Source: Umezawaea endophytica (GTDB lineage: Bacteria; Actinomycetota; Actinomycetes; Mycobacteriales; Pseudonocardiaceae). From it: a DNA stretch of 64,000 nt. How positions within the stretch are numbered: the stretch's first letter is position 1; each line of letters opens with the position of its first letter. Made by a program: the position numbers and the translations under genes. Location: NCBI RefSeq assembly GCF_025061645.1, contig NZ_JANYMP010000018.1:1-64000 (forward strand), in the 5' to 3' direction. Below, piece after piece: positions 1-64,000 of the stretch. Under the pieces are notes generated by a model. That model was not told the origin of the DNA, ran no database searches, and was given only the letters and a program-made list of their open reading frames with translations.

Positions 1-51
1 CGCCCCCACGCTGGAACCCACAGCCTCCCCACCAGCCCCCCACCGGACCCC

Positions 52-3000
52 CTACCACTCCCACCGCCGAGCCCCACCCATCAACCCAATCATCCCCGAC
101 ACCAACCGCATCTGCTCCACCCCCCGAATATCCGCCTCCACCAACCGAGGCGAACACACCAACACAGCCACAGCCTGAGCCCGCGACAAAGCCACGTTCA
201 ACCGATTCCGAGACAACAAAAAATCCAACCCCCGCGGCAAATCCACAGCAGCCGAAGACGTCATCGTCGCGATCACCACCGGCGCCTCCTGCCCCTGGAA
301 CTTGTCCACCGTCCCCACCCTCACCTCCTCATACCCACTAGCCTCCAACGCCCTGCGCACCACCCTCACCTGAAGGTTGTACGGCGCCACCACCAGGATG
401 TCCGACTCGTTGACCGCACGGGACACCCCATCATCCGTCCACATGCGACCCATCAACTCCCGCACGATCCGCACCACCTCCCCAGCCTCCTCCACCGACC
501 TGGTGATGTTGTGCGAGTGATCCACCAAATCCAGGTACAACCCAGACTCCACCCCGGCCACGGACCGCAAAGCCGCGGACGGATGAGCGTGCAACCTCCC
601 GGCGTAAGACAACAACGACACCGGCAAACACACATCCGGATGCATTCGCCGAGACTGATCCATGAAGTACCCCAACGATGGCGGGATCACATCAGCATCC
701 CCCAGCAGATGCCCCAACGCCGAAGCATCCGCCCCAGCGGGATGCGTCCCCTGCACCACCTGAGGCAACTGCTGCGGATCCCCCAACAACACCAGATTCC
801 GCGCACAAACCGACACGGCCAAAGCATCCGCCAACGCGAACTGCCCAGCCTCATCAATGATCAGCACATCAAAAAGCTGCTCCCGCAACGCCGCGTTGGC
901 GAACGTCCACGCCGTCCCCCCGACCAGGTGCCCCCCACCCTGCTCCGCACGCCACCGCACCATCGCCGGGTTGTCCCGCGGCTGCTCCCACTCACAATCC
1001 TTGACCGGCTTGTCCTTCGCCTTCTTCGCACAGGGGATGACCACACCCAACTCACGCCCAGCGGCCTTCGCCGCCGACAGCACGTTCTCCACCGCCTTGT
1101 GACTGGTGGACGTCACAGCGACGCTCTTCCCCCGCCGAACCAGGTGCGCGATCAACCGCCCGGCCAGGTACGTCTTCCCAGCCCCAGGCGGCCCTTGCAC
1201 AGCCAACGTCGACCCGTCCAACACGTCCACCGCACGGATCACCGCGTCGACCAGATCCTCACCCTGCGGCAACGACCCGGACACCAACCGCGGCGGCGTC
1301 CGGCGCAGCAGGTCGATCCCCGGATGCGGCGGCAACGCGGGAAGCCCCTCCACCACCGCCTCCGCCAGCTCGTACACCGCGCTGTCCTTCGGCGTGGGCA
1401 TCACCGGATCGCCGGGCAGGATCGCCACCGGCCGAGCCGAGTCCAGCCCGTCCGGCTGCACGCTCTCCAGCAGCACGACCCCGTTCGCCGACTCCGAGAG
1501 CACCTCCGCCTTCCGGGTCCAGCCGGGGTTGCCCGGATACAGCAACCGCACCTTCTCCCGAACGCTGAACGGGTGCGGCCGATCAGGATCGACCCGCGCG
1601 TGCACCTCGCGCTTGGCCAGCTTCACCCGCCCGCTGGGCATCACCCAGTCGTCCGTCCGCACCGAGACCGGCACCGCGCAGGTGTTGTCCACCTCCAGGT
1701 CCGGCAACGGGGCCCCCACCTGCCGGAAGAAGTCCCACCACGCCGGGTTCGTCTCCCGCCGGTGGTACCCGACAGCGGCGGCCAGCAGCGCCCGCGCCTT
1801 CTCGTCCGGCGTCGCGTCGGCGGGGTTGTCCGGCAACCCGGCCATCAGCGGGTCCACGACGGCCGCCAGCTTCGCCGCCCGCTCGGCCCGCCGCTCGGCC
1901 GCCACCTCCTCGTCGGTCCGCCGGATCAGGACGTCCATCTCGGACTCCTCCACGACCAGCGGCTCGATCCCGGCCTCGGCCCGGACGTCCAGCAGGAACC
2001 GGTACAGCCGATCCGTCGACACGCAGTCGTACGTGTTGTACTCCGCGATCCCCGCCAGCACCGCCGAAGCCTGCTCGACGTCCCCCAGCTCCACCAGCGT
2101 CAGGTACTCCTCGTAGGCCTCGATGCTGGAAACCGCGTTCTTCACCTCCCCGGACCGCGCGGACGGCATGTACAGCGGTTCCAGGTACTTGATCGAGTAC
2201 GACCGCTGCGAGACCCGCAACGCCTTGCGCACCACCGCGTACAGGTCGATCAACGACCCGGTGCGCAGCAACGTGTCCACGGCCTCCTCGCGGGTCCCGT
2301 GCAACGCCGCCAACCGCTTGAGCGCGCTCACCTCGTACGGCGCGTAGTGGTACACGTGACTGCCGGGGAACTCCGCCAGCCGCGCCAGCGCGAAGTCCAC
2401 GAACCCCTCGAACGCCGCCTTCTCCTGCGCCCGGCTGTGCGCCCAGAACGGAGTGAAGACGTCCCCGGAGGTGATCGCCCCGAACAGGTACTCCAGCCCC
2501 TCGCCTGCCAGGGCGAACGGATCGCCCTCCATGTCGAAGAACACGTCCCCGTCGGCGGGGCTCGGCAGGGCGGCCAGGACGTCCGGCGCCAGCACCTCGT
2601 ACGCGACCTTCCCGGTCGGGTCGTCCTCGGTGCGCGAGTTGTCCTGGATCACCTGCAACGCCGCCTGCGACCGCAGCGCGCCGAACGTCGTGACCGACAT
2701 GTCCGACGGCCGGTCGGTGGCCGTGGCGTTGGCCAGCGCGTCGATCGTCCCCAGCCCGGCGGCCACCAGCTTCCGCCGCTGGTCGGTCCTGATCCCCGCC
2801 ACCAGCGACAGGTCCCGAGCGGCTTCGCGCCCGGTCGAGCAGCTCCGTGCGAAGCGGCACGTGCCGCACGCGGGCCGTTCGTCCGCCCACACCAGGGCGG
2901 GCATGGCGGCGGGCACGGACAGCCGCCGCCGCAACCGGTCCCGCAGGTGGTCGACCAGCGGCAGGAAGTCCGCCACCGGGAACGAGTGCGTGGCGTCGTC

Positions 3001-3507
3001 GCCCAGCACCAGGTGCATCGACGGCCCGGTCGGGTGTCCGGCCCGGCGCAGCGCGTCGGCGTACGCCGTCAACTGGAGCACCGCGGCGGGGGTCGCGTGC
3101 CGGGCCAGCTTGGTGTCGTGAGGCTCGTAGCCGTCCGCCGACCGGATCACGAAGTCCGCCCGGCCGTAGAACCCGTCCGAGTAGAACACCGCCTGGTAGA
3201 CGGCGGGCGCGCCGGACTCCAGCGCGATCCGCGTCTCCTCGGCCGCCTCGACCAGCGCGTCGTGGTGGGGCGCGGGCAGTCCGATCTCGACCAGCCCGGC
3301 GCCGAAGCGCTCCTTGAACCGCGCCAGCGCCGCCTGCTCGTGGGCCACGCCGTGCTTGGTGATCAACGTCGCGCCGGAGCTGTCCGGAGTGGGCACGCCG
3401 GGCAGCCTCGCGGCGATGGCGTGGTTCAGCGCACTGCGGTGCTCGCACTCCAGCAGGTCGACCAGGTCCGTCGGCGAGATGACCAGGCCGGCCTCCGTGG
3501 TGAGCAT
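52..3507 (-). CDS. TM0106-type RecB-like nuclease fused to DNA2/NAM7-type helicase
   Basis: Protein of 1151 aa. The N-terminal half looks like the TM0106 RecB-family putative nuclease: an early ECEHR segment, a cysteine group CGTCRFARSC near residues 213-222, and an RNase H-like block with FFDMEGDP near 316 and NTYDC near 490. The C-terminal half is a superfamily 1 helicase: Walker A GPPGAGKT near 772, IIDEAGQ near 882, and a terminal VGTVDKFQGQE segment typical of UvrD/DNA2-like enzymes. Such fusions are thought to act on nucleic acid ends; the substrate is unknown. The ATG at 3507 is chosen because the longer frame upstream is arginine/serine-rich shadow sequence. Oddity: codon usage shifts sharply inside the gene (see findings). 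It is divergent from the PIG-L gene. Confidence 0.88.
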   Translation of the reverse strand: MLTTEAGLVISPTDLVDLLECEHRSALNHAIAARLPGVPTPDSSGATLITKHGVAHEQAALARFKERFGAGLVEIGLPAPHHDALVEAAEETRIALESGAPAVYQAVFYSDGFYGRADFVIRSADGYEPHDTKLARHATPAAVLQLTAYADALRRAGHPTGPSMHLVLGDDATHSFPVADFLPLVDHLRDRLRRRLSVPAAMPALVWADERPACGTCRFARSCSTGREAARDLSLVAGIRTDQRRKLVAAGLGTIDALANATATDRPSDMSVTTFGALRSQAALQVIQDNSRTEDDPTGKVAYEVLAPDVLAALPSPADGDVFFDMEGDPFALAGEGLEYLFGAITSGDVFTPFWAHSRAQEKAAFEGFVDFALARLAEFPGSHVYHYAPYEVSALKRLAALHGTREEAVDTLLRTGSLIDLYAVVRKALRVSQRSYSIKYLEPLYMPSARSGEVKNAVSSIEAYEEYLTLVELGDVEQASAVLAGIAEYNTYDCVSTDRLYRFLLDVRAEAGIEPLVVEESEMDVLIRRTDEEVAAERRAERAAKLAAVVDPLMAGLPDNPADATPDEKARALLAAAVGYHRRETNPAWWDFFRQVGAPLPDLEVDNTCAVPVSVRTDDWVMPSGRVKLAKREVHARVDPDRPHPFSVREKVRLLYPGNPGWTRKAEVLSESANGVVLLESVQPDGLDSARPVAILPGDPVMPTPKDSAVYELAEAVVEGLPALPPHPGIDLLRRTPPRLVSGSLPQGEDLVDAVIRAVDVLDGSTLAVQGPPGAGKTYLAGRLIAHLVRRGKSVAVTSTSHKAVENVLSAAKAAGRELGVVIPCAKKAKDKPVKDCEWEQPRDNPAMVRWRAEQGGGHLVGGTAWTFANAALREQLFDVLIIDEAGQFALADALAVSVCARNLVLLGDPQQLPQVVQGTHPAGADASALGHLLGDADVIPPSLGYFMDQSRRMHPDVCLPVSLLSYAGRLHAHPSAALRSVAGVESGLYLDLVDHSHNITRSVEEAGEVVRIVRELMGRMWTDDGVSRAVNESDILVVAPYNLQVRVVRRALEASGYEEVRVGTVDKFQGQEAPVVIATMTSSAAVDLPRGLDFLLSRNRLNVALSRAQAVAVLVCSPRLVEADIRGVEQMRLVSGMIGLMGGARRWEW

Positions 3508-3622
3508 GACCGGCAGTATCGCGGCCCCGGTCGCCGCGCTCGTGGACGCCCGGCCCCCGCGTGTCGGCGGACGACCGTCCGAGCGGAGCGGACCGTCGGA
3601 GGACTGACGTAGCGTTCGGGGC

Positions 3623-4402
3623 ATGGCAACCCTGGTGTCGTTCCACGCCCACCCCGACGACGAGTGCATCCAGTGCGGTGGCGTCATGCGCAAAGCCGCT
3701 GACGAGGGGCACCGCGTGGTGCTGGTCGTCGCGACCCGCGGCGAGGTCGGCGAGGTGGTCGAGGGTTTCCTCGCCGAGGGCGAACTGCTGAGCGACCGGC
3801 GAGTCCGGGAGACGCACGCCTCGGCGGAGGTGCTGGGCGCCAAGCGCGTGGAGTTCCTCGGGTACGTCGACTCCGGGATGATGGGGGAGCCCACCAACGA
3901 CGCCCCGAACACCTTCTGGACGGCCTCCGTCGAGGAGGCGGCGGCCAGGCTCGCGGCGATCCTGGTGGAGGAGTCCGCCGACGTGCTGACCGTCTACGAC
4001 GACAACGGCGGCTACGGCCACCCCGACCACATCCAGGTGCACCGGGTCGGGCTGCGCGCCGCCGAGCTGGCGGGCACGCCGCGGGTCTACCAGGCCACGA
4101 TGAACCGCGACCACATGAACCTCGGCCGGGCCGCCGCGGAGGCGGCGGGGCACCCGGTGCCCGACGTGGACACCTCGCAGTTCGGCAAGCCTGCGGCCGA
4201 GCTGACCGCGGCCGTCGACGTCACGGCGTACCTGCCCGCCAAGAAGGCCGCGATGCGCGCGCACGCCAGCCAGATCAGCGAGCAGTCGTTCTTCCTCGCC
4301 CAGCCCGACGAGGCGTTCGCCTACTCGTTCGGCACCGAGTGGTTCATCCGGGTCGGCGCCGAGCCGGGCATCACCGAGTCCGACCTGTTCACCGGGCTGT
4401 AG
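3623..4402 (+). CDS. PIG-L family zinc deacetylase
   Basis: Protein of 259 aa with the LmbE/PIG-L fold. The metal-site motif AHPDDE lies at residues 9-14 and the second motif HPDHIQVH near 133-140. The family removes N-acetyl groups from GlcNAc-type substrates (MshB in mycothiol synthesis, Mca in mycothiol-conjugate detoxification, and several antibiotic deacetylases). The length and motifs fit MshB/Mca-like enzymes, but nothing nearby fixes the substrate, so no symbol is given. It is transcribed divergently from the helicase gene across 115 bp and its last 14 bases overlap the convergent HExxH gene. Confidence 0.85.
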   Translation: MATLVSFHAHPDDECIQCGGVMRKAADEGHRVVLVVATRGEVGEVVEGFLAEGELLSDRRVRETHASAEVLGAKRVEFLGYVDSGMMGEPTNDAPNTFWTASVEEAAARLAAILVEESADVLTVYDDNGGYGHPDHIQVHRVGLRAAELAGTPRVYQATMNRDHMNLGRAAAEAAGHPVPDVDTSQFGKPAAELTAAVDVTAYLPAKKAAMRAHASQISEQSFFLAQPDEAFAYSFGTEWFIRVGAEPGITESDLFTGL

Positions 4403-5543
4403 CCAGCCGCCGGTGCTCGTCGGCCAGCGCTCGGGCCCGTTCCAGCGCGGCGGCGGGCACCGGTTCGTCCGCCCACCCGGCGAGCACCTCGGCCATCCCG
4501 GTCACGAAGTCCCGTCCGACCGCGGTGAGCCTGCCGCTGCCGAGCATCGTCGCGGTCGCCTCCAGCGCGGCCGTCCGCCAGCGGGCGAACTCGACGTGCC
4601 CGCCCTCGTCGTGGTCCCGCTCCCGCCGCCAGAAACCCGCCACGCCCAGGTGCGCGTACGTGCCGTGCAGCAGCCCTCCCAGCGGCCGGGGGTCGTCGCG
4701 CCACGGCGCGTAGAACCGCTGGCCGGGATCGGGCCGCAGCAACGGGAACAGGTCCATCAGCGCCACCAGCTTGGTGTGCTGGAGCTCGTGCGCCAGCGTC
4801 ACGGCCACCGACCGCGCGTCCGGCCCGAGCGACAGGAACACGCACCCGAACGCGTCCGCCTGCGTCGCGCTGCTCATCCCGCCCGCCGCCGAGCGCAGCG
4901 GCGTCAGCACCGCCACCGCCTCCCGGAACTCCTCGGCCACCGCGGGGTGCCGCCGGACCAGCAGTTCCCAGCCCGCGGTGATCCCCTCCCGCCACCGCGC
5001 CAGGTCGATCCGGTGGTCCACCAGCAACGCGTCGGGGACCCCGCTCCACCGGTCCAGCGCGAACACCACCCCGCCGCCTACGGCGATCTCCGGTGTCGGC
5101 GTCCACTCCAACCGGTCCACCGGCACGGTCCCCCGGACCGGTCGGTCCACGTATCCCAGCGACGGCAGGGAGAAGCCTGCGGACGGCGGGAAGTCGACCT
5201 CCGCGTCGAGGCCCGCCCGCAACGCCGCCGCGGCGGCCACGTGCGCCAGTTCGGCGGGCCGGGCGACGCCACCCCGGCTGAGCGCCACCGCCGTCCTGGT
5301 CGCCCACGCGCTCACGGCCGGGTGGTCCAGCACCCGCCGCACCTCGACGGGCGCGGTCCGCTGGGCCTCGACCAGCACCTCGAACGCCCGCCGCACCGAC
5401 GGGTCCGCCCCGACCACGAACCGGAGCAGCAGCAGCGTCCGGCTGCGCCGCGCCGCCACGAGCGCCCGCACCGCCCCGACCCCGCCGCCACCGCGGGCCA
5501 GCGCGGCGAAGTCCGCCACCGTCAACGAGTGCGGACGCGTCAC
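4389..5543 (-). CDS. HExxH-motif protein of the FxSxx-COOH locus
   Basis: Protein of 384 aa starting at GTG. The zinc-metallopeptidase signature HELQH is visible near residue 250 (context TLAHELQHTKL), preceded by an alanine-rich helical region. This matches the HExxH domain that in many actinomycetes is fused to, or encoded beside, the radical SAM enzyme FxsB of FxSxx-COOH systems. Here it is a separate gene 28 bases downstream of fxsB, so both are probably one transcript. Whether it cleaves the modified peptide or has another role is unknown; the protease role is inferred from the motif alone. Confidence 0.8.
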   Translation of the reverse strand: MTRPHSLTVADFAALARGGGGVGAVRALVAARRSRTLLLLRFVVGADPSVRRAFEVLVEAQRTAPVEVRRVLDHPAVSAWATRTAVALSRGGVARPAELAHVAAAAALRAGLDAEVDFPPSAGFSLPSLGYVDRPVRGTVPVDRLEWTPTPEIAVGGGVVFALDRWSGVPDALLVDHRIDLARWREGITAGWELLVRRHPAVAEEFREAVAVLTPLRSAAGGMSSATQADAFGCVFLSLGPDARSVAVTLAHELQHTKLVALMDLFPLLRPDPGQRFYAPWRDDPRPLGGLLHGTYAHLGVAGFWRRERDHDEGGHVEFARWRTAALEATATMLGSGRLTAVGRDFVTGMAEVLAGWADEPVPAAALERARALADEHRRLATAR

Positions 5544-5571
5544 GAGCCGGAACCCTTGCCGGGCAACGGTG

Positions 5572-6675
5572 TCACGACACCCGCTCCAGGTCGCGCGCGA
5601 GCCGTCCCCGCACGTGCCTGATGAGCCGGTACAGGTCGGCGCAGTACACCGACGGCCGGTCGAACCCCGCGCCCTCGCGGTACCGGTGCGCCCGCAGCCC
5701 GCCGCCGCACACGGCGTGCACGTCGCACGCGCGGCAGGAGGCGGACAGCCCGGCGAGCCCGGCCTGCCGCGCCCGCACGTCCGGCAGCCCCAGCGCCGCG
5801 TCGAACGAGTCGCGCGCGACGTGCAGGCCGGTCACCGCCGCGCCCTCGAACGCCGACGCCAGGATGTCCGACTGCTCGATCATCCCGTCGGTCTCCACCA
5901 CGACCTGGAGCGCCGGGCTCAGCCCCACCCCCTCGACCCTCGACCGGCCGCCCAGCAGCACGTGCACGACCTCCTCGAACAGCCGCACGCCGGTCTCCCG
6001 CACGGGGGCGCCGTACCAGCGGTCGAACACCGCGATCAGCCAGTCCGCGTAGCCGAACCCCGGCGGGGGAGAGCTCCAGTTCCCGTGCGGCAGCAGGAAG
6101 TCCACCGTCGGCGGCTCGAACGCCAGCAGCGACTCGTAGGTGCGGACCGGGTCGTTGCGCAGGTCCACCACCGCCAGCAGGCCCGCGAACAGCGGCCGGA
6201 ACTCCGGCGACCGCAACGCCGACAGGCCCTCCAGCACGGCGGTGTGGCTGTCGCCGCGGTGCCGCGCGGTCGCCGCCGCGTCGCCGTCCAGGCTCACGCC
6301 CACCCGCACGTCCAGCCCCAGCAGCACCTCCAGGAACCGGCGGTCGAGCAGCGTTCCGTTGGTCTGCGCGGAGAACCGCGCGGGGACCCGCGACCGCACC
6401 GCCGTGACCAGGTGCTCGATCACCGCGGGGCCCGCCAGGAGCGGTTCGCCGCCGTGCAGCACGACCTCCACGTCGGCCAAGCCGTGCGCGTGGGCGTGCT
6501 CGGCGATCCGCGCGGCGGTGTGCTCGACGACCTCGGGGGACATCACCCGCGGCCGGGACCGCCAGCGCTGGTCGGCCATCTCGTAGACGTAGCAGTAGTC
6601 GCAGGCCAGGTTGCACCTGCTGTGCACCTTGACGACGAACTGGCGGAACGGCCGCACGCGCACCCCCGATGTCAT
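5572..6675 (-). CDS. fxsB: FxsB-type radical SAM/SPASM peptide maturase
   Basis: Protein of 367 aa. The radical SAM cluster motif CNLACDYC (CxxxCxxC) is at residues 21-28, followed by HGGEPLL near 94, typical of peptide-modifying radical SAM enzymes. The C-terminus holds a SPASM-like cysteine set (CRACDVHAVC near 313-322 and a further Cys near 343) for auxiliary iron-sulfur clusters. Known relatives act on short peptides ending FxSxx and form cyclophane-type side-chain crosslinks. The candidate substrate gene begins 161 bp away on the opposite strand. ATG at 6675 is chosen because the motif is close to the start, as in the family. Confidence 0.9.
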   Translation of the reverse strand: MTSGVRVRPFRQFVVKVHSRCNLACDYCYVYEMADQRWRSRPRVMSPEVVEHTAARIAEHAHAHGLADVEVVLHGGEPLLAGPAVIEHLVTAVRSRVPARFSAQTNGTLLDRRFLEVLLGLDVRVGVSLDGDAAATARHRGDSHTAVLEGLSALRSPEFRPLFAGLLAVVDLRNDPVRTYESLLAFEPPTVDFLLPHGNWSSPPPGFGYADWLIAVFDRWYGAPVRETGVRLFEEVVHVLLGGRSRVEGVGLSPALQVVVETDGMIEQSDILASAFEGAAVTGLHVARDSFDAALGLPDVRARQAGLAGLSASCRACDVHAVCGGGLRAHRYREGAGFDRPSVYCADLYRLIRHVRGRLARDLERVS

Positions 6676-6836
6676 CCCCTTCCGCCATGAAACACGCCCG
6701 CGGGCCGCGACGGTGGTCCGATCGGCCTATTCGGGGCGTTACCAGTTGTCGGCCCACTAGGATGGCGAACGGATCCAGGTCGATCGGCAGGCACGGAACC
6801 CGCGGCTTTGCGGACTCGGGTGTAGGGGGCGAGCGC

Positions 6837-7004
6837 ATGGAGAGCGACGGGGTGCTGGAGTCCGAACTCCTCGACGTCACGGGGATCGACCTGGCGCGGC
6901 TGGAAGCCTTGCCGGACGCCGTTCTGCGGGCCTCGCTGCGCCGGATCCTGGCCGAGGACCTGGAGATGCCGGACCAGTACGCGGCCTTCCAGAGTTCGTT
7001 GTAG
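6837..7004 (+). CDS. fxsA: FxSxx-COOH precursor peptide (FxsA-like)
   Basis: A 55-aa peptide that ends in FQSSL, an exact FxSxx carboxy-terminus (F51, S53). The N-terminal part is acidic and leucine-rich (ESELLDVTGIDLARLEALPDAVL), like a leader recognised by the maturase, and the core region is about PDQYAAFQSSL. ATG at 6837 follows a purine-rich AGGGGGCGAG stretch. It is divergent from fxsB and sits 142 bp before the FxsT-like gene. The call rests on the tail motif and the neighbourhood; the modified residues are not known from sequence. Confidence 0.88.
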   Translation: MESDGVLESELLDVTGIDLARLEALPDAVLRASLRRILAEDLEMPDQYAAFQSSL

Positions 7005-7146
7005 TCACCGTCGGCGGAGCCGACGACCAGGCTGCCGCCATCCGAGTGAATCTGCGCTTCGAACGAAGTCCTTTCGGGCGTAGATCCACCGGAACCCGTT
7101 CCACTTGGTTTATTCGACGAGTTCACGTCCCCGGCCTGGAGTGGTG

Positions 7147-10100
7147 ATGAGCGGTCCGCTGAGCGTTCCGGGTCAAGCAGGTGTCGTCGCGTTCCTGTCC
7201 GCGACCGGCGGCACCGGTCGGACCAGCGCCGTGGCGAACCTGGCCTGGGTCCTGTCGAGCGCGGGCAAGCGCGTGCTGGTGGTCGACTGGGGTTCCGAGG
7301 TGCCGCGGGTCCGCGAGTACCTGGAGCCGTTCCTGGTCGGCCGCGGGCCGTTCCCGACGCAGCTCGGTCGCGGGCTGCTGGCGGCGTACACGTCCACGCC
7401 GGTGCGCGACGGCTACGAGCCCACCGCCGAGCGGTTCGCCCTGCCGGACGCCACGGGCCACATCGACGTGATCGCCCCGATGGAGCCGGACGCGGCGGGC
7501 CGGTTCTTCCCGGACTTCCAGCACGGCGACCCGAGCGCGATGACGGACCTGCGCACCCGGCTGGTCGAGGCGGACTACGACCACGTCCTGATCGACGCGC
7601 CGACGGGCGCGGGCGAGGCGTCGCTGACGCTGATCGCGACCCTGTGCGAGGTCGCCGTCGTCTGCTTCCGCCCGCGACCGAGGGCGATCTCGGACGCCGC
7701 CGACCTGGCCACCCGGCTGCGCCGCCGCGCCCCGGTGCGGATCGACCTCGTCCCGGTGGCGACCCTGTTCGACGACGCGGACGAGCTGTCCAGGGCGCGG
7801 CGCATCCGCTCGGCCATCCACGCGGCGTTCGCCGAGTTGCTCGCGGGCCAGTCCCGCAGGCTGCCGGACGACGGCTCGATCGAGATCCCGTACCGGCCGT
7901 ACGACGCGTTCGACCCGCTGCTCGCGATCCTGGTCGAGGAACCGCGGCAGGGCGGCACGCTGGAGCACCAGTACGGCCGCCTGGCGTCCGCTGTGACGGG
8001 CGGTGAGGTCAACGGGGTCGCCCAGGTCTCCCCGACCCTGCGGGCCCGCTACCGGCGCGTCTTCGGCCTGGACTCCACCGTCGAACCGGACCGGGTCCTG
8101 GTCGCCTACTCGCCGCCGGACCGGGCGTGGGCCGACTGGGTGCGCGGCCAGCTCCACCGCGCGGGCGCGCAGACCAGGTCGCTGACCGAGGCCGGGTCGT
8201 GGGCGGACGCCGTCCACCCGCCGGGCCTGGTGGTCATCTCCTCGCCGAACCTGGCCGGGTCGGCCGCCCAGTCCGCCGTGGACGAGTTCACCCGGACCGG
8301 CAGGCCGACCGTGCTGCGGCTGCTGCTCACCGACACCGAGATCGCCCCGGAGGACGTGGCGAACACCGTCGCCGTCCGCGACCAGCACCACGAGTCGATG
8401 CGGGCCAGGCTGCTCACCCACTTCGGCCTGATCGACCGGCCCGGCACCGTGCAGGACGTGGGGATGCGCGTGCCCGGCGCGGAGCCCGCCGTGTTCGGCC
8501 TCCCGCCGCGCCACCCGCTGTTCGTCGGCCGGGACGACGACCTGGAGGAGCTGCGGGACCGGCTGTCCGAGGCGGGTGACGCGCGGGTCGTCGTGACGCT
8601 GGGCGGCGTGCCCGGCATCGGCAAGAGCGAGCTGGCGCTGGAGTACGCGTACCGGTTCGCCAGCGACTACGACCTGGTGTGGTGGCTGTCGTCGCAGGAC
8701 CGCCAGTCCGTGCTGGTGGGCCTGGCGAACCTCGCGGCCAGGCTGCGCCAGCCGGGGTCCACCGACTTCGGCACCACGTCCGCGCTGGAGCGGCTCGCGG
8801 GGGACCCGGCGTACCAGCGGTTCCTGCTGGTGTACGACAACGCCGACGACCTGGCGGTGCTCGACGAGCTGCTGCCGGACGGCTCCACCGGCCACGTCCT
8901 GGTGACCTCGGGCAACGCCCCGGAGACCGCGATCGAGCTGGTCCCGATGAGCGCGGGCGACAGCGCCAGGCTGCTTGCCGACCGGGTGCCCGGCCTGTCG
9001 CCGGAGGACTCCGAGGGGGTCGCGCTCGCCGCCGGGCACCTGCCGCTCGCGCTCGACCTCGCGGGCGCGTGGCTGGAGGAGACGGCGCACACCGAGCGCG
9101 AAGCGGGCAGCACCGTCGCGGACTCGGCGGCGTGGGCCGTCCGCACGTTCCTCGCCCACCTCGACGGGCAGCAGCCGAACGGCCCGACCGACACCACCGC
9201 CCGCGTGCTCGCCGTCGTGGTCGGCACGTTGCGCGACTCCCCGACCGGGCGCATGGCCGTGCTGCTCGCCCAGCTCTGCTCGTTCCTCTCGCCGCAGGGC
9301 GTCGACCTCGGCCTGATCCGCTCACCCGCGCTGCTGGCGCGGCTGGTGGTCGCGGGTGGCGGCGACGCCGAGCCGCTGCGGCTGGACGCGGGCGAGATCG
9401 ACCGCGTGCTGTGGACCGGGGCCAGGTTCGGCCTGTTCCGCGTCGACTGGGGCGACCAGTACACGCTGCGGCTGCACCGGGTCGTGCAGAACGCGCTGCG
9501 CGAGGGCATGGGGGAGCTGGAACGCGCCTCCCGCCGCGCGGAGGTCCTGTCCTGCCTCGCCGCCTACGCACCGTCCGAAGTGGAGCTGACGGCGCCGGAC
9601 CGAGCGAGCCGCTTCACCGAGCTCCAGACTCACGTGTTCCCGTCCGGTGCGCTGGACAGCGACGACGACATGGTGCGCCGCTGGCTGGTCAACCAGGTGC
9701 GGTTCCTCTACACCGACGGCGGCACGGGGGTGCGGAGGTCCGCGCTCGACCCCGGCGAGAAGCTCCTGGAGACGTGGACCAGCCGCCACGGCACCGGCGA
9801 TCCGCTGCGGGCCAGGCTGGCGACGCAGCTCGCCAACATCCACCGCGTGCTCGGCAACCCGTTGCAGGCGCTGCGGCTGGACGACGCCGCTTTGGCCCAG
9901 CAGCGCCGTTCGCTCCAGCTCAGCCACCCGCAGACGCTGATCACCGCCCGAGGTCGCGGCGGCGACCTGCGCGGGCTCGGCCTGTTCGACGAGGCGCTGG
10001 TCGAGGACCAGGCGACGTGGGAGGGCTTCCGCCGCGCGCTGGGCGAGGACCACCCGCACACCCGCAGCGCGGCGAACAACCTGGCCATCTCGATGTTCCT

Positions 10101-10923
10101 GTCCGGCGACCCGGCCGGAGCGCTCGAACTGGAGGAGGACAACTACCGGCGCAGGCGGCGGCTGTTCGGCGAACGCGACCCCGACACGTGGTTCTCGCTG
10201 TCGCGGATCGGTGTCTACCAACGGGAACTGGGCGACTACCCGAACGCGCTGACGTCGTTGATGACCGCGATGCAGAAGCTCCAGACGCTGCGCTCCGAGC
10301 TGAACCCGATGCAGTTGATGGCGCGCTGGAACCACGCCATCGCGCTGCGCCGGGCGGGCAGCGCGCGGGACGCGAAAGCGCGCAACGGCAAGACGTTGCG
10401 CGACCTCCGGGAGATCTTCGGCCCCCACCACCCGGACACGTTGGCGTGCTCGCTCAGCTTCGCCGCCGACCACCGCACCGTCGGCGGCGACCCGGCGCTG
10501 GCCGTGGAACTCGCCTCCAACGCCCTGCGCGGGTTCCTGACCGAGGTCGGGCTCGCGGAGCAGCACCCGTACGTCGGGCTGTGCAGGCTCGGCCTCGGGC
10601 TGTCGCTGCGCGCGGCGGGCGACGCGACCGCGGCGATCAGGGAAGTCCTGGCGGGCCAAGAGGTCCTGCGCGCCCGGCTGGGCGAGACGCACCCGTGGAC
10701 GCTGGCCGCCGACGTCGACCTGGCCCGCGTGGTCTTCGCCTCCGGCGACGTGCCGCGCGCGGTCGACCTGATCACCACCGCCCACACCGACTGCGTCGAG
10801 TTCCTCGGCGCCGAGCACCCGTTCACGGTCATCGCGGCGCACGACGTCCGGCTCGCGCGGCAGGCGGGCGATCCCGACCAGGTCTGGAGGGAGATCGATG
10901 TCGACGTTCCCCAAACGTCCTGA
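7147..10923 (+). CDS. fxsT: FxsT-like protein: MinD-like, TIR-like, NB-ARC and TPR domains
   Basis: Protein of 1258 aa. In order: a MinD/ParA-like P-loop at the N-terminus (SATGGTGRTS, residues 18-27, with Arg where the usual Lys stands); a TIR-like segment from about 315 (RVLVAYSPPDRAWADWV); an NB-ARC/STAND ATPase with GGVPGIGKSE near 486; and TPR-type repeats from about 870 to the end, many with LGEDHPHTRS or LGETHPWTLA patterns. This matches the FxSxx-COOH system tetratricopeptide protein. STAND proteins usually oligomerise on sensing a ligand, so a sensor/effector role is inferred. ATG at 7147 is preceded by GGAG at 7137. The end overlaps the next gene by 26 bases. Confidence 0.87.
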   Translation: MSGPLSVPGQAGVVAFLSATGGTGRTSAVANLAWVLSSAGKRVLVVDWGSEVPRVREYLEPFLVGRGPFPTQLGRGLLAAYTSTPVRDGYEPTAERFALPDATGHIDVIAPMEPDAAGRFFPDFQHGDPSAMTDLRTRLVEADYDHVLIDAPTGAGEASLTLIATLCEVAVVCFRPRPRAISDAADLATRLRRRAPVRIDLVPVATLFDDADELSRARRIRSAIHAAFAELLAGQSRRLPDDGSIEIPYRPYDAFDPLLAILVEEPRQGGTLEHQYGRLASAVTGGEVNGVAQVSPTLRARYRRVFGLDSTVEPDRVLVAYSPPDRAWADWVRGQLHRAGAQTRSLTEAGSWADAVHPPGLVVISSPNLAGSAAQSAVDEFTRTGRPTVLRLLLTDTEIAPEDVANTVAVRDQHHESMRARLLTHFGLIDRPGTVQDVGMRVPGAEPAVFGLPPRHPLFVGRDDDLEELRDRLSEAGDARVVVTLGGVPGIGKSELALEYAYRFASDYDLVWWLSSQDRQSVLVGLANLAARLRQPGSTDFGTTSALERLAGDPAYQRFLLVYDNADDLAVLDELLPDGSTGHVLVTSGNAPETAIELVPMSAGDSARLLADRVPGLSPEDSEGVALAAGHLPLALDLAGAWLEETAHTEREAGSTVADSAAWAVRTFLAHLDGQQPNGPTDTTARVLAVVVGTLRDSPTGRMAVLLAQLCSFLSPQGVDLGLIRSPALLARLVVAGGGDAEPLRLDAGEIDRVLWTGARFGLFRVDWGDQYTLRLHRVVQNALREGMGELERASRRAEVLSCLAAYAPSEVELTAPDRASRFTELQTHVFPSGALDSDDDMVRRWLVNQVRFLYTDGGTGVRRSALDPGEKLLETWTSRHGTGDPLRARLATQLANIHRVLGNPLQALRLDDAALAQQRRSLQLSHPQTLITARGRGGDLRGLGLFDEALVEDQATWEGFRRALGEDHPHTRSAANNLAISMFLSGDPAGALELEEDNYRRRRRLFGERDPDTWFSLSRIGVYQRELGDYPNALTSLMTAMQKLQTLRSELNPMQLMARWNHAIALRRAGSARDAKARNGKTLRDLREIFGPHHPDTLACSLSFAADHRTVGGDPALAVELASNALRGFLTEVGLAEQHPYVGLCRLGLGLSLRAAGDATAAIREVLAGQEVLRARLGETHPWTLAADVDLARVVFASGDVPRAVDLITTAHTDCVEFLGAEHPFTVIAAHDVRLARQAGDPDQVWREIDVDVPQTS

Positions 10924-11908
10924 GGAGCTGTACGAGGAGGTCGCGGACCACCTCGGGCCCGAGTTCGGCGAAACCCGCCAGGCGTGCCACGACGCGATGA
11001 CCAAGAGCACCGCGCTGCGCTACCTCGCGCACTACAGCAGCGCCGTGTTCGACTTCGGCCTGGACGCGCTCGGCGACCCGCCGCCCCCTCCCGACGCGCT
11101 GCCCGGCACCACCCGCCGCGACGAGCTCAAGAGGCTGGGCCGCCAGCTCGGGTTCACCGTCACCACCCTGGACCGCTCGCTCCAGGAGGCCCGCACGGGC
11201 AGGCTGATCCGCACGGTGATCCAGACCGAGGAGGGCGCGGTCTTCTGCGACTCGGTCGTGCCGAGCGAGAACGTGGTCGGCCTCGTGGTCGACCGCTCCG
11301 CGACCGAGCACCGCGAGATCCCGCTGGCGAGCGCGCCGGACGTCCGCGCCGCGGACCAGGCCGTGGCCGAGCTGGCGAGCACGCTGCGCACCCAGGTCCG
11401 GTTGCCGTCGCTGAACCCCGGCGGCTGGGAGTCCGCCGACCTGGTCGAGCCGGTCCCGTCCACCGACTCGGCGCCGGAGCCGTTCACGACCGTGCTGGCC
11501 GGGCCGGGGGAGGACACCGAGCGGCTGCTCGCCGCGTGCGTGCGGGCGGCCCGACCGGACGACCTGCACCTGGTCGCGTACTGCTCCCAGGGCGAGCTGC
11601 CGGTCATGGTCGACCACCTCGACCACCCGTCGTTGGCGCCGTTCTTCACCCAGATCGCGGTCGAGAGCCGCCGCCGGTTCTACCAGGGCTTCAGCCGCGA
11701 GCTGGGGGCGTTGGCGCACCGGCTGAACCGGACGACCAGCACCGCGCTCGGGGGAGTGCTGGTGCGGCTGGTGCTCGACATCGAGATGGGCGCGATCTAC
11801 TTCTACCGCCTCGGTCCCGGCGACTACCTGGTCGGCGTCACGATCGACCAGAACCGGGTCGTGGGCGCGGACGACCGGATGGCGGCACTGGCGCTGGAAC
11901 TGCGGTGA
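10898..11908 (+). CDS. Uncharacterised protein coupled to fxsT
   Basis: Protein of 336 aa that I do not recognise. It has no signal peptide and no transmembrane helix. The first 60 residues look helical, followed by a proline run (PPPPP near 62), and the C-terminal third has hydrophobic strands (GAIYFYRLGPGDYLVGVTI). Its start lies inside the last 26 bases of the FxsT-like gene and its stop overlaps the antiporter start (GTGA), so it is translated within the same operon. This coupling suggests a role in the FxSxx system or in its output, but that is inference from position only. Confidence 0.75.
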   Translation: MSTFPKRPEELYEEVADHLGPEFGETRQACHDAMTKSTALRYLAHYSSAVFDFGLDALGDPPPPPDALPGTTRRDELKRLGRQLGFTVTTLDRSLQEARTGRLIRTVIQTEEGAVFCDSVVPSENVVGLVVDRSATEHREIPLASAPDVRAADQAVAELASTLRTQVRLPSLNPGGWESADLVEPVPSTDSAPEPFTTVLAGPGEDTERLLAACVRAARPDDLHLVAYCSQGELPVMVDHLDHPSLAPFFTQIAVESRRRFYQGFSRELGALAHRLNRTTSTALGGVLVRLVLDIEMGAIYFYRLGPGDYLVGVTIDQNRVVGADDRMAALALELR

Positions 11909-13083
11909 ACGGCGCCCTGCGGTCGGTGGCGCTGCTCGCGGCGGCGGGCGCGGGGTGGGCGGGGGCCGAGCTGTTCCGGCTCGACGACGTCGACTCCTCC
12001 GCGGGCTACCGGTTCTTCGTCACGGCGCTGCTCGGCTTCGGCCTGTACGCGAGCACCCGCGGCATCGAGATCGACGAGTTCCGCACGCACCTGCGCACGG
12101 TCGTGCTGGCGGTGACGCTCGGCGTGCTCGCCAAGGTCGCGTTCATCTTCGGCGTGCTGTACCTGGTGTACCGCGATCCCGACCACCTCGTGCTCGCCAT
12201 CGCGCTCGCGCAGATCGACCCGCTGTCCGTGGCCGCCGTGCGGCTCAAGAGCCGGATGTCCGAGTCGGCCAAGGCGCTGCTCGCCGCGTGGGCGTCGTTC
12301 GACGACCCGATCACCGTGCTGCTGACCGCGTACTTCACCGCGTTCGCGCTGGGCGCCCACGACACCGTCGGGACGGGCCTGACGTCGTTCGGCACCAGCC
12401 TGCTGTGGAACGCGGTGCTCGTCGCCGCGGCCTACCTGGCGCACCGGGTGTGGAAGGCGCGGCGCACCACGTCCGACGCCCCCCGGCCGTGGCCGGTCCG
12501 CTGGGCCGTGCGGACCGGGCTGATCCTCCTGCTGCTGGCAGGCGGGTTCGTGGCCGTGAAGTACGCGCTGCTGCTCGCGCTCGCCGTCATCGGTCTGTTC
12601 TTCCGCCCGAACCTCGGCAGGTCGCTCGACGGGCTGACCCAGGTCGCCCTGTACACGGCCGCGGTCGCGGTCGGCGCGGTGCTCGTCGGCGGGGTGCGGA
12701 TCGGCGAGGGCGTGGTGCTCGGGATCGCCGCGTACGCCGCGCAGGTCGTGGTCGCGCTGGTGCTGACCGTGCCGAAGGTGTGGCGGGGCGACCGGGTGCG
12801 GCTCGCGCTCGGCCAGCAGAACGGGCTCACCGCGATCATCCTGGCGCTGCTGCTGGAACCGAACTTCCCCGGCACGATCGCCGTCGTCGCGCCCGCCATC
12901 ATCGTGGTGAACGTGCTGCACGCGCTGTGCAACGGCCTGTACGACCGGTTCGCCGCGCCCGTCGGCGACCGGGACGACGACCCTCAGACGCCACCCGCGC
13001 GCGACGACCGCCACACGGCGCGCCTCACCCGCGGGCTCAAGAACTCCAACGCCGCCGTGACCCGCTTCCGCCGCCCCGCCTGA
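11905..13083 (+). CDS. Cation:proton antiporter-like membrane protein
   Basis: Protein of 392 aa, GTG start overlapping the previous stop by 4 bases. It has about ten hydrophobic segments and the sequence style of the CPA1/NhaP superfamily (AQIDPLSVAAV and WASFDDPITVLL, with acidic residues inside membrane segments as in ion-binding sites). The usual NhaP cytoplasmic tail is short and basic here. It would exchange Na+ or K+ for protons at the cell membrane. Position at the end of the fxsT operon makes it a possible effector of that system. The last 100 bases overlap the convergent ATPase gene tail to tail. Confidence 0.72.
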   Translation: MNGALRSVALLAAAGAGWAGAELFRLDDVDSSAGYRFFVTALLGFGLYASTRGIEIDEFRTHLRTVVLAVTLGVLAKVAFIFGVLYLVYRDPDHLVLAIALAQIDPLSVAAVRLKSRMSESAKALLAAWASFDDPITVLLTAYFTAFALGAHDTVGTGLTSFGTSLLWNAVLVAAAYLAHRVWKARRTTSDAPRPWPVRWAVRTGLILLLLAGGFVAVKYALLLALAVIGLFFRPNLGRSLDGLTQVALYTAAVAVGAVLVGGVRIGEGVVLGIAAYAAQVVVALVLTVPKVWRGDRVRLALGQQNGLTAIILALLLEPNFPGTIAVVAPAIIVVNVLHALCNGLYDRFAAPVGDRDDDPQTPPARDDRHTARLTRGLKNSNAAVTRFRRPA

Positions 13084-15257
13084 TTCACCGCCGCCACCAT
13101 GCCCGAGTTGCGCGCCGTCCACGGCGGCAGCTCGAACAGCGGGTCGAGGCCGAACACCGGCAGGTACTCGGAGATGCCGTCGTAGGCCCGGCAGATCTGG
13201 TCCAGCCGGTCCTCGGCGTCGGTGGTCAGCGCCGCGCCGTCCGCGGTCTCGGCGGTGAACCACCGCGCCACCGACTCCCGGAAGACCCGCACCGACTTCT
13301 GCATCAGCACGGCGCGGCCCGCCGCCTCGCGGTAGTCGATCGACCGCAGCCTGCGCTGCACGGCCTCCTGCGTCTCGTCCGGCGCCGGTTCGAAGGCCTC
13401 GTCGAGCATCGCGTCGAGCTGGGTCAGCTCTTCGAGCACGGCCACCGCGTCGCGGAACAGCTTCTCCACGTCCGGCGGCAGCGTCGGCCCCGTCTGCTCC
13501 TCGGCGCCGCCCGCGCCGGGCAGGGTGGTGAGCCGGTGCTCGATCGAGGCGAGCTGCCGCTCCGTCGAGTTCCGGGCGCTGTCGACGTGCTCGGTGAGCT
13601 GCTCGATGAACCCGTAGATGCTGGACTGCTGGCGCGCCACCATCTCGATCCGCTGCCGCAGCACCTCGGCCTGGTCGCCGTCCGCCGGGCCGGAGAGCAG
13701 GTGGCCGATCGCCCCGACCAGCGCCTTGAAGTCCTCGGCGAACGTGCGCTCGACGTGCACCAGCGGGTCGCGGCCGATCAGCTCGCGCACCTGGATCGCC
13801 GCGCCCTCGACCAGCACGCCGTTGACGACCACCAGCACCTCGGCGCCCTCGGCCGCGTCCTTCACCGACGCGATCCTGCGCCGCACCTCGGCCACGTTCT
13901 CGCTGTCCAGCAAGGACTGCGTGACCAGCACCGCGCACCCGCCCTCCCGGCCGGGGAAGGTGATCCAGAAGTCCGCTTTGGACACCTCGCCCGCGCCGAG
14001 CAGGTAGAGGTGGTGGTAGTCGTACCCCGACGCGTCCAGCAGCCGCCGCACCACGGCGTGGATGTCGTCCCGGCTGAGCGAGCCGAACAGCTCGCGCGCC
14101 GCCTGCTCCACCACCTCGTGGGTCACCAGCGCGTCCGGGCCCTCGTCGTCGACGATCCGGAACACCCGGTGGCACAACCGGATCACGTTGCGCGCGTTGC
14201 CGTTGGCGACTGTCGTGAGGTAGCCGATCGAGTCCATCGTGAACGGGGCGAGCGTCGGACCGCCCTGCGCCAGTTGGACGAACTCCGCGACCTCCTCCTT
14301 GCTCAGCCCGGCCATCGTCACGGTGTGCGCGATGCGCTGCCGCACGCTCGGCCCGAGCACGGTCCGGAAGTCCGGCAGCCCGGACAGCACCAGGCACGCG
14401 CCCGCCTTGGAGAACACCTCCAGCAGCGTCTGGAACGCGGCCAGCGTGCTGGGCCGCGGCTGGTTGTCCAGCGAGAAGATCTTGTCCAGCTCGTCCACGA
14501 CCAGCACGAACCGCCGCCGCCTGCCGCCGAACAGCAGGGCGAACACGCCCATCGCCTCCAGCGCCGCGACCTCGCTGTCGATGGGTTTGGAGATGCCGCG
14601 CTCGACCAGCACCTGGTCCGGCTGCCCGCCGGTCAGCCACGCCCACACGAAGTGCTCGAAACCCTTGCGCAGCAACAACGCCAGCGCTGTGCCGAAGTCC
14701 TTGTTCTCGGTGACGTCCCGCAGGGCGGCCTGCACCTTGCGCAGCAGGGCGCTCTCCATCAGGCCCATCCGCTCCACGACCTGCTCCGGCTGGAGGTCGC
14801 GGGTGTTGAGCCACTCGACGGTGTTCGCGGTCAACCCGGTGCTCTGCAACGACTCCGCGACCACGTCCGCGTAGTAGTCGCTGACCTGCGCGAGCACGCC
14901 CGTGAGCCCGACCTTGTGCATGAACCGGCGGTACAGCTCGATGAAGCTCTCGGCGGTCGCGTCCAGGTACATGGCGTTCGCCGGGTCGGTCAGCTCGGCG
15001 CGCGCGTGCCGGACGAGCTGCACGGCCAGGTGCGTCTTGCCGGTGCCGTAGTCGCCGACGATCGCGATGACCGTGCCCGCGTGGTCGCGGTCGTTCGAGG
15101 CCCGCAGGTAGGCGGTGACGTGCGAGCGCGCCTGGCGGATGGCGTCCGTCTCGATCGTCACCTCCGACGAGTCGTGCGAGTCGAAGTCCGTGATGCGCGC
15201 GACCGCCATCGGCGAGAAGGGGTTCCCCCGTGCGGGCGGTTCGCCGTTTCCGCTCAT
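12984..15257 (-). CDS. AAA/STAND-like ATPase, third gene of an overlapping trio
   Basis: Protein of 757 aa. Walker A GDYGTGKT is at residues 68-75 and a clear Walker B (VLVVDELDK) near 250, with an AAA/ORC-like ATPase core to about 420. Then follows a region (near 430-520) with beta/alpha character that includes FWITFPGREGG, and a C-terminal helical segment rich in Glu/Arg (AVAVLEELTQLDAMLDEAF) that may be coiled coil. I do not recognise a named family. The ATG overlaps the stop of the upstream small ATPase by 4 bases, so the two are translationally coupled. A regulated, membrane-linked conflict role is inferred from architecture and neighbours. Confidence 0.8.
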   Translation of the reverse strand: MSGNGEPPARGNPFSPMAVARITDFDSHDSSEVTIETDAIRQARSHVTAYLRASNDRDHAGTVIAIVGDYGTGKTHLAVQLVRHARAELTDPANAMYLDATAESFIELYRRFMHKVGLTGVLAQVSDYYADVVAESLQSTGLTANTVEWLNTRDLQPEQVVERMGLMESALLRKVQAALRDVTENKDFGTALALLLRKGFEHFVWAWLTGGQPDQVLVERGISKPIDSEVAALEAMGVFALLFGGRRRRFVLVVDELDKIFSLDNQPRPSTLAAFQTLLEVFSKAGACLVLSGLPDFRTVLGPSVRQRIAHTVTMAGLSKEEVAEFVQLAQGGPTLAPFTMDSIGYLTTVANGNARNVIRLCHRVFRIVDDEGPDALVTHEVVEQAARELFGSLSRDDIHAVVRRLLDASGYDYHHLYLLGAGEVSKADFWITFPGREGGCAVLVTQSLLDSENVAEVRRRIASVKDAAEGAEVLVVVNGVLVEGAAIQVRELIGRDPLVHVERTFAEDFKALVGAIGHLLSGPADGDQAEVLRQRIEMVARQQSSIYGFIEQLTEHVDSARNSTERQLASIEHRLTTLPGAGGAEEQTGPTLPPDVEKLFRDAVAVLEELTQLDAMLDEAFEPAPDETQEAVQRRLRSIDYREAAGRAVLMQKSVRVFRESVARWFTAETADGAALTTDAEDRLDQICRAYDGISEYLPVFGLDPLFELPPWTARNSGMVAAVNQAGRRKRVTAALEFLSPRVRRAVWRSSRAGGV

Positions 15258-16225
15258 CGCTGCTTCCCCAGTTCGTTCCGGGAACCGTTGTTGAAGAACG
15301 CGACGATGTCGTCCACGGTCACGACATCGCCTTCGCCGCAGCTTAGTCCCCGGCCGCGACGGCTCTCGTAAGTTCCGTGCAAAGTTCGCTGGAGCTGGGC
15401 GACCGACCTCGCCCAGCCGGTCAGGAAGTCGATGGCCTCATCACTCATCCGTGGGTATCCGCCCACTTTCGAGTGGCGCTGGAGCCGGTCCTCGACGAAC
15501 CTGCGCGCGTCGCCCTCCCGCAGGGCGCCCACGTGCAGTGCCAACGGCGGAACCCACGCCTCCAGTTGGAGCACGATGTCCGCCACCTCGTCCGGGTCGA
15601 GCATGTCCGACTCGGCCACGAACAGCACCTTCGGACCAGCGAAGGCCCGCGCGTACTGGATCACCTCGGCGGCCAGTTCCCCCGGCGTCGGCAGCAGCAC
15701 CACCAGCACCAGGTCCTCGGCGAGCGCGGCACCCAGCCTCGGGTAGATCCGGCGCGGCGTGTCGCGGTCGGGGCTGAGCTGCTCCACGGCCTGGGGCCGC
15801 AGGGCCTCGTTGTCCACCAGCCGCCCGAACAGCTCGTCGCACACGTGCGCGGCGCGGTGCTCGATCGACTGCGCGGGCCCGTCCGGCAGGCAGCCGGTCA
15901 GGTCCAGCACCAGCCCGCGCGCGTTCGGGCCCAGCTCGCGGTCCTCCCGCCGCCGGTCGACCTCCTGGACGACCCAGTCGGCGCACCGGTGCGCCAGCGC
16001 CGTCTTGCCGCACCCGGACTCGCCGGTGACCAGGACCAACCGGCCCTCGGACAGCAGGGCAGAGAGGTCGCCCATCTGCTGGGTGAAGTCGTCGAACTGG
16101 AAGTCGGCGTCGTCGACCTGGACGTAGAAGTCGCGGTGGCCCGCGTTCTTCCACGGGCACAGCGGGCGCATCGGGGTGCGCGGCCAGCCGGGCAGCGGGA
16201 ATGGGTTGAGCCAGGGCTTCGTCAT
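15254..16225 (-). CDS. Small P-loop ATPase with weak Walker B, second gene of trio
   Basis: Protein of 323 aa. Walker A GESGCGKT lies at residues 68-75. No convincing acidic Walker B follows: the candidate strands are RGLVLDLTG, DLVLVVLLP and KVLFVAESD. The N-terminus is rich in Pro/Trp (PWLNPFPLPGWPRTP), and the C-terminus ends in a helical segment. It overlaps the membrane-protein gene upstream (ATGA at 16222) and the large ATPase downstream (ATGA at 15254), so the three products are made together. It may be a switch subunit binding nucleotide rather than an active ATPase; that is inference. Confidence 0.75.
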   Translation of the reverse strand: MTKPWLNPFPLPGWPRTPMRPLCPWKNAGHRDFYVQVDDADFQFDDFTQQMGDLSALLSEGRLVLVTGESGCGKTALAHRCADWVVQEVDRRREDRELGPNARGLVLDLTGCLPDGPAQSIEHRAAHVCDELFGRLVDNEALRPQAVEQLSPDRDTPRRIYPRLGAALAEDLVLVVLLPTPGELAAEVIQYARAFAGPKVLFVAESDMLDPDEVADIVLQLEAWVPPLALHVGALREGDARRFVEDRLQRHSKVGGYPRMSDEAIDFLTGWARSVAQLQRTLHGTYESRRGRGLSCGEGDVVTVDDIVAFFNNGSRNELGKQR

Positions 16226-16965
16226 CGGGACCGCGGGCTCATCTCCGGGTGTCGCCGCGCGGGACGGGTGAGCGCCGTCGCGACCAGGAGCACCTCGTCG
16301 CGCAGCTCGTCCAGCCTCACCCGGAGCTGGGCGCCCCGAGCCCTCGCGGCGTCGCCCTGCCCCGCGGGCTGGGTCAGCGACTCGCCGAGCGGACCTTCGC
16401 GCAGCCCGTCGAGCAGCGCCTGGACCCGGCTCCAGCCCCGGTGCTCGGACTTGACCAGCGCGAGCTGCGACACGAGCTTGGCCCGCGAGGTCAGCACCGG
16501 GCCCTCCGGCTTGCCGCCGACGTACGCGGACAGGTAGGCGGCGACGGCGTTCTCGAACTCGACCAGCGCGCCCCGCAGGTCCTCGCCCTGCTTGCGGCCA
16601 CGGGCGACCCGGTCGCGCCACGCCGTCGCCACGTACGCCAGCAGCGCGCCGAACAGGCCGGTCAGGAACGGCAGCGCCTGGGTGAACCAGTCCGGCGACG
16701 GGGCCTTCTCCGACCCGTACAGCGCCGAGCACACCCGCTCGAACTCGGCGGGTTTCGCCGCGCGCCACGCCGGGACGTCGCTCGGCACCTCGACGCCGAC
16801 CGCCTTGCCCGCGTCGCGCAGGTTCCGCTCCGACTTCACGGTCAGGCAGAACACGGCCTTCGCGTCGTCCTCGGCGTCGGCGCGCGCCGGGCCCCCACCG
16901 CCGACCAGCAGGACCGCAGCGACGCCGAGAGCGGCCACCACGCGCTTCCCCACCACAACCCCCAT
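16222..16965 (-). CDS. Membrane-anchored protein, first gene of ATPase trio
   Basis: Protein of 247 aa with no recognised family. Residues 8-29 form a signal peptide or first membrane helix ending ARADA; a short exported region contains two cysteines (about C40 and C79) that could form a disulfide; residues 97-115 form a membrane helix (LPFLTGLFGALLAYVATAW); the rest is a cytoplasmic, charged, helical tail of about 130 residues. It leads a three-gene unit joined by 4-base overlaps with two P-loop ATPases, so a sensing or anchoring subunit is likely. Start ATG at 16965 gives the signal-like N-terminus. Confidence 0.75.
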   Translation of the reverse strand: MGVVVGKRVVAALGVAAVLLVGGGGPARADAEDDAKAVFCLTVKSERNLRDAGKAVGVEVPSDVPAWRAAKPAEFERVCSALYGSEKAPSPDWFTQALPFLTGLFGALLAYVATAWRDRVARGRKQGEDLRGALVEFENAVAAYLSAYVGGKPEGPVLTSRAKLVSQLALVKSEHRGWSRVQALLDGLREGPLGESLTQPAGQGDAARARGAQLRVRLDELRDEVLLVATALTRPARRHPEMSPRSR

Positions 16966-17223
16966 CGACGGCAGATCGTCAACTCTACCGAGGAAGGGTC
17001 GCGCTGGGTGGTGGGTTCGTCACCGAACAGCCGCGTCTTCGTGGTGGTGGTGGCGAAGCATCCGGCCCTGGACCGTGTCGGCTGCTCGTAGCCGCGTGTC
17101 GTGCGCCATCCGGGTGTTTTCGGTTGGTCCTGCCGTGGCGTTGGTCGGGCATCAGCGCGGTGAACGCGAGGATGTCCGTCCTGCGGGCCGCCAGCGCCGG
17201 CAGGCCGTGTGGAGAGGACAGGG

Positions 17224-17568
17224 ATGATCGAGCTGCGCGTCTACCTCGTCGACAACGGCGGGATCGGATCGTTGCGGACGTGGTTGGCCGACGTGCCCGA
17301 GGCCTCGGTCGAACCGGTGCCGCGCGCGTCGCGGCCGGGGGAGCAGGGCGACGCGTGGGACTTCCTCAGCGTGCTTTGCGGCACCGGCGGCGCGGTGACC
17401 GTCGTGGTGAACGCGCTGGCGACGTGGATCGAGTCGAAGGTGACCCACGCACGGGTCGTGATCGGCGAGACCGAGGTGGAGTTGCGTGGACCCGATCCGG
17501 AAGCGTTGACCCGACTGGTGCGAGCGGCCGGTGAGATCGAGCGTGCGGCCGGGCATGAGCGTGATTGA
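17224..17568 (+). CDS. EACC1-like small protein partner of caspase
   Basis: Protein of 114 aa. It has the pattern described for effector-associated constant component 1 (EACC1): an N-terminal strand and short helix (RVYLVDNGG...LRTWL), a central hydrophobic helix (GGAVTVVVNALATWIES) and a strand pair (ARVVIGETEVELRGPDPEAL). EACC1 is a constant partner in bacterial caspase-containing conflict systems, probably as adaptor. ATG at 17224 is chosen because GGAGAGG sits 7 bases upstream; an upstream GTG at 17209 lies within that site. The gene overlaps the caspase gene by 14 bases. Confidence 0.78.
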   Translation: MIELRVYLVDNGGIGSLRTWLADVPEASVEPVPRASRPGEQGDAWDFLSVLCGTGGAVTVVVNALATWIESKVTHARVVIGETEVELRGPDPEALTRLVRAAGEIERAAGHERD

Positions 17569-19249
17569 CTTCTCCCGGTCACGGGCGATCCTGGTCGGCA
17601 CCTCCGAGTACACCGCTGGATTGGCGAAGATGGACGCCGCGGCCAACAGCCTGGCGGCCGTTCAAGCGCTGTTGACCGGTCCGCTGTGCGGCTGGTCGGA
17701 ATCCCGCGTCACGTCGTTGCTGAACAGACGCACCCGTGACGGTGTCGACCAGCAGATCGCCACCCTCATCCACGACACGACCGACGTGTTGCTGTTCTAC
17801 TACGTCGGCCACGGCCAACTCCTCGACGGCGAGGACCTCGGGATGGCTTTGGTCGACACCCATCGCGACCCCCGCATGCGCTACACCACTTCCCTGCGGC
17901 TGAGCCACCTGCGCCACGAGTTGAAGTACCGCTGCCCCGCTCGGGTCCAGGTCGTGATCCTGGACTGCTGCTTCTCGGGCTTGGCCACCCGCAACACCCA
18001 AGGCGCCGACCTGGCCGAGCAGGTCCGCCTGACCACCAGGATCGAGGGTGCCTACACGCTGGCCGCCTCTCGCGCCTCCCAGAAAGCCGTTCACCAGGAC
18101 GGTGGGGACGGGCTGACCTACTTCACCAAGGTTCTCACCGAGGTCGTCCAAGACGGCATTCCCGGCGCCGGGCCCTACCTGGCCCTCAACGACCTCCACA
18201 CCGAGATCGCCACCCGGTTCCGGCACCTGGACCTGCCCCAGGACCACCTGCGGCCTGAACCGACCACGCTCGTCGTGGACACCGCCGAAAAACTTCCTCT
18301 CGCCCGCAACGCCGCATGGGCCCCAGCGCGCACCACCGGCGAACCAGCGGTGAAGCCAGCCGACTCCGCTGCGGATGTGGAAGCCGAGGCCGTCGACATC
18401 GACCCGCCGTCCTCGGCGACCCCGGCCGAGGAGTCGGAGGCGAAACGACGTGGTGCCGCCCGTGACGCGCTCGAGGGAATCGCCGTACCAGCCGAGATCC
18501 GGTCGGCGGGCCCGAACCTGCGCCTGTGGTCGTGGGCGGTCCTCGCGATCGACGTGGTGGTGTCGGCCTGGCTGTGGTGGTCGGTACCACTGGCGGTGGT
18601 CACCACCGTGGTGGTCGTTCTCCTCGTGGCCGCGAAAGTGCCTACCGAGGTGTACCGCGTCAGGCTCACCCCTCAGGTGACGATCCCCGCCGAAGCGGTC
18701 GCTCCCGACCACTGGTACCGCTTCGGCAGGTCCCGGCCGACATGGTTCCTGAAGCCCTTCGAGAGCGTTCTGGTGGTGTTCGCCCCCACACCGGCATCGC
18801 CACGCGTGCGGTCGTTCGCGCGGCCGAGCGGTTGGCGGTTCAGCGGATGGTTCAGCGTCCGATCGAGCGAACGAGGGGGTGGAGTGTGGTTCGACCTGGT
18901 GGACCTGGCGCACGGCCGTTCCCTGGAGCACTGGTACGTCGAGTCCGGTGGTCGTTCGGATCTCAACGAAGGCTCGTCGCCGACAGGGCTGGTGGGGCTG
19001 CAGGTCACCGCGGGCAACTGCTCGGCCAAGGTTCGGTGGTCGTCACCCGGCGTGCTGCATCGGCCGACAGGAATCCTCAAAGAGGGCTGGCGGCGGTCTT
19101 GGTGGTCGGATGGGTTCGACGAGGTACTGCACTCCGGTCTCTACCACCTCCGCGCCAGCCGAGCCCGCAGACTCGAGGCTGCCATCCGGCGCCACCGCCC
19201 GGATCGACCGACTCCGGATGTGACGCGGCAGCGGAGCAGCGAGGAGTAG
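17555..19249 (+). CDS. Caspase-family peptidase with C-terminal membrane module
   Basis: Protein of 564 aa. The N-terminal 250 residues are a caspase-like (peptidase C14) domain: RAILVGTSEY at the start, catalytic His in YYVGHGQL near 90, and catalytic Cys in ILDCCFSG near 140. A low-complexity linker follows, then two adjacent hydrophobic helices near 325-370 (WAVLAIDVVVSAWLWW and VVTTVVVVLLVAA), and a beta-rich cytoplasmic C-terminus of about 190 residues that I do not recognise. With the EACC1-like gene overlapping its start this forms a two-gene death-effector-like module. Predicted activity is proteolysis of cellular targets; no target is visible. Confidence 0.85.
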   Translation: MSVIDFSRSRAILVGTSEYTAGLAKMDAAANSLAAVQALLTGPLCGWSESRVTSLLNRRTRDGVDQQIATLIHDTTDVLLFYYVGHGQLLDGEDLGMALVDTHRDPRMRYTTSLRLSHLRHELKYRCPARVQVVILDCCFSGLATRNTQGADLAEQVRLTTRIEGAYTLAASRASQKAVHQDGGDGLTYFTKVLTEVVQDGIPGAGPYLALNDLHTEIATRFRHLDLPQDHLRPEPTTLVVDTAEKLPLARNAAWAPARTTGEPAVKPADSAADVEAEAVDIDPPSSATPAEESEAKRRGAARDALEGIAVPAEIRSAGPNLRLWSWAVLAIDVVVSAWLWWSVPLAVVTTVVVVLLVAAKVPTEVYRVRLTPQVTIPAEAVAPDHWYRFGRSRPTWFLKPFESVLVVFAPTPASPRVRSFARPSGWRFSGWFSVRSSERGGGVWFDLVDLAHGRSLEHWYVESGGRSDLNEGSSPTGLVGLQVTAGNCSAKVRWSSPGVLHRPTGILKEGWRRSWWSDGFDEVLHSGLYHLRASRARRLEAAIRRHRPDRPTPDVTRQRSSEE

Positions 19250-19262
19250 GCCGGCCGTTCAG

Positions 19263-19291
19263 CGTTCCCGAGGGAACTTCCCTCGGGAACG
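19263..19291. terminator. Hairpin between convergent genes
   Basis: A perfect 12-bp inverted repeat CGTTCCCGAGGG / CCCTCGGGAACG with a 5-base loop lies just after the caspase stop and before the convergent SDR gene stop. A second, overlapping 10-bp repeat (CGATCCCACC at 19290-19299, mate at 19328-19337) follows. There is no T-run, as is usual in actinomycetes. It can serve as a terminator for both genes. Confidence 0.7.
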
Positions 19292-19337
19292 ATCCCACCG
19301 CAAGACCGGGAAAGATCAAAGATTCCTGGTGGGATCG

Positions 19338-20804
19338 TCACCAGGGCGACGGCTCGAAGTCCTTCAAGAAGCAGCCGTACAGGTCGACGCCCAGCTCACC
19401 CTGGACGATCGGGTCGTAGACGCGGGCGGCGCCGTCGACCAGGTCGAGCGGCGCGTGGAAACCCTCGTCCGCCAGCCGCATCTTGGTGGGGTGCGGGCGC
19501 TCGTCGGTGATCCAGCCGGTGTCGACGGCGGTCATCAGGATGCCGTCGGTCAGCATCTCCTCGGCGCTGGTGCGGGTCAGCATGTTCAGCGCGGCCTTGG
19601 CCATGTTCGTGTGTGGGTGGCCCGGCCCCTTGTAGGCGCGGCTGAACTGGCCCTCCATCGCGGACACGTTGACGACGTACTTGCGCCGGGCGGGCGCCGC
19701 GGCCATCGCCGCGCGCAGCCTCGACACCAGGATGAACGGCGCGGTCATGTTGCAGAGCTGCACCTCGAGCAGTTCCAGCGCGTCGACCTCGTTCACCCGC
19801 TGGGTCCAACTGTTCTCGTCGTGCAGGTCCGGCAGCAGACCACCCGCGTCGATGGCCGTGCCGGTCGCGATGCGCGCCGGGGAGGCGGAACCGGCGGTGA
19901 GCGCCAACGCCGTCAGCGCGTGCGGCGTCGGGATGGAGTGCACCTGCCCCTCCAACGCCGCGGGGTGCTGGTCGTTCGTGTGCCCGAACGTGATCAGCTC
20001 CGGCAACGGGCCGTCCGGCAGGGGAGCGGACTCCAGCGCGGCCAGCGGCGCGTAGGACTGCGGCGACCGGCGCACGGTCTGCGCGGCGTTGTTGATCAGC
20101 ACGTCCAGCGGGCCCGCCGCGGCGACGGAATCGGCCAGCGCGATCACCTGCGACGGGTCGCGCAGGTCGATGCCCACGATCTTCAACCGGTGCAGCCAGT
20201 CCGCGCTGTCCGGCATCGCCTTGAACCGGCGGATCGCGTCGTTCGGGAACCGGGTGGTGATCGTGGTGTGCGCGCCGTCGCGCAGCAGCCGCAGCGCGAT
20301 GTACATGCCGATCTTCGCGCGACCGCCGGTGAGCAGCGCCCGACGGCCGGACAGGTCGACGGACGCGTCGCGGCGGCCCCGGTTGCGGGCCGCGCACGGC
20401 GGGCAGAGCTGGTGGTAGAACGCGTCCACCTCGGTGTACCGGTTCTTGCAGGTGTAGCAGGCCTTCGCCTTGATCAGCGTGCCCGCCTTCGCCCCCGGCG
20501 TGCTGTCCTGGAGCAGGATCCCCTGCGTCTCGTCGTCGATGCGCTGCGGCGACCCGGTGGCAGTGGCCTCGATCACGGCGCGGTCCGCCGCGGACTCCGC
20601 GGCGCGGCGGGCGGTGCGGCGCATCTTGCGGACGGTCTTGAAGATGCCCGCGGTGGCGCGGCGGACCGCGACGGCGTCCGGGTGCTCGGTCGGCAGCCGC
20701 TCGACCTGCGCCAACACCTCCAGGCAGGTCGCCATCAGCGCCGGGTCGATCCCCGCCACGTCCTCGCCGGAGTCGATCGCGGCCTCGTACTCGGTCACCG
20801 TCAT
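19338..20804 (-). CDS. SDR-family oxidoreductase with N-terminal zinc-ribbon extension
   Basis: Protein of 488 aa, much longer than a typical 250-aa short-chain dehydrogenase. The first 110 residues are helical (RAAESAADRAVIEA), then a CxxC...CxxC zinc-ribbon-like segment (CYTCKNRY and CPPCAARN), then a Rossmann SDR domain with RRALLTGGRAKIGMYIA for the cofactor site, DVLINNAAQ, and a late SAMEG...YKGPGHPHTNMAKAA that stands where the usual Tyr-xxx-Lys pair sits. Substrate unknown. The cofactor motif is TGGRAKIG rather than TGxxxGxG, close to the related TGGRxKIG subgroup of large SDR proteins. Confidence 0.82.
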   Translation of the reverse strand: MTVTEYEAAIDSGEDVAGIDPALMATCLEVLAQVERLPTEHPDAVAVRRATAGIFKTVRKMRRTARRAAESAADRAVIEATATGSPQRIDDETQGILLQDSTPGAKAGTLIKAKACYTCKNRYTEVDAFYHQLCPPCAARNRGRRDASVDLSGRRALLTGGRAKIGMYIALRLLRDGAHTTITTRFPNDAIRRFKAMPDSADWLHRLKIVGIDLRDPSQVIALADSVAAAGPLDVLINNAAQTVRRSPQSYAPLAALESAPLPDGPLPELITFGHTNDQHPAALEGQVHSIPTPHALTALALTAGSASPARIATGTAIDAGGLLPDLHDENSWTQRVNEVDALELLEVQLCNMTAPFILVSRLRAAMAAAPARRKYVVNVSAMEGQFSRAYKGPGHPHTNMAKAALNMLTRTSAEEMLTDGILMTAVDTGWITDERPHPTKMRLADEGFHAPLDLVDGAARVYDPIVQGELGVDLYGCFLKDFEPSPW

Positions 20805-20940
20805 GCCCTACTACCGTCCGTGTGTCGCCTGCTCAGGGGGTCCCGCAGCACTCTACCGGCGGCGCGGCGACGCCCTGTCCAGTGAGAAATCCGTCGCCGT
20901 AAGGGTGAAATTCACGTGAGCCAGGGCTAGGGTGCCCCGC

Positions 20941-22149
20941 ATGCCAACAGCGGATGGTCCGCGCGTGAAGCGACTGGCGCACCCCGACGCAGACGTCCGA
21001 GCACGGTCGCTCGGCCTGCCACGGGGTCGCCCGGTGATCGCGCTCTTCTCCTCCGGCGAGCCCCTGACCACGGAACTGGGTGCCGAAGTGCTCCCGCTGC
21101 TCCGCCGCGTCGTCGCGGGTCGGGACGCGGTCTTCATCACCGCGGGGGCCGACGTCGGTGTCGTCCACCTGCTCGGGGTCGCGCTGGAAGCCGTCGAGGG
21201 CAAGCTGCCGTCGTTCGTCGCCGTCGCGCCGAGCGGCCGGGTCGTGACGGGGGAGGACAAGCCCGCCGACGGTGAGCAAGCCCTCAACCCCCACCACGAC
21301 GCGGCCGTCCTCGTGCCCGGCAAGAACTGGGGCGACGAGACGCCCGCCCTGTTCCGGACCGTCGACGCCGTCACCGGCAAGCGCGGCCGGGTCACGGCGC
21401 TGCTGATCGGCGGCGACGCCATCGCCCGCGCCCAGGTGACCGCGCACCTCAGCGGTGACCGGCCGCTGGTCGTCGTCGCGGGCACCGGCGGGCTGGCCGA
21501 CGAGATCGCCCGCGGCACCCTCTCCGAGGACGACGACCTCGCGGTGCTGGTCCGCAGCGGCCGGGTGTCCGCCGTGCACCTGGACGAGGGCCCGGAACGC
21601 GTCGTGGCCGCGCTCGACCAGACGTTGGGCACCAAGCCCACCCCGAAGCTCACCGTGTGGCCGAGGCTGCGCTACCGCGCCCCGGAACCCGTGCCGATCA
21701 TCGACCCCGGCTTCGTGGTCGAGTACCCGCTGCTGGCCGACGCGATCCACGAGGCCAACCGGGTGGTCGCGCCCGCGTTCCACGAGGTCGACGAGACGGC
21801 CCACCGCGAGCGCAACCACGCCAGGCTGTTCATCGTCCTGGCCATCGCCGCGGGTGCCGCCACCATCTCCTTCGGCGCCCTCCAGGCCTGGCTGGCCACG
21901 CAGGCGTGGCCCGGTGTGCTGGTCGCCGTCAGCGGCGCGCTGGCCGCCGCGCTGGTCGCGCTGTCCCGCCGCTACGAGGCCACCGAGGACGACCTCTCGG
22001 CCGCGCACCGCGCGGAAGCCCTCCGCACCCTGTACTTCGACCACCTCGCCGCCCCGCTGCCCGTGTCCGACGCCGAACGCGAGGCCCGGATCCAGGACCT
22101 CGTCAACGCCGTCGCGCGGCACCGCCACGAACCGGTGACCACCTCATGA
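20941..22149 (+). CDS. LSDAT (SLOG superfamily) sensor fused to SLATT membrane domain
   Basis: Protein of 402 aa. The N-terminal 220 residues resemble the prokaryotic LSDAT domain of the SLOG superfamily, the ligand-binding fold also found in TRPM channels: FSSGEPLTTELG, FITAGADVGVVHLLGVALE, and the glycine loop VVVAGTGGLADEIARG near 180. The C-terminal part is SLATT-like: two adjacent membrane helices (LFIVLAIAAGAATISFGAL and WPGVLVAVSGALAAALVAL) flanked by a long helix. SLOG domains are thought to sense or process nucleotide ligands, and SLATT domains to form pores in conflict systems. ATG at 20941 is preferred to GTG at 20932 because AGGG lies 9-12 bases upstream. Confidence 0.8.
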   Translation: MPTADGPRVKRLAHPDADVRARSLGLPRGRPVIALFSSGEPLTTELGAEVLPLLRRVVAGRDAVFITAGADVGVVHLLGVALEAVEGKLPSFVAVAPSGRVVTGEDKPADGEQALNPHHDAAVLVPGKNWGDETPALFRTVDAVTGKRGRVTALLIGGDAIARAQVTAHLSGDRPLVVVAGTGGLADEIARGTLSEDDDLAVLVRSGRVSAVHLDEGPERVVAALDQTLGTKPTPKLTVWPRLRYRAPEPVPIIDPGFVVEYPLLADAIHEANRVVAPAFHEVDETAHRERNHARLFIVLAIAAGAATISFGALQAWLATQAWPGVLVAVSGALAAALVALSRRYEATEDDLSAAHRAEALRTLYFDHLAAPLPVSDAEREARIQDLVNAVARHRHEPVTTS

Positions 22150-22880
22150 GCGACGCCAAGACAGAACCGACGACACCGGGCAAGCCCGGAGCCGCCGCAC
22201 CGGCCAAGTCCGAGGCGCCGACGCCCGGCAAGACCGGCGCCACGACCCCCGCCAAGCCCGCGGCGCCCGGCAAACTCGAAGCCGCCGCACCGGCGAAGAC
22301 CGGGCCCGCGCCCGCCAAGCCCCAGGCGTCGGCAACGGCGGCTGCGTCGACGTCGGCCAGGACCGGCGCCGTGCAGGCGAGGCTCGAAGCGGCCCCGCCC
22401 GCCAAGGCCGAAGCCCCGCCCGTCAAACCTTCGCCGAAGCCTCGGCCGAAGCCCCAGGTCAAGGCCGCCCCGCCCTCGGCGGAGGAGCGCCGCGCCCAGT
22501 TCGTCCGCGTCTACCTCAAGCACCGCGTCGGCGAACGCCTGGACGGCTTCGAACGGGCCCGCGCCAAGTACACCTCGTCCCGCCGCTGGACGGGCGCGCT
22601 GTCCGTGCTGCTGCTGGCCGCCTCGGCGGCGCTGGGCGCCGTCGCCGCCGCGGACGCGACGCGCAGGCCGATGTGGGGCTTCCTGGCCGCCGTCGCCGCC
22701 TCGCTGGCCGTGGCCGTCGCCTGGTACGAGTCCGCGTTCGGCCTCCGCAGGCTGGCCCGCCGGTCCACCAGCGGCGCGGCGCTCCTGGAGATCCTCCAGG
22801 CCCACGGCGCCCCGTCGGACGAGGACGGCGTCGCGGCCTTCGTCACCGAGGTGGAGAGCGTCCTGCGCCACTCCGATTAG
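22146..22880 (+). CDS. SLATT-like membrane protein with Pro/Ala/Lys-rich N-terminus
   Basis: Protein of 244 aa whose ATG overlaps the upstream stop by 4 bases. Residues 1-115 are a low-complexity Ala/Pro/Lys stretch with repeated TPGKPG, APAKSE and APAKTG units. After a charged helix (ERLDGFERARAKYTSSRRW) come two hydrophobic helices (ALSVLLLAASAALGAVAAA and FLAAVAASLAVAVAWYESAF) and a C-terminal helical tail, as in the SLATT class. The pairing with an LSDAT-SLATT protein suggests that both co-assemble in the membrane, the first protein sensing and both forming the pore. That assembly is inference. Confidence 0.72.
   Translation: MSDAKTEPTTPGKPGAAAPAKSEAPTPGKTGATTPAKPAAPGKLEAAAPAKTGPAPAKPQASATAAASTSARTGAVQARLEAAPPAKAEAPPVKPSPKPRPKPQVKAAPPSAEERRAQFVRVYLKHRVGERLDGFERARAKYTSSRRWTGALSVLLLAASAALGAVAAADATRRPMWGFLAAVAASLAVAVAWYESAFGLRRLARRSTSGAALLEILQAHGAPSDEDGVAAFVTEVESVLRHSD
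22180..22470 (+). repeat. Degenerate Pro/Ala/Lys coding repeat
   Basis: Inside the SLATT-like gene the DNA repeats imperfect 24-30 base units encoding APAK- and PGK-type blocks (for example PGKPGAAAPAKSEAPTPGKT). Units vary in sequence, so this is an expanded disordered linker rather than a recent tandem duplication. Confidence 0.65.
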
Positions 22881-23029
22881 GCGAGGTCAAGGCCTTTTCG
22901 CCCTGGACGAGCCGGGGGCGGAACCCTTCGTACCCCCGAACCCAGTGCCTGGGCACACCCGTGCAAGCGCGTCAGACTCCCTCGAAGCCCGGCAGCAGCC
23001 GGGAAGTAACCAACCACAGGGAGAAGCAC

Positions 23030-23518
23030 ATGCGCCTTGCACGCATGCTCTCGACACTCGTGTTCGCCGTCGCGGCGCTGCTGGTCGGCACCTCCGTCGC
23101 CTACGCGGACGTCGACGCGCAGGTCACCAAGCTGTCCCACGGCAACGCCGCGAGCCGCCTCACCTCCGCCGGGATCACCTGGTCGTCCAGCGGCGGGTGC
23201 AGCGACCGCAACAACTCCACCTGCACCTCGTTCGAGCAGGTCAACCTCGCGTCGATCCAGGGCGCGGGCGTGCTGAAGAACGCCAGTGGCTGCGCCCTGC
23301 ACATCACCGGCGGCACCGAGACCGGCCACGCCAGCGGCACCTACAGCCACTGGAACGGCTACAAGCTCGACTTCCGCATGTCGACGTGCCTCACCAACTA
23401 CGTCACCCGCACGTTCACCTCCATCGGTGGCGGCAAGTGGCAGGCGGCCTCCGGCAACATTTATTACAACGAAACGAACCACTGGGACGTCACGTACTAC
23501 AACTGCGGCGGCTGCTGA
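23030..23518 (+). CDS. Small secreted protein, possible M15-like metal-binding domain
   Basis: Protein of 162 aa with a signal peptide (about residues 1-24, ending VAYADV). The mature part begins with a VTKLSHGNAASRLTSAG segment, has four cysteines and a conserved-looking block GTETGHASGTYSHWNGYKLD followed later by NHWDVTYY. The spacing of His and Asp (SHWNGYKLD, then H-W-D) recalls the H...D...H zinc ligands of peptidase clan MD (M15), but the match is weak and activity is not assured. Clear ribosome site CAGGGAGAAG before the ATG. Single-gene unit with its own terminator. Confidence 0.7.
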   Translation: MRLARMLSTLVFAVAALLVGTSVAYADVDAQVTKLSHGNAASRLTSAGITWSSSGGCSDRNNSTCTSFEQVNLASIQGAGVLKNASGCALHITGGTETGHASGTYSHWNGYKLDFRMSTCLTNYVTRTFTSIGGGKWQAASGNIYYNETNHWDVTYYNCGGC

Positions 23519-23559
23519 CCCGACGGGCTTCCTCTGCGGCCCTCGGACCGGTTCCACCA

Positions 23560-23592
23560 CTCGCGCCCCGCCTCACCGAGGTGGGGCGCGAG
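23560..23592 (+). terminator. Strong hairpin after the secreted-protein gene
   Basis: Inverted repeat CTCGCGCCCC at 23560-23569 with its exact complement at 23583-23592; the inner bases CCTC/GAGG continue the stem to about 15 bp with one G-T pair and a 3-base loop. No T-run. Likely transcription terminator for the small secreted protein. Confidence 0.75.
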
Positions 23593-23742
23593 CCGTTCGC
23601 CACCGTCCACAAGGGACGGTCACCCACGTCACGGCCGTGGCGACCACATCAGCCACCATCAGCGGATTGACACCGGACAAGGTCCACGTGACAGCCATTC
23701 GAGGGACTTACCGCCGCCGGACGATGTGGCAAGGTGTCCGGC

Positions 23743-24327
23743 GTGACAACGGAACAGGTCCTCCTGCTGGACGAGTCGGGCAACCAGATCGGCCTGGCCG
23801 ACAAGGCCGAGGTGCACCACGCGGAGACCCCACTGCACCTGGCGTTCTCCAGCTACCTCTTCGACGACCGGGGCCGCACCCTCCTCTCCCGCAGAGCGCT
23901 GCACAAGAAGACCTGGCCCGGCATCTGGACCAACACCGCCTGCGGCCACCCCGCCCCGGACGAGAAGATGACGGACAGCGTCCTGCGCAGGCTCAGGGAC
24001 GAACTGGGCCTGCCCGAGGTCAAGCAGGTGGACCTGATCCTCCCGGCCTTCCGCTACCGGGCGGAGATGCCGAACGGCGTGGTGGAGAACGAGATGTGCC
24101 CGGTCTTCCGGGGCGAGGTCGTGGGAACCCCGACCCCCAACCCGGCCGAGGTGGACAGCGTCGAATGGGTCCCGTGGGCCGAGTTCGTGGAGTCGGTCCT
24201 CAACGGCACCAGGGACATCTCCCCGTGGTGCCGCCTCCAGGTGGAGGAGCTGAACAACCTCGGCCCGGACCCGCTGAGCTGGCCGGTGGCGGACGGGAGC
24301 ACCCTCCCGCCCGCGGCGAAGCTCTGA
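23743..24327 (+). CDS. idi: Isopentenyl-diphosphate delta-isomerase, type I
   Basis: Protein of 194 aa, the usual length for the Nudix-fold type I enzyme that interconverts isopentenyl and dimethylallyl diphosphate in isoprenoid synthesis. Hallmarks: TNTACGHPAP with the catalytic Cys near residue 65, RRLRDELG in the Nudix position, and NEMCPVF with the catalytic Glu near 112. GTG at 23743 is chosen because AAGG sits 9 bases upstream; another GTG at 23734 immediately follows that site. Monocistronic, with a nested hairpin 46 bases downstream. Confidence 0.93.
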   Translation: MTTEQVLLLDESGNQIGLADKAEVHHAETPLHLAFSSYLFDDRGRTLLSRRALHKKTWPGIWTNTACGHPAPDEKMTDSVLRRLRDELGLPEVKQVDLILPAFRYRAEMPNGVVENEMCPVFRGEVVGTPTPNPAEVDSVEWVPWAEFVESVLNGTRDISPWCRLQVEELNNLGPDPLSWPVADGSTLPPAAKL

Positions 24328-24372
24328 CCGGCGTCCACGAGCAGGTCTCCGGGGCAGCCCTGGAGAGCGGCT

Positions 24373-24423
24373 GATTCGCCCTGGGGGAGTCGACCCCTCG
24401 ACCGAGGGGGCCCAGGTCGAATC
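24373..24423. terminator. Nested hairpin after idi
   Basis: Outer arms GATTCG-C-CCTGGG (24373-24385) and CCCAGG-T-CGAATC (24411-24423) pair except for one central mismatch; an inner hairpin CCCCTC (24394-24399) / GAGGGG (24404-24409) closes the middle. Position and stability fit a terminator for idi. Confidence 0.7.
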
Positions 24424-24474
24424 GGCCACCGCCACCGGCGTGCCACCCTCCCGACCCCATCGCATAATCCCCTC

Positions 24475-24906
24475 ATGAACTTCCGAGCCACCGTCCTCCT
24501 GAGCGGCAAGACCGCCACCGGCGTCCAGGTCCCCGACGAGGTCGTGACAGCCCTCGACTCCGGCAAGCGCCCAGCCGTCAAGGTCCGGATCAACGACTAC
24601 ACCTACCGCAGCAGCATCGCCTCCATGTCCGGCGTCTTCATGCTCCCCATCAGCGCCGAAGTGCGCGCGGGCGCCAAGATCGCCGCGGGCGACTCCATCG
24701 AGGTCACGGTCGAACTCGACACCGAACCCCGAGAGGTCGAGGTCCCGGAAGACCTGGCGGCAGCCATGACCCCGGAAACCAGAACCCGCTTCGACGCCCT
24801 CTCCTACAGCGCGAAACGCCGCCTCACCATCCCGATCAACGACGCCAAAACCCCCGAAACCCGCCAACGCAGAATCACCAAGACCATCGAAACCCTGAAC
24901 ACCTGA
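24475..24906 (+). CDS. DUF1905/YdeI-type protein
   Basis: Protein of 143 aa. The first 95 residues match the small beta-barrel DUF1905 (FRATVLLSGKTATGVQVPDEVV ... GDSIEVTVELD), and the C-terminus is the bacteriocin-protection YdeI/OmpD-associated helical tail (DLAAAMTPETRTRFDALSYSAKRRLTIPIN). Function is unknown in the family; the name comes from weak links to bacteriocin resistance in other bacteria. Codons near the 3' end use more A-rich choices (AAA, GAA, ACC) than neighbours. Single gene. Confidence 0.82.
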   Translation: MNFRATVLLSGKTATGVQVPDEVVTALDSGKRPAVKVRINDYTYRSSIASMSGVFMLPISAEVRAGAKIAAGDSIEVTVELDTEPREVEVPEDLAAAMTPETRTRFDALSYSAKRRLTIPINDAKTPETRQRRITKTIETLNT

Positions 24907-25224
24907 CCGGCTGACTCCCAGTCCCAGGCTCTCGGTAGCCGCTAGGGCGTGACCACCCCGCCGCAGAAGGCCCCACCACCCCTTTTTCGGCCCGGTCGTC
25001 GCCTCCTTCCCGGCCCCACGTCCTCCTGCACCGCGGCGCCCTGCCCCGCTTCGCCGCCCCGCACCCTGCGGCTTACCTCGCGGCCCCGCGCCTTACCGCT
25101 CGCTTCCCGACCCTGCGTGCCCCGCTGCCCACCTCGCGGCCCGTGCCCCGCCGCCTCCGCGCCCCAGGTCGCCGCCCCCACTCGCCCGCGCCCCCGCTCC
25201 ACCCCCGCGCCCCCTCCCCACCCG

Positions 25225-25238
25225 AGAGAGCGCTCTCT
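25225..25238. promoter_or_regulatory. LacI-type operator 1
   Basis: Perfect 14-bp palindrome AGAGAGCGCTCTCT. The central CG and symmetric halves are the hallmark of LacI-family sites. It shares its 12-bp core with operator 2, 111 bp away centre to centre, and a LacI-family gene ends this gene group. Confidence 0.8.
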
Positions 25239-25336
25239 GATCCCCACACCCCTCAAATCCCCGCGGACGCGCGGACTTGGACCGGAACTGCCGGTATTCC
25301 TTGACACCCACCCACCCCAGTTCTAGCGTCCGCTGA

Positions 25337-25348
25337 GAGAGCGCTCTC
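25337..25348. promoter_or_regulatory. LacI-type operator 2
   Basis: Perfect 12-bp palindrome GAGAGCGCTCTC, 84 bases before the GTG of the first secreted protein, so probably over or just downstream of its promoter. Identical core to operator 1. Confidence 0.8.
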
Positions 25349-25431
25349 CGAAACTTCCTCGTAACACTCCCAGGGCCGTTCAGGGTGCAGGTTGCCCAGG
25401 ACGCCCCGCTCCCCCCTGCGAAAGGAGAGTC

Positions 25432-26733
25432 GTGGCACTCACGATTCGCCGTGCGCCCACCCGGTTGCGAGGCCTGTTCGCCGGCCTCGCCATCGCGGGC
25501 CTCACCGCGTCCGCTCTCTACGTCGGCTCGACATCCGCCACCGCCGCCCCCGACCTCTTGTCCCAAGGCGCCACCGCGGCGGCCTCCTCCTCCGAGAACG
25601 GCGGGACCCTCGCCCCCGCCGCGGTGGACGGCAACGGAGGCACCCGCTGGTCCAGCGCCGCGCAGGACGGCCAGTGGCTCCGGGTGGACCTCGGGTCGAC
25701 CTCCGCGATCAGCCAGATCACGCTGAACTGGGAGAACGCCTACGCCAGTTCGTACCGCCTCCAGACCTCCGCGAACGGCGCGGACGGCTGGACCACGCTC
25801 AAGACCGTGACCGGTGGCACCGGCGGGATCGAGACGCACGCCGTCTCCGGTTCCGGCAGGTACGTGCGGATCGAGGGGATCACCAGGGCCACGCAGTGGG
25901 GCATCTCGCTGTGGGAGTTCCAGGTCTTCGGCACCCGCTCCGGCGCGCCGCCGTCGACCCCGCCGAACGGCCCGATCGTGCGCGTCGCGGAGTTCCTCGC
26001 GTCGTGCCCGTTCAGCCACCGCCTGCCGGACGACCCGATCGTCGCGCCGCGCCTGCCCGGCGGGTCGCACATGCACGCGTTCTTCGGCAACACGTCGACC
26101 AACGCGTTCAGCGACGTCAACAGCCTGCTGGCCGCGAACAGCAATTGCAGCCCGGCCCTCGACCTGTCGTCGTACTGGATCCCGGACTTCTACAACAACA
26201 ACCAGGTGGTCGTGCCCGACCCGCCGACCTTCTACTACCTGGGTGAGGGTGTGCGCGACGACGTGATCGCGCGGATCCAGCCGCTGCCGCTCGGCCTGCG
26301 GATCGTGGCGGGCAACTCCAAGGCGACCGCGCCGGACGAGACCACCATCTCCCGCTGGTCGTGCCTGCACGCCGGTCAGGTCAACCCGTCGAAGAACTTC
26401 GTGGAGTGCCCGGCGGGCACCGAGCTGGAGTCCTACTTGGACTTCCCGCAGTGCTGGAACGGCCGCGACCTCGACTCGGCCGATCACAAGAGCCACATGG
26501 CCTACCCGGTGAACGGCGACTGCCCGTCGACCCACCCGGTGCCGGTGCCGAAGCTGCGCCAGGTCGTCCGCTACCCAATCAGCGGCAACCCGGCCGGGTT
26601 CCGGCTCTCGTCCGGAGCGGGCTTCACCATGCACGGCGACTTCTTCAACGCCTGGCCGGAAGCCGAGATGCTGCGCCGCGTGCGCGACTGCATCAACCCC
26701 ATCATCAAGTGCGGTGTCGACGGCCGACCCTGA
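25432..26733 (+). CDS. Secreted discoidin (F5/8C-type CBM) plus DUF1996 protein
   Basis: Protein of 433 aa, GTG start after a strong GAAAGGAGA site. A signal peptide with a twin-arginine-like stretch spans about residues 1-42. Residues 45-165 are a discoidin-type carbohydrate-binding module (AVDGNGGTRWSS, WLRVDLGS, RYVRIEG, SLWEFQVFG). After a Pro linker, residues 182-430 form a DUF1996 domain (CPFSHRLPDDPIVAPRLPGGSHMHAFFGN ... HGDFFNAW), common in secreted actinobacterial and fungal proteins. The role is probably attachment to or processing of polysaccharide. It shares its CBM style with the next gene, so they form one operon under the LacI sites. Confidence 0.88.
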   Translation: MALTIRRAPTRLRGLFAGLAIAGLTASALYVGSTSATAAPDLLSQGATAAASSSENGGTLAPAAVDGNGGTRWSSAAQDGQWLRVDLGSTSAISQITLNWENAYASSYRLQTSANGADGWTTLKTVTGGTGGIETHAVSGSGRYVRIEGITRATQWGISLWEFQVFGTRSGAPPSTPPNGPIVRVAEFLASCPFSHRLPDDPIVAPRLPGGSHMHAFFGNTSTNAFSDVNSLLAANSNCSPALDLSSYWIPDFYNNNQVVVPDPPTFYYLGEGVRDDVIARIQPLPLGLRIVAGNSKATAPDETTISRWSCLHAGQVNPSKNFVECPAGTELESYLDFPQCWNGRDLDSADHKSHMAYPVNGDCPSTHPVPVPKLRQVVRYPISGNPAGFRLSSGAGFTMHGDFFNAWPEAEMLRRVRDCINPIIKCGVDGRP

Positions 26734-26774
26734 GCCTCGCCGTCCGTCCTGTTGCGACGATCAATGGAGATGTC

Positions 26775-28547
26775 ATGCAACCACCCGCTTCCGGCGGCCC
26801 GCGGCACCGCGGCAGGCTGGTAGCCGCGCTGACGGCGGTCCTGACCGCCTGCGCGGCAGTAGTTCCACTCGTGACGGCCGAAGCCGCGCCCGTGTGCGGC
26901 ACGGCGAACGCGGCGCAGGGCAAACCCGCCACCGCGTCCTCGGTGGAGGTCGGCAGCCCGTTCGTCGCCTCCTCCGCGGTGGACGGCGACAACGGCACGC
27001 GCTGGTCGAGCACGCCGGGTGACCCGCAGTGGCTGCGGGTCGACCTGGGCAGCACGCAGAACGTCTGCGGCGCCACGCTGAACTGGGAGGCCGCCTACGC
27101 GACGGCCTACCAGATCCAGGTGTCCGCCAACGGCAACGACGGGTGGACCTCGGTCTACTCGACGACGACCAGCACCGGTGGTGTCCAGAACGTCACCTTC
27201 ACCGGCAGCGGCCGCTACATCCGCGTGTACACGACGGCCCGCGCCACGCAGTGGGGCGCTTCGCTGTGGGAGTTCGCGGTGCGCACCAGCACCGACACGG
27301 GCAACCCGCCCGACCCCGGCACCGACGTGCTCCTGTCCTACAAGAAGCCCGGCACCGCGTCGACCCAGCAGAACGACGGCAACTGCGGCGGCTGCACGGT
27401 CGACAAGGCGTTCGACTTCGACCCGAGCACCAGGTGGGCGACCCAGACCGACGTCGGCTGGGTCGACCCCGGCTGGATCCAGGTCGACCTCGGCGCGACC
27501 GCGCAGATCAAGAAGGTCGTCCTCCAGTGGGACCCGGCGTACGGGAAGTCGTTCGAGGTCCAGGTCTCGCCCAACGGCACCGGGAACTGGACGCCGATCT
27601 ACTCCACGACGACGGGCACCGGTTTCAAGCAGACGCTCACCGTCAACGGCAGCGGCAGGTTCGTGCGCATGTACGGCACCGGCCGCGGCTCGCCCTACGG
27701 CTACTCGCTGTGGGAGTTCCAGGTGTGGGGCACCGGCGGCGCGCCGAACCCGCAGCCGGTGATCCCGCCGGACCCGCGCAACCCGAAGCAGCTCGTGTGG
27801 TCCGACGAGTTCAACACCGGCAACGGCACCAAGCCGGACTCGAACAAGTGGCGCCCGGAGGTCGGCACCGGCCAGAACGCCGAACTCCAGTACTACACGA
27901 ACAACAACAACGCCTTCACCGACGGCGCGGGCAACCTCGTGCTGGAGGCCAGGCGTGAGGTCACACCCGGTTCCGCGTGCCCGGTCGACCCGGTCAGCGG
28001 CAGCGGCACGTGCCAGTACACCTCGTCGCGGCTCATCACCCACGGCAAGGCCACCTGGACCTACGGCCGCGTCGAGGCGAACATCAAGGTGTCCGGCACC
28101 AAGGGCATCTGGCCCGCGTTCTGGATGCTGGGCGCCAACATCCTCGACAACGGCACCCCGTGGCCGAACAGCGGCGAGATCGACATCATGGAGCACCTCG
28201 GCCGCGAACCCAACACCGCCTACCAGACCATCCACGGACCGTCGTACTTCGGCGGCGGTGGCATCGGGCAGCAGTACGCGCTGCCCGGTGGCGCGGACTT
28301 CGCGAGCGCGTTCCACAAGTTCGCGGTGGACTGGGACAGCAAGGGCATGAAGTTCACCATCGACGACATCACCGTCATCACCATCGACAAGGCGACGGTG
28401 GAGGCGACGAGGGGTCCCTGGGTCTTCGACCGCCCGTTCTTCATCATCCTCAACAACGCGGTGGGCGGTGACTGGCCCGGACCCCCGGACGCCACCTCCG
28501 TCTTCCCGCAGCGCATGCTCGTCGACTACGTCCGCGTCTACCAGTAG
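26775..28547 (+). CDS. Secreted GH16 beta-glucanase with two discoidin-type CBMs
   Basis: Protein of 590 aa with signal peptide (about 1-37). Two discoidin-type modules follow (about 45-172 and 185-325; both show the AVDGDNGTRWSS / FDPSTRWATQ, WIQVDLGA, SLWEF pattern). Residues 345-590 are glycoside hydrolase family 16: WSDEFNTGNGTKPDSNKW, and the catalytic block EIDIMEH near 469, typical of laminarinase/beta-1,3-glucanase members. It would cut beta-1,3- or mixed-linkage glucan outside the cell. ATG at 26775 with GGAGA just upstream, 41 bases after the DUF1996 gene. A 16-bp terminator follows. Confidence 0.92.
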   Translation: MQPPASGGPRHRGRLVAALTAVLTACAAVVPLVTAEAAPVCGTANAAQGKPATASSVEVGSPFVASSAVDGDNGTRWSSTPGDPQWLRVDLGSTQNVCGATLNWEAAYATAYQIQVSANGNDGWTSVYSTTTSTGGVQNVTFTGSGRYIRVYTTARATQWGASLWEFAVRTSTDTGNPPDPGTDVLLSYKKPGTASTQQNDGNCGGCTVDKAFDFDPSTRWATQTDVGWVDPGWIQVDLGATAQIKKVVLQWDPAYGKSFEVQVSPNGTGNWTPIYSTTTGTGFKQTLTVNGSGRFVRMYGTGRGSPYGYSLWEFQVWGTGGAPNPQPVIPPDPRNPKQLVWSDEFNTGNGTKPDSNKWRPEVGTGQNAELQYYTNNNNAFTDGAGNLVLEARREVTPGSACPVDPVSGSGTCQYTSSRLITHGKATWTYGRVEANIKVSGTKGIWPAFWMLGANILDNGTPWPNSGEIDIMEHLGREPNTAYQTIHGPSYFGGGGIGQQYALPGGADFASAFHKFAVDWDSKGMKFTIDDITVITIDKATVEATRGPWVFDRPFFIILNNAVGGDWPGPPDATSVFPQRMLVDYVRVYQ

Positions 28548-28566
28548 GCGAGACCTGTCATGACCA

Positions 28567-28604
28567 CCGCGCGGCTCCGGGACCCGGTTCCCGGAGCCGC
28601 GCGG
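28567..28604 (+). terminator. 16-bp perfect terminator hairpin after GH16 gene
   Basis: CCGCGCGGCTCCGGGA (28567-28582) and its exact complement (28589-28604) separated by 6 bases. One of the strongest hairpins in the window, 20 bases after the GH16 stop. Confidence 0.85.
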
Positions 28605-28671
28605 CGTCCATTCAGGACTGATCCCGCCACGAGGACCCGGTGCTTCCTTGAAGAACGGTATAAAGGCAGAC

Positions 28672-29688
28672 GTGCCAGAGCCACGCGCCACCCCAGCCCC
28701 GGTCACCCTGGAAGAGGTGGCGCGCGTCGCGGGCGTGTCCCGCGCGACGGTCTCGCGGGTGGTCAACGGCGTCTCCACGGTGGACGAGGAACTGCGCGAA
28801 CTCGTCACCCGCGCCATCGTCGCCACCGGCTACACGCCCAACCGCGCGGCCAGGTCGCTGGTCACCCGGCGGGCGGGCGCCATCGGCCTGGTCCTGCCGG
28901 ACGAGGGCAGGATGCTCGGCGACCCGTACTTCGGCAGGGTGGTGAGCGGTGTCATGGACGTGACCCAGCCGCTGGGCGTGCAGCTCGTGCTGACCAGCGC
29001 GGGCACCGGGACCCACCAGCAGGTCGTGTCCGACCTGCGCCAGGGCAGGCTGGACGGCGTCATCCTGATCCACACCCACGCCGCGGACCCGCTCCCGAAA
29101 CTCCTGATAGACAACAACCTCCCGGTGGTGCTGGCCGCCAGGCCGGTGCGCCCCACGCCCATCACCTACGTCGACGTCAACCAGTTGGCGGGGGCGACCC
29201 TCGCCGCCCACCACCTGGCGGACCGCGGCTGCTACCGCGTCGCCACCATCACCGGTCCGGTCAGCACCACGGCGGCGCAGGACCGGCTGAAGGGCTTCCG
29301 CACCACCATGGCGGACCGCGGCTACCCGGACGTCGTCGCCGTGGAGGCCGACTTCACCCACGAGGGCGGTGCCACGGCGATGGAGGAGCTGCTGGTGAAG
29401 TGCCCGGACGTCGACGGCGTCTTCATCGCGTCCGACCTCATGGCCCACGGCGCGCTGCCGGTGCTGCGCAAGCACGGCCTGCACGTGCCCGACGACGTCG
29501 CCGTGGTCGGTTTCGACGACAGCAGCCCGGCGCTGGCCTGCGATCCGCCGCTCACGACGGTGAGGCAACCGGTGGAGGACATGGCGGCGGAAATGGCCCG
29601 GCTCCTGCTGGGCCGCATCGAACGCCCGGACCGCCCGGTCAGCGCGGTCGTCTTCGAACCAACCCTGGTGGTACGCCAGTCCGCCTGA
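28672..29688 (+). CDS. LacI-family transcriptional regulator
   Basis: Protein of 338 aa. N-terminal helix-turn-helix VTLEEVARVAGVSRATVSRVVNG with the hinge helix YTPNRAARSLVTRRAGAIG, then a periplasmic-binding-protein-like sugar-sensing domain (LVLPDEGRM ... VDGVFIASDLMAHGALPVL ... VAVVGFDDSSPAL). The likely targets are the two AGAGCGCT-type palindromes upstream of the CBM/GH16 operon, with a glucan-derived oligosaccharide as inducer (inference). GTG at 28672 is preferred to TTG at 28648 because only it has a purine-rich AAAGGCAG site at fitting distance. No operator copy is seen in front of this gene. Confidence 0.9.
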   Translation: MPEPRATPAPVTLEEVARVAGVSRATVSRVVNGVSTVDEELRELVTRAIVATGYTPNRAARSLVTRRAGAIGLVLPDEGRMLGDPYFGRVVSGVMDVTQPLGVQLVLTSAGTGTHQQVVSDLRQGRLDGVILIHTHAADPLPKLLIDNNLPVVLAARPVRPTPITYVDVNQLAGATLAAHHLADRGCYRVATITGPVSTTAAQDRLKGFRTTMADRGYPDVVAVEADFTHEGGATAMEELLVKCPDVDGVFIASDLMAHGALPVLRKHGLHVPDDVAVVGFDDSSPALACDPPLTTVRQPVEDMAAEMARLLLGRIERPDRPVSAVVFEPTLVVRQSA

Positions 29689-29708
29689 CCCGATCAAGGA
29701 GTGACCAC

Positions 29709-30281
29709 ATGCTCCGCGCGGCAGCACCCCTGCTGACCCTGCTCCTGCTGACGGCCTGCGCCGCTCCCCAGGAGACCCACGCAGCACACGTCCACCCCAG
29801 TCCTCCACCGAGCAGCAGCGCGGCGGCGGTACCGGGTGGCTTCAGCGAAACCGACGCGGCCTACGTGCAACTGGCCATCCCCCAGGACGAGACGCTGCTG
29901 CCGGTGCTGGCGCTGGCGAAGTCCCGCGAGGGCGTGGACCCGGCACTGGCGGGCCTGGCGGCCGAGGTGCAGACGGGCCACCAGCAGGAGCTGGAACGCC
30001 TGCGCAAGGCGTTGGCGGACGCGGGCCGGACGTACCTGAACATGCACGAGGGCCACGACATGCCGGGCATGGTCACGGCAGACGAGCTGGCCGCGCTGAC
30101 GAACGCGACGGGGCAGGCGTTCGACGACCTGCTGCGCACCCTGCTGCGGGCGCACTTCGAGGAGTCGACGACGGTCGCGAAGTCGGAGCTGGCGGCGGGG
30201 AGCAGCCCGGAGGTCCTGGACGTGACCAGGGGCATCGAGAGCAGCCGGGCCGCCTACCTGGCGAGGCTGGGGTCGACCTGA
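29709..30281 (+). CDS. DUF305 lipoprotein
   Basis: Protein of 190 aa. Lipoprotein signal with lipobox LTAC, Cys17, followed by a His/Pro/Ser-rich stretch (HAAHVHPSPPPSSS). The mature domain is DUF305, ferritin-like helical: FSETDAAYVQLAIPQDETLLPVLALAKSR, then MHEGHDMPGMV and HFEESTTVAKSELAAG. DUF305 proteins often sit with copper or heavy-metal functions and carry Met/His-rich motifs, but no metal gene is adjacent. AAGGAGTGACC precedes the ATG, 20 bases after the LacI gene. Confidence 0.85.
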   Translation: MLRAAAPLLTLLLLTACAAPQETHAAHVHPSPPPSSSAAAVPGGFSETDAAYVQLAIPQDETLLPVLALAKSREGVDPALAGLAAEVQTGHQQELERLRKALADAGRTYLNMHEGHDMPGMVTADELAALTNATGQAFDDLLRTLLRAHFEESTTVAKSELAAGSSPEVLDVTRGIESSRAAYLARLGST

Positions 30282-30394
30282 CGGAACCCCAGGTCAGCAC
30301 CTTGGGACAGCTATTCATCGCTCGATTCATCAGTGCTACGCGAGGAATTGCGGACGCGGCAGTGGTGGACGGTCATCCGGCTGTGAACGCCGGT

Positions 30395-30430
30395 TGAGAG
30401 GCATGCGGGGCGCACCCCGCATGCCTCTCA
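30395..30430. terminator. Bidirectional 16-bp hairpin between DUF305 and nrdB
   Basis: TGAGAGGCATGCGGGG (30395-30410) pairs perfectly with 30415-30430 across a 4-base loop. It lies between two convergent genes and can end both transcripts. Confidence 0.85.
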
Positions 30431-30461
30431 CGCGCTTCCCGTCAGGCCGTCGCGCGGGGCC

Positions 30462-31523
30462 TCACCACTCCAGGGACCCGCCGTTCTGGTACTCGATCAC
30501 CCTGGTCTCGAAGAAGTTCTTCTCCTTCTTCAGGTCCATCATCTCCGACATCCACGGGAACGGGTTCTCCGCCGGTGGGAACACCGGTTCCAGGCCCAAC
30601 TGCGCGCAGCGCCGGTTCGTGATGAAGTGCATGTACACCTCGCACAGCTCGGCGTTGAGGCCCAGCAGCCCGCGGGGCATCGTGTCCCGCCCGTAGGCGA
30701 TCTCCAGTTCGCACCCCTCCACCAGCATCGTCCGGATCTCCTCCTGGAACTCGGCGGTCCACAGGTGGGGGTTCTCGATCTTGATCTGGTTGATCGCGTC
30801 GATCCCGAAGTTCAGGTGGATCGACTCGTCCCGGAGGATGTACTGGTACTGCTCGGCGATCCCCACCATCTTGTTGCGCCGCCCCAACGACAGGATCTGC
30901 GCGAACCCGGTGTAGAACCACATCCCCTCGAACACCACGTAGAACGCCACGAGGTCGCGCAGGAACGCCTGGTCCTTCTCCGGCGTGCCGGTGGAGAACG
31001 ACGGGTCCTCCAGGTGCTGCGTGTACTTCAGCGCCCAGGCGGCCTTGTCGGTGATCGACGGGATCTCCCGGTACATGTTGAACAGCTCGCCGTCATCCAG
31101 GCCGAGCGACTCGCAGATGTACTGGAACGTGTGCGTGTGGACGGCTTCCTCGAACGCCTGCCGGAGCAGGTACTGCCTGCACTCCGGGTTGGTCAGGTGC
31201 CGGTACACCGCCAGCACGATGTTGTTGGCCACCAACGACTCCGAGGTGGCGAAGAACCCGAGGTTCCGCTTGATCGCCCGCCGCTCGTCCTCGGTCAGCC
31301 CGTCGGCCGACTTCCACAGCGAGATGTCCGCCTGCATCGACACCTCGGTGGGCATCCACGCGTTGTTGCACCCGGCCAGGTACTTCTCCCAGGCCCAGTG
31401 GTACTTCAACGGCAGGAGCTGGTTCACGTCGGCGCGGCAGTTGATCATCGCCTTGTCGTCGACGCTGACCCTGGCGGCGCCCACCTCGATGGGACCGGCA
31501 CTGGTGGAGAGGTCGGAACTCAC
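30462..31523 (-). CDS. nrdB: Ribonucleotide reductase class Ia beta subunit
   Basis: Protein of 353 aa, diiron radical subunit of aerobic ribonucleotide reductase. Visible: [23 protein letters not shown] at the start, the metal ligands in [16 protein letters not shown] near 135-150 and [10 protein letters not shown] near 230, and the C-terminal tail ending GGSLEW, the type of tail that docks onto the alpha subunit. GTG at 31523 overlaps the nrdA stop by 4 bases, so the pair is translationally coupled. It is controlled from the nrdA leader with the cobalamin riboswitch. Confidence 0.95.
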
Positions 31524-34333
31524 TGGCACGCCTCGCAATCGGGATCGATGATCGAACAAACGGCCGCGCCATCGGACTCCACGATCACCGGTGCGGTGGC
31601 CACGGGTGCGCTGACCGGCGAGACGGCGTTGAGCTTCCCGTCCGTCCCGCGCAGCGTCGACTTCTCCACGTGCGTCGCGCTCTGCGACCGCAGGTAGTAC
31701 GTCGTCTTCACCCCGCGCAGCCACGCCAACTGGTACAGCTCGTCCAACTTCCGCCCGCTCGGCTGGGCGATGTACAGGTTCAGCGACTGGGCCTGGTCGA
31801 TCCACTTCTGCCGCCGGGCCCCCGCCTCGACCAGCCACCGGGAGTCCAGCTCGAACGCCGTGGCGTACAACGCCTTCAGCTCGGCCGGGATCCGCTCGAT
31901 CGGCGACAGGCTCCCGTCGAAGTACTTCAGGTCGCCGACCATCACCTCGTCCCACAGCCCGCGGGCCTTCAGGTCGCGGATCAGGTCGGGGTTCATCACG
32001 GTGAAGTCACCGGACATGTTCGACTTCACGTACAGGTTCCGGTAGAGCGGCTCGATCGACTGGTTCACGCCGCAGATGTTCGCGATCGTCGCCGTGGGCG
32101 CGATGGCCATCACGTTCGAGTTCCGCATCCCGACCGCGCGCACGCGGTCCCGCACCGGAGTCCAGTCCAGGGTGGACGAGCGGTCCAGCTCCAGGTCGTC
32201 GCCACGGGTGGCGGCCAGCAGCTCGATGGAGTCGAACGGCAGGATCCCCTGCGACCACAGCGAACCCTCGTAGGACTCGTAGGCGCCGCGCTCGGCGGCC
32301 AGGTCCGCCGAAGCCGAGATCGCGTAGTAGCTGATCTCCTCCATGCTCCGGTCCGCGAACTCGACGGCCGCGTCGGAGCCCATCGGGATCCGCTGCGCGA
32401 ACAGCGCGTCCTGGAACCCCATGAGCCCCAGGCCGACCGGTCGGTGCCGCAGGTTCGCGCGACGGGCCTCGGGGATCGTGTAGTAGTTCACGTCGATCAC
32501 GTTGTCGAGCATCCGCACGGCGGTCCGCACGGTCTTCTCCAGCCGCGCGCTGTCGATGCCCGCGGGTCCCGTGTGCTGGGCCAGGTTCACCGACCCCAGG
32601 TTGCACACCGCGACCTCGTCGAGGCTGGTGTTCAGGGTGATCTCGGTGCACAGGTTGGACGAGTGCACGACGCCGGAGTGCTGCTGCGGCGAACGCAGGT
32701 TGCACGGGTCCTTGAAGGTGATCCACGGGTGCCCGGTCTCGAACAGCATGGTCAGCATCCGCCGCCACATGTCCGCGGCCTTGAGCCTGCGGAACACCTT
32801 GACCTCGCCGCGGTCCGCCGCCGCCTCGTACTCCCGGTACCGCGCGGAGAACGCGTCCCCGAACAGGTCGTGCAGGTCCGGGACCTCGTCGGGGGAGAAC
32901 AGGGACCAGTCACCGCCGGAGCGGACGCGGCGCATGAACTCGTCCGGCACCCAGTTGGCCGTGTTCATGTCGTGCGTGCGGCGGCGCTCGTCACCGGTGT
33001 TCTTGCGCAGGTCGAGGAACTCCTCGACGTCGATGTGCCACGTCTCCAGGTACGCGCACACCGCGCCCTTGCGCTTGCCGCCCTGGTTCACCGCGACGGC
33101 GGTGTCGTTGGCGATCTTCAGGAACGGCACCACGCCCTGGGACTTGCCGTTGGTGCCCTTGATGTGGGCGCCGATGCCGCGGACCGGGGTCCAGTCGTTG
33201 CCGAGGCCGCCGGCGAACTTCGACAGCAGCGCGTTGTTGCTGATCCCGTGGAAGATGCCCTGGAGGTCGTCGTCCACCGTCGTCAGGAAGCACGACGACA
33301 GTTGCGGGCGCGTGGTCCCGGCGTTGAACAGCGTGGGCGTGGAGCACATGAAGTCGAACGACGACAGCAATTCGTAGAACTCGACGGCCCGCGCCTCGCG
33401 GTCGTCCTCGCGCAGGGCGAGGCCCATCGCCACGCGCATGAAGAACGCCTGCGGCAGCTCGTAGCGGTTCTCGTCGCTGTGCAGGAAGTACCGGTCGTAC
33501 AGCACCTGCATGCCGAGGAACTGGAACGCCAGGTCGCGGTCGGGCAGCAGGGCCGCGCCGAGCCGCTCCAGGTCGAACTCCTCCAGCAGCGGGTCGAGCT
33601 GCCCCAGTTCGACACCGCGCCGCACGAAGTCGGCGAAGTAGTCGGGGTAGCGCACGGACATCTCGGCGTGGTTGGCCTCGTCGTCCTTGCCCGCCAGGAA
33701 GGTCAGGGCTTCCCGGCGCAGCTTGTCCAGCAGCAGCCGGGCGCTGACGAGCGAGTAGTCCGGATCGACCTCGACCATCGTCCGCGCGGACAGGACCGGT
33801 GCCAGGGCCAGCTCGGCGCGGCTGATGCCGTCGTAGAGGTTGCGGCGGGTCTCGGCCAGCACGGCGTCGGCCGACGTGGCGGGCAGCCCGGCGCACGCCT
33901 CGGTGATGACCAGCGCGAGCCGGTCGTCGTCCAGCGGCTCGACGCGCCCGTCCGGGTACCGCACGGTCAGCGACGGCTTCACGACGGCGGCGGGCTCGAC
34001 CGAGCGGGCCTTCGCGTGCTCCTCGCGGTACAGCACGTAGGCGCGGGCGACCTTGTGGTGCCCGTCGCGCATCAACACCAGTTCGACCTGGTCCTGGATC
34101 TGCTCGATGTGCACGCCGCGGTCCGGTCCGGCCTGCCTGCGGAGCTTCTCCTCGACCTGGCCGGTGATCTCGGCGACCAGCTCGCGCACCCGCTGCGACC
34201 CGGCCTTCTCCGCGCCTTCGACGGCGTGGAAGGCCTTCGCCACGGCGGTGGCGATCCTCGTCGGGTCGAACGGCGACACCGTTCCGCCCCGGCCGATCAC
34301 CGGGACTTGAACGGGTGTTTCACTCAGGGACAT
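31520..34333 (-). CDS. nrdA: Ribonucleotide reductase class Ia alpha subunit
   Basis: Protein of 937 aa. ATP-cone domain at the N-terminus ([24 protein letters not shown]), then the ten-stranded barrel with [16 protein letters not shown] (redox Cys), [11 protein letters not shown] (thiyl radical Cys), NLGSVNLA, and the radical-transfer tyrosines near [19 protein letters not shown]. The C-terminus ends in DPDCEACQ, the CxxC-type tail that relays electrons from thioredoxin. It reduces ribonucleotides to deoxyribonucleotides with NrdB. ATG at 34333 gives the canonical start before the ATP-cone; the longer frame upstream is leader sequence. Confidence 0.95.
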
Positions 34334-34584
34334 GACTCTCCGCAGTTGATCGAGGGCGAGCGGCACCGCCCGGCGAGCAGCGCTCGACGGTCGGGTGAAC
34401 GGGGGTGCGTGGAGGGTCAGCCGTCCGGGCTGGAGTGCGACTTCACGGCTCTCTCCTCGCGAGCTCGGTGGACACCCGGCGAACTGTCGGGGGAGCGACG
34501 CGAGGCGGCACGGCACCTGAGGCCGTGGAGCGTCCGCGTGCGCCCTCCCTCGGGGCGCCGGGCAGTGCGCGCAGGCCGCGCGCA
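34334..34584 (-). other. nrdA leader between riboswitch and start codon
   Basis: About 250 bases lie between the B12 box and the nrdA ATG. No separate gene is convincing here. Such long leaders give room for ribosome-site masking or termination downstream of the aptamer; the exact expression platform cannot be read by eye. Confidence 0.5.
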
Positions 34585-34765
34585 CGCTGGTGGCAGGTCT
34601 TCGGACTCGCGGGCACTCCGGCTCTCGCCGGCGGACCTACTGGCCGTCGCTTCCCGGACTCGCGTCCAGTGCTTCATGACGGCGGTCGTTCCCGCTCACC
34701 GCTGCGGGGCAGCTCCGGTTTCGCACCGGATTCCCTCTTGCCTCACCCACGGTTGGACCGGGGGT
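34585..34765 (-). ncRNA. Adenosylcobalamin riboswitch upstream of nrdAB
   Basis: Read on the minus strand the region holds the cobalamin aptamer core GGGAATCCGGTGCGAAACCG...GCTGCCCCGCAGCGGT (34700-34735) and, downstream, the B12 box AGTCCGAAGACCTGCC (34592-34607), preceded by a stem with GCCGGCGAGAGCCGG. Order and spacing match the Rfam cobalamin riboswitch. In Streptomyces a B12 riboswitch represses nrdABS when cobalamin allows the class II enzyme to work; the same logic is expected here. Confidence 0.93.
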
Positions 34766-34891
34766 GAACCACCAGCGCGATGGATACTACATGTGGGGGT
34801 GGGGCTTGCCGCACGGCCCAACATGGTCTTTGTTGCACATGTCATGCGATACGGTGAAGGCCGTGGTGATCAGCGAGCGGGGGCGCGGCGG

Positions 34892-35056
34892 ATGGGTGAC
34901 GGTGATCGGCTGGGGCCACGTGCCGCCGTCGCGGCCGGGGTCTCGGGGGCGCTCGCGCTGGGGTCGCTGGCCGTCGGCGCGTCGGCCCCGTGGCTGACGG
35001 GAGCGCTCGCGGTGACGGCCGTCGTCGTGTTCGGGATGGCCAGACCCCGCCGGTAG
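34892..35056 (+). CDS. Small two-helix membrane protein
   Basis: Candidate gene for 54 aa: a basic start (MGDGDRLGPRAA) and two short hydrophobic segments (VAAGVSGALALGSLAVGA and LTGALAVTAVVVFGMA) ending in RPRR. A purine-rich GCGGGGGCGCGG precedes the ATG. It is divergent from the nrd leader. No family is recognised, and with this size it could be a chance frame. Confidence 0.4.
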   Translation: MGDGDRLGPRAAVAAGVSGALALGSLAVGASAPWLTGALAVTAVVVFGMARPRR

Positions 35057-35117
35057 GGGTTCCTGATGGTTTGCTGAATCGCGGAACCCGGTGTCCGGTC
35101 CGGGCGTTTTGCCGGTC

Positions 35118-35852
35118 GTGACGACCGCAGAGCTGACGAGAACGAGCGCCCCCTCCCGTGTGGTCGCCCTGGTGGGCCTCACCGCCGTCCTGTCGACCAT
35201 CGCCATGATCGGGTCCCTGGACCTGCGCAACGCACTGGAGCGGCCGACCGAGCTGCGCCGCACCATCAGCCAGTACGGGCTCGGCGCCAACGCGTGGGTC
35301 TTCGAGGTCGCCGTGTCGCTGCTGGCGGCCGGGTCGCTGGTCATCGCGGTGGTGCTGGTGCACCGCGGCATCGCCCGCTGGTACTCCACCGGAGCGGTCG
35401 CGCTGGCGCTGTGGTCGCTGGGCCTGGCCCTCGTCGTGGCGTTCCCCAAGCAGGACTGGTCGCAGCCGACGACGTCGTCCAGCGGCAGCATCCACCGCGC
35501 CGCCAGCCTGCTCGCGTTCGTCAGCCTGCCGATCGCGATCATCGCGCTGGCGCGTCCGTGGCTGCGGGACTCGACGTGGGGCGGCCACGCGCGGTGGACG
35601 CTCGGCCTCGGGGTCCTGTCGGTGGTGGCGTTCTCGCCGCTGCTGTACGCCGTCCTGGTGCACGCCTCCGGTGGCACGGCGTGGTGGCGGGTGTTCCCGA
35701 TCGGGTACGTCGAACGGCTGCTGGTGTTCACGGAGGTGATCGCCGTCCTGACGGCCGGACTGTGGGCCCTGGCCGCCGCGAACCGCCCTAAACTCGTGCC
35801 ATGGCAACGTGGGGAGACCTCGCGGCGTACGTCCGCGACCAGTACGACGTGA
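35118..35852 (+). CDS. DUF998 multi-pass membrane protein
   Basis: Protein of about 244 aa with six hydrophobic segments and the DUF998 pattern (PTELRRTISQYGLGANAWVFEVAVSLLAAGSL, FPKQDW, SGSIHRAASLLAFVSLPIA). Function unknown in the family. Start uncertain: GTG at 35118 gives a typical N-terminus; a GTG at 35091 would add 9 residues. Its end overlaps the next gene by 52 bases in another frame, so co-expression is likely. Confidence 0.75.
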   Translation: MTTAELTRTSAPSRVVALVGLTAVLSTIAMIGSLDLRNALERPTELRRTISQYGLGANAWVFEVAVSLLAAGSLVIAVVLVHRGIARWYSTGAVALALWSLGLALVVAFPKQDWSQPTTSSSGSIHRAASLLAFVSLPIAIIALARPWLRDSTWGGHARWTLGLGVLSVVAFSPLLYAVLVHASGGTAWWRVFPIGYVERLLVFTEVIAVLTAGLWALAAANRPKLVPWQRGETSRRTSATSTT

Positions 35853-36208
35853 TCTCCGAGGAGAACGACGAGATCCGGATCCTGTTCGACTTCGAGCACC
35901 TGGACGAGGAGGACGAGCGCACGCAGGTCGTCATCCTGGTGCGCGAGGTGCTGGACGAGAAGCACGAGTGGGTGCAGATCGCCTCCCCCGTCGGTCTGGC
36001 CGCGCGCTGCGACCTGAAGGCGCTGCTGGAGGAGGTCGGCAGGTCGTCCATCGCCTCCGGCGCGGCGATCATGGGGGAGCACGTGGTGCTGCGGCACTCG
36101 CTCCCGCTGGAAACGCTGGACATCCACGAGTTCGTCGAGCCGCTGTCGCTGCTGGCGGGCACCGCGGACCAGTTGGAGGAGATCTTCTTCGGCGGTGACA
36201 ACTACTGA
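35801..36208 (+). CDS. YbjN/CesT-like chaperone-fold protein
   Basis: Acidic protein of 135 aa (ISEENDEIRILFDFEHLDEEDERTQVVILVREVL ... WVQIASPVG ... LRHSLPLETLDIHEFVEPLSLLAGTADQLEEIFFGGDNY). The strand/helix pattern is that of the YbjN / type III secretion chaperone-like fold common in actinomycetes, where it is thought to bind peptides. The specific role is unknown. Begins inside the end of the DUF998 gene and is followed by a small hairpin. Confidence 0.72.
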   Translation: MATWGDLAAYVRDQYDVISEENDEIRILFDFEHLDEEDERTQVVILVREVLDEKHEWVQIASPVGLAARCDLKALLEEVGRSSIASGAAIMGEHVVLRHSLPLETLDIHEFVEPLSLLAGTADQLEEIFFGGDNY

Positions 36209-36218
36209 TACCCCCGTT

Positions 36219-36246
36219 CGGCCCCGTCTAGGCGTGGGCGGGGCCG
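36219..36246 (+). terminator. 8-bp GC hairpin after YbjN-like gene
   Basis: CGGCCCCG (36219-36226) and CGGGGCCG (36239-36246) pair perfectly across 12 bases, just before the DUF4230 gene. Modest terminator candidate. Confidence 0.5.
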
Positions 36247-36261
36247 GGTACCCGGTCCGGT

Positions 36262-36909
36262 ATGAGACTTCCCTGGCGGTCCGGTTCGCGGTGGGTGTTC
36301 CGCGGTGTCGTGGCGGTGTCCCTGGTCGTGGTGGCCGCCGCCGCGCTCCAACTCGTGGGTGTGCTGCCCAAGCTCAACCCGTTCGGCACCGACACGATCG
36401 ACCGCAGCCAGCCCGCGCTGCTGCGGTCGATCAAGGACCTGAGCCAGTACCACGCCGCGTCCGGCGACTACCAGGTCGTGATCGACCTGGAGAAGGACGT
36501 GCGGTTCGTGCCGGACGTCCTGGCGGGGCAGCGAACCCTGTTCGTCTCCGCGGGCACGGTCAACGCGTTCGTCGACTTCGGCGGTCTCGCGGAGAACTCG
36601 ATGACGGTGTCGCAGGAGCGCAAGACGGTGGACATCGCGCTGCCGAAGCCCCAGCTCGACAAGCCGAACATCAACCACGAGCGCAGCTACGTGTTCGCCC
36701 AGGAGCGCGGGCTGTTCGACCGGCTGACCAGCGTCGTGCAGGCCTCCGACCAGCAGCCGTTCTACGTCGCCGCGGAGCAGAAGATCTCCGACGCGGCCAA
36801 GGAGTCCGGCTTGCAGGCCAAGGCGGAGGAGAACACCCGCAAGATGCTCGACGGCATGTTCCGCGCGCTCGGCTACGAGGTCCACTTCGTGGACGTCCCC
36901 GCACCGTGA
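36262..36909 (+). CDS. DUF4230 membrane-anchored protein
   Basis: Protein of 215 aa: one N-terminal membrane helix (WVFRGVVAVSLVVVAAAALQLVG, about 11-33) and an exterior domain matching DUF4230 (SIKDLSQYHAASGDYQVVIDLEKDVRFVPDVLAGQRTLFVSAGTVNAFVDFG). Function of the family is unknown. ATG at 36262 directly precedes the membrane helix. Its stop codon overlaps the iron-box-like palindrome of the next gene. Confidence 0.82.
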   Translation: MRLPWRSGSRWVFRGVVAVSLVVVAAAALQLVGVLPKLNPFGTDTIDRSQPALLRSIKDLSQYHAASGDYQVVIDLEKDVRFVPDVLAGQRTLFVSAGTVNAFVDFGGLAENSMTVSQERKTVDIALPKPQLDKPNINHERSYVFAQERGLFDRLTSVVQASDQQPFYVAAEQKISDAAKESGLQAKAEENTRKMLDGMFRALGYEVHFVDVPAP

Positions 36910-36926
36910 GTTAGGCTTGCCTAACT
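36909..36926 (+). promoter_or_regulatory. Putative IdeR/DmdR iron box
   Basis: Perfect palindrome AGTTAGGCTTGCCTAACT (8-bp arms, 2-base centre). It matches 14 of 19 positions of the IdeR consensus TTAGGTTAGGCTAACCTAA when aligned at the right half. It ends 24 bases before the start of the condensation-like gene, a good place for iron-dependent repression. Confidence 0.65.
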
Positions 36927-36950
36927 TATTCTCCGTTCGGGGGTGACCCG

Positions 36951-37340
36951 GTGTTCGAGTCCATGACAGTGCAGGTCCGTGCGGGACTGGGAGAACGACG
37001 ACTGACGGCCGCCGTGCGCGACGTGTTCGACCGCCACGACGAGCTGCGCGAACGCGGCGCCACGTGCGGGGTGCGGCGGGTGTCCACCCTCGGGCTGGTC
37101 GGCCGGGCCCTGGTCGACCGCGCGCTGGCCGAGATCGCCGTCGAGTCCCGCGAGTCGGATTCCGCGCTGTTCCGGGTGTTGTGGCTGGACGCGGGCCCGG
37201 ACCGGTCCGGGCAGCTCGTGCTGTTCGTGCACCGCCGCGTGATGGCCGCTGTGCCGTGGCCGGTCCTGCTGTCCGAGCTGGTCTCGGCGTGGAACAAGGG
37301 GAGCGTCGACACGGATCTGGCCAGCGCGTTCGACCGCTAA
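36951..37340 (+). CDS. Orphan half condensation-like domain (NRPS-type)
   Basis: Protein of 129 aa resembling only the N-terminal half of a nonribosomal peptide condensation domain: AAVRDVFDRHDELRERG, then ALFRVLWLDAGPDRSGQLVLFVHRRVMAAVPWPVLLSELVSAW. In an active domain the segment LVLFVHRRVMAAVP would carry HHxxxDG; here it reads HRRVMAA, so catalysis is unlikely. It could be a remnant, or a small protein that pairs with another condensation domain. GTG at 36951 with GGGGGTGA upstream. Iron-box palindrome nearby suggests siderophore ancestry. Confidence 0.65.
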   Translation: MFESMTVQVRAGLGERRLTAAVRDVFDRHDELRERGATCGVRRVSTLGLVGRALVDRALAEIAVESRESDSALFRVLWLDAGPDRSGQLVLFVHRRVMAAVPWPVLLSELVSAWNKGSVDTDLASAFDR

Positions 37341-37398
37341 GTCCGAATTGGGCGTTGACGGAGCCCTGCGGGTGATGGTGAGATGCACAGCACACTGA

Positions 37399-37413
37399 TA
37401 GGAAAGTTTCTTA
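37399..37413. promoter_or_regulatory. Near-palindrome upstream of the GH5 gene
   Basis: TAGGAAAGTTTCTTA is symmetric about its central G except for one position, in an AT-rich island of 25 bases within GC-rich DNA, 53 bases before the start codon. Likely operator or promoter element of the cellulase gene; the regulator is not identified. Confidence 0.5.
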
Positions 37414-37465
37414 ACCAATCAGGCTGTCGCCACCTGATGACCCGTACCCGATTGGGAGGCTCCCT

Positions 37466-38935
37466 GTGGCTATCCGTCCCCGTTGGCTCGGCGTCGCGGC
37501 CATCGCCGCATCGCTGGCGATACCGACGGCCCCCGTGCTGGCAGCACCCGCCACCCCTGCCGTGGCGGACGGTGCAGGCGCGCTCGCCGTCACCGAGTAC
37601 CAGGCGGAAGGCTCGACCATCACCCTCGGACTCGTCGAGTCCAACCACGCCGGCTACACCGGCAGCGGTTTCGTCAACGTCGACAACGCCGTGGGCAGCG
37701 CCGTGGAGTTCACGGTCAACGCGCCCACGGCGGGCGCGGCGACCCTGAGCTTCAGGTACGCCAACGGAACCACGGCCAGCAGGCCGGTCGACGTCACCGT
37801 CAACGGCGCGCTCGCCGTGGACGAGCTGGCGTTCGGCGGGACCGGCGCGTGGACGACGTGGACGACCAAGACCGCCTCGGTGCAGCTCGCCGCGGGCGTG
37901 AACAAGATCAAGGCGACGTCGACGACCGCCAACGGCGGTCCGAACTTCGACCGCCTGGACGTCGACTCCGGTGGCACGTCGGAACCGCCTACCGGCACCC
38001 GGCCCGCGGAGATCAACGGCCAGTTGAAGGTGTGCGGCGTCCAGCTCTGCAACAAGTACGGCAAGCCGATCCAGTTGCGCGGCATGAGCACGCACGGCAT
38101 CCAGTGGTACGCCAGTTGCGTCAAGCCCGCGTCGCTGGACGCGCTCGCCACCGACTGGGGCGCGGACATCCTCCGCATCGCGATGTACGTGCAGGAGGGC
38201 GGCTACGAGTCCGACCCGCGCAAGTACACCGACCTCGTGCACGGCTACATCGAGGAAGCCACCAAGCGCGGCATGTACGCCCTGGTCGACTGGCACCAGC
38301 TCACCCCCGGTGACCCGAACGCCAACACCGCGCTGGCGAGGACGTTCTTCACCGAGGTCGCCTCCCGGCACAAGGACAAGACGAACATCATCTACGACAT
38401 CGCCAACGAGCCCAACGGCGTGAGCTGGGCCCGGATCAAGTCCTACGCGGAGACGATGATCCCGGTCATCCGCGCGCAGGACCCGGACGGCGTCGTGTTC
38501 GTCGGCACCCACGGCTGGGGCTCGTTCGGCATCTCGGACGGCCGCACCGAGGCGGACATCATCAACAACCCCATCAACGCCACCAACTTCATGTACACCT
38601 TCCACTTCTACGCGGCCTCGCACGGCGACGAGTACTTCAACTCGCTCGCCCGCGCGGCGGACCGCATCCCGATCTTCATCACCGAGTTCGGCACGCAGAC
38701 GGCCTCGGGCGACGGGACGAACAACTTCACCCAGTCCCAGAAGTACCTGGACTTCCTGGCCCAGAAGAAGATCGGCTGGACCAACTGGAACTTCTCGGAC
38801 GACTTCCGGTCGGGCGCGGTCTTCAAGACCGGCACCTGCGCGGGCAACGCCTTCACCGGCACCGGCCCGCTGAAGCCCGCGGGCGTGTGGATCCGCGACC
38901 GGATGCGCACGGCTGACAACTTCCCGACCAGCTAG
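37466..38935 (+). CDS. Secreted GH5 endoglucanase with N-terminal CBM
   Basis: Protein of 489 aa, GTG start after GGGAGG. Signal peptide about 1-27. Residues 42-172 are a CBM35/CBM6-like beta-sandwich (YQAEGSTITLGLVESNHAGYTGSGFVN ... TANGGPNFDRLDVDS). Residues 185-489 form glycoside hydrolase family 5: GMSTHGIQWY, acid/base Glu in IANEPNG near 314, nucleophile Glu in FITEFGTQ near 407, and NWNFSDD. This family cuts beta-1,4-glucan. Cell-exported, single gene with a strong terminator. Confidence 0.92.
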   Translation: MAIRPRWLGVAAIAASLAIPTAPVLAAPATPAVADGAGALAVTEYQAEGSTITLGLVESNHAGYTGSGFVNVDNAVGSAVEFTVNAPTAGAATLSFRYANGTTASRPVDVTVNGALAVDELAFGGTGAWTTWTTKTASVQLAAGVNKIKATSTTANGGPNFDRLDVDSGGTSEPPTGTRPAEINGQLKVCGVQLCNKYGKPIQLRGMSTHGIQWYASCVKPASLDALATDWGADILRIAMYVQEGGYESDPRKYTDLVHGYIEEATKRGMYALVDWHQLTPGDPNANTALARTFFTEVASRHKDKTNIIYDIANEPNGVSWARIKSYAETMIPVIRAQDPDGVVFVGTHGWGSFGISDGRTEADIINNPINATNFMYTFHFYAASHGDEYFNSLARAADRIPIFITEFGTQTASGDGTNNFTQSQKYLDFLAQKKIGWTNWNFSDDFRSGAVFKTGTCAGNAFTGTGPLKPAGVWIRDRMRTADNFPTS

Positions 38936-38946
38936 CCCTCCGTGCT

Positions 38947-38985
38947 CCGACGGCCCGCCCGGTTCCACACCGGACGGGCCGTCGG
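38947..38985. terminator. 17-bp hairpin between GH5 and anti-sigma genes
   Basis: Arms 38947-38963 and 38969-38985 pair over 17 positions with a single mismatch and a 5-base loop. It sits between convergent genes and probably terminates both. Confidence 0.85.
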
Positions 38986-38989
38986 CGGC

Positions 38990-39649
38990 TCAGAACGAGG
39001 ACGACAGCGCGACGACGCCGGACGGGTCGAGCACCTTGAACCCGGCGGCGTTCCCGCGCAGCACCGAGCTGTTCAGGTTGCACCGCATCTCCGCGGCCCC
39101 CGTCCCCACGAACTCCCCGGCGCCCACGTCGTGGCCCTGCCGGTCCACCACCACGACCCGGTACGGCGTTCCCTCGCCGAACCCCGCGGCGGTCAGCTTG
39201 ATCTCCACCCCCCACGTGTGGGGCACCAGCGCGGCCGAGGCGGACACCCCCGGAGCCGCCTGCCCGACCGCGACGGACTCCACCGGCACCGAGGGCCGAC
39301 CGGACTCCGACGCGAACCACCCGGCGAACGCCCCCACCGCGGCGATCAGCACGGCCGCCGCGGCCACCCCCACCCACCGGGGCGGCCGCCACCGACGCCG
39401 CTGCTCCACCATCAGCCGCGACACGACCAGGTCCCCGAGCCCCGGCGGCACCGCGGGCCGATCGGTCAACCGGTCCGCGTCCACCTCGCCCAGCCGGACC
39501 ACCACGGGCTCCAGCTCGACGAGTTCCGCGCGGCACAGCGCGCACCCGTCCAGGTGCGCGCGCACGGCGATCCGCTCGTCGTCCGCGAGCTGCTCCAGGA
39601 CGTACGCCCCGAGCTGCTCCCGCGTGGCCCGGTGCTCCTCGCGGCTCAC
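38990..39649 (-). CDS. Membrane anti-sigma factor, RskA-like
   Basis: Protein of 219 aa. N-terminal zinc-binding anti-sigma domain with HLDGCALC (H32, C36, C39), a membrane helix near 92-113 (WVGVAAAAVLIAAVGAFAGWFA), and an extracytoplasmic RskA-type domain (VEIKLTAAGFGEGTPYRVVVVDRQGHDVGAGEFVG). It would hold the sigma factor at the membrane until a signal outside releases it. GTG overlaps the sigma-factor stop by 4 bases, giving stoichiometric synthesis. Confidence 0.9.
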   Translation of the reverse strand: MSREEHRATREQLGAYVLEQLADDERIAVRAHLDGCALCRAELVELEPVVVRLGEVDADRLTDRPAVPPGLGDLVVSRLMVEQRRRWRPPRWVGVAAAAVLIAAVGAFAGWFASESGRPSVPVESVAVGQAAPGVSASAALVPHTWGVEIKLTAAGFGEGTPYRVVVVDRQGHDVGAGEFVGTGAAEMRCNLNSSVLRGNAAGFKVLDPSGVVALSSSF

Positions 39650-40185
39650 AGCTCCACCCCCATCTCCTCCATCGCCAACCGCAGGGCCTTGAGCCCGAAG
39701 AACACCCGACTGCGCAGCGTCGCCTGCGGCACGCCCTGCTCGGCGGCCACCTCCTGGTACGACCGCCCCCGCAGGTACGTCTCGACCAGAGCGGCCCGGT
39801 GATCGGCGCTGATCCGCAACAGCGCCTCCTCCACGAGCCACCGGTCCAGGGCCGCGTCCGCGAACCCCACGTCCACCGGGTCGGGGTCGACGGGCAGCCG
39901 ACTGGCCCGCCGGTCGCGCCGGGTCTCGTCGATCACCACGTTGCGCGCGATGGCGAACAGCCACACGCGCAGGCTGGCGAGTTCGGGGTCGAACCGGTCC
40001 GCCGCGCGCCACGCCCGCAGGAACACCTCCTGCACGACCTCCTGCGCGGCGCCCTCGTCGCCCAGTTGCCGCAGTGCGAAACGGTACAGCTCGGGACCGT
40101 GCGCGGCGTACGCCGCGCGCACCCCGTCCTCCGCTCCGAGGTCGAGGGACGGTGCTGGTCCGCGCCGCCTGCCGGTGATCGCCAT
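39646..40185 (-). CDS. ECF sigma factor, SigK-like
   Basis: Protein of 179 aa. Region 2 (LYRFALRQLGDEGAAQEVVQEVFLRAWRAADRFDPELASLRVWLFAIARNVVIDETRR) and region 4 (LLRISADHRAALVETYLRGRSYQEVAAEQGVPQATLRSRVFFGLKALR) are both clear. Pairing with an RskA-like anti-sigma downstream resembles mycobacterial SigK-RskA. It would direct RNA polymerase to a small set of genes, possibly including the divergent DUF4394 gene. No sure promoter motif is readable. Confidence 0.9.
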   Translation of the reverse strand: MAITGRRRGPAPSLDLGAEDGVRAAYAAHGPELYRFALRQLGDEGAAQEVVQEVFLRAWRAADRFDPELASLRVWLFAIARNVVIDETRRDRRASRLPVDPDPVDVGFADAALDRWLVEEALLRISADHRAALVETYLRGRSYQEVAAEQGVPQATLRSRVFFGLKALRLAMEEMGVEL

Positions 40186-40314
40186 GCTGTACGTACGTCC
40201 GCGGGCTCCGCCGCGTTTGAGGTTTCACCGAATCCGATGAATTTCTCACTCCGGTCAACAACACCGGCGTGTCGGTCGTAGACACCGTCGACAACCGACA
40301 AGCAGGAGGACGTC

Positions 40315-41181
40315 ATGCGCAAGGCACGTTTCGCCGCACTGGCCGGGGCCGCGGCCCTGCTCGCGGCACTCACGGCGCCGGGGACCGCGAGCGCGACCGG
40401 CGGGTCCGCCGACTTCTACGTGCTCACCGAGGACGGCGTGCTCGCCAAGGGCAGCCGGGCGCTCCCGCTGCTCGGCGACCGCGTCCGGATCTCCGGCCTG
40501 GCGAAGGGCGACCGGCTGGTCGGCATCGACGTCCGCCCGGCGACCGGCGCGCTCTACGCCGTCGGCAAGTCGGGCCAGCTCTACACCGTGGCCCCGAGGA
40601 CCGGCGCCGCGACGAAGGTCGGCGCGCCGATCGCGCTGGACGGGTCGGCGGTCGGTTTCGACTTCAACCCGACCGTGGACCGGATCCGCCTGGTCACGTC
40701 CTCCGGGCAGAACCTGCGGCTGGTGCCCGAAACCGGCGCGCTCGCGGCCACCGACGGCGTGCTCGCCTACGCGGCCACCGACCGGTCCGCGGGCCAGGCG
40801 CCGAAGGTCGCGGCCGCCGGCTACACCAACAGCGTGGCGGGCTCGACCAGCACGGCCCTGTACGGCATCGACGCGAACCGGGACGCGCTCGTCACCCAGG
40901 GCACGACACCGGGCGTCACACCCGTGGTGTCGCCGAACACCGGCCAGCTCTTCACCGTCGGCAAGCTCGGCCTGGACGTCACGGCCACGAACGGCTTCGA
41001 CATCTCCGGCGCGGCCAGGTCCGCGACCTTCAACCCCGGCGACTACCAGGCCGTCGCCGCCGTGCAGGAGGAGCACCTGCGCGTCGGCTCGCTGATCGTC
41101 CGGATCGACCTGGCCACCGGTCGGGGCCAGGTCGTCGGCCTCACCTCGTCCACCGTGGTGGGCTTGGCCTTCGCGAGGTAG
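40315..41181 (+). CDS. Secreted DUF4394 beta-propeller-like protein
   Basis: Protein of 288 aa with signal peptide (about 1-27, TASA-type end). The rest is DUF4394: repeated strands such as LVGIDVRPATGALYAVGKSGQLYTVAPRTG, VGFDFNPTVDRIRLVTSSGQNLRLVPETG and LGLDVTATNGFDIS. A strong AGGAGG lies 7 bases before the ATG. Function is unknown; likely an extracellular protein. Divergent from the ECF sigma gene. Confidence 0.87.
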   Translation: MRKARFAALAGAAALLAALTAPGTASATGGSADFYVLTEDGVLAKGSRALPLLGDRVRISGLAKGDRLVGIDVRPATGALYAVGKSGQLYTVAPRTGAATKVGAPIALDGSAVGFDFNPTVDRIRLVTSSGQNLRLVPETGALAATDGVLAYAATDRSAGQAPKVAAAGYTNSVAGSTSTALYGIDANRDALVTQGTTPGVTPVVSPNTGQLFTVGKLGLDVTATNGFDISGAARSATFNPGDYQAVAAVQEEHLRVGSLIVRIDLATGRGQVVGLTSSTVVGLAFAR

Positions 41182-41215
41182 TCGTCCGCCTGGCGGTCGC
41201 CCACCCCAGTGGCCG

Positions 41216-42694
41216 TCAGGTGATCGGCCAGGAGTGCACGGGTTCGTTGGTGTGCATCAGGTCCCGGTAGGTGCGCAGCATCAGCCGCAGCGCCTCCACG
41301 CGGTCCAGGCTCGAGTTGTCGTAGTGGCGGTGGAACGCGCGCGACTGCCAGGTGGCCCCGTTGACGCCGGTGAGGCACCGCTGCTCGACGACGCCCAGCA
41401 GCCGGTCGCGCTCCGCCGGGTCGACGCCCCAGCGGTCCAGGCCGTCGTACGCCATCGGCAACAGCCGCCGCAGCACCAGTTCCACCACCGGGACCGTGCC
41501 AAGTCCCGGCCAGTACACCTGCGCGTCGATGCCGTTCTTGGCGCCCGCCAGGAAGTTCTCCTCGGCCGCGCTGAACGACATCTGCGACCACAGTGGACGT
41601 TCGCTCTCCGCCAGCACCCGCACCAGGCCGTAGTAGAACGCGGCGTTGGCCAGGGTGTCCACGACGGTCGGGCCCGCCGGGAGGGTGCGGTTCTCGACCC
41701 GCAGGTGGGGCTTGTCCTTCACGACGTCGTACACCGGGCGGTTCCAGCGGTACACGGTCCCGTTGTGCAGCCGCAGTTCCGACAGCGCCGGGGTGTCGCC
41801 GCGGTCGATCACCTGCAACGGGTCTTCCGGGTCCACGATCGGCAGCAGGGCGGGGAAGTAGCGGACGTTCTCCTCGAACAGGTCGAAGATCGACGTGATC
41901 CAGCGTTCGCCGAACCAGACCCTCGGTCTGACGCCCTGTTCCTTCAGCTCGTCGCCCCTGGTGTCGGTCGACTGCTGGAACAGCGCGATCCGCGTCTCCC
42001 GCCACAGCTCCTTGCCCAGCAGGAACGGCGAGTTGGCGCCGACCGCCACCTGCACGCCCGCGATGGTCTGCGCGGCGTTCCAGTAGTCCGCGAACTGGTC
42101 GGGGCTGACCTGGAGGTGCAGTTGGGTGCTGGTGCAGGCGGCTTCGGGGACGATGGAGTCCGCCGTCATGTTGAGGCGTTCGATGCCGTCGATGCTGATG
42201 TGGAGGTCTTCGCCGCGCGCTGCCAGCACCTGCTCGTTCAGCAGCGCGTAGCGCGGGTTGACAGACAGGGCGTCGATGGCCATGTGCTCGGCGCGCAACG
42301 TCGGCAGGATGCCGATCATCGTCATGTGCGCGCCGACCTCGCGCGCCTTGTGCTCGGCCTCGTTCAGGCTCGACCGGACGGTGTCCTCGAACGCGGTGAT
42401 CCCGCCGCCCGCCAACTGGCGCGGGGCGACGTTGATCTCCAGGTTCCACTGGCCCAGTTCGGTGACGAAGTCCGGGTCGGCGATGGCTTCCAGCGCCTCG
42501 GCGTTGCGCATGGCGGGGTCGCCCTGCTCGTCCACCAGGTTCAGCTCGATCTCCAGGCCGGTCATGGGCTTCTCGAACTCGAACCTGGACTCGCGGAGCA
42601 TCCTGGCGAACACGTCCAGGCAGCGCCTGACCTTCGTGCGGTACCTGGTGCGGTCCTCGCGGGTGAACTCGTGGCGGGCTACGTCGTCACCCAT
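41216..42694 (-). CDS. Glutamate-cysteine ligase family 2 (GCS2) type ligase
   Basis: Protein of 492 aa. Conserved features of the GCS2 family: GLEIELNLVDEQGDP near the start, FVTELGQWNLEINVAPR, ACTSTQLHLQV, and GANSPFLLGK. The enzyme would form a gamma-glutamyl or similar amide with ATP. In mycothiol-making actinomycetes these ligases have uncertain substrates, so no symbol is assigned. It is 49 bases downstream of pptT and probably in its operon. Confidence 0.85.
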   Translation of the reverse strand: MGDDVARHEFTREDRTRYRTKVRRCLDVFARMLRESRFEFEKPMTGLEIELNLVDEQGDPAMRNAEALEAIADPDFVTELGQWNLEINVAPRQLAGGGITAFEDTVRSSLNEAEHKAREVGAHMTMIGILPTLRAEHMAIDALSVNPRYALLNEQVLAARGEDLHISIDGIERLNMTADSIVPEAACTSTQLHLQVSPDQFADYWNAAQTIAGVQVAVGANSPFLLGKELWRETRIALFQQSTDTRGDELKEQGVRPRVWFGERWITSIFDLFEENVRYFPALLPIVDPEDPLQVIDRGDTPALSELRLHNGTVYRWNRPVYDVVKDKPHLRVENRTLPAGPTVVDTLANAAFYYGLVRVLAESERPLWSQMSFSAAEENFLAGAKNGIDAQVYWPGLGTVPVVELVLRRLLPMAYDGLDRWGVDPAERDRLLGVVEQRCLTGVNGATWQSRAFHRHYDNSSLDRVEALRLMLRTYRDLMHTNEPVHSWPIT

Positions 42695-42743
42695 GGCGGC
42701 TCCTCAAGTTCGTGGCACCCGGACACTGTGCACCAGGAGACGG

Positions 42744-43400
42744 TCAGGCGGGTACCGCGATCGAGGTGATCACAAACCCGTCCCTGGCCAGCCAGCGCCC
42801 GGTGAACCCGGTCAGGGGCTCACCGTCCACGATCGGGGCATCGATCAGGATCCGCGCGCTGAACGTGCCCGCGTCCGGGTCGATGGTGACGTCCGCGTCC
42901 TCGAAGCCCAGCCACAGCCGCGTCAGCGGGAACCACGCCTTGTAGACGGACTCCTTGGCGCTGAACAGCAACCGGTCCCAGCTGACCTTGTCGCTCGTCG
43001 CGCGCAGACCGTCCATCCTGGCCAGTTCGGTCGGGACGGCGATGGCCTCCAGCACGCCGTTCGGCGTCGGGGCGTTGGGCTCGGCGTCGATGCCGATGGA
43101 GCGGAAGTCGGACGTGCGCGCGACGGCCGCGGCGCGGTAGCCGGTGCAGTGGGTGATGCTGCCGACCACACCGTCCGGCCAGACCGGTTCGCGCTTCGGT
43201 CCGGGGAGCACGGGCACGGCGGGGAAGCCGAGTTGGGCCAGGGCGGTGCGGGCGCAGTGGCGGCCGGTGGTGAACTCCTTGCGGCGCTTCTCCACCGACT
43301 TCTCCAGCAGGGCCAGCTCCTCGGGGAACAGCTCGACGCCCTCAGGATCGTCGAAGCGGTTCACGGCCGCGATGGGGCTCGGCAGCAGGTCGGTGATCAC
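42744..43400 (-). CDS. pptT: 4'-phosphopantetheinyl transferase
   Basis: Protein of 218 aa of the Sfp/EntD class. Motifs: GRHCARTALAQLG, GSITHCTGYRAAAVA, SIGIDAEPNAP (Mg-binding Asp/Glu) and FSAKESVYKAWFP. It transfers the phosphopantetheine arm of CoA to carrier proteins of polyketide, peptide and mycolate-type synthases. GTG at 43400 overlaps the pptH stop by 4 bases, the same gene order and coupling known for mycobacterial pptT-pptH. Confidence 0.9.
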   Translation of the reverse strand: MITDLLPSPIAAVNRFDDPEGVELFPEELALLEKSVEKRRKEFTTGRHCARTALAQLGFPAVPVLPGPKREPVWPDGVVGSITHCTGYRAAAVARTSDFRSIGIDAEPNAPTPNGVLEAIAVPTELARMDGLRATSDKVSWDRLLFSAKESVYKAWFPLTRLWLGFEDADVTIDPDAGTFSARILIDAPIVDGEPLTGFTGRWLARDGFVITSIAVPA

Positions 43401-44242
43401 CGGGAGTCCCCCTCGCGCAGCACGTCCACCAGGCGGGCCCCGGTGTAGCCGCGCGGCTTCCACTCGCGCGGGTAGCCCAGCGACACCTCGTCGAAGCGGA
43501 CGCCGTCGTGGCGGGTGGTGCGCGGGATGTGCAGGTGGCCGTAGACCATCTCGGCGCAGTTGAACCTCAGGTGCCAGTCGGCGGTGCGCTCGGTGCCGCA
43601 CCACAGCGCGAACTCGGGGTAGCGCAGCACCCTCGTCGGCTCGCGGACCAGCGGGTAGTGGTTGATCAGGACGGTCTTGAGCGCCGGGTCGACCTCGGAC
43701 AGCCTGCGCTCGGTCTCCACGATCCTGGCCTCGCACCACGCCTCGCGGCTGGGGAACGGGTCGGGGAACAGGAAGTACTCGTCCGTGCACACCACGCCGA
43801 CCTCGTGGGCCTTCGCGAGCGCCGAGACCTGGTCGAACGTGCCTTCGGGGCGGAACGTGTAGTCGTACAGCGTGAACAGGGGAGCGACGACCAGCGGCGT
43901 GGCGGAGGCCTCGAAGACCGGGTACGGGTCCTCGGGCGTCACGACGTCGATGCTCCGGCACATCTCGACGATCTGCTTGTACCGGACCTCGCCGCGGGAC
44001 TGCACCGCGTCGTCCTTCGTCGTCCACAACTCGTGGTTTCCCGGCGACCAGATGACCTTGGCGAACCGCTTCCGCAGCAGGTCGAGGGCCCACTCGATGT
44101 CCTGGAACTTCTCCCCGACGTCGCCCGCGACGATCAGCCAGTCGTCGGGGGACGGGGCCTCGATGGCCGCGACGAAGTCCCGGTTCTCCTGGTACGTCAC
44201 GTGCAGATCGCTGGTGGCTAGCAGTCTCGGCGTGCGGGTCAC
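43397..44242 (-). CDS. pptH: PptH-type metallophosphoesterase
   Basis: Protein of 281 aa with calcineurin-like metallophosphoesterase motifs: LATSDLHVTY, VAGDVGEKF, WSPGNHELW, VLINHYPL and YGHLHIPR. In Mycobacterium tuberculosis the neighbour of PptT, PptH, hydrolyses phosphopantetheine from carrier proteins and so opposes PptT; same order, overlap and length support orthology. That assignment is by family and context, not test. Confidence 0.85.
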   Translation of the reverse strand: MTRTPRLLATSDLHVTYQENRDFVAAIEAPSPDDWLIVAGDVGEKFQDIEWALDLLRKRFAKVIWSPGNHELWTTKDDAVQSRGEVRYKQIVEMCRSIDVVTPEDPYPVFEASATPLVVAPLFTLYDYTFRPEGTFDQVSALAKAHEVGVVCTDEYFLFPDPFPSREAWCEARIVETERRLSEVDPALKTVLINHYPLVREPTRVLRYPEFALWCGTERTADWHLRFNCAEMVYGHLHIPRTTRHDGVRFDEVSLGYPREWKPRGYTGARLVDVLREGDSR

Positions 44243-44486
44243 AGACTCGACCTTAACCGTTCCCGATGCCCATCTCCGATACCCCGAAGACCCCTAGGAG
44301 CGGTTTTCATCGATTTATAACGACCGTTCATCCGTTCGTCGCAGATCTTGGCCCGTTGAACTCATACCCCTACACCGCGTAACGCTAGGCGGGTCCGCTC
44401 AGCCTTACGGGCCCCTAAACCACCTATCGGGTAGTCAGCCGGCTTCCTACGGTGATCACATCGCAACCACCCCGGCGGAGGACCAG

Positions 44487-45134
44487 ATGTCCGAGTCCCA
44501 ATTCGCTCGAACCCCCGACCCCCGGTTGGCCCGCCAGGTGCCGCCCGGCGTCCGCGGCGCCGCCACGCCGTTCAGTCGGACAGTCAGTGCCGAGATCACC
44601 CGCACCGCGCAGCAGCAGCAATACGGCTACCCGCCACCTCGACGCCGCACCCCGGCCGAGGAAGCCGCGTTGTCCACGCTCCTGCGCACCCGTCAACGCG
44701 CGCAGGCGACCCGGCCCGAGCCGTGGCTGCGCCAGACCCCCGACTCGGCCCCGGCCGCCGCCCCGCGCGGCGACGTGACCGAGCTGCTCGCCGCCCGGCT
44801 CGTCCCGGCGGCGCTGTGGAACCTGGTCGAACCGCTCATCCCGCCGGTCAAGATCCGGCGCCAGGGCGGCGGCCGCAGCCGCGTGTCCGATCGCGCCATC
44901 TTCACCGCGATCGTGTTCGTCCTGACCAGCGGGTGCGCGTGGCGCCACCTGCCGTCCAGCTTCGGCGTCACGGTCCCCACCGTGCACCGCCGCTTCCAGG
45001 AGTGGACCGACGCGGGCCTCTGGCTGCGCCTGCGCCGTGCCGCCATGGACCGCCAGGCGGCGGGGGACGAGAACGAGTGGATCCACGCGGTCCTGGAGGC
45101 GGCCGAGCGCCGCGGAACGAAGACGGGCTCCTGA
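44487..45134 (+). CDS. Transposase-derived DNA-binding protein (IS5-type N-domain only)
   Basis: Protein of 215 aa. Residues 1-105 are a disordered Arg/Gln/Pro-rich extension unrelated to transposases. Residues 110-190 match the N-terminal DUF4096/insertion-element domain of IS5-group transposases (ALWNLVEPLIPPVKIRRQGGGR, AIFTAIVFVLTSGCAWRHLPSSFG, TVHRRFQEWTDAGLW). The DDE catalytic domain that should follow is absent and no flanking IS ends are seen. It is thus a likely domesticated DNA-binding protein, as opposed to a mobile element. Confidence 0.75.
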   Translation: MSESQFARTPDPRLARQVPPGVRGAATPFSRTVSAEITRTAQQQQYGYPPPRRRTPAEEAALSTLLRTRQRAQATRPEPWLRQTPDSAPAAAPRGDVTELLAARLVPAALWNLVEPLIPPVKIRRQGGGRSRVSDRAIFTAIVFVLTSGCAWRHLPSSFGVTVPTVHRRFQEWTDAGLWLRLRRAAMDRQAAGDENEWIHAVLEAAERRGTKTGS

Positions 45135-45140
45135 CCGTCG

Positions 45141-45207
45141 GATGAACGTGGAGGCCGGTCCGGCCCCGCCGAGGTACTGAACCGGACCGAGCCCCACCAC
45201 GTTCATC
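45141..45207. repeat. Bipartite inverted repeat between 44487 and 45232 genes
   Basis: GATGAACGTGG (45141-45151) and its exact complement (45197-45207) enclose an inner pair GGTCCGG / CCGGACC. The outer arm follows the stop codon by 6 bases. It may terminate the upstream gene or bind a regulator of the downstream small gene. Confidence 0.6.
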
Positions 45208-45231
45208 TTGGTAAGACCTCAGGAGGAACCC

Positions 45232-45507
45232 ATGTTCACCGACCCCGACAGTCCGCTGTCACACCGCGCGCTCGCCCTGCTCCGCGCCACCGCCGCCGGC
45301 CGCGTCGAGCTGACGTGCAGCAGCGAACCCGACTTCCGCGTGGACGAGCTGGCCTGCTGCGACCAGCCCGCCGCCAGGCTGCTGGTCCACGCGGGTCTCA
45401 TCGAGCCGGCCACCACCGCGACCCCGCTCGGCCAGTGGGCCCCCGCCCACCTCAGCCCCGCCGGTGCCGAACTGCTGGCCTTCGACACCCCCACGGTCGC
45501 GGCCTGA
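45232..45507 (+). CDS. Small winged-helix-like protein
   Basis: Protein of 91 aa preceded by a strong AGGAGGAAC site. Pattern HRALALLRATAAGRVEL ... ACCDQPAARLLVHAGLIEPA ... APAHLSPAGAELLAF is like a short winged-helix domain, with three cysteines. No family is recognised. It lies 97 bases after the transposase-derived gene and may be linked to it. Confidence 0.65.
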   Translation: MFTDPDSPLSHRALALLRATAAGRVELTCSSEPDFRVDELACCDQPAARLLVHAGLIEPATTATPLGQWAPAHLSPAGAELLAFDTPTVAA

Positions 45508-45626
45508 ACCACGGCGAGCAGAGGTCCCCTGTTCGTGAAGGCCCCCCGAACCGAACGCTACCGGCGGGCACCGACAGGAACCGGTCGCTGAGGCTCTGAA
45601 CAGGCCTTTTGTCGAGTGGGCGTGGT

Positions 45627-46799
45627 TTACGCGTGCAGGCCGTGCTGGTACTTCGGGAAGCGGACGCTGATCTTCGTGCCGAGCCCCTCCGCTGTTTCCA
45701 CGACGAGCCCGTAGTCGTCGCCGTAGAAGCGCCTCAGCCGCTCGTCGATGTTCCCCAGCCCTATCCCGGCGGTCTCGTCCACCTGCCCCGCCAACGTCCG
45801 CCGCAGCGCCTCGGGATCCATGCCGATGCCGTCGTCCTCGATCGTGATGTGCGCTTCGGCCCCGGCGTCGGCGGCGAGGATCTGGATGTGGCCGGGTTCG
45901 ACCTTCCCCTCCATGCCGTGCCGCACGGCGTTCTCCACGAGCGGTTGCAGGCACAGGAACGGCACGGTTACCGACAGCACCTCGGGTGCGATCTGGAGCG
46001 TCACGGTCAGCCGCTCGCCGAACCTCGCCCGTTCCAGCGCCAGGTACTGGTCGATCGACTTCAGCTCCTCGGCCAGCGTGGTGAAGTCGCCGTGCCTGCG
46101 GAACGAGTAGCGGGTGAAGTCCGCGAAGTCCAGCAGCAGCGTCCTGGCCCGTTCGGGGTTCGTCCGCACGTACGACGCGATGGCGCTCAGCGAGTTGTAG
46201 ATGAAGTGCGGCGAGATCTGCGCCCGCAGGGCGCGCACCTCCGCCTCGACCAGCCGGGTCCGCGAGCGGTCCAGCTCGGCCAGTTCCAACTGGCCCGACG
46301 CCCAGCGCGCGACCTCGTTCGTCGCCCGCACGAGACCGGCCGACGCCTCGCGGCTGTACGCGGCGAGCACGCCGACGACGTGTCCCTCGACGGTCAGCGG
46401 CGCCACGACGGCGATCTGCACCGGGCAGTCGGCCAGCGTGCAGCCGATGTCGAACGCCCGCGTGCGGCCGGTGCTGAACACCTCCTGCGCCAACCGCATG
46501 GTGTCGCCCGAGTGGTGGCCACCCAAACCCTCCCACGCCACCACCTCGACCTCGTCGGTCAACGCGAGCGCCGGGGTGTCGAGCAGGGTGCGCAGGTGGC
46601 GGGCCGACTTCTTCGCCGCCTCCGGCACCAGGCCCGCGCGCAGCGGTGGAGCGGCCGACCACGCGGTGTGCAGCGTCTCGAACGTGATCCGCTGCGCCTC
46701 GGTGAGGAAGTCCTGCCTCGGACCCGATCCCCGCCACAGCACGAACACGATCGCCGCACCCACCAGGAGGATCGCCCCCACCGCCAGCAGCCCCGTCAC
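45627..46799 (-). CDS. LytS-type sensor histidine kinase
   Basis: Protein of 390 aa, GTG start overlapping the symporter stop. One membrane helix at the N-terminus (VTGLLAVGAILLVGAAIVFVL), a GAF-like sensor region (VVAPLTVEGHVVGVLAAYS), the His_kinase motif QISPHFIYNSLSAIASYV near 195, and a HATPase domain with LVENAVRHGM and GIGLGNIDERL. This class phosphorylates LytTR regulators; the fourth gene of the operon codes for one. The transport gene between suggests that the kinase tracks substrate uptake. Confidence 0.88.
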   Translation of the reverse strand: MTGLLAVGAILLVGAAIVFVLWRGSGPRQDFLTEAQRITFETLHTAWSAAPPLRAGLVPEAAKKSARHLRTLLDTPALALTDEVEVVAWEGLGGHHSGDTMRLAQEVFSTGRTRAFDIGCTLADCPVQIAVVAPLTVEGHVVGVLAAYSREASAGLVRATNEVARWASGQLELAELDRSRTRLVEAEVRALRAQISPHFIYNSLSAIASYVRTNPERARTLLLDFADFTRYSFRRHGDFTTLAEELKSIDQYLALERARFGERLTVTLQIAPEVLSVTVPFLCLQPLVENAVRHGMEGKVEPGHIQILAADAGAEAHITIEDDGIGMDPEALRRTLAGQVDETAGIGLGNIDERLRRFYGDDYGLVVETAEGLGTKISVRFPKYQHGLHA

Positions 46800-48553
46800 A
46801 TCTCGCCTCTCCGGCGGAGCTCGCTCATGGACGGCTCCTCGTTCGTCTCCAGCCCGAGGTTCTCGGGCGCGTGCAGGCGGACCATGACCCGGTTGACGTT
46901 CGCGGGCACCTTGCTCGGCGTCATCAGCGAGACCCCGTACATCACCACGAACCCCAGCGGGACGGTCCACGCGGCGGGCCGCGACAGGAACACGTGGAAC
47001 CACTGGTCGTTCGTCCTGGCGCTGATCGTGACGATCCCCGCCGCCAGCGCGGGCAGCCCGCCCGCGAGCATCCCCGCGACGGCACCGGGCGTGGTGATGC
47101 GCGTGCTCCAGATCCCCAGCAGCAGCAACGGGCACAGCGACGACGCGGCCACGGCGAACGCGAGCCCGACCATGTCCGCGACCGGGATCCCGCCCACCAG
47201 CACGGTCATCGCCAACGGCACCAGCACCGCCAGCCCGGCCGAGATCCGGAACCCCCGCACCCCGCGCATCTTCAGCACGTCCTGGCTCAGCACGCCCGCG
47301 AGCGACACCATCAGCCCGGACGACGTGGACAGGAACGCGGCGAACGCGCCACCGGCCACCAGCGCGCCCAGCAGTTGCCCGCCCACGCCCTCGATCATCC
47401 GGCTGGGCAGCACCAGCACGACCGCGTCGGTGTCGCCGGTCAGCAGCAGTTCGGGCGTGTAGAGCCTGCCGAGCACGCCGTACAGCGGCGGCATCAGGTA
47501 GAAGATCCCCAGCAGCCCCAGCACGATCAGCGTGGTGCGGCGCGCGGCCCGGCCGTTCGGGTTGGTGTAGAAGCGGACGATCACGTGCGGCAGCCCCATG
47601 GTGCCCAGGAACGTCGCCAGGATCAGCGAGTACACCGCGTACAGCGGGAACTCGCCGCCCGCGGCCATCGGCAGCGCCCAGTTCGCGTTCGTGGTGTGCG
47701 GCAACGACTCCAGGTGCGGCACGGTCGCGCCCGCCGGGAACACGAACGAGCTGCCCGCGGCGATCGTGTGCTCACCGGCCGTCAACGTCAGGCCGTCGCC
47801 CTCGAGCCGCGCCCCGTCGACCAGGCCGCGCCCGGAGAACGCCACGTCGTGGTCGGCGTGGATGACCGTGGTGGTGTCGAAGTCCACCGTCGTCGTCTGG
47901 CGGAACACCGGGTACTCGGGGCCGTTGATCCGCTGGCCGCCGTGCGCCTGCCACGCCAGCAGCAGGAACACCACCGGCACGGCGATGGCGGTGAGCTTCA
48001 GCCAGTACTGGAACGCCTGCACGAACGTGACGCTGCGCATCCCGCCCGACACCACGTTGACCGTCACCACGACCGCGACGATCAGCCCGCCGAGCCAGTC
48101 CGGCGCGCCCGTGACCGTGTGCAGCGTCAGGCCCGCGCCCTTGAACTGCGGCAGCAGGTACATCCACGCGATGGCGATGGCGAGCCCGCTGGCCACCCGG
48201 CGGACCAGCGGCGAGGAGAACCTGGCCTCGGCGAAGTCCGGCAGCGTGTACGCGCCCGACCGCCGCAGCGGGGCCGCGACCAGCGTCAGCAGCACGAGGT
48301 AGCCCGCGGTGTAGCCGACCGGGAACCACAGCATGTCCGGGCCGTGCGCGAAGATCAGGCCCGCGATGCCCACGAACGACGCCGCCGACAGGTACTCGCC
48401 GCCGATCGCCGACGCGTTCCACCACGGCGACACCGTGCGCGAGGCGACGTAGAAGTCCGACGTGGTGCGCGAGACCCGGAGCCCGTACGCGCCGACCAGC
48501 ATCGCGCCCAGCGCGACCACCAGCACGGCGACGACACCGTAGGTGCTGTTCAC
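46796..48553 (-). CDS. Sodium/solute symporter (ActP-like acetate/pyruvate type)
   Basis: Protein of 585 aa with about 13 membrane segments and the SSS family signature (IGGEYLSAASFVGIAGLIFAHGPD, FAEARFSSP, GTMGLPHVIVRFYTNP, AAFLSTSSGLMVS). The closest style is monocarboxylate (acetate, pyruvate, propionate) uptake of the ActP/MctC type. A long loop (about 230-300) between helices is predicted outside. GTG overlaps the upstream DUF485-like stop. Confidence 0.88.
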   Translation of the reverse strand: MNSTYGVVAVLVVALGAMLVGAYGLRVSRTTSDFYVASRTVSPWWNASAIGGEYLSAASFVGIAGLIFAHGPDMLWFPVGYTAGYLVLLTLVAAPLRRSGAYTLPDFAEARFSSPLVRRVASGLAIAIAWMYLLPQFKGAGLTLHTVTGAPDWLGGLIVAVVVTVNVVSGGMRSVTFVQAFQYWLKLTAIAVPVVFLLLAWQAHGGQRINGPEYPVFRQTTTVDFDTTTVIHADHDVAFSGRGLVDGARLEGDGLTLTAGEHTIAAGSSFVFPAGATVPHLESLPHTTNANWALPMAAGGEFPLYAVYSLILATFLGTMGLPHVIVRFYTNPNGRAARRTTLIVLGLLGIFYLMPPLYGVLGRLYTPELLLTGDTDAVVLVLPSRMIEGVGGQLLGALVAGGAFAAFLSTSSGLMVSLAGVLSQDVLKMRGVRGFRISAGLAVLVPLAMTVLVGGIPVADMVGLAFAVAASSLCPLLLLGIWSTRITTPGAVAGMLAGGLPALAAGIVTISARTNDQWFHVFLSRPAAWTVPLGFVVMYGVSLMTPSKVPANVNRVMVRLHAPENLGLETNEEPSMSELRRRGEM

Positions 48554-48933
48554 GACCGTTCGACCAGCTCGGCGAACTGGCGTTCGCTCCGCTCGGCCTG
48601 CCGCACGTAGAACCAGCCCGCCAGCACGAACACCGGGAACACCACGACCCCGAGCAGCACCCACGGCAGGCCGATGCCGAACACCTGGAGCCGGGACACC
48701 CACGGCGCGAACGTGAACACCAGCGGCAGCGTCGCCAGGCCGCCCGCCACGAGCCCGACCACCAGCAGCCCCAGCGTGCGCTGGGTGCGGATCAGCGACC
48801 GCATGTACAGCTCGCCGAGCTGGCTCTGCTCGGTGATCTCCCGCGACGCCGGGTACGGCCGCCGCGGGCGGGGAGCGCCGGTACGGGGGCTCGTCACCAC
48901 CACGCGCTGCGCGGGCGGGTCCTCGGGCCTCAC
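48550..48933 (-). CDS. DUF485-like small membrane partner of symporter
   Basis: Protein of 127 aa: a polar N-terminus (about 50 residues, PRPRRPYPASREITEQSQLGELYMRSLIRTQ), then two membrane helices (LGLLVVGLVAGGLATLPLVFTF and VFGIGLPWVLLGVVVFPVFVLAGWFY). Such two-helix proteins accompany ActP/MctC-type symporters in many bacteria. Starts with GTG overlapping the LytTR stop by 4 bases. Confidence 0.78.
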   Translation of the reverse strand: MRPEDPPAQRVVVTSPRTGAPRPRRPYPASREITEQSQLGELYMRSLIRTQRTLGLLVVGLVAGGLATLPLVFTFAPWVSRLQVFGIGLPWVLLGVVVFPVFVLAGWFYVRQAERSERQFAELVERS

Positions 48934-49817
48934 GTGCCCTGCCGGTTCCGCGCGTTCTCGTCGGCGGCCTGGTGCTGCACGACCGGCCGGGCGCGCCGCA
49001 CCAGGAGCTGCCGCAGGTGCCGGGCGTGGCGGCGGCTGACCGGGAGCACCGCGCCGCCGATGTTGACGCTCAGGTGCCCCTCCTCCAGCCTCAGCTCCTC
49101 GACGTGGCTCAGTGACACCAGGTGGCTGCGGTGGATGCGGACGAACCCGGCGGACCGCCAGCGCTCCTCCAGCCCGTTCAGCGCCGCCCGGACCAGACCG
49201 CTGCCCGTCGCCGTGTGCAGGCGCGCGTAGTCGCCGTGCGCCTCGACGTACCGGATGTCGGCGAGCCGGATGAACCGGGTGATGCCGCCAAGCTCGACCG
49301 GGATCACCTCCTCGCCCACCTCGGGCCGCGGCGGTGGGGCCGGCTGCGCCTGGGGTTCGGCGACGGACTTCACGTCCAGCACCTCGTGCACGATCCGGTG
49401 CACCGACTCCGCCAGCCGTTCGGCGCGCACCGGCTTGAGCAGGTAGTCCAGCGCCTTCAGCTCGAAGGCCTCGACGGCGGGCTCCTGGTGCGCGGTGACG
49501 AACACGATGGGCGGCGGCTGCGCGAACCGCGACAGCACCCGCGCCAGGTCCAGCCCGTCCAGGCCGGGCATCCGGATGTCCAGGAACACCGCGTCCACGG
49601 GCTGGCCCGCGTCCATCGCGCGGTGCAGCCCGCGGAGCGCGGTCGTCGCGTCGGTGACGCCCTCGACGTGCGCGATGCGCGGGTCGGAGCGCAGCAGGTA
49701 CACCAGGTCTTCGAGCGCCGGCGCCTCGTCGTCGACCGCGAGCACGCGCAACGTCCGTTCGAGAGCGCCTCGGCGCTCGGGCCCCTCGCAGAGGGGACAG
49801 GGCAGGCCTGCGGTCAT
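48930..49817 (-). CDS. LytTR response regulator
   Basis: Protein of 295 aa. Receiver domain (RVLAVDDEAPALEDL, phosphoacceptor Asp near 80 in VFLDIRMPG, KPVRAERLA) and LytTR DNA-binding domain at the C-terminus (IRYVEAHGDYARLHT ... FVRIHRSHLVSL). First gene of the operon; it probably activates the operon itself and other genes. ATG at 49817 is chosen; a GTG at 49856 would add 13 residues. The N-terminus has a CPLC pair. Confidence 0.88.
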   Translation of the reverse strand: MTAGLPCPLCEGPERRGALERTLRVLAVDDEAPALEDLVYLLRSDPRIAHVEGVTDATTALRGLHRAMDAGQPVDAVFLDIRMPGLDGLDLARVLSRFAQPPPIVFVTAHQEPAVEAFELKALDYLLKPVRAERLAESVHRIVHEVLDVKSVAEPQAQPAPPPRPEVGEEVIPVELGGITRFIRLADIRYVEAHGDYARLHTATGSGLVRAALNGLEERWRSAGFVRIHRSHLVSLSHVEELRLEEGHLSVNIGGAVLPVSRRHARHLRQLLVRRARPVVQHQAADENARNRQGT

Positions 49818-49972
49818 GTCCGGTCGAGTCCAATGCTGTGATCGGCCGATCTCCACGGCGACGGGGGATTAGACCATCAGTAGGACATCGTCGCCCGTCG
49901 AGGGGTCGGGAGCAAGGGCGCACCCGTCCGTGCTCTTCAACGCGCGAGAGCGTCGGGCGGTTCGCCGGGCGC

Positions 49973-50278
49973 TCAACCCGCGATGCGGCGGGACCTGTGG
50001 TCCGCGACCCTGGGGTGGGCGGCCAGCGCGTCCCCGAGCGTGATCTCCAGCTCGACGAACGACTCCTCGGCGCGGCGGGCGGCGACGATCACCGACGACG
50101 CGGCGGCCGGGCCGACGAGGCGGCGCGTGGGGTCCTGGAGGGATTCGAGCACCTCGGACCACTGGTTCGACAACCTCGTCAAACCCTCCAGGGCGGCGAC
50201 TAGTTCGCCCGTTGTCGTAGGTGGTTTAGCGGCAATCCGGGCGAGGTGGTCACCCAGCGCTTCCAGGTCGGAGTTCAT
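49973..50278 (-). CDS. Small helical protein of unknown function
   Basis: Protein of 101 aa, mostly helical (DLEALGDHLARIAAKPPTTTGELVAALEGLTRLSNQWSEVLESLQD ... VAARRAEESFVELEITLGDALAA). GGGGGTGA precedes the ATG. No family is recognised; small size and composition suggest a regulatory or structural role. Confidence 0.6.
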   Translation of the reverse strand: MNSDLEALGDHLARIAAKPPTTTGELVAALEGLTRLSNQWSEVLESLQDPTRRLVGPAAASSVIVAARRAEESFVELEITLGDALAAHPRVADHRSRRIAG

Positions 50279-50725
50279 CGTCACCCCCAATGCGACGTCG
50301 TCTGTCCCCGGAGATATTGCTCCAGGTCGGCGAAATGGTCAACCAGGTCTCAATTGGCTGATGTTTGCACAGGTCAACGGTAGAAGGAATGGTACGTGCA
50401 AGCCCTTTCCGCAACCATTCCTGCGTTCCGTGAGCTGTGTCACCGGTTATCTGGCAACCATTTCACATGTGTGGACCTCGAATAATACGAAGCCGGCCTC
50501 GGCCGTCAAGTCCAAGGCGATCCGCCAGTGGTCTAGTGCCTGTGCGTATTCGTGCGCGCACACAGGTACCCCTGCTGAACCGGGATGTGCCCGAACGGCC
50601 CGTAGCGGCACTCACTCGCCGTCGATGGTCCGCGGCCCGCCCGCCCACCTCGACGGCGCGCGGGCGTCCGCGTGATCACCCGATCGGCCCACCCCGGCCA
50701 CCCCGTTCGGCGGAAGGCGGGTCCG
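50279..50725. other. Gene-free region upstream of the small helical protein
   Basis: About 447 bp without a supported gene and with lower GC than the surroundings. It holds the promoter side of the small minus-strand gene and a 9-bp inverted repeat at 50386-50423; nothing else is readable. Confidence 0.6.
50386..50423. repeat. 9-bp inverted repeat in AT-richer island
   Basis: AGGAATGGT (50386-50394) and ACCATTCCT (50415-50423) pair exactly across 20 bases. It may be an operator for the divergent small gene or a transcript hairpin. Confidence 0.5.
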
Positions 50726-53230
50726 CTACAGGGCGCCGACCTCGGTGATCCGGATCGAGGCGGTCCCGGTCTCGTCGGACTCCTCCAGGTCGACCTCGGC
50801 CGAGATGCCCCAGTCGTGGTCCCCGGCGGGGTCGTCGAAGATCTGGCGCACGTCCCAGCGCCCCGGCTCCTCGGTGATGATCAGCAGGGCGGGCCCGCGC
50901 GCGTCGGACCCGGTGCCGATGGAGTCGAACGCCTCGAAGTACGGCTCGATCGCGTCCTCCCAGGCGTCCTGGTCCCACCCGGAGTCGCCGTCGAGCAGGC
51001 CGAGCTCGTAGTAGTTGCGGCGCGCGGCCAGTTCGACCCGGCGGAACAGGGCGTTGCGCACCAGCACCCGGAACGCGCGCACGTTGCGCGTGACGGCCGG
51101 TGGCCGGTCGTCGATCCGCACCTCGGGAGCGGCCTCGCCGAGCGGGTTGGTCAGCTTCTCCCACTCCTCCAGCAGGCTGGAGTCGACCTGGCGGACGAGT
51201 TCGCCCAGCCACTCGATGAGGTCGTTGAGCTCCTCGGTCTTCGCCTCCTCGGGCACGGTGTGGCGCAGCGCCTTGTAGGCGTCGGCCAGGTACCGCAGCA
51301 CGATGCCCTCGGAGCGGGCGAGCTGGTAGAAGCTGACGTACTCGGTGAACGTCATGGCCCGCTCGTACATGTCGCGGACCACGGACTTCGGCGACAGGTG
51401 GTGGTCGGCGACCCACGGGTGGCCGCCGCGGTAGGTGGTGAAAGCGCCTTCCAGCACCTCCTCCAACGGCTTCGGGTACGTCACCTGGTCCAGCAGTTCC
51501 ATCCGCTGGTCGTACTCGATGCCGTCGGCCTTCATCGCCGCCACGGCCTCGCCGCGCGCCTTGAACTGCTGCGCGGACAGGATCTGCCGCGGGTCGTCCA
51601 ACGTGGACTCGATGATGGACAGCGCGTCCAGCGGGTAGCTCGGCTCCTCGCGGCCCAGCAGCTCGATCGCGGCCAGCGCGAACGGCGACAGCGCCTGGTT
51701 CAGCGCGAAGTTCTCCTGGAGGTCGACGGTCAGCCGGTAGCGGCGGCCCTCGGCGTCCGGTTCGGCCAACCGCTCGACCACGCCGGACTGGAGGAGCCCC
51801 CGGAAGATGGAGATCGCGCGCAGGATGTGCCTGAGCTGCGCCTTGCGCGACTCGTGGTTGTCCTCCAACAGGTGCCGCATCCCGGCAAAGGCGTCGCCGG
51901 GCCGGTTGATGACGTTGAGGATCATGGCGTGGCTGACCGCGAACGTCGACGTGAGCTGCTCCGGCTCGGCCGCCACCAAGCGGTCGAACGTCTTGTCGCT
52001 CCACGACACGAAACCCTCGGGGGCCTTGGTGCGCACGACGCGCTTGAGCTTCTTCGGGTCGTCACCCGCCTTCGCGACCCGCTTGGCGTTCTCCACCTCG
52101 TGGTCGGGCGCCTGCACGACCACCGTGCCCACCGTGTCGTAGCCCGCGCGCCCCGCGCGCCCGGCGATCTGGTGGAACTCGCGCGCCTTGAGGATGCGGG
52201 TGCGCGTGCCGTCGTACTTGCTCAGCGCGGTGAACAGCACCGTGCGGATCGGCACGTTGATGCCGACGCCGAGGGTGTCCGTGCCGCAGATGACCTTCAG
52301 CAGACCGGCCTGCGCGAGCTGCTCCACGAGCCTGCGGTACTTCGGCAGCATGCCCGCGTGGTGCACGCCGATGCCGTGCCGCACGATCCGCGACAGCGTC
52401 TTGCCGAAGCCGGAGGTGAACCGGAACCCGCCGATCATCGCCGCGATGGCGTCCTTCTCGGCGCGCGTGGACACGTTCACGCTCATCAGGGCCTGCGCGC
52501 GTTCCAGCGCGGACGCCTGGGTGAAGTGCACGACGTAGATCGGGGCTTCCCGGCCGTGCAGCAGCTCCTCGATCGTCTCGTGCAGCGGCGTCGTCACGTA
52601 CTGGAAGTTCAGCGGCACGGGCCGGTCGGCCGACCGCACGACCGCCGTTGACCGCCCGGTGCGCCGGGTCAGGTCCTTCTCGAAGAACGTGACGTCGCCG
52701 AGCGTCGCGGACATCAGCAGGAACTGCGCCTTGGGCATCTCGATCAGCGGCACCTGCCACGCCCAGCCGCGCTCCGGCTCGGAGTAGAAGTGGAACTCGT
52801 CCATGACGACCTGGCCGACCTCGGCCTCGGCGCCGTCGCGCAGGGCGATGTTCGCCAGGATCTCGGCCGTGCAGCAGATGATCGGCGCGGTGTCGTTGAC
52901 GCTCGCGTCACCGGTCAGCATGCCGACGTTCGCGGGCCCGAAGACGTCGCACAGCGCGAAGAACTTCTCCGACACCAGCGCCTTGATCGGGGCGGTGTAG
53001 AAGGTTCGCTTGCCCTCGGCCATGGCCGCGAAGTGCGCCCCGATCGCCACCAGGCTCTTCCCGGACCCCGTGGGGGTGCTCAGGATGACGTTCGAGCCGG
53101 AGACCAGCTCGATCAGCGCCTCCTGCTGCGCCGGGTAGAGCTGGAGCCCCCGTTCCGCCGCCCAGGAGGCGAACGTGTCGAAGAGCAGGTCGGGGTCGGG
53201 GGTGGCCGGAAGCCGATCGGTGAGAGTCAT
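50726..53230 (-). CDS. Ski2-like DEAD-box helicase with DUF3516 C-terminus
   Basis: Protein of 834 aa. Motifs: Walker A STPTGSGKS at 51-59, DEFHFY near 143, SATLGDVTFF, and GTDTLGVGINVPIRTV with RAGRAGYD near 320-350. The C-terminal 420 residues match DUF3516, found after this helicase core in actinobacteria. It is likely an RNA or DNA unwinding enzyme in RNA processing or repair. ATG at 53230 puts the core at the usual distance; the longer upstream frame is shadow of the NACHT gene. Confidence 0.88.
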   Translation of the reverse strand: MTLTDRLPATPDPDLLFDTFASWAAERGLQLYPAQQEALIELVSGSNVILSTPTGSGKSLVAIGAHFAAMAEGKRTFYTAPIKALVSEKFFALCDVFGPANVGMLTGDASVNDTAPIICCTAEILANIALRDGAEAEVGQVVMDEFHFYSEPERGWAWQVPLIEMPKAQFLLMSATLGDVTFFEKDLTRRTGRSTAVVRSADRPVPLNFQYVTTPLHETIEELLHGREAPIYVVHFTQASALERAQALMSVNVSTRAEKDAIAAMIGGFRFTSGFGKTLSRIVRHGIGVHHAGMLPKYRRLVEQLAQAGLLKVICGTDTLGVGINVPIRTVLFTALSKYDGTRTRILKAREFHQIAGRAGRAGYDTVGTVVVQAPDHEVENAKRVAKAGDDPKKLKRVVRTKAPEGFVSWSDKTFDRLVAAEPEQLTSTFAVSHAMILNVINRPGDAFAGMRHLLEDNHESRKAQLRHILRAISIFRGLLQSGVVERLAEPDAEGRRYRLTVDLQENFALNQALSPFALAAIELLGREEPSYPLDALSIIESTLDDPRQILSAQQFKARGEAVAAMKADGIEYDQRMELLDQVTYPKPLEEVLEGAFTTYRGGHPWVADHHLSPKSVVRDMYERAMTFTEYVSFYQLARSEGIVLRYLADAYKALRHTVPEEAKTEELNDLIEWLGELVRQVDSSLLEEWEKLTNPLGEAAPEVRIDDRPPAVTRNVRAFRVLVRNALFRRVELAARRNYYELGLLDGDSGWDQDAWEDAIEPYFEAFDSIGTGSDARGPALLIITEEPGRWDVRQIFDDPAGDHDWGISAEVDLEESDETGTASIRITEVGAL

Positions 53231-53306
53231 CGCAGGTCGGATCATAGGTGAGAGCGCGCGACCCGGCGGCGGCCACCGCCGCGCGGAACGTGTGGGATTC
53301 TCAGGT

Positions 53307-55043
53307 GTGACCGATCGCCACCTGGACGACCTGCGCCGGGCGGCACTGGCGACCCTGCCCGATCCCGCGGCGTACCGGGAGGAACTGGGCGCGCCGAAGG
53401 CGGACCTGGTCGACCTGCTCACCACCGAACGCGGGCTGGTGCTGGTGGGGGAGCCGGGCGCGGGGAAGACCACCGCGCTGCACCGCCTCGCCGCCGACCT
53501 GCTGGCCGACGGTGGACCGGTCCCGATCGTGCTGTCGCTGTCCGCGGGCAGTTGGCGGGTCGAGCCGCACCGGCTGAGCGGACTGCGCTGGGCGAGCGCG
53601 CAGGACGTCGTGCCCGCGGACGAGTGGGACACCGAGGCGCTGGAACGCGCGCAGCGGCTGTCCGTGGCGAAGCTCGAACAGGTCGACCACGCCGTGGACA
53701 CCGCCGTCGACTGGCTGGCCACCGACGTGGCCCGGCTCTACCGGGTGCCCGCGCGGCGGGTGGCGGAGTGGCTGCGCGAGACGCCCTGCCCGGTCGTGCT
53801 GCTGCTCGACGGGCTGGACGAGATCCGCCACGCCGACGACCGCCGCCGCTGCGTCGAAGCGCTGACCCTGCTCAAGAGGCGGCTCTCCACCGGGATCGTC
53901 GTCTGCGCCCGCGAGGATCCCGGAGGGCTGGGCGCGGTGGTGGAGGTCCCGCCCCTGAGCGCCGAGACCGTCGACACCCGCCTCGCCGACGCCGGGCTCA
54001 CGGCGCTGCGCGAGGCGTGCCTGCGCGACGAGGAGCTGGTGGACCTGCTGGCCACGCCTCTGGCGCTGACCCTGGCTGTCGACGGGTACCGCGACCGCCC
54101 CGTCACCGACACCGAGGTCGGCCTGCTCAAGTCGGGTGGCCTCGACCGGCTGTGGGAGGTGGGCCTGCCCGCCGGGGCCGACGCCCTGCGCGGACTGGCG
54201 CGGCTCATGGAACTGGGCGACCGGGACGTGTTCACCGTCGAGTCGCTGAACCTCGCGTGGGTGCGCCGCGCGGGCCTGCGACCGGTCCGGTCACCCGCCG
54301 CGTGGCTGTACGCCGTGCTGGCGGTGGCCGCGTCGGTCTGCGTGGTCGTGCTCGCCGCCCGTGCCACGGACGTCGGCTTCGCGGTGCTGTGCGCGGGCGT
54401 GCTGGCCGGTTCGGCGACCGCGCAGGCGCACACCGCCCGCAACCCCACCGACCGCCGCGCGTCCCGGCTCGACCTGGGTGACTTCGTGGCCACGCGGTGG
54501 ACGCTCGACTGGCGCGCGGGTCTCACCGCGCTGACCACGTGCGCGCTGACGGGCCTGGTCATGGGCGCTTCCGTCGGCATCTTCGGCGGCGCGGCGGGCC
54601 TCGCGCTCGGTGCCCTGCCGGGTGTCGCCGCCGGGCTCGCGGTCGGCGTGGTGACCCTCCCGAGCGGAGCCGCGGCCCGTCCCCGTCGGAGCGCCCCCGG
54701 CTGGACCTTCACCGTGCGCTTGGCCGCCGGGGTGCTCGGCCTCGCGCTGGCGCTAGGGCTCTCGTTCGCCGTGCTGCTCCTGGTGGACAGGCTGTTCACG
54801 GCCTACATCCACCACCTGATGCTGGCCACGACGACGGGCGTGTGGCTCGCGGCGTTCGCCGTGTCGCTGCACGGCTGGTGGAGCCACCGGCTCGCGGTGA
54901 AGACCGTGACCCGCGCGGGCGTCCTGCCCGACGACCTGGACGCGTTCGTGGCGGCGGGCGTGCTGCGGGAGGTGCCGGACGGCCACGCGTTCGCCCACCG
55001 CACGCTGCGCACGCACCTCGGTACTTTACCTTCCGGATGGTAA
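53307..55043 (+). CDS. NACHT-type NTPase with C-terminal membrane domain
   Basis: Protein of 578 aa. P-loop GEPGAGKT at 48-55 with LHRLAADLL after it, Walker B VVLLLDGLDEI near 165 (the NACHT LDGLDE form), and an arginine-rich sensor region. From about 335 there are six to seven hydrophobic segments (WLYAVLAVAASVCVVVLAA, GLVMGASVGIFGGAAGLALG, LALALGLSFAVLLLVD), then a short cytoplasmic tail. Such proteins belong to the STAND class used in bacterial immunity and signalling. GTG start at 53307. The last codons overlap the TetR-operator palindrome. Confidence 0.85.
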   Translation: MTDRHLDDLRRAALATLPDPAAYREELGAPKADLVDLLTTERGLVLVGEPGAGKTTALHRLAADLLADGGPVPIVLSLSAGSWRVEPHRLSGLRWASAQDVVPADEWDTEALERAQRLSVAKLEQVDHAVDTAVDWLATDVARLYRVPARRVAEWLRETPCPVVLLLDGLDEIRHADDRRRCVEALTLLKRRLSTGIVVCAREDPGGLGAVVEVPPLSAETVDTRLADAGLTALREACLRDEELVDLLATPLALTLAVDGYRDRPVTDTEVGLLKSGGLDRLWEVGLPAGADALRGLARLMELGDRDVFTVESLNLAWVRRAGLRPVRSPAAWLYAVLAVAASVCVVVLAARATDVGFAVLCAGVLAGSATAQAHTARNPTDRRASRLDLGDFVATRWTLDWRAGLTALTTCALTGLVMGASVGIFGGAAGLALGALPGVAAGLAVGVVTLPSGAAARPRRSAPGWTFTVRLAAGVLGLALALGLSFAVLLLVDRLFTAYIHHLMLATTTGVWLAAFAVSLHGWWSHRLAVKTVTRAGVLPDDLDAFVAAGVLREVPDGHAFAHRTLRTHLGTLPSGW

Positions 55044-55047
55044 AGTA
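55022..55047. promoter_or_regulatory. Palindromic operator of the TetR/SMR operon
   Basis: TACTTTACC (55022-55030) and its exact complement (55039-55047) flank an 8-base centre TTCCGGAT, itself nearly symmetric. It lies 5 bases before the TetR GTG and inside the last codons and stop of the NACHT gene. It is a classical-size site for a TetR dimer controlling its own operon. Confidence 0.8.
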
Positions 55048-55052
55048 GCCCG

Positions 55053-55583
55053 GTGAACGCACGGCAACGGATCCTGGACGGCGCACTCGACCTGCTGCGC
55101 GCCGAAGGCGGCGGGACGATCACCCTGGACGCGGCCGCCAAGCGGGTGGGCCTGACGAAGCCGGGGCTGATGTACCACTTCCCGACCAAGGAAGCGCTGA
55201 TGGTCGCGGTGGTCGACCACGTGGCCGACCGCTGGGAGCGGATGCTCCTCGACGCCCTGCCCGTGCCGTTCGGGGAAGCCTCGCCGCGGCAGCGGATCCG
55301 CGCCTACGTCGAGGTCGCGGTGACCGGCGAACTGGACCGGGCGGACTTCGCCATCTGCTCGGAGGCGTTCTACCAGCCCACCCTCGGCACGGTCTGGAGC
55401 CGCCGGTTCGAACCCTGGGTGACCCTGCCGGACGACCTGCCCGACGCCGAGCGGGGCCTCCTCACCGCCGCGCGCCTGCTGGCCGACGGGTACTGGATGG
55501 CCGCCGCCACCGGCGTCCTGCCGGTCCCGGAGCGCGACCACCGGCCCGTGATGGCCGTCGTGGACGGGCTGGTGGCCCCGTGA
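55053..55583 (+). CDS. TetR-family regulator of SMR efflux genes
   Basis: Protein of 176 aa. N-terminal helix-turn-helix ITLDAAAKRVGLTKPGLMYHFPTKEALM, then a ligand-binding domain. It overlaps the first SMR gene by 4 bases, so it most likely represses itself and both efflux genes via the palindrome just upstream and is released by a cationic drug. Confidence 0.9.
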   Translation: MNARQRILDGALDLLRAEGGGTITLDAAAKRVGLTKPGLMYHFPTKEALMVAVVDHVADRWERMLLDALPVPFGEASPRQRIRAYVEVAVTGELDRADFAICSEAFYQPTLGTVWSRRFEPWVTLPDDLPDAERGLLTAARLLADGYWMAAATGVLPVPERDHRPVMAVVDGLVAP

Positions 55584-55930
55584 GGAAGTGGCTGCTCCTG
55601 GTGGCGGCGATCCTGCTGGAGGTCAGCGGCACCCTCGCGCTGCGGGCGGCGCTCGACCACGCGGCCTGGTACGCCGTGGTGGCGATCGGGTACGCGGGCG
55701 CGTTCGGCGCGCTGACGTTCGTGCTGCGCGCGGGCCTGGGCCTCGGCGTCGCGTACGGCATCTGGGCGGCGTCCGGCGTCGCGCTCACCGCCGTGCTCGC
55801 GTCCGTCCTGTTCGGCGACCCGCTCACCGGCACGATGGGCCTGGGCATCGTCCTGGTCATCGGCGGCGTGCTGTGCGTCGAACTCGGCTCCCAGGCCGCG
55901 CACGCCTGTACCGAGGAGCGCGGCGCATGA
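55580..55930 (+). CDS. Small multidrug resistance (SMR) subunit 1
   Basis: Protein of 116 aa with four membrane helices (KWLLLVAAILLEVSGTLALRAALD with the essential Glu14-type residue, AYGIWAASGVALTAVLA, LGIVLVIGGVLCVELG). GTG overlaps the TetR stop by 4 bases. SMR proteins exchange protons for cationic compounds; paired forms such as EbrAB work as heterodimers. The extra C-terminal tail is unusual. Confidence 0.9.
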   Translation: MRKWLLLVAAILLEVSGTLALRAALDHAAWYAVVAIGYAGAFGALTFVLRAGLGLGVAYGIWAASGVALTAVLASVLFGDPLTGTMGLGIVLVIGGVLCVELGSQAAHACTEERGA

Positions 55931-56247
55931 GCTGGGTCTACCTCGCGCTCGCGATCGTCACCGAGGTCGCCGCCACCCTGTCGCTGCGCATGGCCTCGCA
56001 GGGCCGCGCCCTCTGGTACGCCCCGGTGGGAGTCGGCTACCTCGTCGCGTTCACCATGCTCACCCTCGCGCTGTCCGAGGGCATCCCGGTCGGCGTCGCC
56101 TACGGGATCTGGGCCGCCGTCGGCGTCGCGCTGACCGCCGTCGCGTCACGGGTGCTGTTCAAGGAGCCCCTGACCAGGGTGATGGGGCTGGGCATCGTGC
56201 TGATCATCGCGGGCGTGCTGCTGATCGAACTCGGCGGCGCCCACTAG
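55927..56247 (+). CDS. Small multidrug resistance (SMR) subunit 2
   Basis: Protein of 106 aa, four helices (WVYLALAIVTEVAATLSLRMASQ with Glu14-type residue, VAYGIWAAVGVALTAVASRVLF, LGIVLIIAGVLLIEL). ATGA overlap with subunit 1 supports an EbrAB-like antiparallel heterodimer. Its last 4 bases overlap the convergent CbiQO gene. Confidence 0.9.
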   Translation: MSWVYLALAIVTEVAATLSLRMASQGRALWYAPVGVGYLVAFTMLTLALSEGIPVGVAYGIWAAVGVALTAVASRVLFKEPLTRVMGLGIVLIIAGVLLIELGGAH

Positions 56248-57683
56248 TCCAGCCGGAAGCCGTACGGGAGTTCGAGGCGGTGCGCGGCCAGCAGTTCGGT
56301 GTCGGCCAGCACCTCGCGGGTCGGGCCGTCGGCCACCACCACGCCGTCGTCGATCACGACGCTGCGGGTGCAGAGCTGGAGCGCGTACGGCAGGTCGTGG
56401 GTGACCATCAGCATCGTGCGGTCCAGGCCGAGCAGCACCTCCGCCAGCTCGCGGCGGGCCACCGGTTCCAGGTTCGCCGACGGCTCGTCGAGCACCAGGA
56501 TCTCCGGGTCGCACGCGAGCACGGTCGCCAGCGCGACCCGCCGGCGCTGGCCGCCGGACAGGTGCAGCGGCGACCGGTCGGCGAAGTCGCCCATGCCCAC
56601 GGCGTCCAGCGCCCCGCGGACCCGTTCGTCCAGCTCCGCGCCGCGCAACCCGAAGTTCGCCGGCCCGAACGCCACGTCCTGGCGGGCCGTCGGCATGAAC
56701 AACTGGTCGTCGGGGTCCTGGAACACGACGCCGACGCGGCGGCGGATCTCCTTCAGGTTCGCCTTGTCGACCGGCATCCCGGCCACCTCGATCCGGCCGG
56801 ACCCGCCGCTGATCACGCCGTTGAGGTGCATGACGAACGTGGTCTTGCCCGCGCCGTTCGGCCCGAGCAGCGCGACCCGCTCACCGGGCTGGACGCGCAG
56901 GTTGACGCCGAACAGCGCCTGGTGGCCGTCCGGGTACGCGTACGCGAGGTGCTCGACCAGCAGCGCGGGCGTCGTGGTCTCGGCGACGCGGACGGGCTGG
57001 GGACTGCTGGACCCGGTCATCTCCGGCATCGTGCCAGTCCAGCCGCGCGACACCATCGCCAGGTGCACGCGCTCGCCGCGTTCGTAGGAGCGGATGAACA
57101 GGCTGCCGATGCCGCGCGCGGTCGCGCCGACCTGCCAGAGGAAGCGCGGGTCGTGGCCGCGGGAGACGCGCGCGATCCGCATCCGCTGGGCCTCGCCGAC
57201 GATCACCTCGCCGTAGCGCAGCATCAGCGTCGCGATGGTGATCAGCACGGACGGCGTGCGCAGCCGCTGCAACCCGAGCAGCAGGTCGTGCGGGGCCGTC
57301 GTCGCGGCCAGCGTCAACGACACCAGCACGCCGAGCGTGCCCTTCGCCAGGATGTTCCACCCGGCCAGCGCGCCCTCGACGGACACCGCGACACCGAGGA
57401 AGTCGACGCGCCTGCCGTGGCCGACCAGCGGCAGCAGCACCGCGAGGATCACGAACGGCAGCTCGATCAGCGCGCGGGAGGCGAACCAGCTCACCGGGAC
57501 CCGCGCGACCCACCACACGGCCGTGATCGCCAGCAGGTAGGCGCCGAACGCCCAGAACGCCTCGCGCGGCGTCGCCACGACGCACAGCACCGCCGCGAAG
57601 GCGCCGACGATCTTGAGCTGCGGCGCCAGCCGGTGCACCGGCGAGTCACCGGCGCGGTGCAGGACGCCGTGCCCGGCGCCCAC
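56244..57683 (-). CDS. cbiQO: Cobalt/nickel ECF transporter CbiQ-CbiO fusion
   Basis: Protein of 479 aa joining two usually separate subunits. Residues 1-225 are CbiQ (energy-coupling T component: HRLAPQLKIVGAFAAVLCV, and the arginine-containing ARVSRGHDPR / MVSRGW motifs). Residues 232-479 are CbiO, the ATPase: LLGPNGAGKTT near 275, LSGGQRRRVALA near 373, ILVLDEPSANL near 393 and a switch His (VTHDLPY). With the CbiM and CbiN-like genes upstream it makes a complete importer. GTG at 57683 starts right after the CbiN-like stop. Confidence 0.88.
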   Translation of the reverse strand: MGAGHGVLHRAGDSPVHRLAPQLKIVGAFAAVLCVVATPREAFWAFGAYLLAITAVWWVARVPVSWFASRALIELPFVILAVLLPLVGHGRRVDFLGVAVSVEGALAGWNILAKGTLGVLVSLTLAATTAPHDLLLGLQRLRTPSVLITIATLMLRYGEVIVGEAQRMRIARVSRGHDPRFLWQVGATARGIGSLFIRSYERGERVHLAMVSRGWTGTMPEMTGSSSPQPVRVAETTTPALLVEHLAYAYPDGHQALFGVNLRVQPGERVALLGPNGAGKTTFVMHLNGVISGGSGRIEVAGMPVDKANLKEIRRRVGVVFQDPDDQLFMPTARQDVAFGPANFGLRGAELDERVRGALDAVGMGDFADRSPLHLSGGQRRRVALATVLACDPEILVLDEPSANLEPVARRELAEVLLGLDRTMLMVTHDLPYALQLCTRSVVIDDGVVVADGPTREVLADTELLAAHRLELPYGFRLD

Positions 57684-57971
57684 CTACTTCCCTTGCGGGG
57701 AACGCTTGCGCAGCAACCAGAACAGCCCACCCGCGAGCACGAGCGTCACGACCACGCCCAGAACACCCGCCACACCGGTGAACCGGTCGTCGCCGCCCAC
57801 CGCGTAGTCCGCGAACAGCGAGCCGCTCAGCGGGCTCTCCTTCGCGTGCTCCGCGATGCCGTGCACCTCGGTCACGTGGTCCAGCCCGTCCGGGTTGGAG
57901 TTCGCGAAGTACGACACCACCCCGGCCAGCAGGAGCGAGACGACCGCGAACCCGATGAAGAACCGCTTCAC
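57684..57971 (-). CDS. cbiN: CbiN-like PDGLE-domain membrane subunit
   Basis: Protein of 95 aa with two membrane helices and the PDGL motif between them (FANSNPDGLDHVTEVHGIA), the hallmark of CbiN/NikN-type auxiliary subunits. GTG start, with 4-base overlap with cbiM. Confidence 0.82.
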   Translation of the reverse strand: MKRFFIGFAVVSLLLAGVVSYFANSNPDGLDHVTEVHGIAEHAKESPLSGSLFADYAVGGDDRFTGVAGVLGVVVTLVLAGGLFWLLRKRSPQGK

Positions 57972-58639
57972 GCCCTCAGCTCCAACTTCTGCTCTGCCCC
58001 GCGCAGCAGGTACACGAGGTCCGGCCGGACCGCCGTCACGGCCGTCACGGTGGCCGCGGTGATCAGGCCCTCGCCGATGCCGATCAGCACGTGCACGCCG
58101 ATGATCGCCGCCGCGACCGTCCCGAACGCCACGCCGCCCTGGCCGCCGATCGCGTACTCGACCACGAACCCGGCGGACGCCACGACGGTGTTCACCAGCG
58201 CCGACACGAACGCCACCGCGGCGATCCCGCCCTTGCCCTTGCGCGCGAACCGGCGCAGCGACACGGCGATCAGGTACCCGGTCGCGGTGCCGATCAGCGC
58301 CATGTTGGTCACGTTCGCACCGAGCGCCGTCACCCCGCCGTCGGCGAACAGCAGCGCCTGGAGCACCAGCACGATCGTCACGCACAGCGCGCCGACCCAC
58401 GGCCCGACCAGGATCGCCGCCAGCGCACCACCCAGCAGGTGCCCGCTGACACCCGGCAGCACCGGGAAGTTCAACATCTGCGTGGCGAACACGAACGCCG
58501 CCACCAGCCCCGCCATGGGTGCGGTCCGATCGTCCAGATCACCGCGCGCCTTCGCCAGCGCCACCCCGACCCCGACGACCGCGACCACGACGAACAGGAG
58601 CGAGGTCGGCGCATTCAACAGGCCGTCGCTCATGTGCAT
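57968..58639 (-). CDS. cbiM: CbiM substrate-binding membrane subunit
   Basis: Protein of 223 aa. Begins MHMSDGLLNAPTS, the N-terminal His that, after start processing, coordinates cobalt or nickel; further GHLLGGALAAILVGPW and GVHVLIGIGEGLI segments are family hallmarks. ATG at 58639 is chosen because the family requires Met-His at the N-terminus, although the frame extends upstream. Cobalt versus nickel cannot be told by eye; the B12 riboswitch elsewhere favours cobalt relevance. Confidence 0.9.
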   Translation of the reverse strand: MHMSDGLLNAPTSLLFVVVAVVGVGVALAKARGDLDDRTAPMAGLVAAFVFATQMLNFPVLPGVSGHLLGGALAAILVGPWVGALCVTIVLVLQALLFADGGVTALGANVTNMALIGTATGYLIAVSLRRFARKGKGGIAAVAFVSALVNTVVASAGFVVEYAIGGQGGVAFGTVAAAIIGVHVLIGIGEGLITAATVTAVTAVRPDLVYLLRGAEQKLELRA

Positions 58640-58685
58640 TGCGATGGTTTCGGACACCCGACCACGGTAGTTGCCAAACACCCGT

Positions 58686-58695
58686 TATGGCCATA
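58686..58695. promoter_or_regulatory. Palindrome upstream of cbiM
   Basis: TATGGCCATA, perfect 10-bp palindrome, 47 bases before the cbiM start. Candidate operator or promoter element; no named regulator fits clearly. Confidence 0.4.
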
Positions 58696-58764
58696 CCGAT
58701 GCAACAACCGGGGGCGGACGTTCACCACATGGTCGAACGTGGATCTTTCCGCAGGTACGCGTGG

Positions 58765-59376
58765 TCAGACCGCCGCCGGAGCCCTCATCGCCGCCAGCTC
58801 CGCCCGCGCCCGCTTCGGGCTCACCACCCGCATCCCCGCCCGCGCGCAGCGGCGCACCACGTCCGGCTGGTCCCGCAGCAGGCGCAGGCCCCGGCGCACC
58901 AGCACCCGGATCGGTTTCCGCGCCTCCACGACGTCCCGCACGAACCGCCGCGCGAACGTCACGAAGGCGTTGGGCGACAGCACGACCGCGTCCAGCAGCA
59001 CGCCGGCGTCGCGGCAGCCCGCCACCAGCCGGTCGGCGAACAGGCCTTCGGCGATGAACGCGGGCGCGTCCGCCAGGACGACGCTGTGGCAGCCGGTCTT
59101 CCGGCTCTCGCCGATCGAGTACGTCGGCGCCTCGACCCGGCCGGTCGTGGCCAGTTCGACGACGGCGGCCAGCGCTGCGCCGGTGTTCCACGAGTCCGCG
59201 GCGTCCCAGTCCGCCAACCCCGTCGCGTCACGGGGGAGCAGCGGATCGTCGTCGTCGCGGTAGAAGTCGTCCAGCCGCAGCACCGGCCAGCCCAGGTGGG
59301 CGGCGAGGTGGGACTTGCCCGAGCCCGAGGGGCCCGCGAGCAGCACGGCGCGCGCGTGAACAGGAGGTGACGGCAC
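58765..59376 (-). CDS. P-loop uridine-kinase-like protein
   Basis: Protein of 203 aa. Walker A GPSGSGKS at 15-22, then RLDDFYRDDDDP and DWDAADSWNT, as in uridine kinase relatives. The C-terminal region is basic. It may phosphorylate a nucleoside or small molecule. Start is uncertain: GTG at 59376 or GTG at 59394. It follows the small 100-aa gene closely. Confidence 0.75.
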   Translation of the reverse strand: MPSPPVHARAVLLAGPSGSGKSHLAAHLGWPVLRLDDFYRDDDDPLLPRDATGLADWDAADSWNTGAALAAVVELATTGRVEAPTYSIGESRKTGCHSVVLADAPAFIAEGLFADRLVAGCRDAGVLLDAVVLSPNAFVTFARRFVRDVVEARKPIRVLVRRGLRLLRDQPDVVRRCARAGMRVVSPKRARAELAAMRAPAAV

Positions 59377-59402
59377 GGAAGACCATTCTTGCACAACGCG
59401 GG

Positions 59403-59705
59403 CTAGGCGGGCCTCCCGGCGAGTACCGCGACCTCGGCGAAGAAGGCCCGGAGGTGTGCCACGGCCTCCGCCTGGACCGGCAGGCGCGAGAACCCGATCA
59501 GCGACTGGGGGCGCTCGGTGTAGACCGGGCCGCCGGTGATCGTCCGCCTGCCGATCGCGATCCGCATCCGCTCGGTGTCGAGCCACGCGCCGAGCCAGGC
59601 CAGCGGGATCCGGTTGGAGCCCTCGACGCTCCTCTGGAAGACCTCCAGCACCGGGCCGTCCACGATGATCAGGGCGTCGCCGTGGCTGAAGGTGAGGGGA
59701 GTCAT
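59403..59705 (-). CDS. Small DUF4429-like/hypothetical protein
   Basis: Protein of 100 aa: SHGDALIIVDGPVLEVFQRSVEGSNRIPLAWLGAWLDTERMRIAIGRR ... LIGFSRLPVQAEAVAHLRAFFAEVAVLAG. The pattern resembles the PH-like repeat of actinobacterial proteins of the DUF4429 type. Its ATG overlaps the stop of the upstream gene (TGATG), so it is coupled to the Mrr-like N-domain gene. Confidence 0.6.
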   Translation of the reverse strand: MTPLTFSHGDALIIVDGPVLEVFQRSVEGSNRIPLAWLGAWLDTERMRIAIGRRTITGGPVYTERPQSLIGFSRLPVQAEAVAHLRAFFAEVAVLAGRPA

Positions 59706-60664
59706 CACGACAGCATGCCCTCCACGCCCGGAGGCCCGACCGCCGCGTAGCCGTACGGGTCCGGGGAGACCACGGCACCGAGGCGTCGGAGGCAGACCGC
59801 CGCCGGGATCTTGCGCAGGTCGATCCTCGCCAGTGCCGTCCGCTCCGCGACCAGCCTGACCAGGCACGGGTTCCCGGTGGCGCGCACGTGGCCGTCGACC
59901 TCGGCCGTCGCCAGGCGCTCGTCGGCGTCGAACAGGTCCCGCGCGACCAGCAGCACCACCTGGCCGACGATCGACCGGTACAGCTCGCCGACCTCCGCCG
60001 CGGGCCTTGGTTCCGGCCGCTCCCGGTCCTCGTCGCGGTCGAACGCGAAGGCGCGCACCAGCGGGACGACGTCGCGCGGCGGCAGTTCCACCCGGACGGC
60101 CGCCGTCCCGGTCTCCGGGCGGAACGCCACCTCGGCGTACCGGGGGAACCCCGACGGGAGCGGGACCACCGCCAGCACCAGCCGCAGGTACCGCTCGACG
60201 GCCTCGGGGACCCGACGGGCCAGGCCCCGGCCGAACTCGTCGAGGTCCCGGTTGTGCTCCGCGACGGTCTTCGCCGTCCACTCCCGCTCGGCGTCGTGCC
60301 GCGCGCGCAGTTCCGCGACCTGCCGCAGCCGGGCCGCCTCCCGCGCCCCGTGCGCCTGGACGGCCTCGTCGAACGCGGCCCTCGCCTGCTCCAGCGCGCG
60401 GGTCCGCCGCCCGCGGCCGAGCACCCGCGCGGGCTCGAAGTCCTGCCACGCGGGCGCGTTCCGCGGCTCGGCGAGGTCACCGAGGTCGAGGGGTGGCGTC
60501 CACGCCTGCTTGCGCAGCAGCCGCAGGTCGACGCGCGCGGGCCTGCGGGCGCCCGTGGCGAGGACGGACCGCAGTTCGGCCACGCGGTTCGCGATGTCGG
60601 CGGTCTTCCCCGCGGCGCTCATCTCGCGGCCCGCCAGGTACCGCTCCCGGTCGCTCGTCACCAT
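59705..60664 (-). CDS. Mrr-like protein N-terminal region lacking a nuclease domain
   Basis: Protein of 319 aa. Residues 1-20 read [19 protein letters not shown]; a charged helical region follows ([48 protein letters not shown]), and a conserved domain to the end. In related actinomycete proteins this is followed by an Mrr-type restriction nuclease domain, which is absent here: the frame stops at residue 319 and the next gene starts at once. So it is a natural truncation or a partner-only form. Start ATG at 60664; an ATG at 60694 would add 10 residues. Confidence 0.65.
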
Positions 60665-60768
60665 GTGGGCCCCCTGACGCCGCCGGGACGTCAATACTAT
60701 CCGCGTTCGCGCGAATACCCACCGTGCGGTTTCGCGTGCTGTCGTACCTCCCCGGTAGGTTCGAACAC

Positions 60769-62121
60769 GTGAACGAAGGGCTGTTCGACGAGGGCTTGTT
60801 CGGCGCCACCCCCGAGGAACGGGCCGCGCGGATCGCGGCGAACGCCCCGCTGGCGGTGCGCATGCGGCCCGCGTCGCTGGACGAGGTCGTCGGGCAGGAC
60901 CACCTGCTCGGGCCGGGCGCCCCGCTGCGTCGGCTGGTCGAGGGCGCGGCGCCCGCCTCGGTGATGCTGTACGGGCCTCCCGGCACCGGGAAGACGACGC
61001 TGGCGACCCTCGTGTCGCAGGCGACCGGGAGGCGGTTCTCCGCGCTGTCCGCCCTGTCGGCGGGCGTCAAGGAGGTGCGGACGGTGATCGACGAGGCGCG
61101 CAGGCGGCTCGTGCGGTCGGGGGAGCAGACCGTCCTGTTCATCGACGAGGTGCACCGCTTCTCCAAGACCCAGCAGGACGCCCTGCTGGGGGCCGTGGAG
61201 GACCGGATCGTGCTGCTGGTGGCCGCGACCACCGAGAACCCGTACTTCTCCGTCGTGTCACCGCTGCTGTCGCGGTCGCTGGTGCTCCAGCTCAAACCCC
61301 TCACCGACGACGCCGTGCGCGAACTGGTGCGCCGCGCGGTGGTCGACGAGCGCGGGCTGGGCGGGAAGGTGTCGGTCTCGCAGGACGCCGAGGACCACCT
61401 CGTGCGGCTCGCGGGCGGCGACGCGCGGCGGGCGCTCACGGCGTTGGAGGCGGCGGCTGACTCCGCCGCGCAGGAGCAGGACGGGGTGCTCGACCTGCCG
61501 CTGCTGGAGGCGACGGTGGACCGGGCTGCGGTGCGGTACGACCGCGACGGCGACCAGCACTACGACGTGACGAGCGCGTTCATCAAGTCCCTCCGCGGCT
61601 CCGACGTGGACGCGACCCTGCACTACCTGGCCCGGATGATCGAGGCGGGCGAGGACCCGAGGTTCATCGCGCGGCGGCTGGTGATCCACGCCAGCGAGGA
61701 CATCGGGATGGCTGACCCGATGGCGCTGCTGGTCGCGACGGCCGCCCAGTCGGCCGTGCAGACGATCGGCCTGCCCGAGTGCGCGCTGAACCTCGCGCAG
61801 GCCGCGATCCACCTCGCGACGGCGCCGAAGTCGAACGCCGTGACGACGGCGATCGGCGCGGCGATGGCGGACGTCCGCCAGGGCGCGACGGGCGCGGTCC
61901 CGCCGCACCTGCGCGACGGCCACTACGCGGGCGCGGAGAAGCTCGGCAACGCGAAGGGCTACCGGTACCCGCACGACGTCGCCGAGGGCGTCCTCACCCA
62001 GCAGTACCCGCCGGACGACCTGGTCGGCCGCGACTACTACGAGCCGACCCCGCGCGGCGCCGAGCGCGTGCTGGCCGAACGCCTGCCGAAGCTGCGCAAG
62101 GTCGTCCGGGGCGAGGACTGA
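60769..62121 (+). CDS. rarA: Replication-associated recombination ATPase RarA (MgsA)
   Basis: Protein of 450 aa, usual length. Walker [11 protein letters not shown] near 68-77, [16 protein letters not shown] near 121, [11 protein letters not shown], and the C-terminal RarA domain ([56 protein letters not shown]). It acts at stalled replication forks. GTG at 60769 is chosen because the family begins shortly before [11 protein letters not shown]. Confidence 0.93.
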
Positions 62122-62163
62122 AAATCGCGTGACCGCGGCGGGCGGAACTGCCACCGTGGCCCC

Positions 62164-62898
62164 GTGAACCCCGCCCCCAAGAACGGCCACGCCTACCTCG
62201 ACTTCAACGCCCCGATGTCGGACGCGCGCGCCTACGGCCTGATCACCACCCTGCAACCGCTCGCGGGGAAGACGGTCGTCGACTTCGGCTGCGGCTGGGC
62301 CGAACTGCTGCTGCGCGTCCTGGAGACGGAGCCGACCGCGCGGGGGCTCGGGGTGGACGAGGACGCGTCGGGCGTCAGCCGCGGCCGGGAGAACGCGGAG
62401 AAGCGCGGCATCCAGGAGCACGTCCGGCTCGACCTGGCGAACGTGACCACGTGGGAGGCGCCGCTCGCGGACGTGGCCATCTCCATCGGGGCCAGCCACG
62501 CGTGGGGCGACACCCGCAAGACCCTCGAAGCCATGCACGAGCGGATCAAGCCCGGCGGCACGCTCCTGCTGGGCGACGCGTTCTGGGAGCGGCCGCCCGG
62601 CGCCGACGTCCTGGCCCGCCTCGAAGCGACGCCGGACGACTACGGCACGATCGCCGAACTGGTCGACCTCGCCATGGCCACCGGGTACCGCCTGCTGTCG
62701 CTCGCGACGGCCAGCCTCGACGAGTGGGACAGCTTCGAGTCGCGCTGGTGCGCCGGCCGGGAGCGCTGGCTGCTGGAGAACACGGACCACCCCGAGGCCG
62801 CCGAGGTCCGCGCGGTCGTGGACGCGCACCGCGACACGTGGCTGCACGGCTACCGCGGTGTCCTGGGCTTCGCCTACCTCACGCTGGCGCGGGTGTGA
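62164..62898 (+). CDS. Class I SAM-dependent methyltransferase
   Basis: Protein of 244 aa. SAM-binding motif VVDFGCGWAELLLRVL near 38-50, acidic GVDEDAS after it, and SIGASHAWGD / RIKPGGTLLLGD. Substrate unknown. GTG at 62164. Its stop overlaps the GNAT start by 4 bases. Confidence 0.85.
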   Translation: MNPAPKNGHAYLDFNAPMSDARAYGLITTLQPLAGKTVVDFGCGWAELLLRVLETEPTARGLGVDEDASGVSRGRENAEKRGIQEHVRLDLANVTTWEAPLADVAISIGASHAWGDTRKTLEAMHERIKPGGTLLLGDAFWERPPGADVLARLEATPDDYGTIAELVDLAMATGYRLLSLATASLDEWDSFESRWCAGRERWLLENTDHPEAAEVRAVVDAHRDTWLHGYRGVLGFAYLTLARV

Positions 62899-63452
62899 CC
62901 ACCTTCCTGGAGACCGAGCGGCTGGTGCTGCGCCGGTTCACCGAGTCCGATGTGGACGCCCTGGTCGCGCTCGACGGCGACCCGGAGGTCATGCGGTACA
63001 TCACCGGCGGCGCGCCGACGCCGCGCGCCGAGGTCGTGGCCGACTACCTGCCCGCGTACTTCGCCTACTACGAGCGGTTCGCGGGCTTCGGCTTCTGGGT
63101 CGCGGAGGACCGCGCGGGGGAGTTCCTCGGCTGGTTCCACTTCCGGCCGCGGCCGGAAGACCCGCCGGGCCAGGTCGAGCTGGGCTACCGGTTCGTCAGG
63201 GCCGCGTGGGGTCTCGGGTACGGCACCGAGGGCTCGAAGGCGTTGATCGACAAGGGTTTCCGCGAATTCGGCGTCGAGCGCGTCTACGCCGAGACCATGG
63301 TGGTCAACACCGGGTCGAGGCGGGTCATGGAGAAGTCCGGGCTGCGGCAGGTCCGGATCTTCCACCAGGACTGGCCGCACCCGATCGAGGGCAGCGAGCA
63401 CGGCGACGTCGAGTACGCGCTCACCAGGTCGGAGTGGGCCGCCCTAGCGTGA
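62895..63452 (+). CDS. GNAT acetyltransferase (RimJ/RimL type)
   Basis: Protein of 185 aa. TERLVLRRFTESDVDALVAL, GYRFVRAAWGLGYGTEGSKALIDKG (acetyl-CoA site) and RVMEKSGLRQVR are typical of RimJ/RimL-like enzymes acetylating protein N-termini or small amines. GTG start coupled to the methyltransferase; the last 9 bases overlap the convergent gene. Confidence 0.87.
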   Translation: MTTFLETERLVLRRFTESDVDALVALDGDPEVMRYITGGAPTPRAEVVADYLPAYFAYYERFAGFGFWVAEDRAGEFLGWFHFRPRPEDPPGQVELGYRFVRAAWGLGYGTEGSKALIDKGFREFGVERVYAETMVVNTGSRRVMEKSGLRQVRIFHQDWPHPIEGSEHGDVEYALTRSEWAALA

Positions 63453-64000
63453 GTGGATCATCAGCAGGGCCACCTTGCCCGGCAGCAGGATCTCGCCGAC
63501 CGGCTCGAAACCGCCCGCGTGGAACGACGCGATGGCCCGCTTGTTGCGCACGTCCGGCTCCAGCAGCACGCGGGTGCACAGCGGATCGGCCTCGAACAGG
63601 GCCTCGGTCAGCACCGGCAGCACGGACCGGACCAGGCCGCGGTCGGTGAGCGCGAGGTCGCCCACGGCGACGTGCACGCCGATGTCGTGCGGCAGCGCCC
63701 GGTAGCAGCGGGCCACCTGGTCGCGGGCCGCGCGGTAGATCTCCAGGTACAGCATCGGCGTCCCGTCCCGGCCCACCAGGCACGGCAGCGAGTGCACTCC
63801 CTTGAGCTGCGTCCGCAGCTCCCGGTCCCACAGCTCGCGCGACCACGCCTGCTGCCAGAACGCCGCGACGTGCGGCGACTGCATCCACCGGTGCACCAGT
63901 TCGAGGTCGAGGGTGTCCGGGTCGACGGCGCGCGCGGACCACCCGTCCGCCAGTGACGGCAGCGGGGGAGCGGGCACGCCGACCAGGTCGGCGTCCTCCG
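63444..64000 (-). CDS. Siderophore-type GNAT N-acyltransferase, partial at window end
   Basis: At least 178 aa; the reading frame is still open at position 64000, so the start may lie outside. Pattern LELVHRWMQSPHVAAFWQQAWS ... PMLYLEIYRAARDQVARCY ... DIGVHVAVGD ... RVLLEPDVRNKRAIASFHAGGFEPVGEILLPGKVALLMI matches the IucB/RhbD/MbtK-like acyltransferases of hydroxamate siderophore synthesis. A GTG at 63977 is a possible internal start but upstream residues (EDADLVG) also fit the frame. It links the right edge to iron uptake. Confidence 0.8.
   Translation of the reverse strand, partial: EDADLVGVPAPPLPSLADGWSARAVDPDTLDLELVHRWMQSPHVAAFWQQAWSRELWDRELRTQLKGVHSLPCLVGRDGTPMLYLEIYRAARDQVARCYRALPHDIGVHVAVGDLALTDRGLVRSVLPVLTEALFEADPLCTRVLLEPDVRNKRAIASFHAGGFEPVGEILLPGKVALLMIHSR

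Follow-up and report, generated by a model that had tools for sequence, protein, structure and literature searches.

An FxSxx-COOH peptide and STAND protein locus of Umezawaea endophytica with a predicted tandem Roadblock gene beside fxsT

Introduction

What might a ribosomally made peptide, its tailoring enzymes, a giant STAND protein and an antiporter-like membrane protein be doing in one gene block, and which of these genes belong together? The question is raised by the first 64,000 nucleotides of contig NZ_JANYMP010000018.1 of Umezawaea endophytica, the stretch analysed here and called the window. Of 394 genomes sampled from the class, 113 or more hold a protein over the NF040586 cut-off (FxsT), a lower bound because two candidates were scored per genome. 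The paper used here for comparison is PMC7159879, which we take to be Kaur, Burroughs, Iyer and Aravind (2020). Its accessible part describes FxSxx peptide systems of a standalone kind, whose AP-ATPase has TIR and an inactive MinD-like domain (PMC7159879).

Results

An earlier note, made from the letters of this DNA, had placed an FxSxx-COOH system at 4389..13083, and all the parts that it named (a split-off HExxH protein, FxsB, a precursor ending in FQSSL and a four-domain STAND protein) are present there, with family profiles above their cut-offs (Table 1). The coding order is HExxH gene, FxsB, 55-aa precursor, FxsT, 336-aa gene, antiporter-like gene and then a convergent AAA operon. By our own reading of the sequence, fxsT would start at ATG 7147, behind GGAG, rather than at 7105. 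The overlap coupling described for the last two genes of the block is borne out: the ATG of the 336-aa gene (10898) falls within fxsT, whose stop is at 10923, and the GTG of the antiporter-like gene (11905) overlaps the stop of the 336-aa gene (11908) by 4 bases. The extent given for the system was right in its contents but not at its end, as the locus continues past 13083 into an operon that faces the block and reaches 16965. A comparison of homologous loci finds the block again in other genera, and it is therefore more than a chance assembly. Presence was first shown with window proteins and the counts were corrected by tblastn, whose queries took in a locus's own called protein if there was one, values of 100% being self-matches; the gene caller had missed the antiporter-like and second AAA genes of the window, and had placed wrong or antisense frames over the antiporter in three loci (L026, L029 and L036).

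Table 1. Features of the locus, in window coordinates.
Feature	Position	Strand	Evidence
aKG-HExxH-type peptide beta-hydroxylase (predicted), stand-alone gene	4389..5543	-	TIGR04267 170.4 bits, 3.6e-50, cut-off 40
FxsB, cyclophane-forming radical SAM/SPASM maturase (predicted)	5572..6675	-	TIGR04269 431.6 bits, cut-off 370; Radical_SAM PF04055
FxsA precursor, 55 aa, C-terminus YAAFQSSL	6837..7004	+	TIGR04268 54.7 bits, cut-off 28
FxsT: degenerate MinD-like, degenerate TIR, NB-ARC, TPR	7147..10923	+	NF040586 747.3 bits, cut-off 300
336-aa protein, two tandem Roadblock/LC7 folds (predicted)	10898..11908	+	AlphaFold model pLDDT 90.5; Roadblock matches
Roadblock fold 1, residues 16-170 (predicted)	10943..11407	+	part of 336-aa protein
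Roadblock fold 2, residues 204-336 (predicted)	11507..11905	+	part of 336-aa protein
CPA-superfamily antiporter-like membrane protein, AQIDPL + SFDDP motifs	11905..13083	+	profile match to 4cza, E 4.2e-4
ORC/Cdc6-type AAA+ ATPase, 757 aa, nuclease-like fold without E-x-K	12984..15257	-	
Second AAA ATPase, 323 aa	15254..16225	-	AAA_22 2.4e-6 (slightly longer frame 15257-16258)
Membrane protein, 247 aa	16222..16965	-	homologues in 7/25 scan loci

The search of the 55-aa peptide and FxsB against FxSxx-COOH HMMs, which the note had proposed, bears out both assignments, and with the NF040586 TPR protein they place the locus among FxSxx-COOH RiPP systems. FxsA homologues were found by profile search in 22 of the 25 scan loci, of which seven were also seeds of the profile (eight sequences, the window and seven loci, which match by construction); in relatives the precursor motif shifts to FxN and WxN. 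FxsB is missing from 7/25 scan loci, two of them (L025 and L032) on contigs that end upstream there. The HExxH motif, HELQH in the window, is kept in 11/11 aligned rows including that of the window, and together with the TIGR04267 match it identifies a candidate aKG-HExxH peptide beta-hydroxylase. By the chemistry of the two families, FxsB would form a cyclophane between Phe and Ser of FQS, and hydroxylation of the peptide would fall to the HExxH enzyme. The InterPro entry of MscB is presumably the FxsB family. As far as the accessible parts of the sources go, FxsB resembles MscB, which forms Phe-Ser cyclophanes (PMC11002830), as a SPASM radical SAM protein predicted to act on an aromatic-x-Ser motif, and the HExxH protein resembles ChlH, PosC and PflC (PMC12636437) in its TIGR04267 domain with intact HExxH, here encoded by a separate gene.

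FxsT also matches NF047398, at 51.9 bits, under its cut-off of 90. Its TIR_2 (E 0.0031) and NB-ARC (E 0.0013) matches both lie under the Pfam cut-offs; CBP_BcsQ alone passes among the MinD-like families, and the TPR matches are strong. Across 26 aligned FxsT rows the P-loop Lys of the MinD part is lost in all and the signature Lys in 24, and the NB-ARC P-loop is intact in all. In our reading of the alignment no catalytic Glu is conserved at the place in the TIR part where the TIR NADase motif would have it, and close relatives have lost some of the segment. The MinD and TIR parts are thus predicted to be inactive; for the MinD part this agrees with an AP-ATPase of the standalone FxSxx type. 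The wording of the earlier note suggests working TIR and MinD parts; such an enzyme as output was set aside because the expected catalytic residues are absent. We also considered that gain of the antiporter had led to decay of the TIR part; Roadblock-negative FxsT proteins lack the glutamate as well, so the decay did not follow that gain.

The 336-aa protein is predicted to consist of two Roadblock/LC7 folds whose halves are homologous to each other, with fold matches that include MglB, Ragulator and Mon1-Ccz1, which are regulators of GTPases. Each half shares the fold of the MglB/Ragulator type; unlike these, the protein has two folds per chain and no recognised GTPase partner, a Pfam scan of the proteins covered having shown no recognisable small GTPase gene. 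With E values allowed up to 0.1, PF03259 finds nothing in the protein of the window; it matches 1/24 family members (E 0.028), and we therefore speak of a Roadblock fold and not of a Pfam family member.

Does this gene belong with fxsT? The gene-order comparison proposed in the earlier note says that it does. A two-domain Roadblock gene adjoins FxsT in 41/41 distinct loci examined; this holds for 25/25 two-domain scan loci and for 17/17 two-domain matches in the 394-genome sample (five candidates scored per genome, hence a lower bound). With start codons chosen, the two genes overlap or lie at most 30 bases apart in 23/25 scan loci. On an FxsT tree of 42 Roadblock-positive and 14 negative rows, picked by hand and not at random, 2 changes are needed, against a shuffled mean of 12.8. 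The note's concern that the gene might occur mostly without fxs genes in relatives does not apply to it, as it is always beside FxsT in the loci examined.

On sequence grounds we place the antiporter-like protein near NhaP, as a divergent relative, and transport is predicted. In a profile match to the NhaP-type Na+/H+ antiporter 4cza its core motif is aligned over residues 44-174, which relates it to a solved member of the CPA superfamily; the D-D motif is kept (DD here, ND in 4cza), and AQIDPL and SFDDP are unchanged in 14/14 members. None of the 14 matches an antiporter Pfam family, the two matches seen being at chance level. The protein is present in 18/25 fxs scan loci, where its gene immediately follows the Roadblock gene in 17, and missing from seven, of which L025 and L031 are cut contigs. 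In the second FxsT branch it is linked in 5/16 distinct loci. Of all 41 loci, 24 have it linked, 18 of them with the antiporter next after the Roadblock gene and the others with a distance of 2.7 to 10.7 kb. In Lentzea locus L017, a single case, the antiporter slot is taken by a pentapeptide-repeat protein for which a membrane stretch is predicted.

At E up to 1e-20 the antiporter family occurs in 16/394 genomes (a lower bound, four candidates being scored per genome), 15 of which also carry a Roadblock domain (Fisher p 1.5e-20, genomes treated as unrelated), and 12/17 places lie within 11 kb. The antiporter also stands with a single-Roadblock gene where no FxsT was found, in 7/17 distant scan loci, and sample genomes with a C-terminal Roadblock domain only have the pair in 5/6 cases (G151, G308, G351, G399 and G460). 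For the antiporter the concern raised in the note half applies: it lies in most fxs scan loci, and its family also occurs where no FxsT was found.

In the convergent operon the 757-aa gene and the antiporter gene overlap at their 3' ends, the second AAA gene overlaps the 757-aa gene by 4 bases, and the 247-aa gene, whose product has no match in a Pfam scan, overlaps the second AAA gene by 4 bases. The 757-aa AAA+ gene is found in 22/25 scan loci and the second AAA gene in 17/25. At E up to 1e-15 the former occurs in 3/394 genomes (a lower bound, with two candidates scored per genome), all three within FxsT-Roadblock loci. Residues ~388-523 of the 757-aa protein have a fold like that of VC1899 and Can2/Cdn1; an active nuclease was rejected because no E-x-K motif is conserved. 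To judge by linkage, this operon probably forms another arm of the system.

Among 100 relatives the locus is found in four, its own genome counted, and one of two same-genus genomes lacks it. In Saccharothrix 7/8 loci share the window's left neighbour, a helicase, and the locus is therefore settled there. A plasmid search gave no match to the Roadblock protein and, for the 757-aa protein, six distant archaeal BREX-type ATPases only (22-24% identity over no more than half of the query); plasmid carriage was accordingly rejected. Phage families returned nothing for 4/5 proteins and weak ATPase-like matches for the 757-aa protein. In PADLOC 2023 the HExxH, Roadblock and antiporter proteins match no model, and the other matches look generic: FxsB with pVip (7.1e-12, a radical SAM likeness), FxsT with PDC-M28B (5.2e-8), and the 757-aa protein with mad8 (2.7e-6) and BrxD (9.5e-6). 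EACC1-caspase, presumably a conflict-system part, and SLOG genes neighbour the locus. SLOG is a part of conflict systems in the accessible part of PMC7159879.

Discussion

The core of the locus is already in print, as far as the accessible part of PMC7159879 goes: an FxSxx peptide, a radical SAM/SPASM protein and an AP-ATPase that combines TIR with a MinD/ParA-like domain lacking activity, in actinobacteria, with a zincin-like protein that we take as the HExxH protein and that is there read as a peptidase. The tandem Roadblock gene, the antiporter and the convergent AAA operon are additions here, for which we found no precedent in that part; neither 'antiporter' nor 'roadblock' is a word of its main text. 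A literature search over titles and abstract openings, with subscription journals mostly outside it, gave no paper that assigns a Roadblock or an antiporter component to FxSxx systems.

We tentatively favour, at somewhat less than an even chance, a STAND (NLR-like) conflict system that works inside the cell and is linked to the peptide. The receptor's catalytic effector domains would have decayed, and a membrane protein would have taken over the output. The modified peptide would be a ligand or tether for the TPR/NB-ARC protein FxsT, which would switch or oligomerise through its intact P-loop, with the MinD and TIR parts as scaffold. The tandem Roadblock protein would bridge FxsT and the membrane effector encoded behind it; CPA-type antiporter activity would shift pH or ion balance and stop growth, and the output of the locus may be ion exchange across the membrane. 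A more specific version, possible but doubtful, holds that an NLR-like receptor is tuned by the cyclophane peptide, that the Roadblock adaptor gates an interchangeable effector (the antiporter, or in one locus the pentapeptide-repeat membrane protein), and that the antiporter-Roadblock module was recruited by an FxsT lineage with TIR and MinD already inactive. For the conflict-system reading we counted the Roadblock-FxsT linkage, the FxsT tree, the antiporter co-occurrence, the L017 swap, the P-loop pattern, the D-D motif, the restriction of the AAA+ gene and the EACC1/SLOG neighbours; against it we counted the sparse PADLOC models, the antiporter and FxsB gaps, TIR decay in Roadblock-negative FxsT, the swap being single, and the antiporter-Roadblock pair without FxsT, which may serve ion homeostasis.

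That pair is also the starting point of another explanation, unlikely though of some weight, in which peptide and FxsT report cell state and set the antiporter for pH or salt, as homeostatic or developmental signalling with no immunity or death. Settlement in Saccharothrix and the plasmid search without a match for the Roadblock protein agree with it; patchy presence among relatives, the swapped antiporter slot of L017 and neighbours that are parts of conflict systems do not. Alternatively, the Roadblock protein might regulate an NTPase (FxsT or the AAA pair) as MglB does MglA, with the antiporter as an optional passenger. The fold matches, the constancy of the Roadblock gene beside an inconstant antiporter and the frequency of the AAA+ gene speak for this; we nevertheless hold it to be unlikely, slightly more so than the homeostatic explanation. 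Against it stand the loss of the MinD P-loop Lys in every aligned row, the lack of a recognised small GTPase gene among the Pfam-scanned proteins, and loci in which the antiporter adjoins a Roadblock domain although the search found neither FxsT nor the AAA genes. FxsB and the HExxH protein are, of course, RiPP tailoring enzymes, and an ordinary secreted RiPP cluster with coincidental neighbours might contain them. We hold this to be very improbable: the Roadblock gene keeps its place beside FxsT from genus to genus, and a Pfam scan of window proteins revealed neither an exporter nor a leader peptidase (other frames lying outside the scan). Signalling or defence rather than a secreted antibiotic, as the earlier note proposed, may be the role and fits the anatomy.

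This lineage supplies FxsT with a constant adaptor-like partner and often with a membrane protein of measurable activity, so that the route from peptide via receptor to output is opened to experiment. Two families without a name in the libraries used, one of Roadblock fold and one antiporter-like, are added as well, along with a pairing of Roadblock and antiporter genes that occurs by itself in other actinobacteria.

The locus and its known core

The FxSxx peptide locus claimed in the earlier note is real and its core already known. The HExxH, radical SAM maturase (FxsB), precursor and FxsT genes named there all scored above family-model cut-offs. Missing from the note's list were the genes for the 247-aa, 323-aa and 757-aa proteins, which are joined by 4-base overlaps.

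Genes of the FxSxx locus in the window
Gene	Position	Strand	Remark
aKG-HExxH peptide hydroxylase	4389-5543	minus	family model above cut-off
fxsB	5572-6675	minus	family model above cut-off
55-aa precursor	6837-7004	plus, divergent from HExxH/fxsB genes	family model above cut-off
fxsT	7147-10923	plus	family model above cut-off; start as read by us
336-aa protein	10898-11908	plus	
antiporter-like	11905-13083	plus	
247-aa membrane protein	16965-16222	minus, facing antiporter gene	
323-aa AAA ATPase	16225-15254	minus, facing antiporter gene	
757-aa AAA+ ATPase	15257-12984	minus, facing antiporter gene	

Since standalone FxSxx peptide systems have been described in actinobacteria (Kaur et al. 2020, PMC7159879), the giant FxsT and the peptide genes belong to a described kind. 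In the excerpts available of that paper, the AP-ATPase carries an inactive MinD/ParA-like domain and resembles one that bears a TIR, the peptide is proposed as a toxin or signal, and a zincin-like protein, which we take to equal the HExxH protein, is treated as a peptidase. Excerpts of another paper (PMC12636437) describe HExxH proteins of this sort as alpha-ketoglutarate hydroxylases, oxidative backbone cutting also being possible. What is new on top of this core is the Roadblock, antiporter and AAA parts.

Linkage of the Roadblock gene to fxsT

The 336-aa protein is predicted to contain two tandem Roadblock/LC7 folds. Such a two-domain Roadblock protein was encoded in 25 of the 42 loci scanned, with FxsT directly before it in all 25 and the two genes overlapping or at most 30 bases apart in 23. 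These 25 loci also carried genes for the HExxH protein (23), the precursor (22), FxsB (18), the antiporter (18; 17 directly behind the Roadblock gene on the same strand), the 757-aa AAA+ protein (22, every one on the facing strand), a second AAA protein (17) and the 247-aa membrane protein (7); scan loci L025, L031 and L032 are cut contigs. Among 394 sampled genomes of the class, 23 gave a Roadblock match, covering both domains in 17, and FxsT adjoined all 17 (window counted in). FxsT was present in 41 of 41 distinct two-domain loci examined, shared loci being counted once (L018 = G046; L031 identical to L069) and L008 added. On an FxsT tree of 56 hand-picked rows (55 different) built by a quick method, 2 changes sufficed to explain the Roadblock label, where shuffled labels needed 12.8 on average.

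Near the window the distribution is patchy (4 of 100 relatives positive, own genome counted). The window's Roadblock protein is 43% identical to that of the same-genus relative G001 and up to 63% identical to Saccharothrix copies, with which the FxsT tree also groups the window. That the locus is nearer to Saccharothrix than to the same-genus locus (G001/L024, Umezawaea tangerina) suggests horizontal transfer.

The antiporter and its module

No antiporter Pfam family matched among 14 members of the antiporter family; the family profile matches the NhaP-type antiporter 4cza across the core (E 4.2e-4), with DD where 4cza has ND, and AQIDPL and SFDDP are invariant in all 14. The antiporter was found in 16 of the 394 genomes at E up to 1e-20; of these, G245 gave a partial match and G183 a weak one at a distance from the Roadblock gene. 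A Roadblock domain is present too in 15 of the 16 (Fisher p 1.5e-20, uncorrected for kinship of the genomes), and 12 of the antiporter's 17 places in this sample lie within 11 kb of a Roadblock gene. It is linked in 24 of the 41 FxsT–Roadblock loci (18 of the 25 scan loci, the window, L070, L071, L072, L074 and L076). It also stands beside a single-domain Roadblock gene, with no FxsT in the stretch, in 7 of the 17 distant scan loci and in 5 of 6 genomes with the second domain alone. Because of these pairings, and because the 23 fxs-linked rows on the antiporter tree need 2 changes, we regard the antiporter–Roadblock pair as a module occurring with and without FxsT; the single-Roadblock and antiporter genes form a two-gene module that apparently has no name yet.

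At L033, L039, L040, L044, L045, L047, L050 and L077-L081 a single-Roadblock gene directly adjoins the antiporter gene, with no FxsT in the stretch, and its product often has a hydrophobic N-terminal part. In Lentzea (L017:10926-12167), a pentapeptide-repeat protein (PF13576, 9.6e-26) with one predicted membrane stretch occupies the antiporter's slot behind the Roadblock gene.

FxsT domains and a proposed working

Across an alignment of 26 FxsT proteins, every NB-ARC P-loop is intact and every MinD-like P-loop has lost its lysine; the MinD-like signature lysine is gone from 24, and no conserved TIR glutamate was found across the 26. Among the Roadblock-negative FxsT proteins examined, those that include a MinD part (L059, L061, L068) retain the signature lysine; no TIR glutamate was seen in them either, so the TIR loss probably predates the new partners. 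In the 757-aa protein an ORC-type AAA+ is joined to a segment, residues 388-523, whose fold resembles that of the nuclease portion in VC1899 and Cdn1; the E-x-K motif is absent from this nuclease-like part.

Our observations are of gene linkage, predicted folds and retained active-site motifs. In the working we propose, the modified peptide would be the ligand of FxsT, which would switch via NB-ARC; the Roadblock protein would carry the signal and the antiporter would be the output, the purpose being presumably defence, not homeostasis. Beside the locus lie a second conflict-type pair at 17209-19249, in which EACC1 (PF19953, 1.7e-17) overlaps a gene with a caspase domain (PF00656, 4e-9), and a SLOG/LSDAT_prok protein (PF18171, 5.2e-50; 20932-22149) whose domain is seen in conflict systems; these neighbours fit, short of proof, a conflict island.

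Variation in precursors and maturases

Precursors end in FESSL or FQSSL in all eight Saccharothrix loci and in FQNxx in Lentzea, Umezawaea and Actinokineospora. Those of Micromonospora carry FESALDGDD, WQSAIDGDD, or longer-tailed WQN, FGN and FPN cores. At L028 FES is followed by a tail, and no clear core was seen at L030; apart from L030, an aromatic-x-Ser/Asn core is retained, as in the motifs on which triceptide enzymes act, according to excerpts of PMC11002830.

At L016, L026, L027, L029 and L031 the HExxH gene is retained and FxsB was not found nearby. The first four keep a precursor, with WQN, FGN or FPN cores in the three Micromonospora among them, and there the hydroxylase may act without the cyclophane. 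In a second FxsT branch, FxsT–Roadblock loci (L053, L054, L071-L073, L075, L083-L085) have an HExxH-containing protein of ~670-900 aa after the Roadblock gene (cut by the contig end at L073), and FxsB was not found in the stretch. Two further FxsT-type proteins with adjoining HExxH genes come from the same genome (L051 and L052; C31 and C1). TIGR04268 matched only once in that genome (150 of 879 candidates scored), and the peptides that go with these two may belong to a different type.
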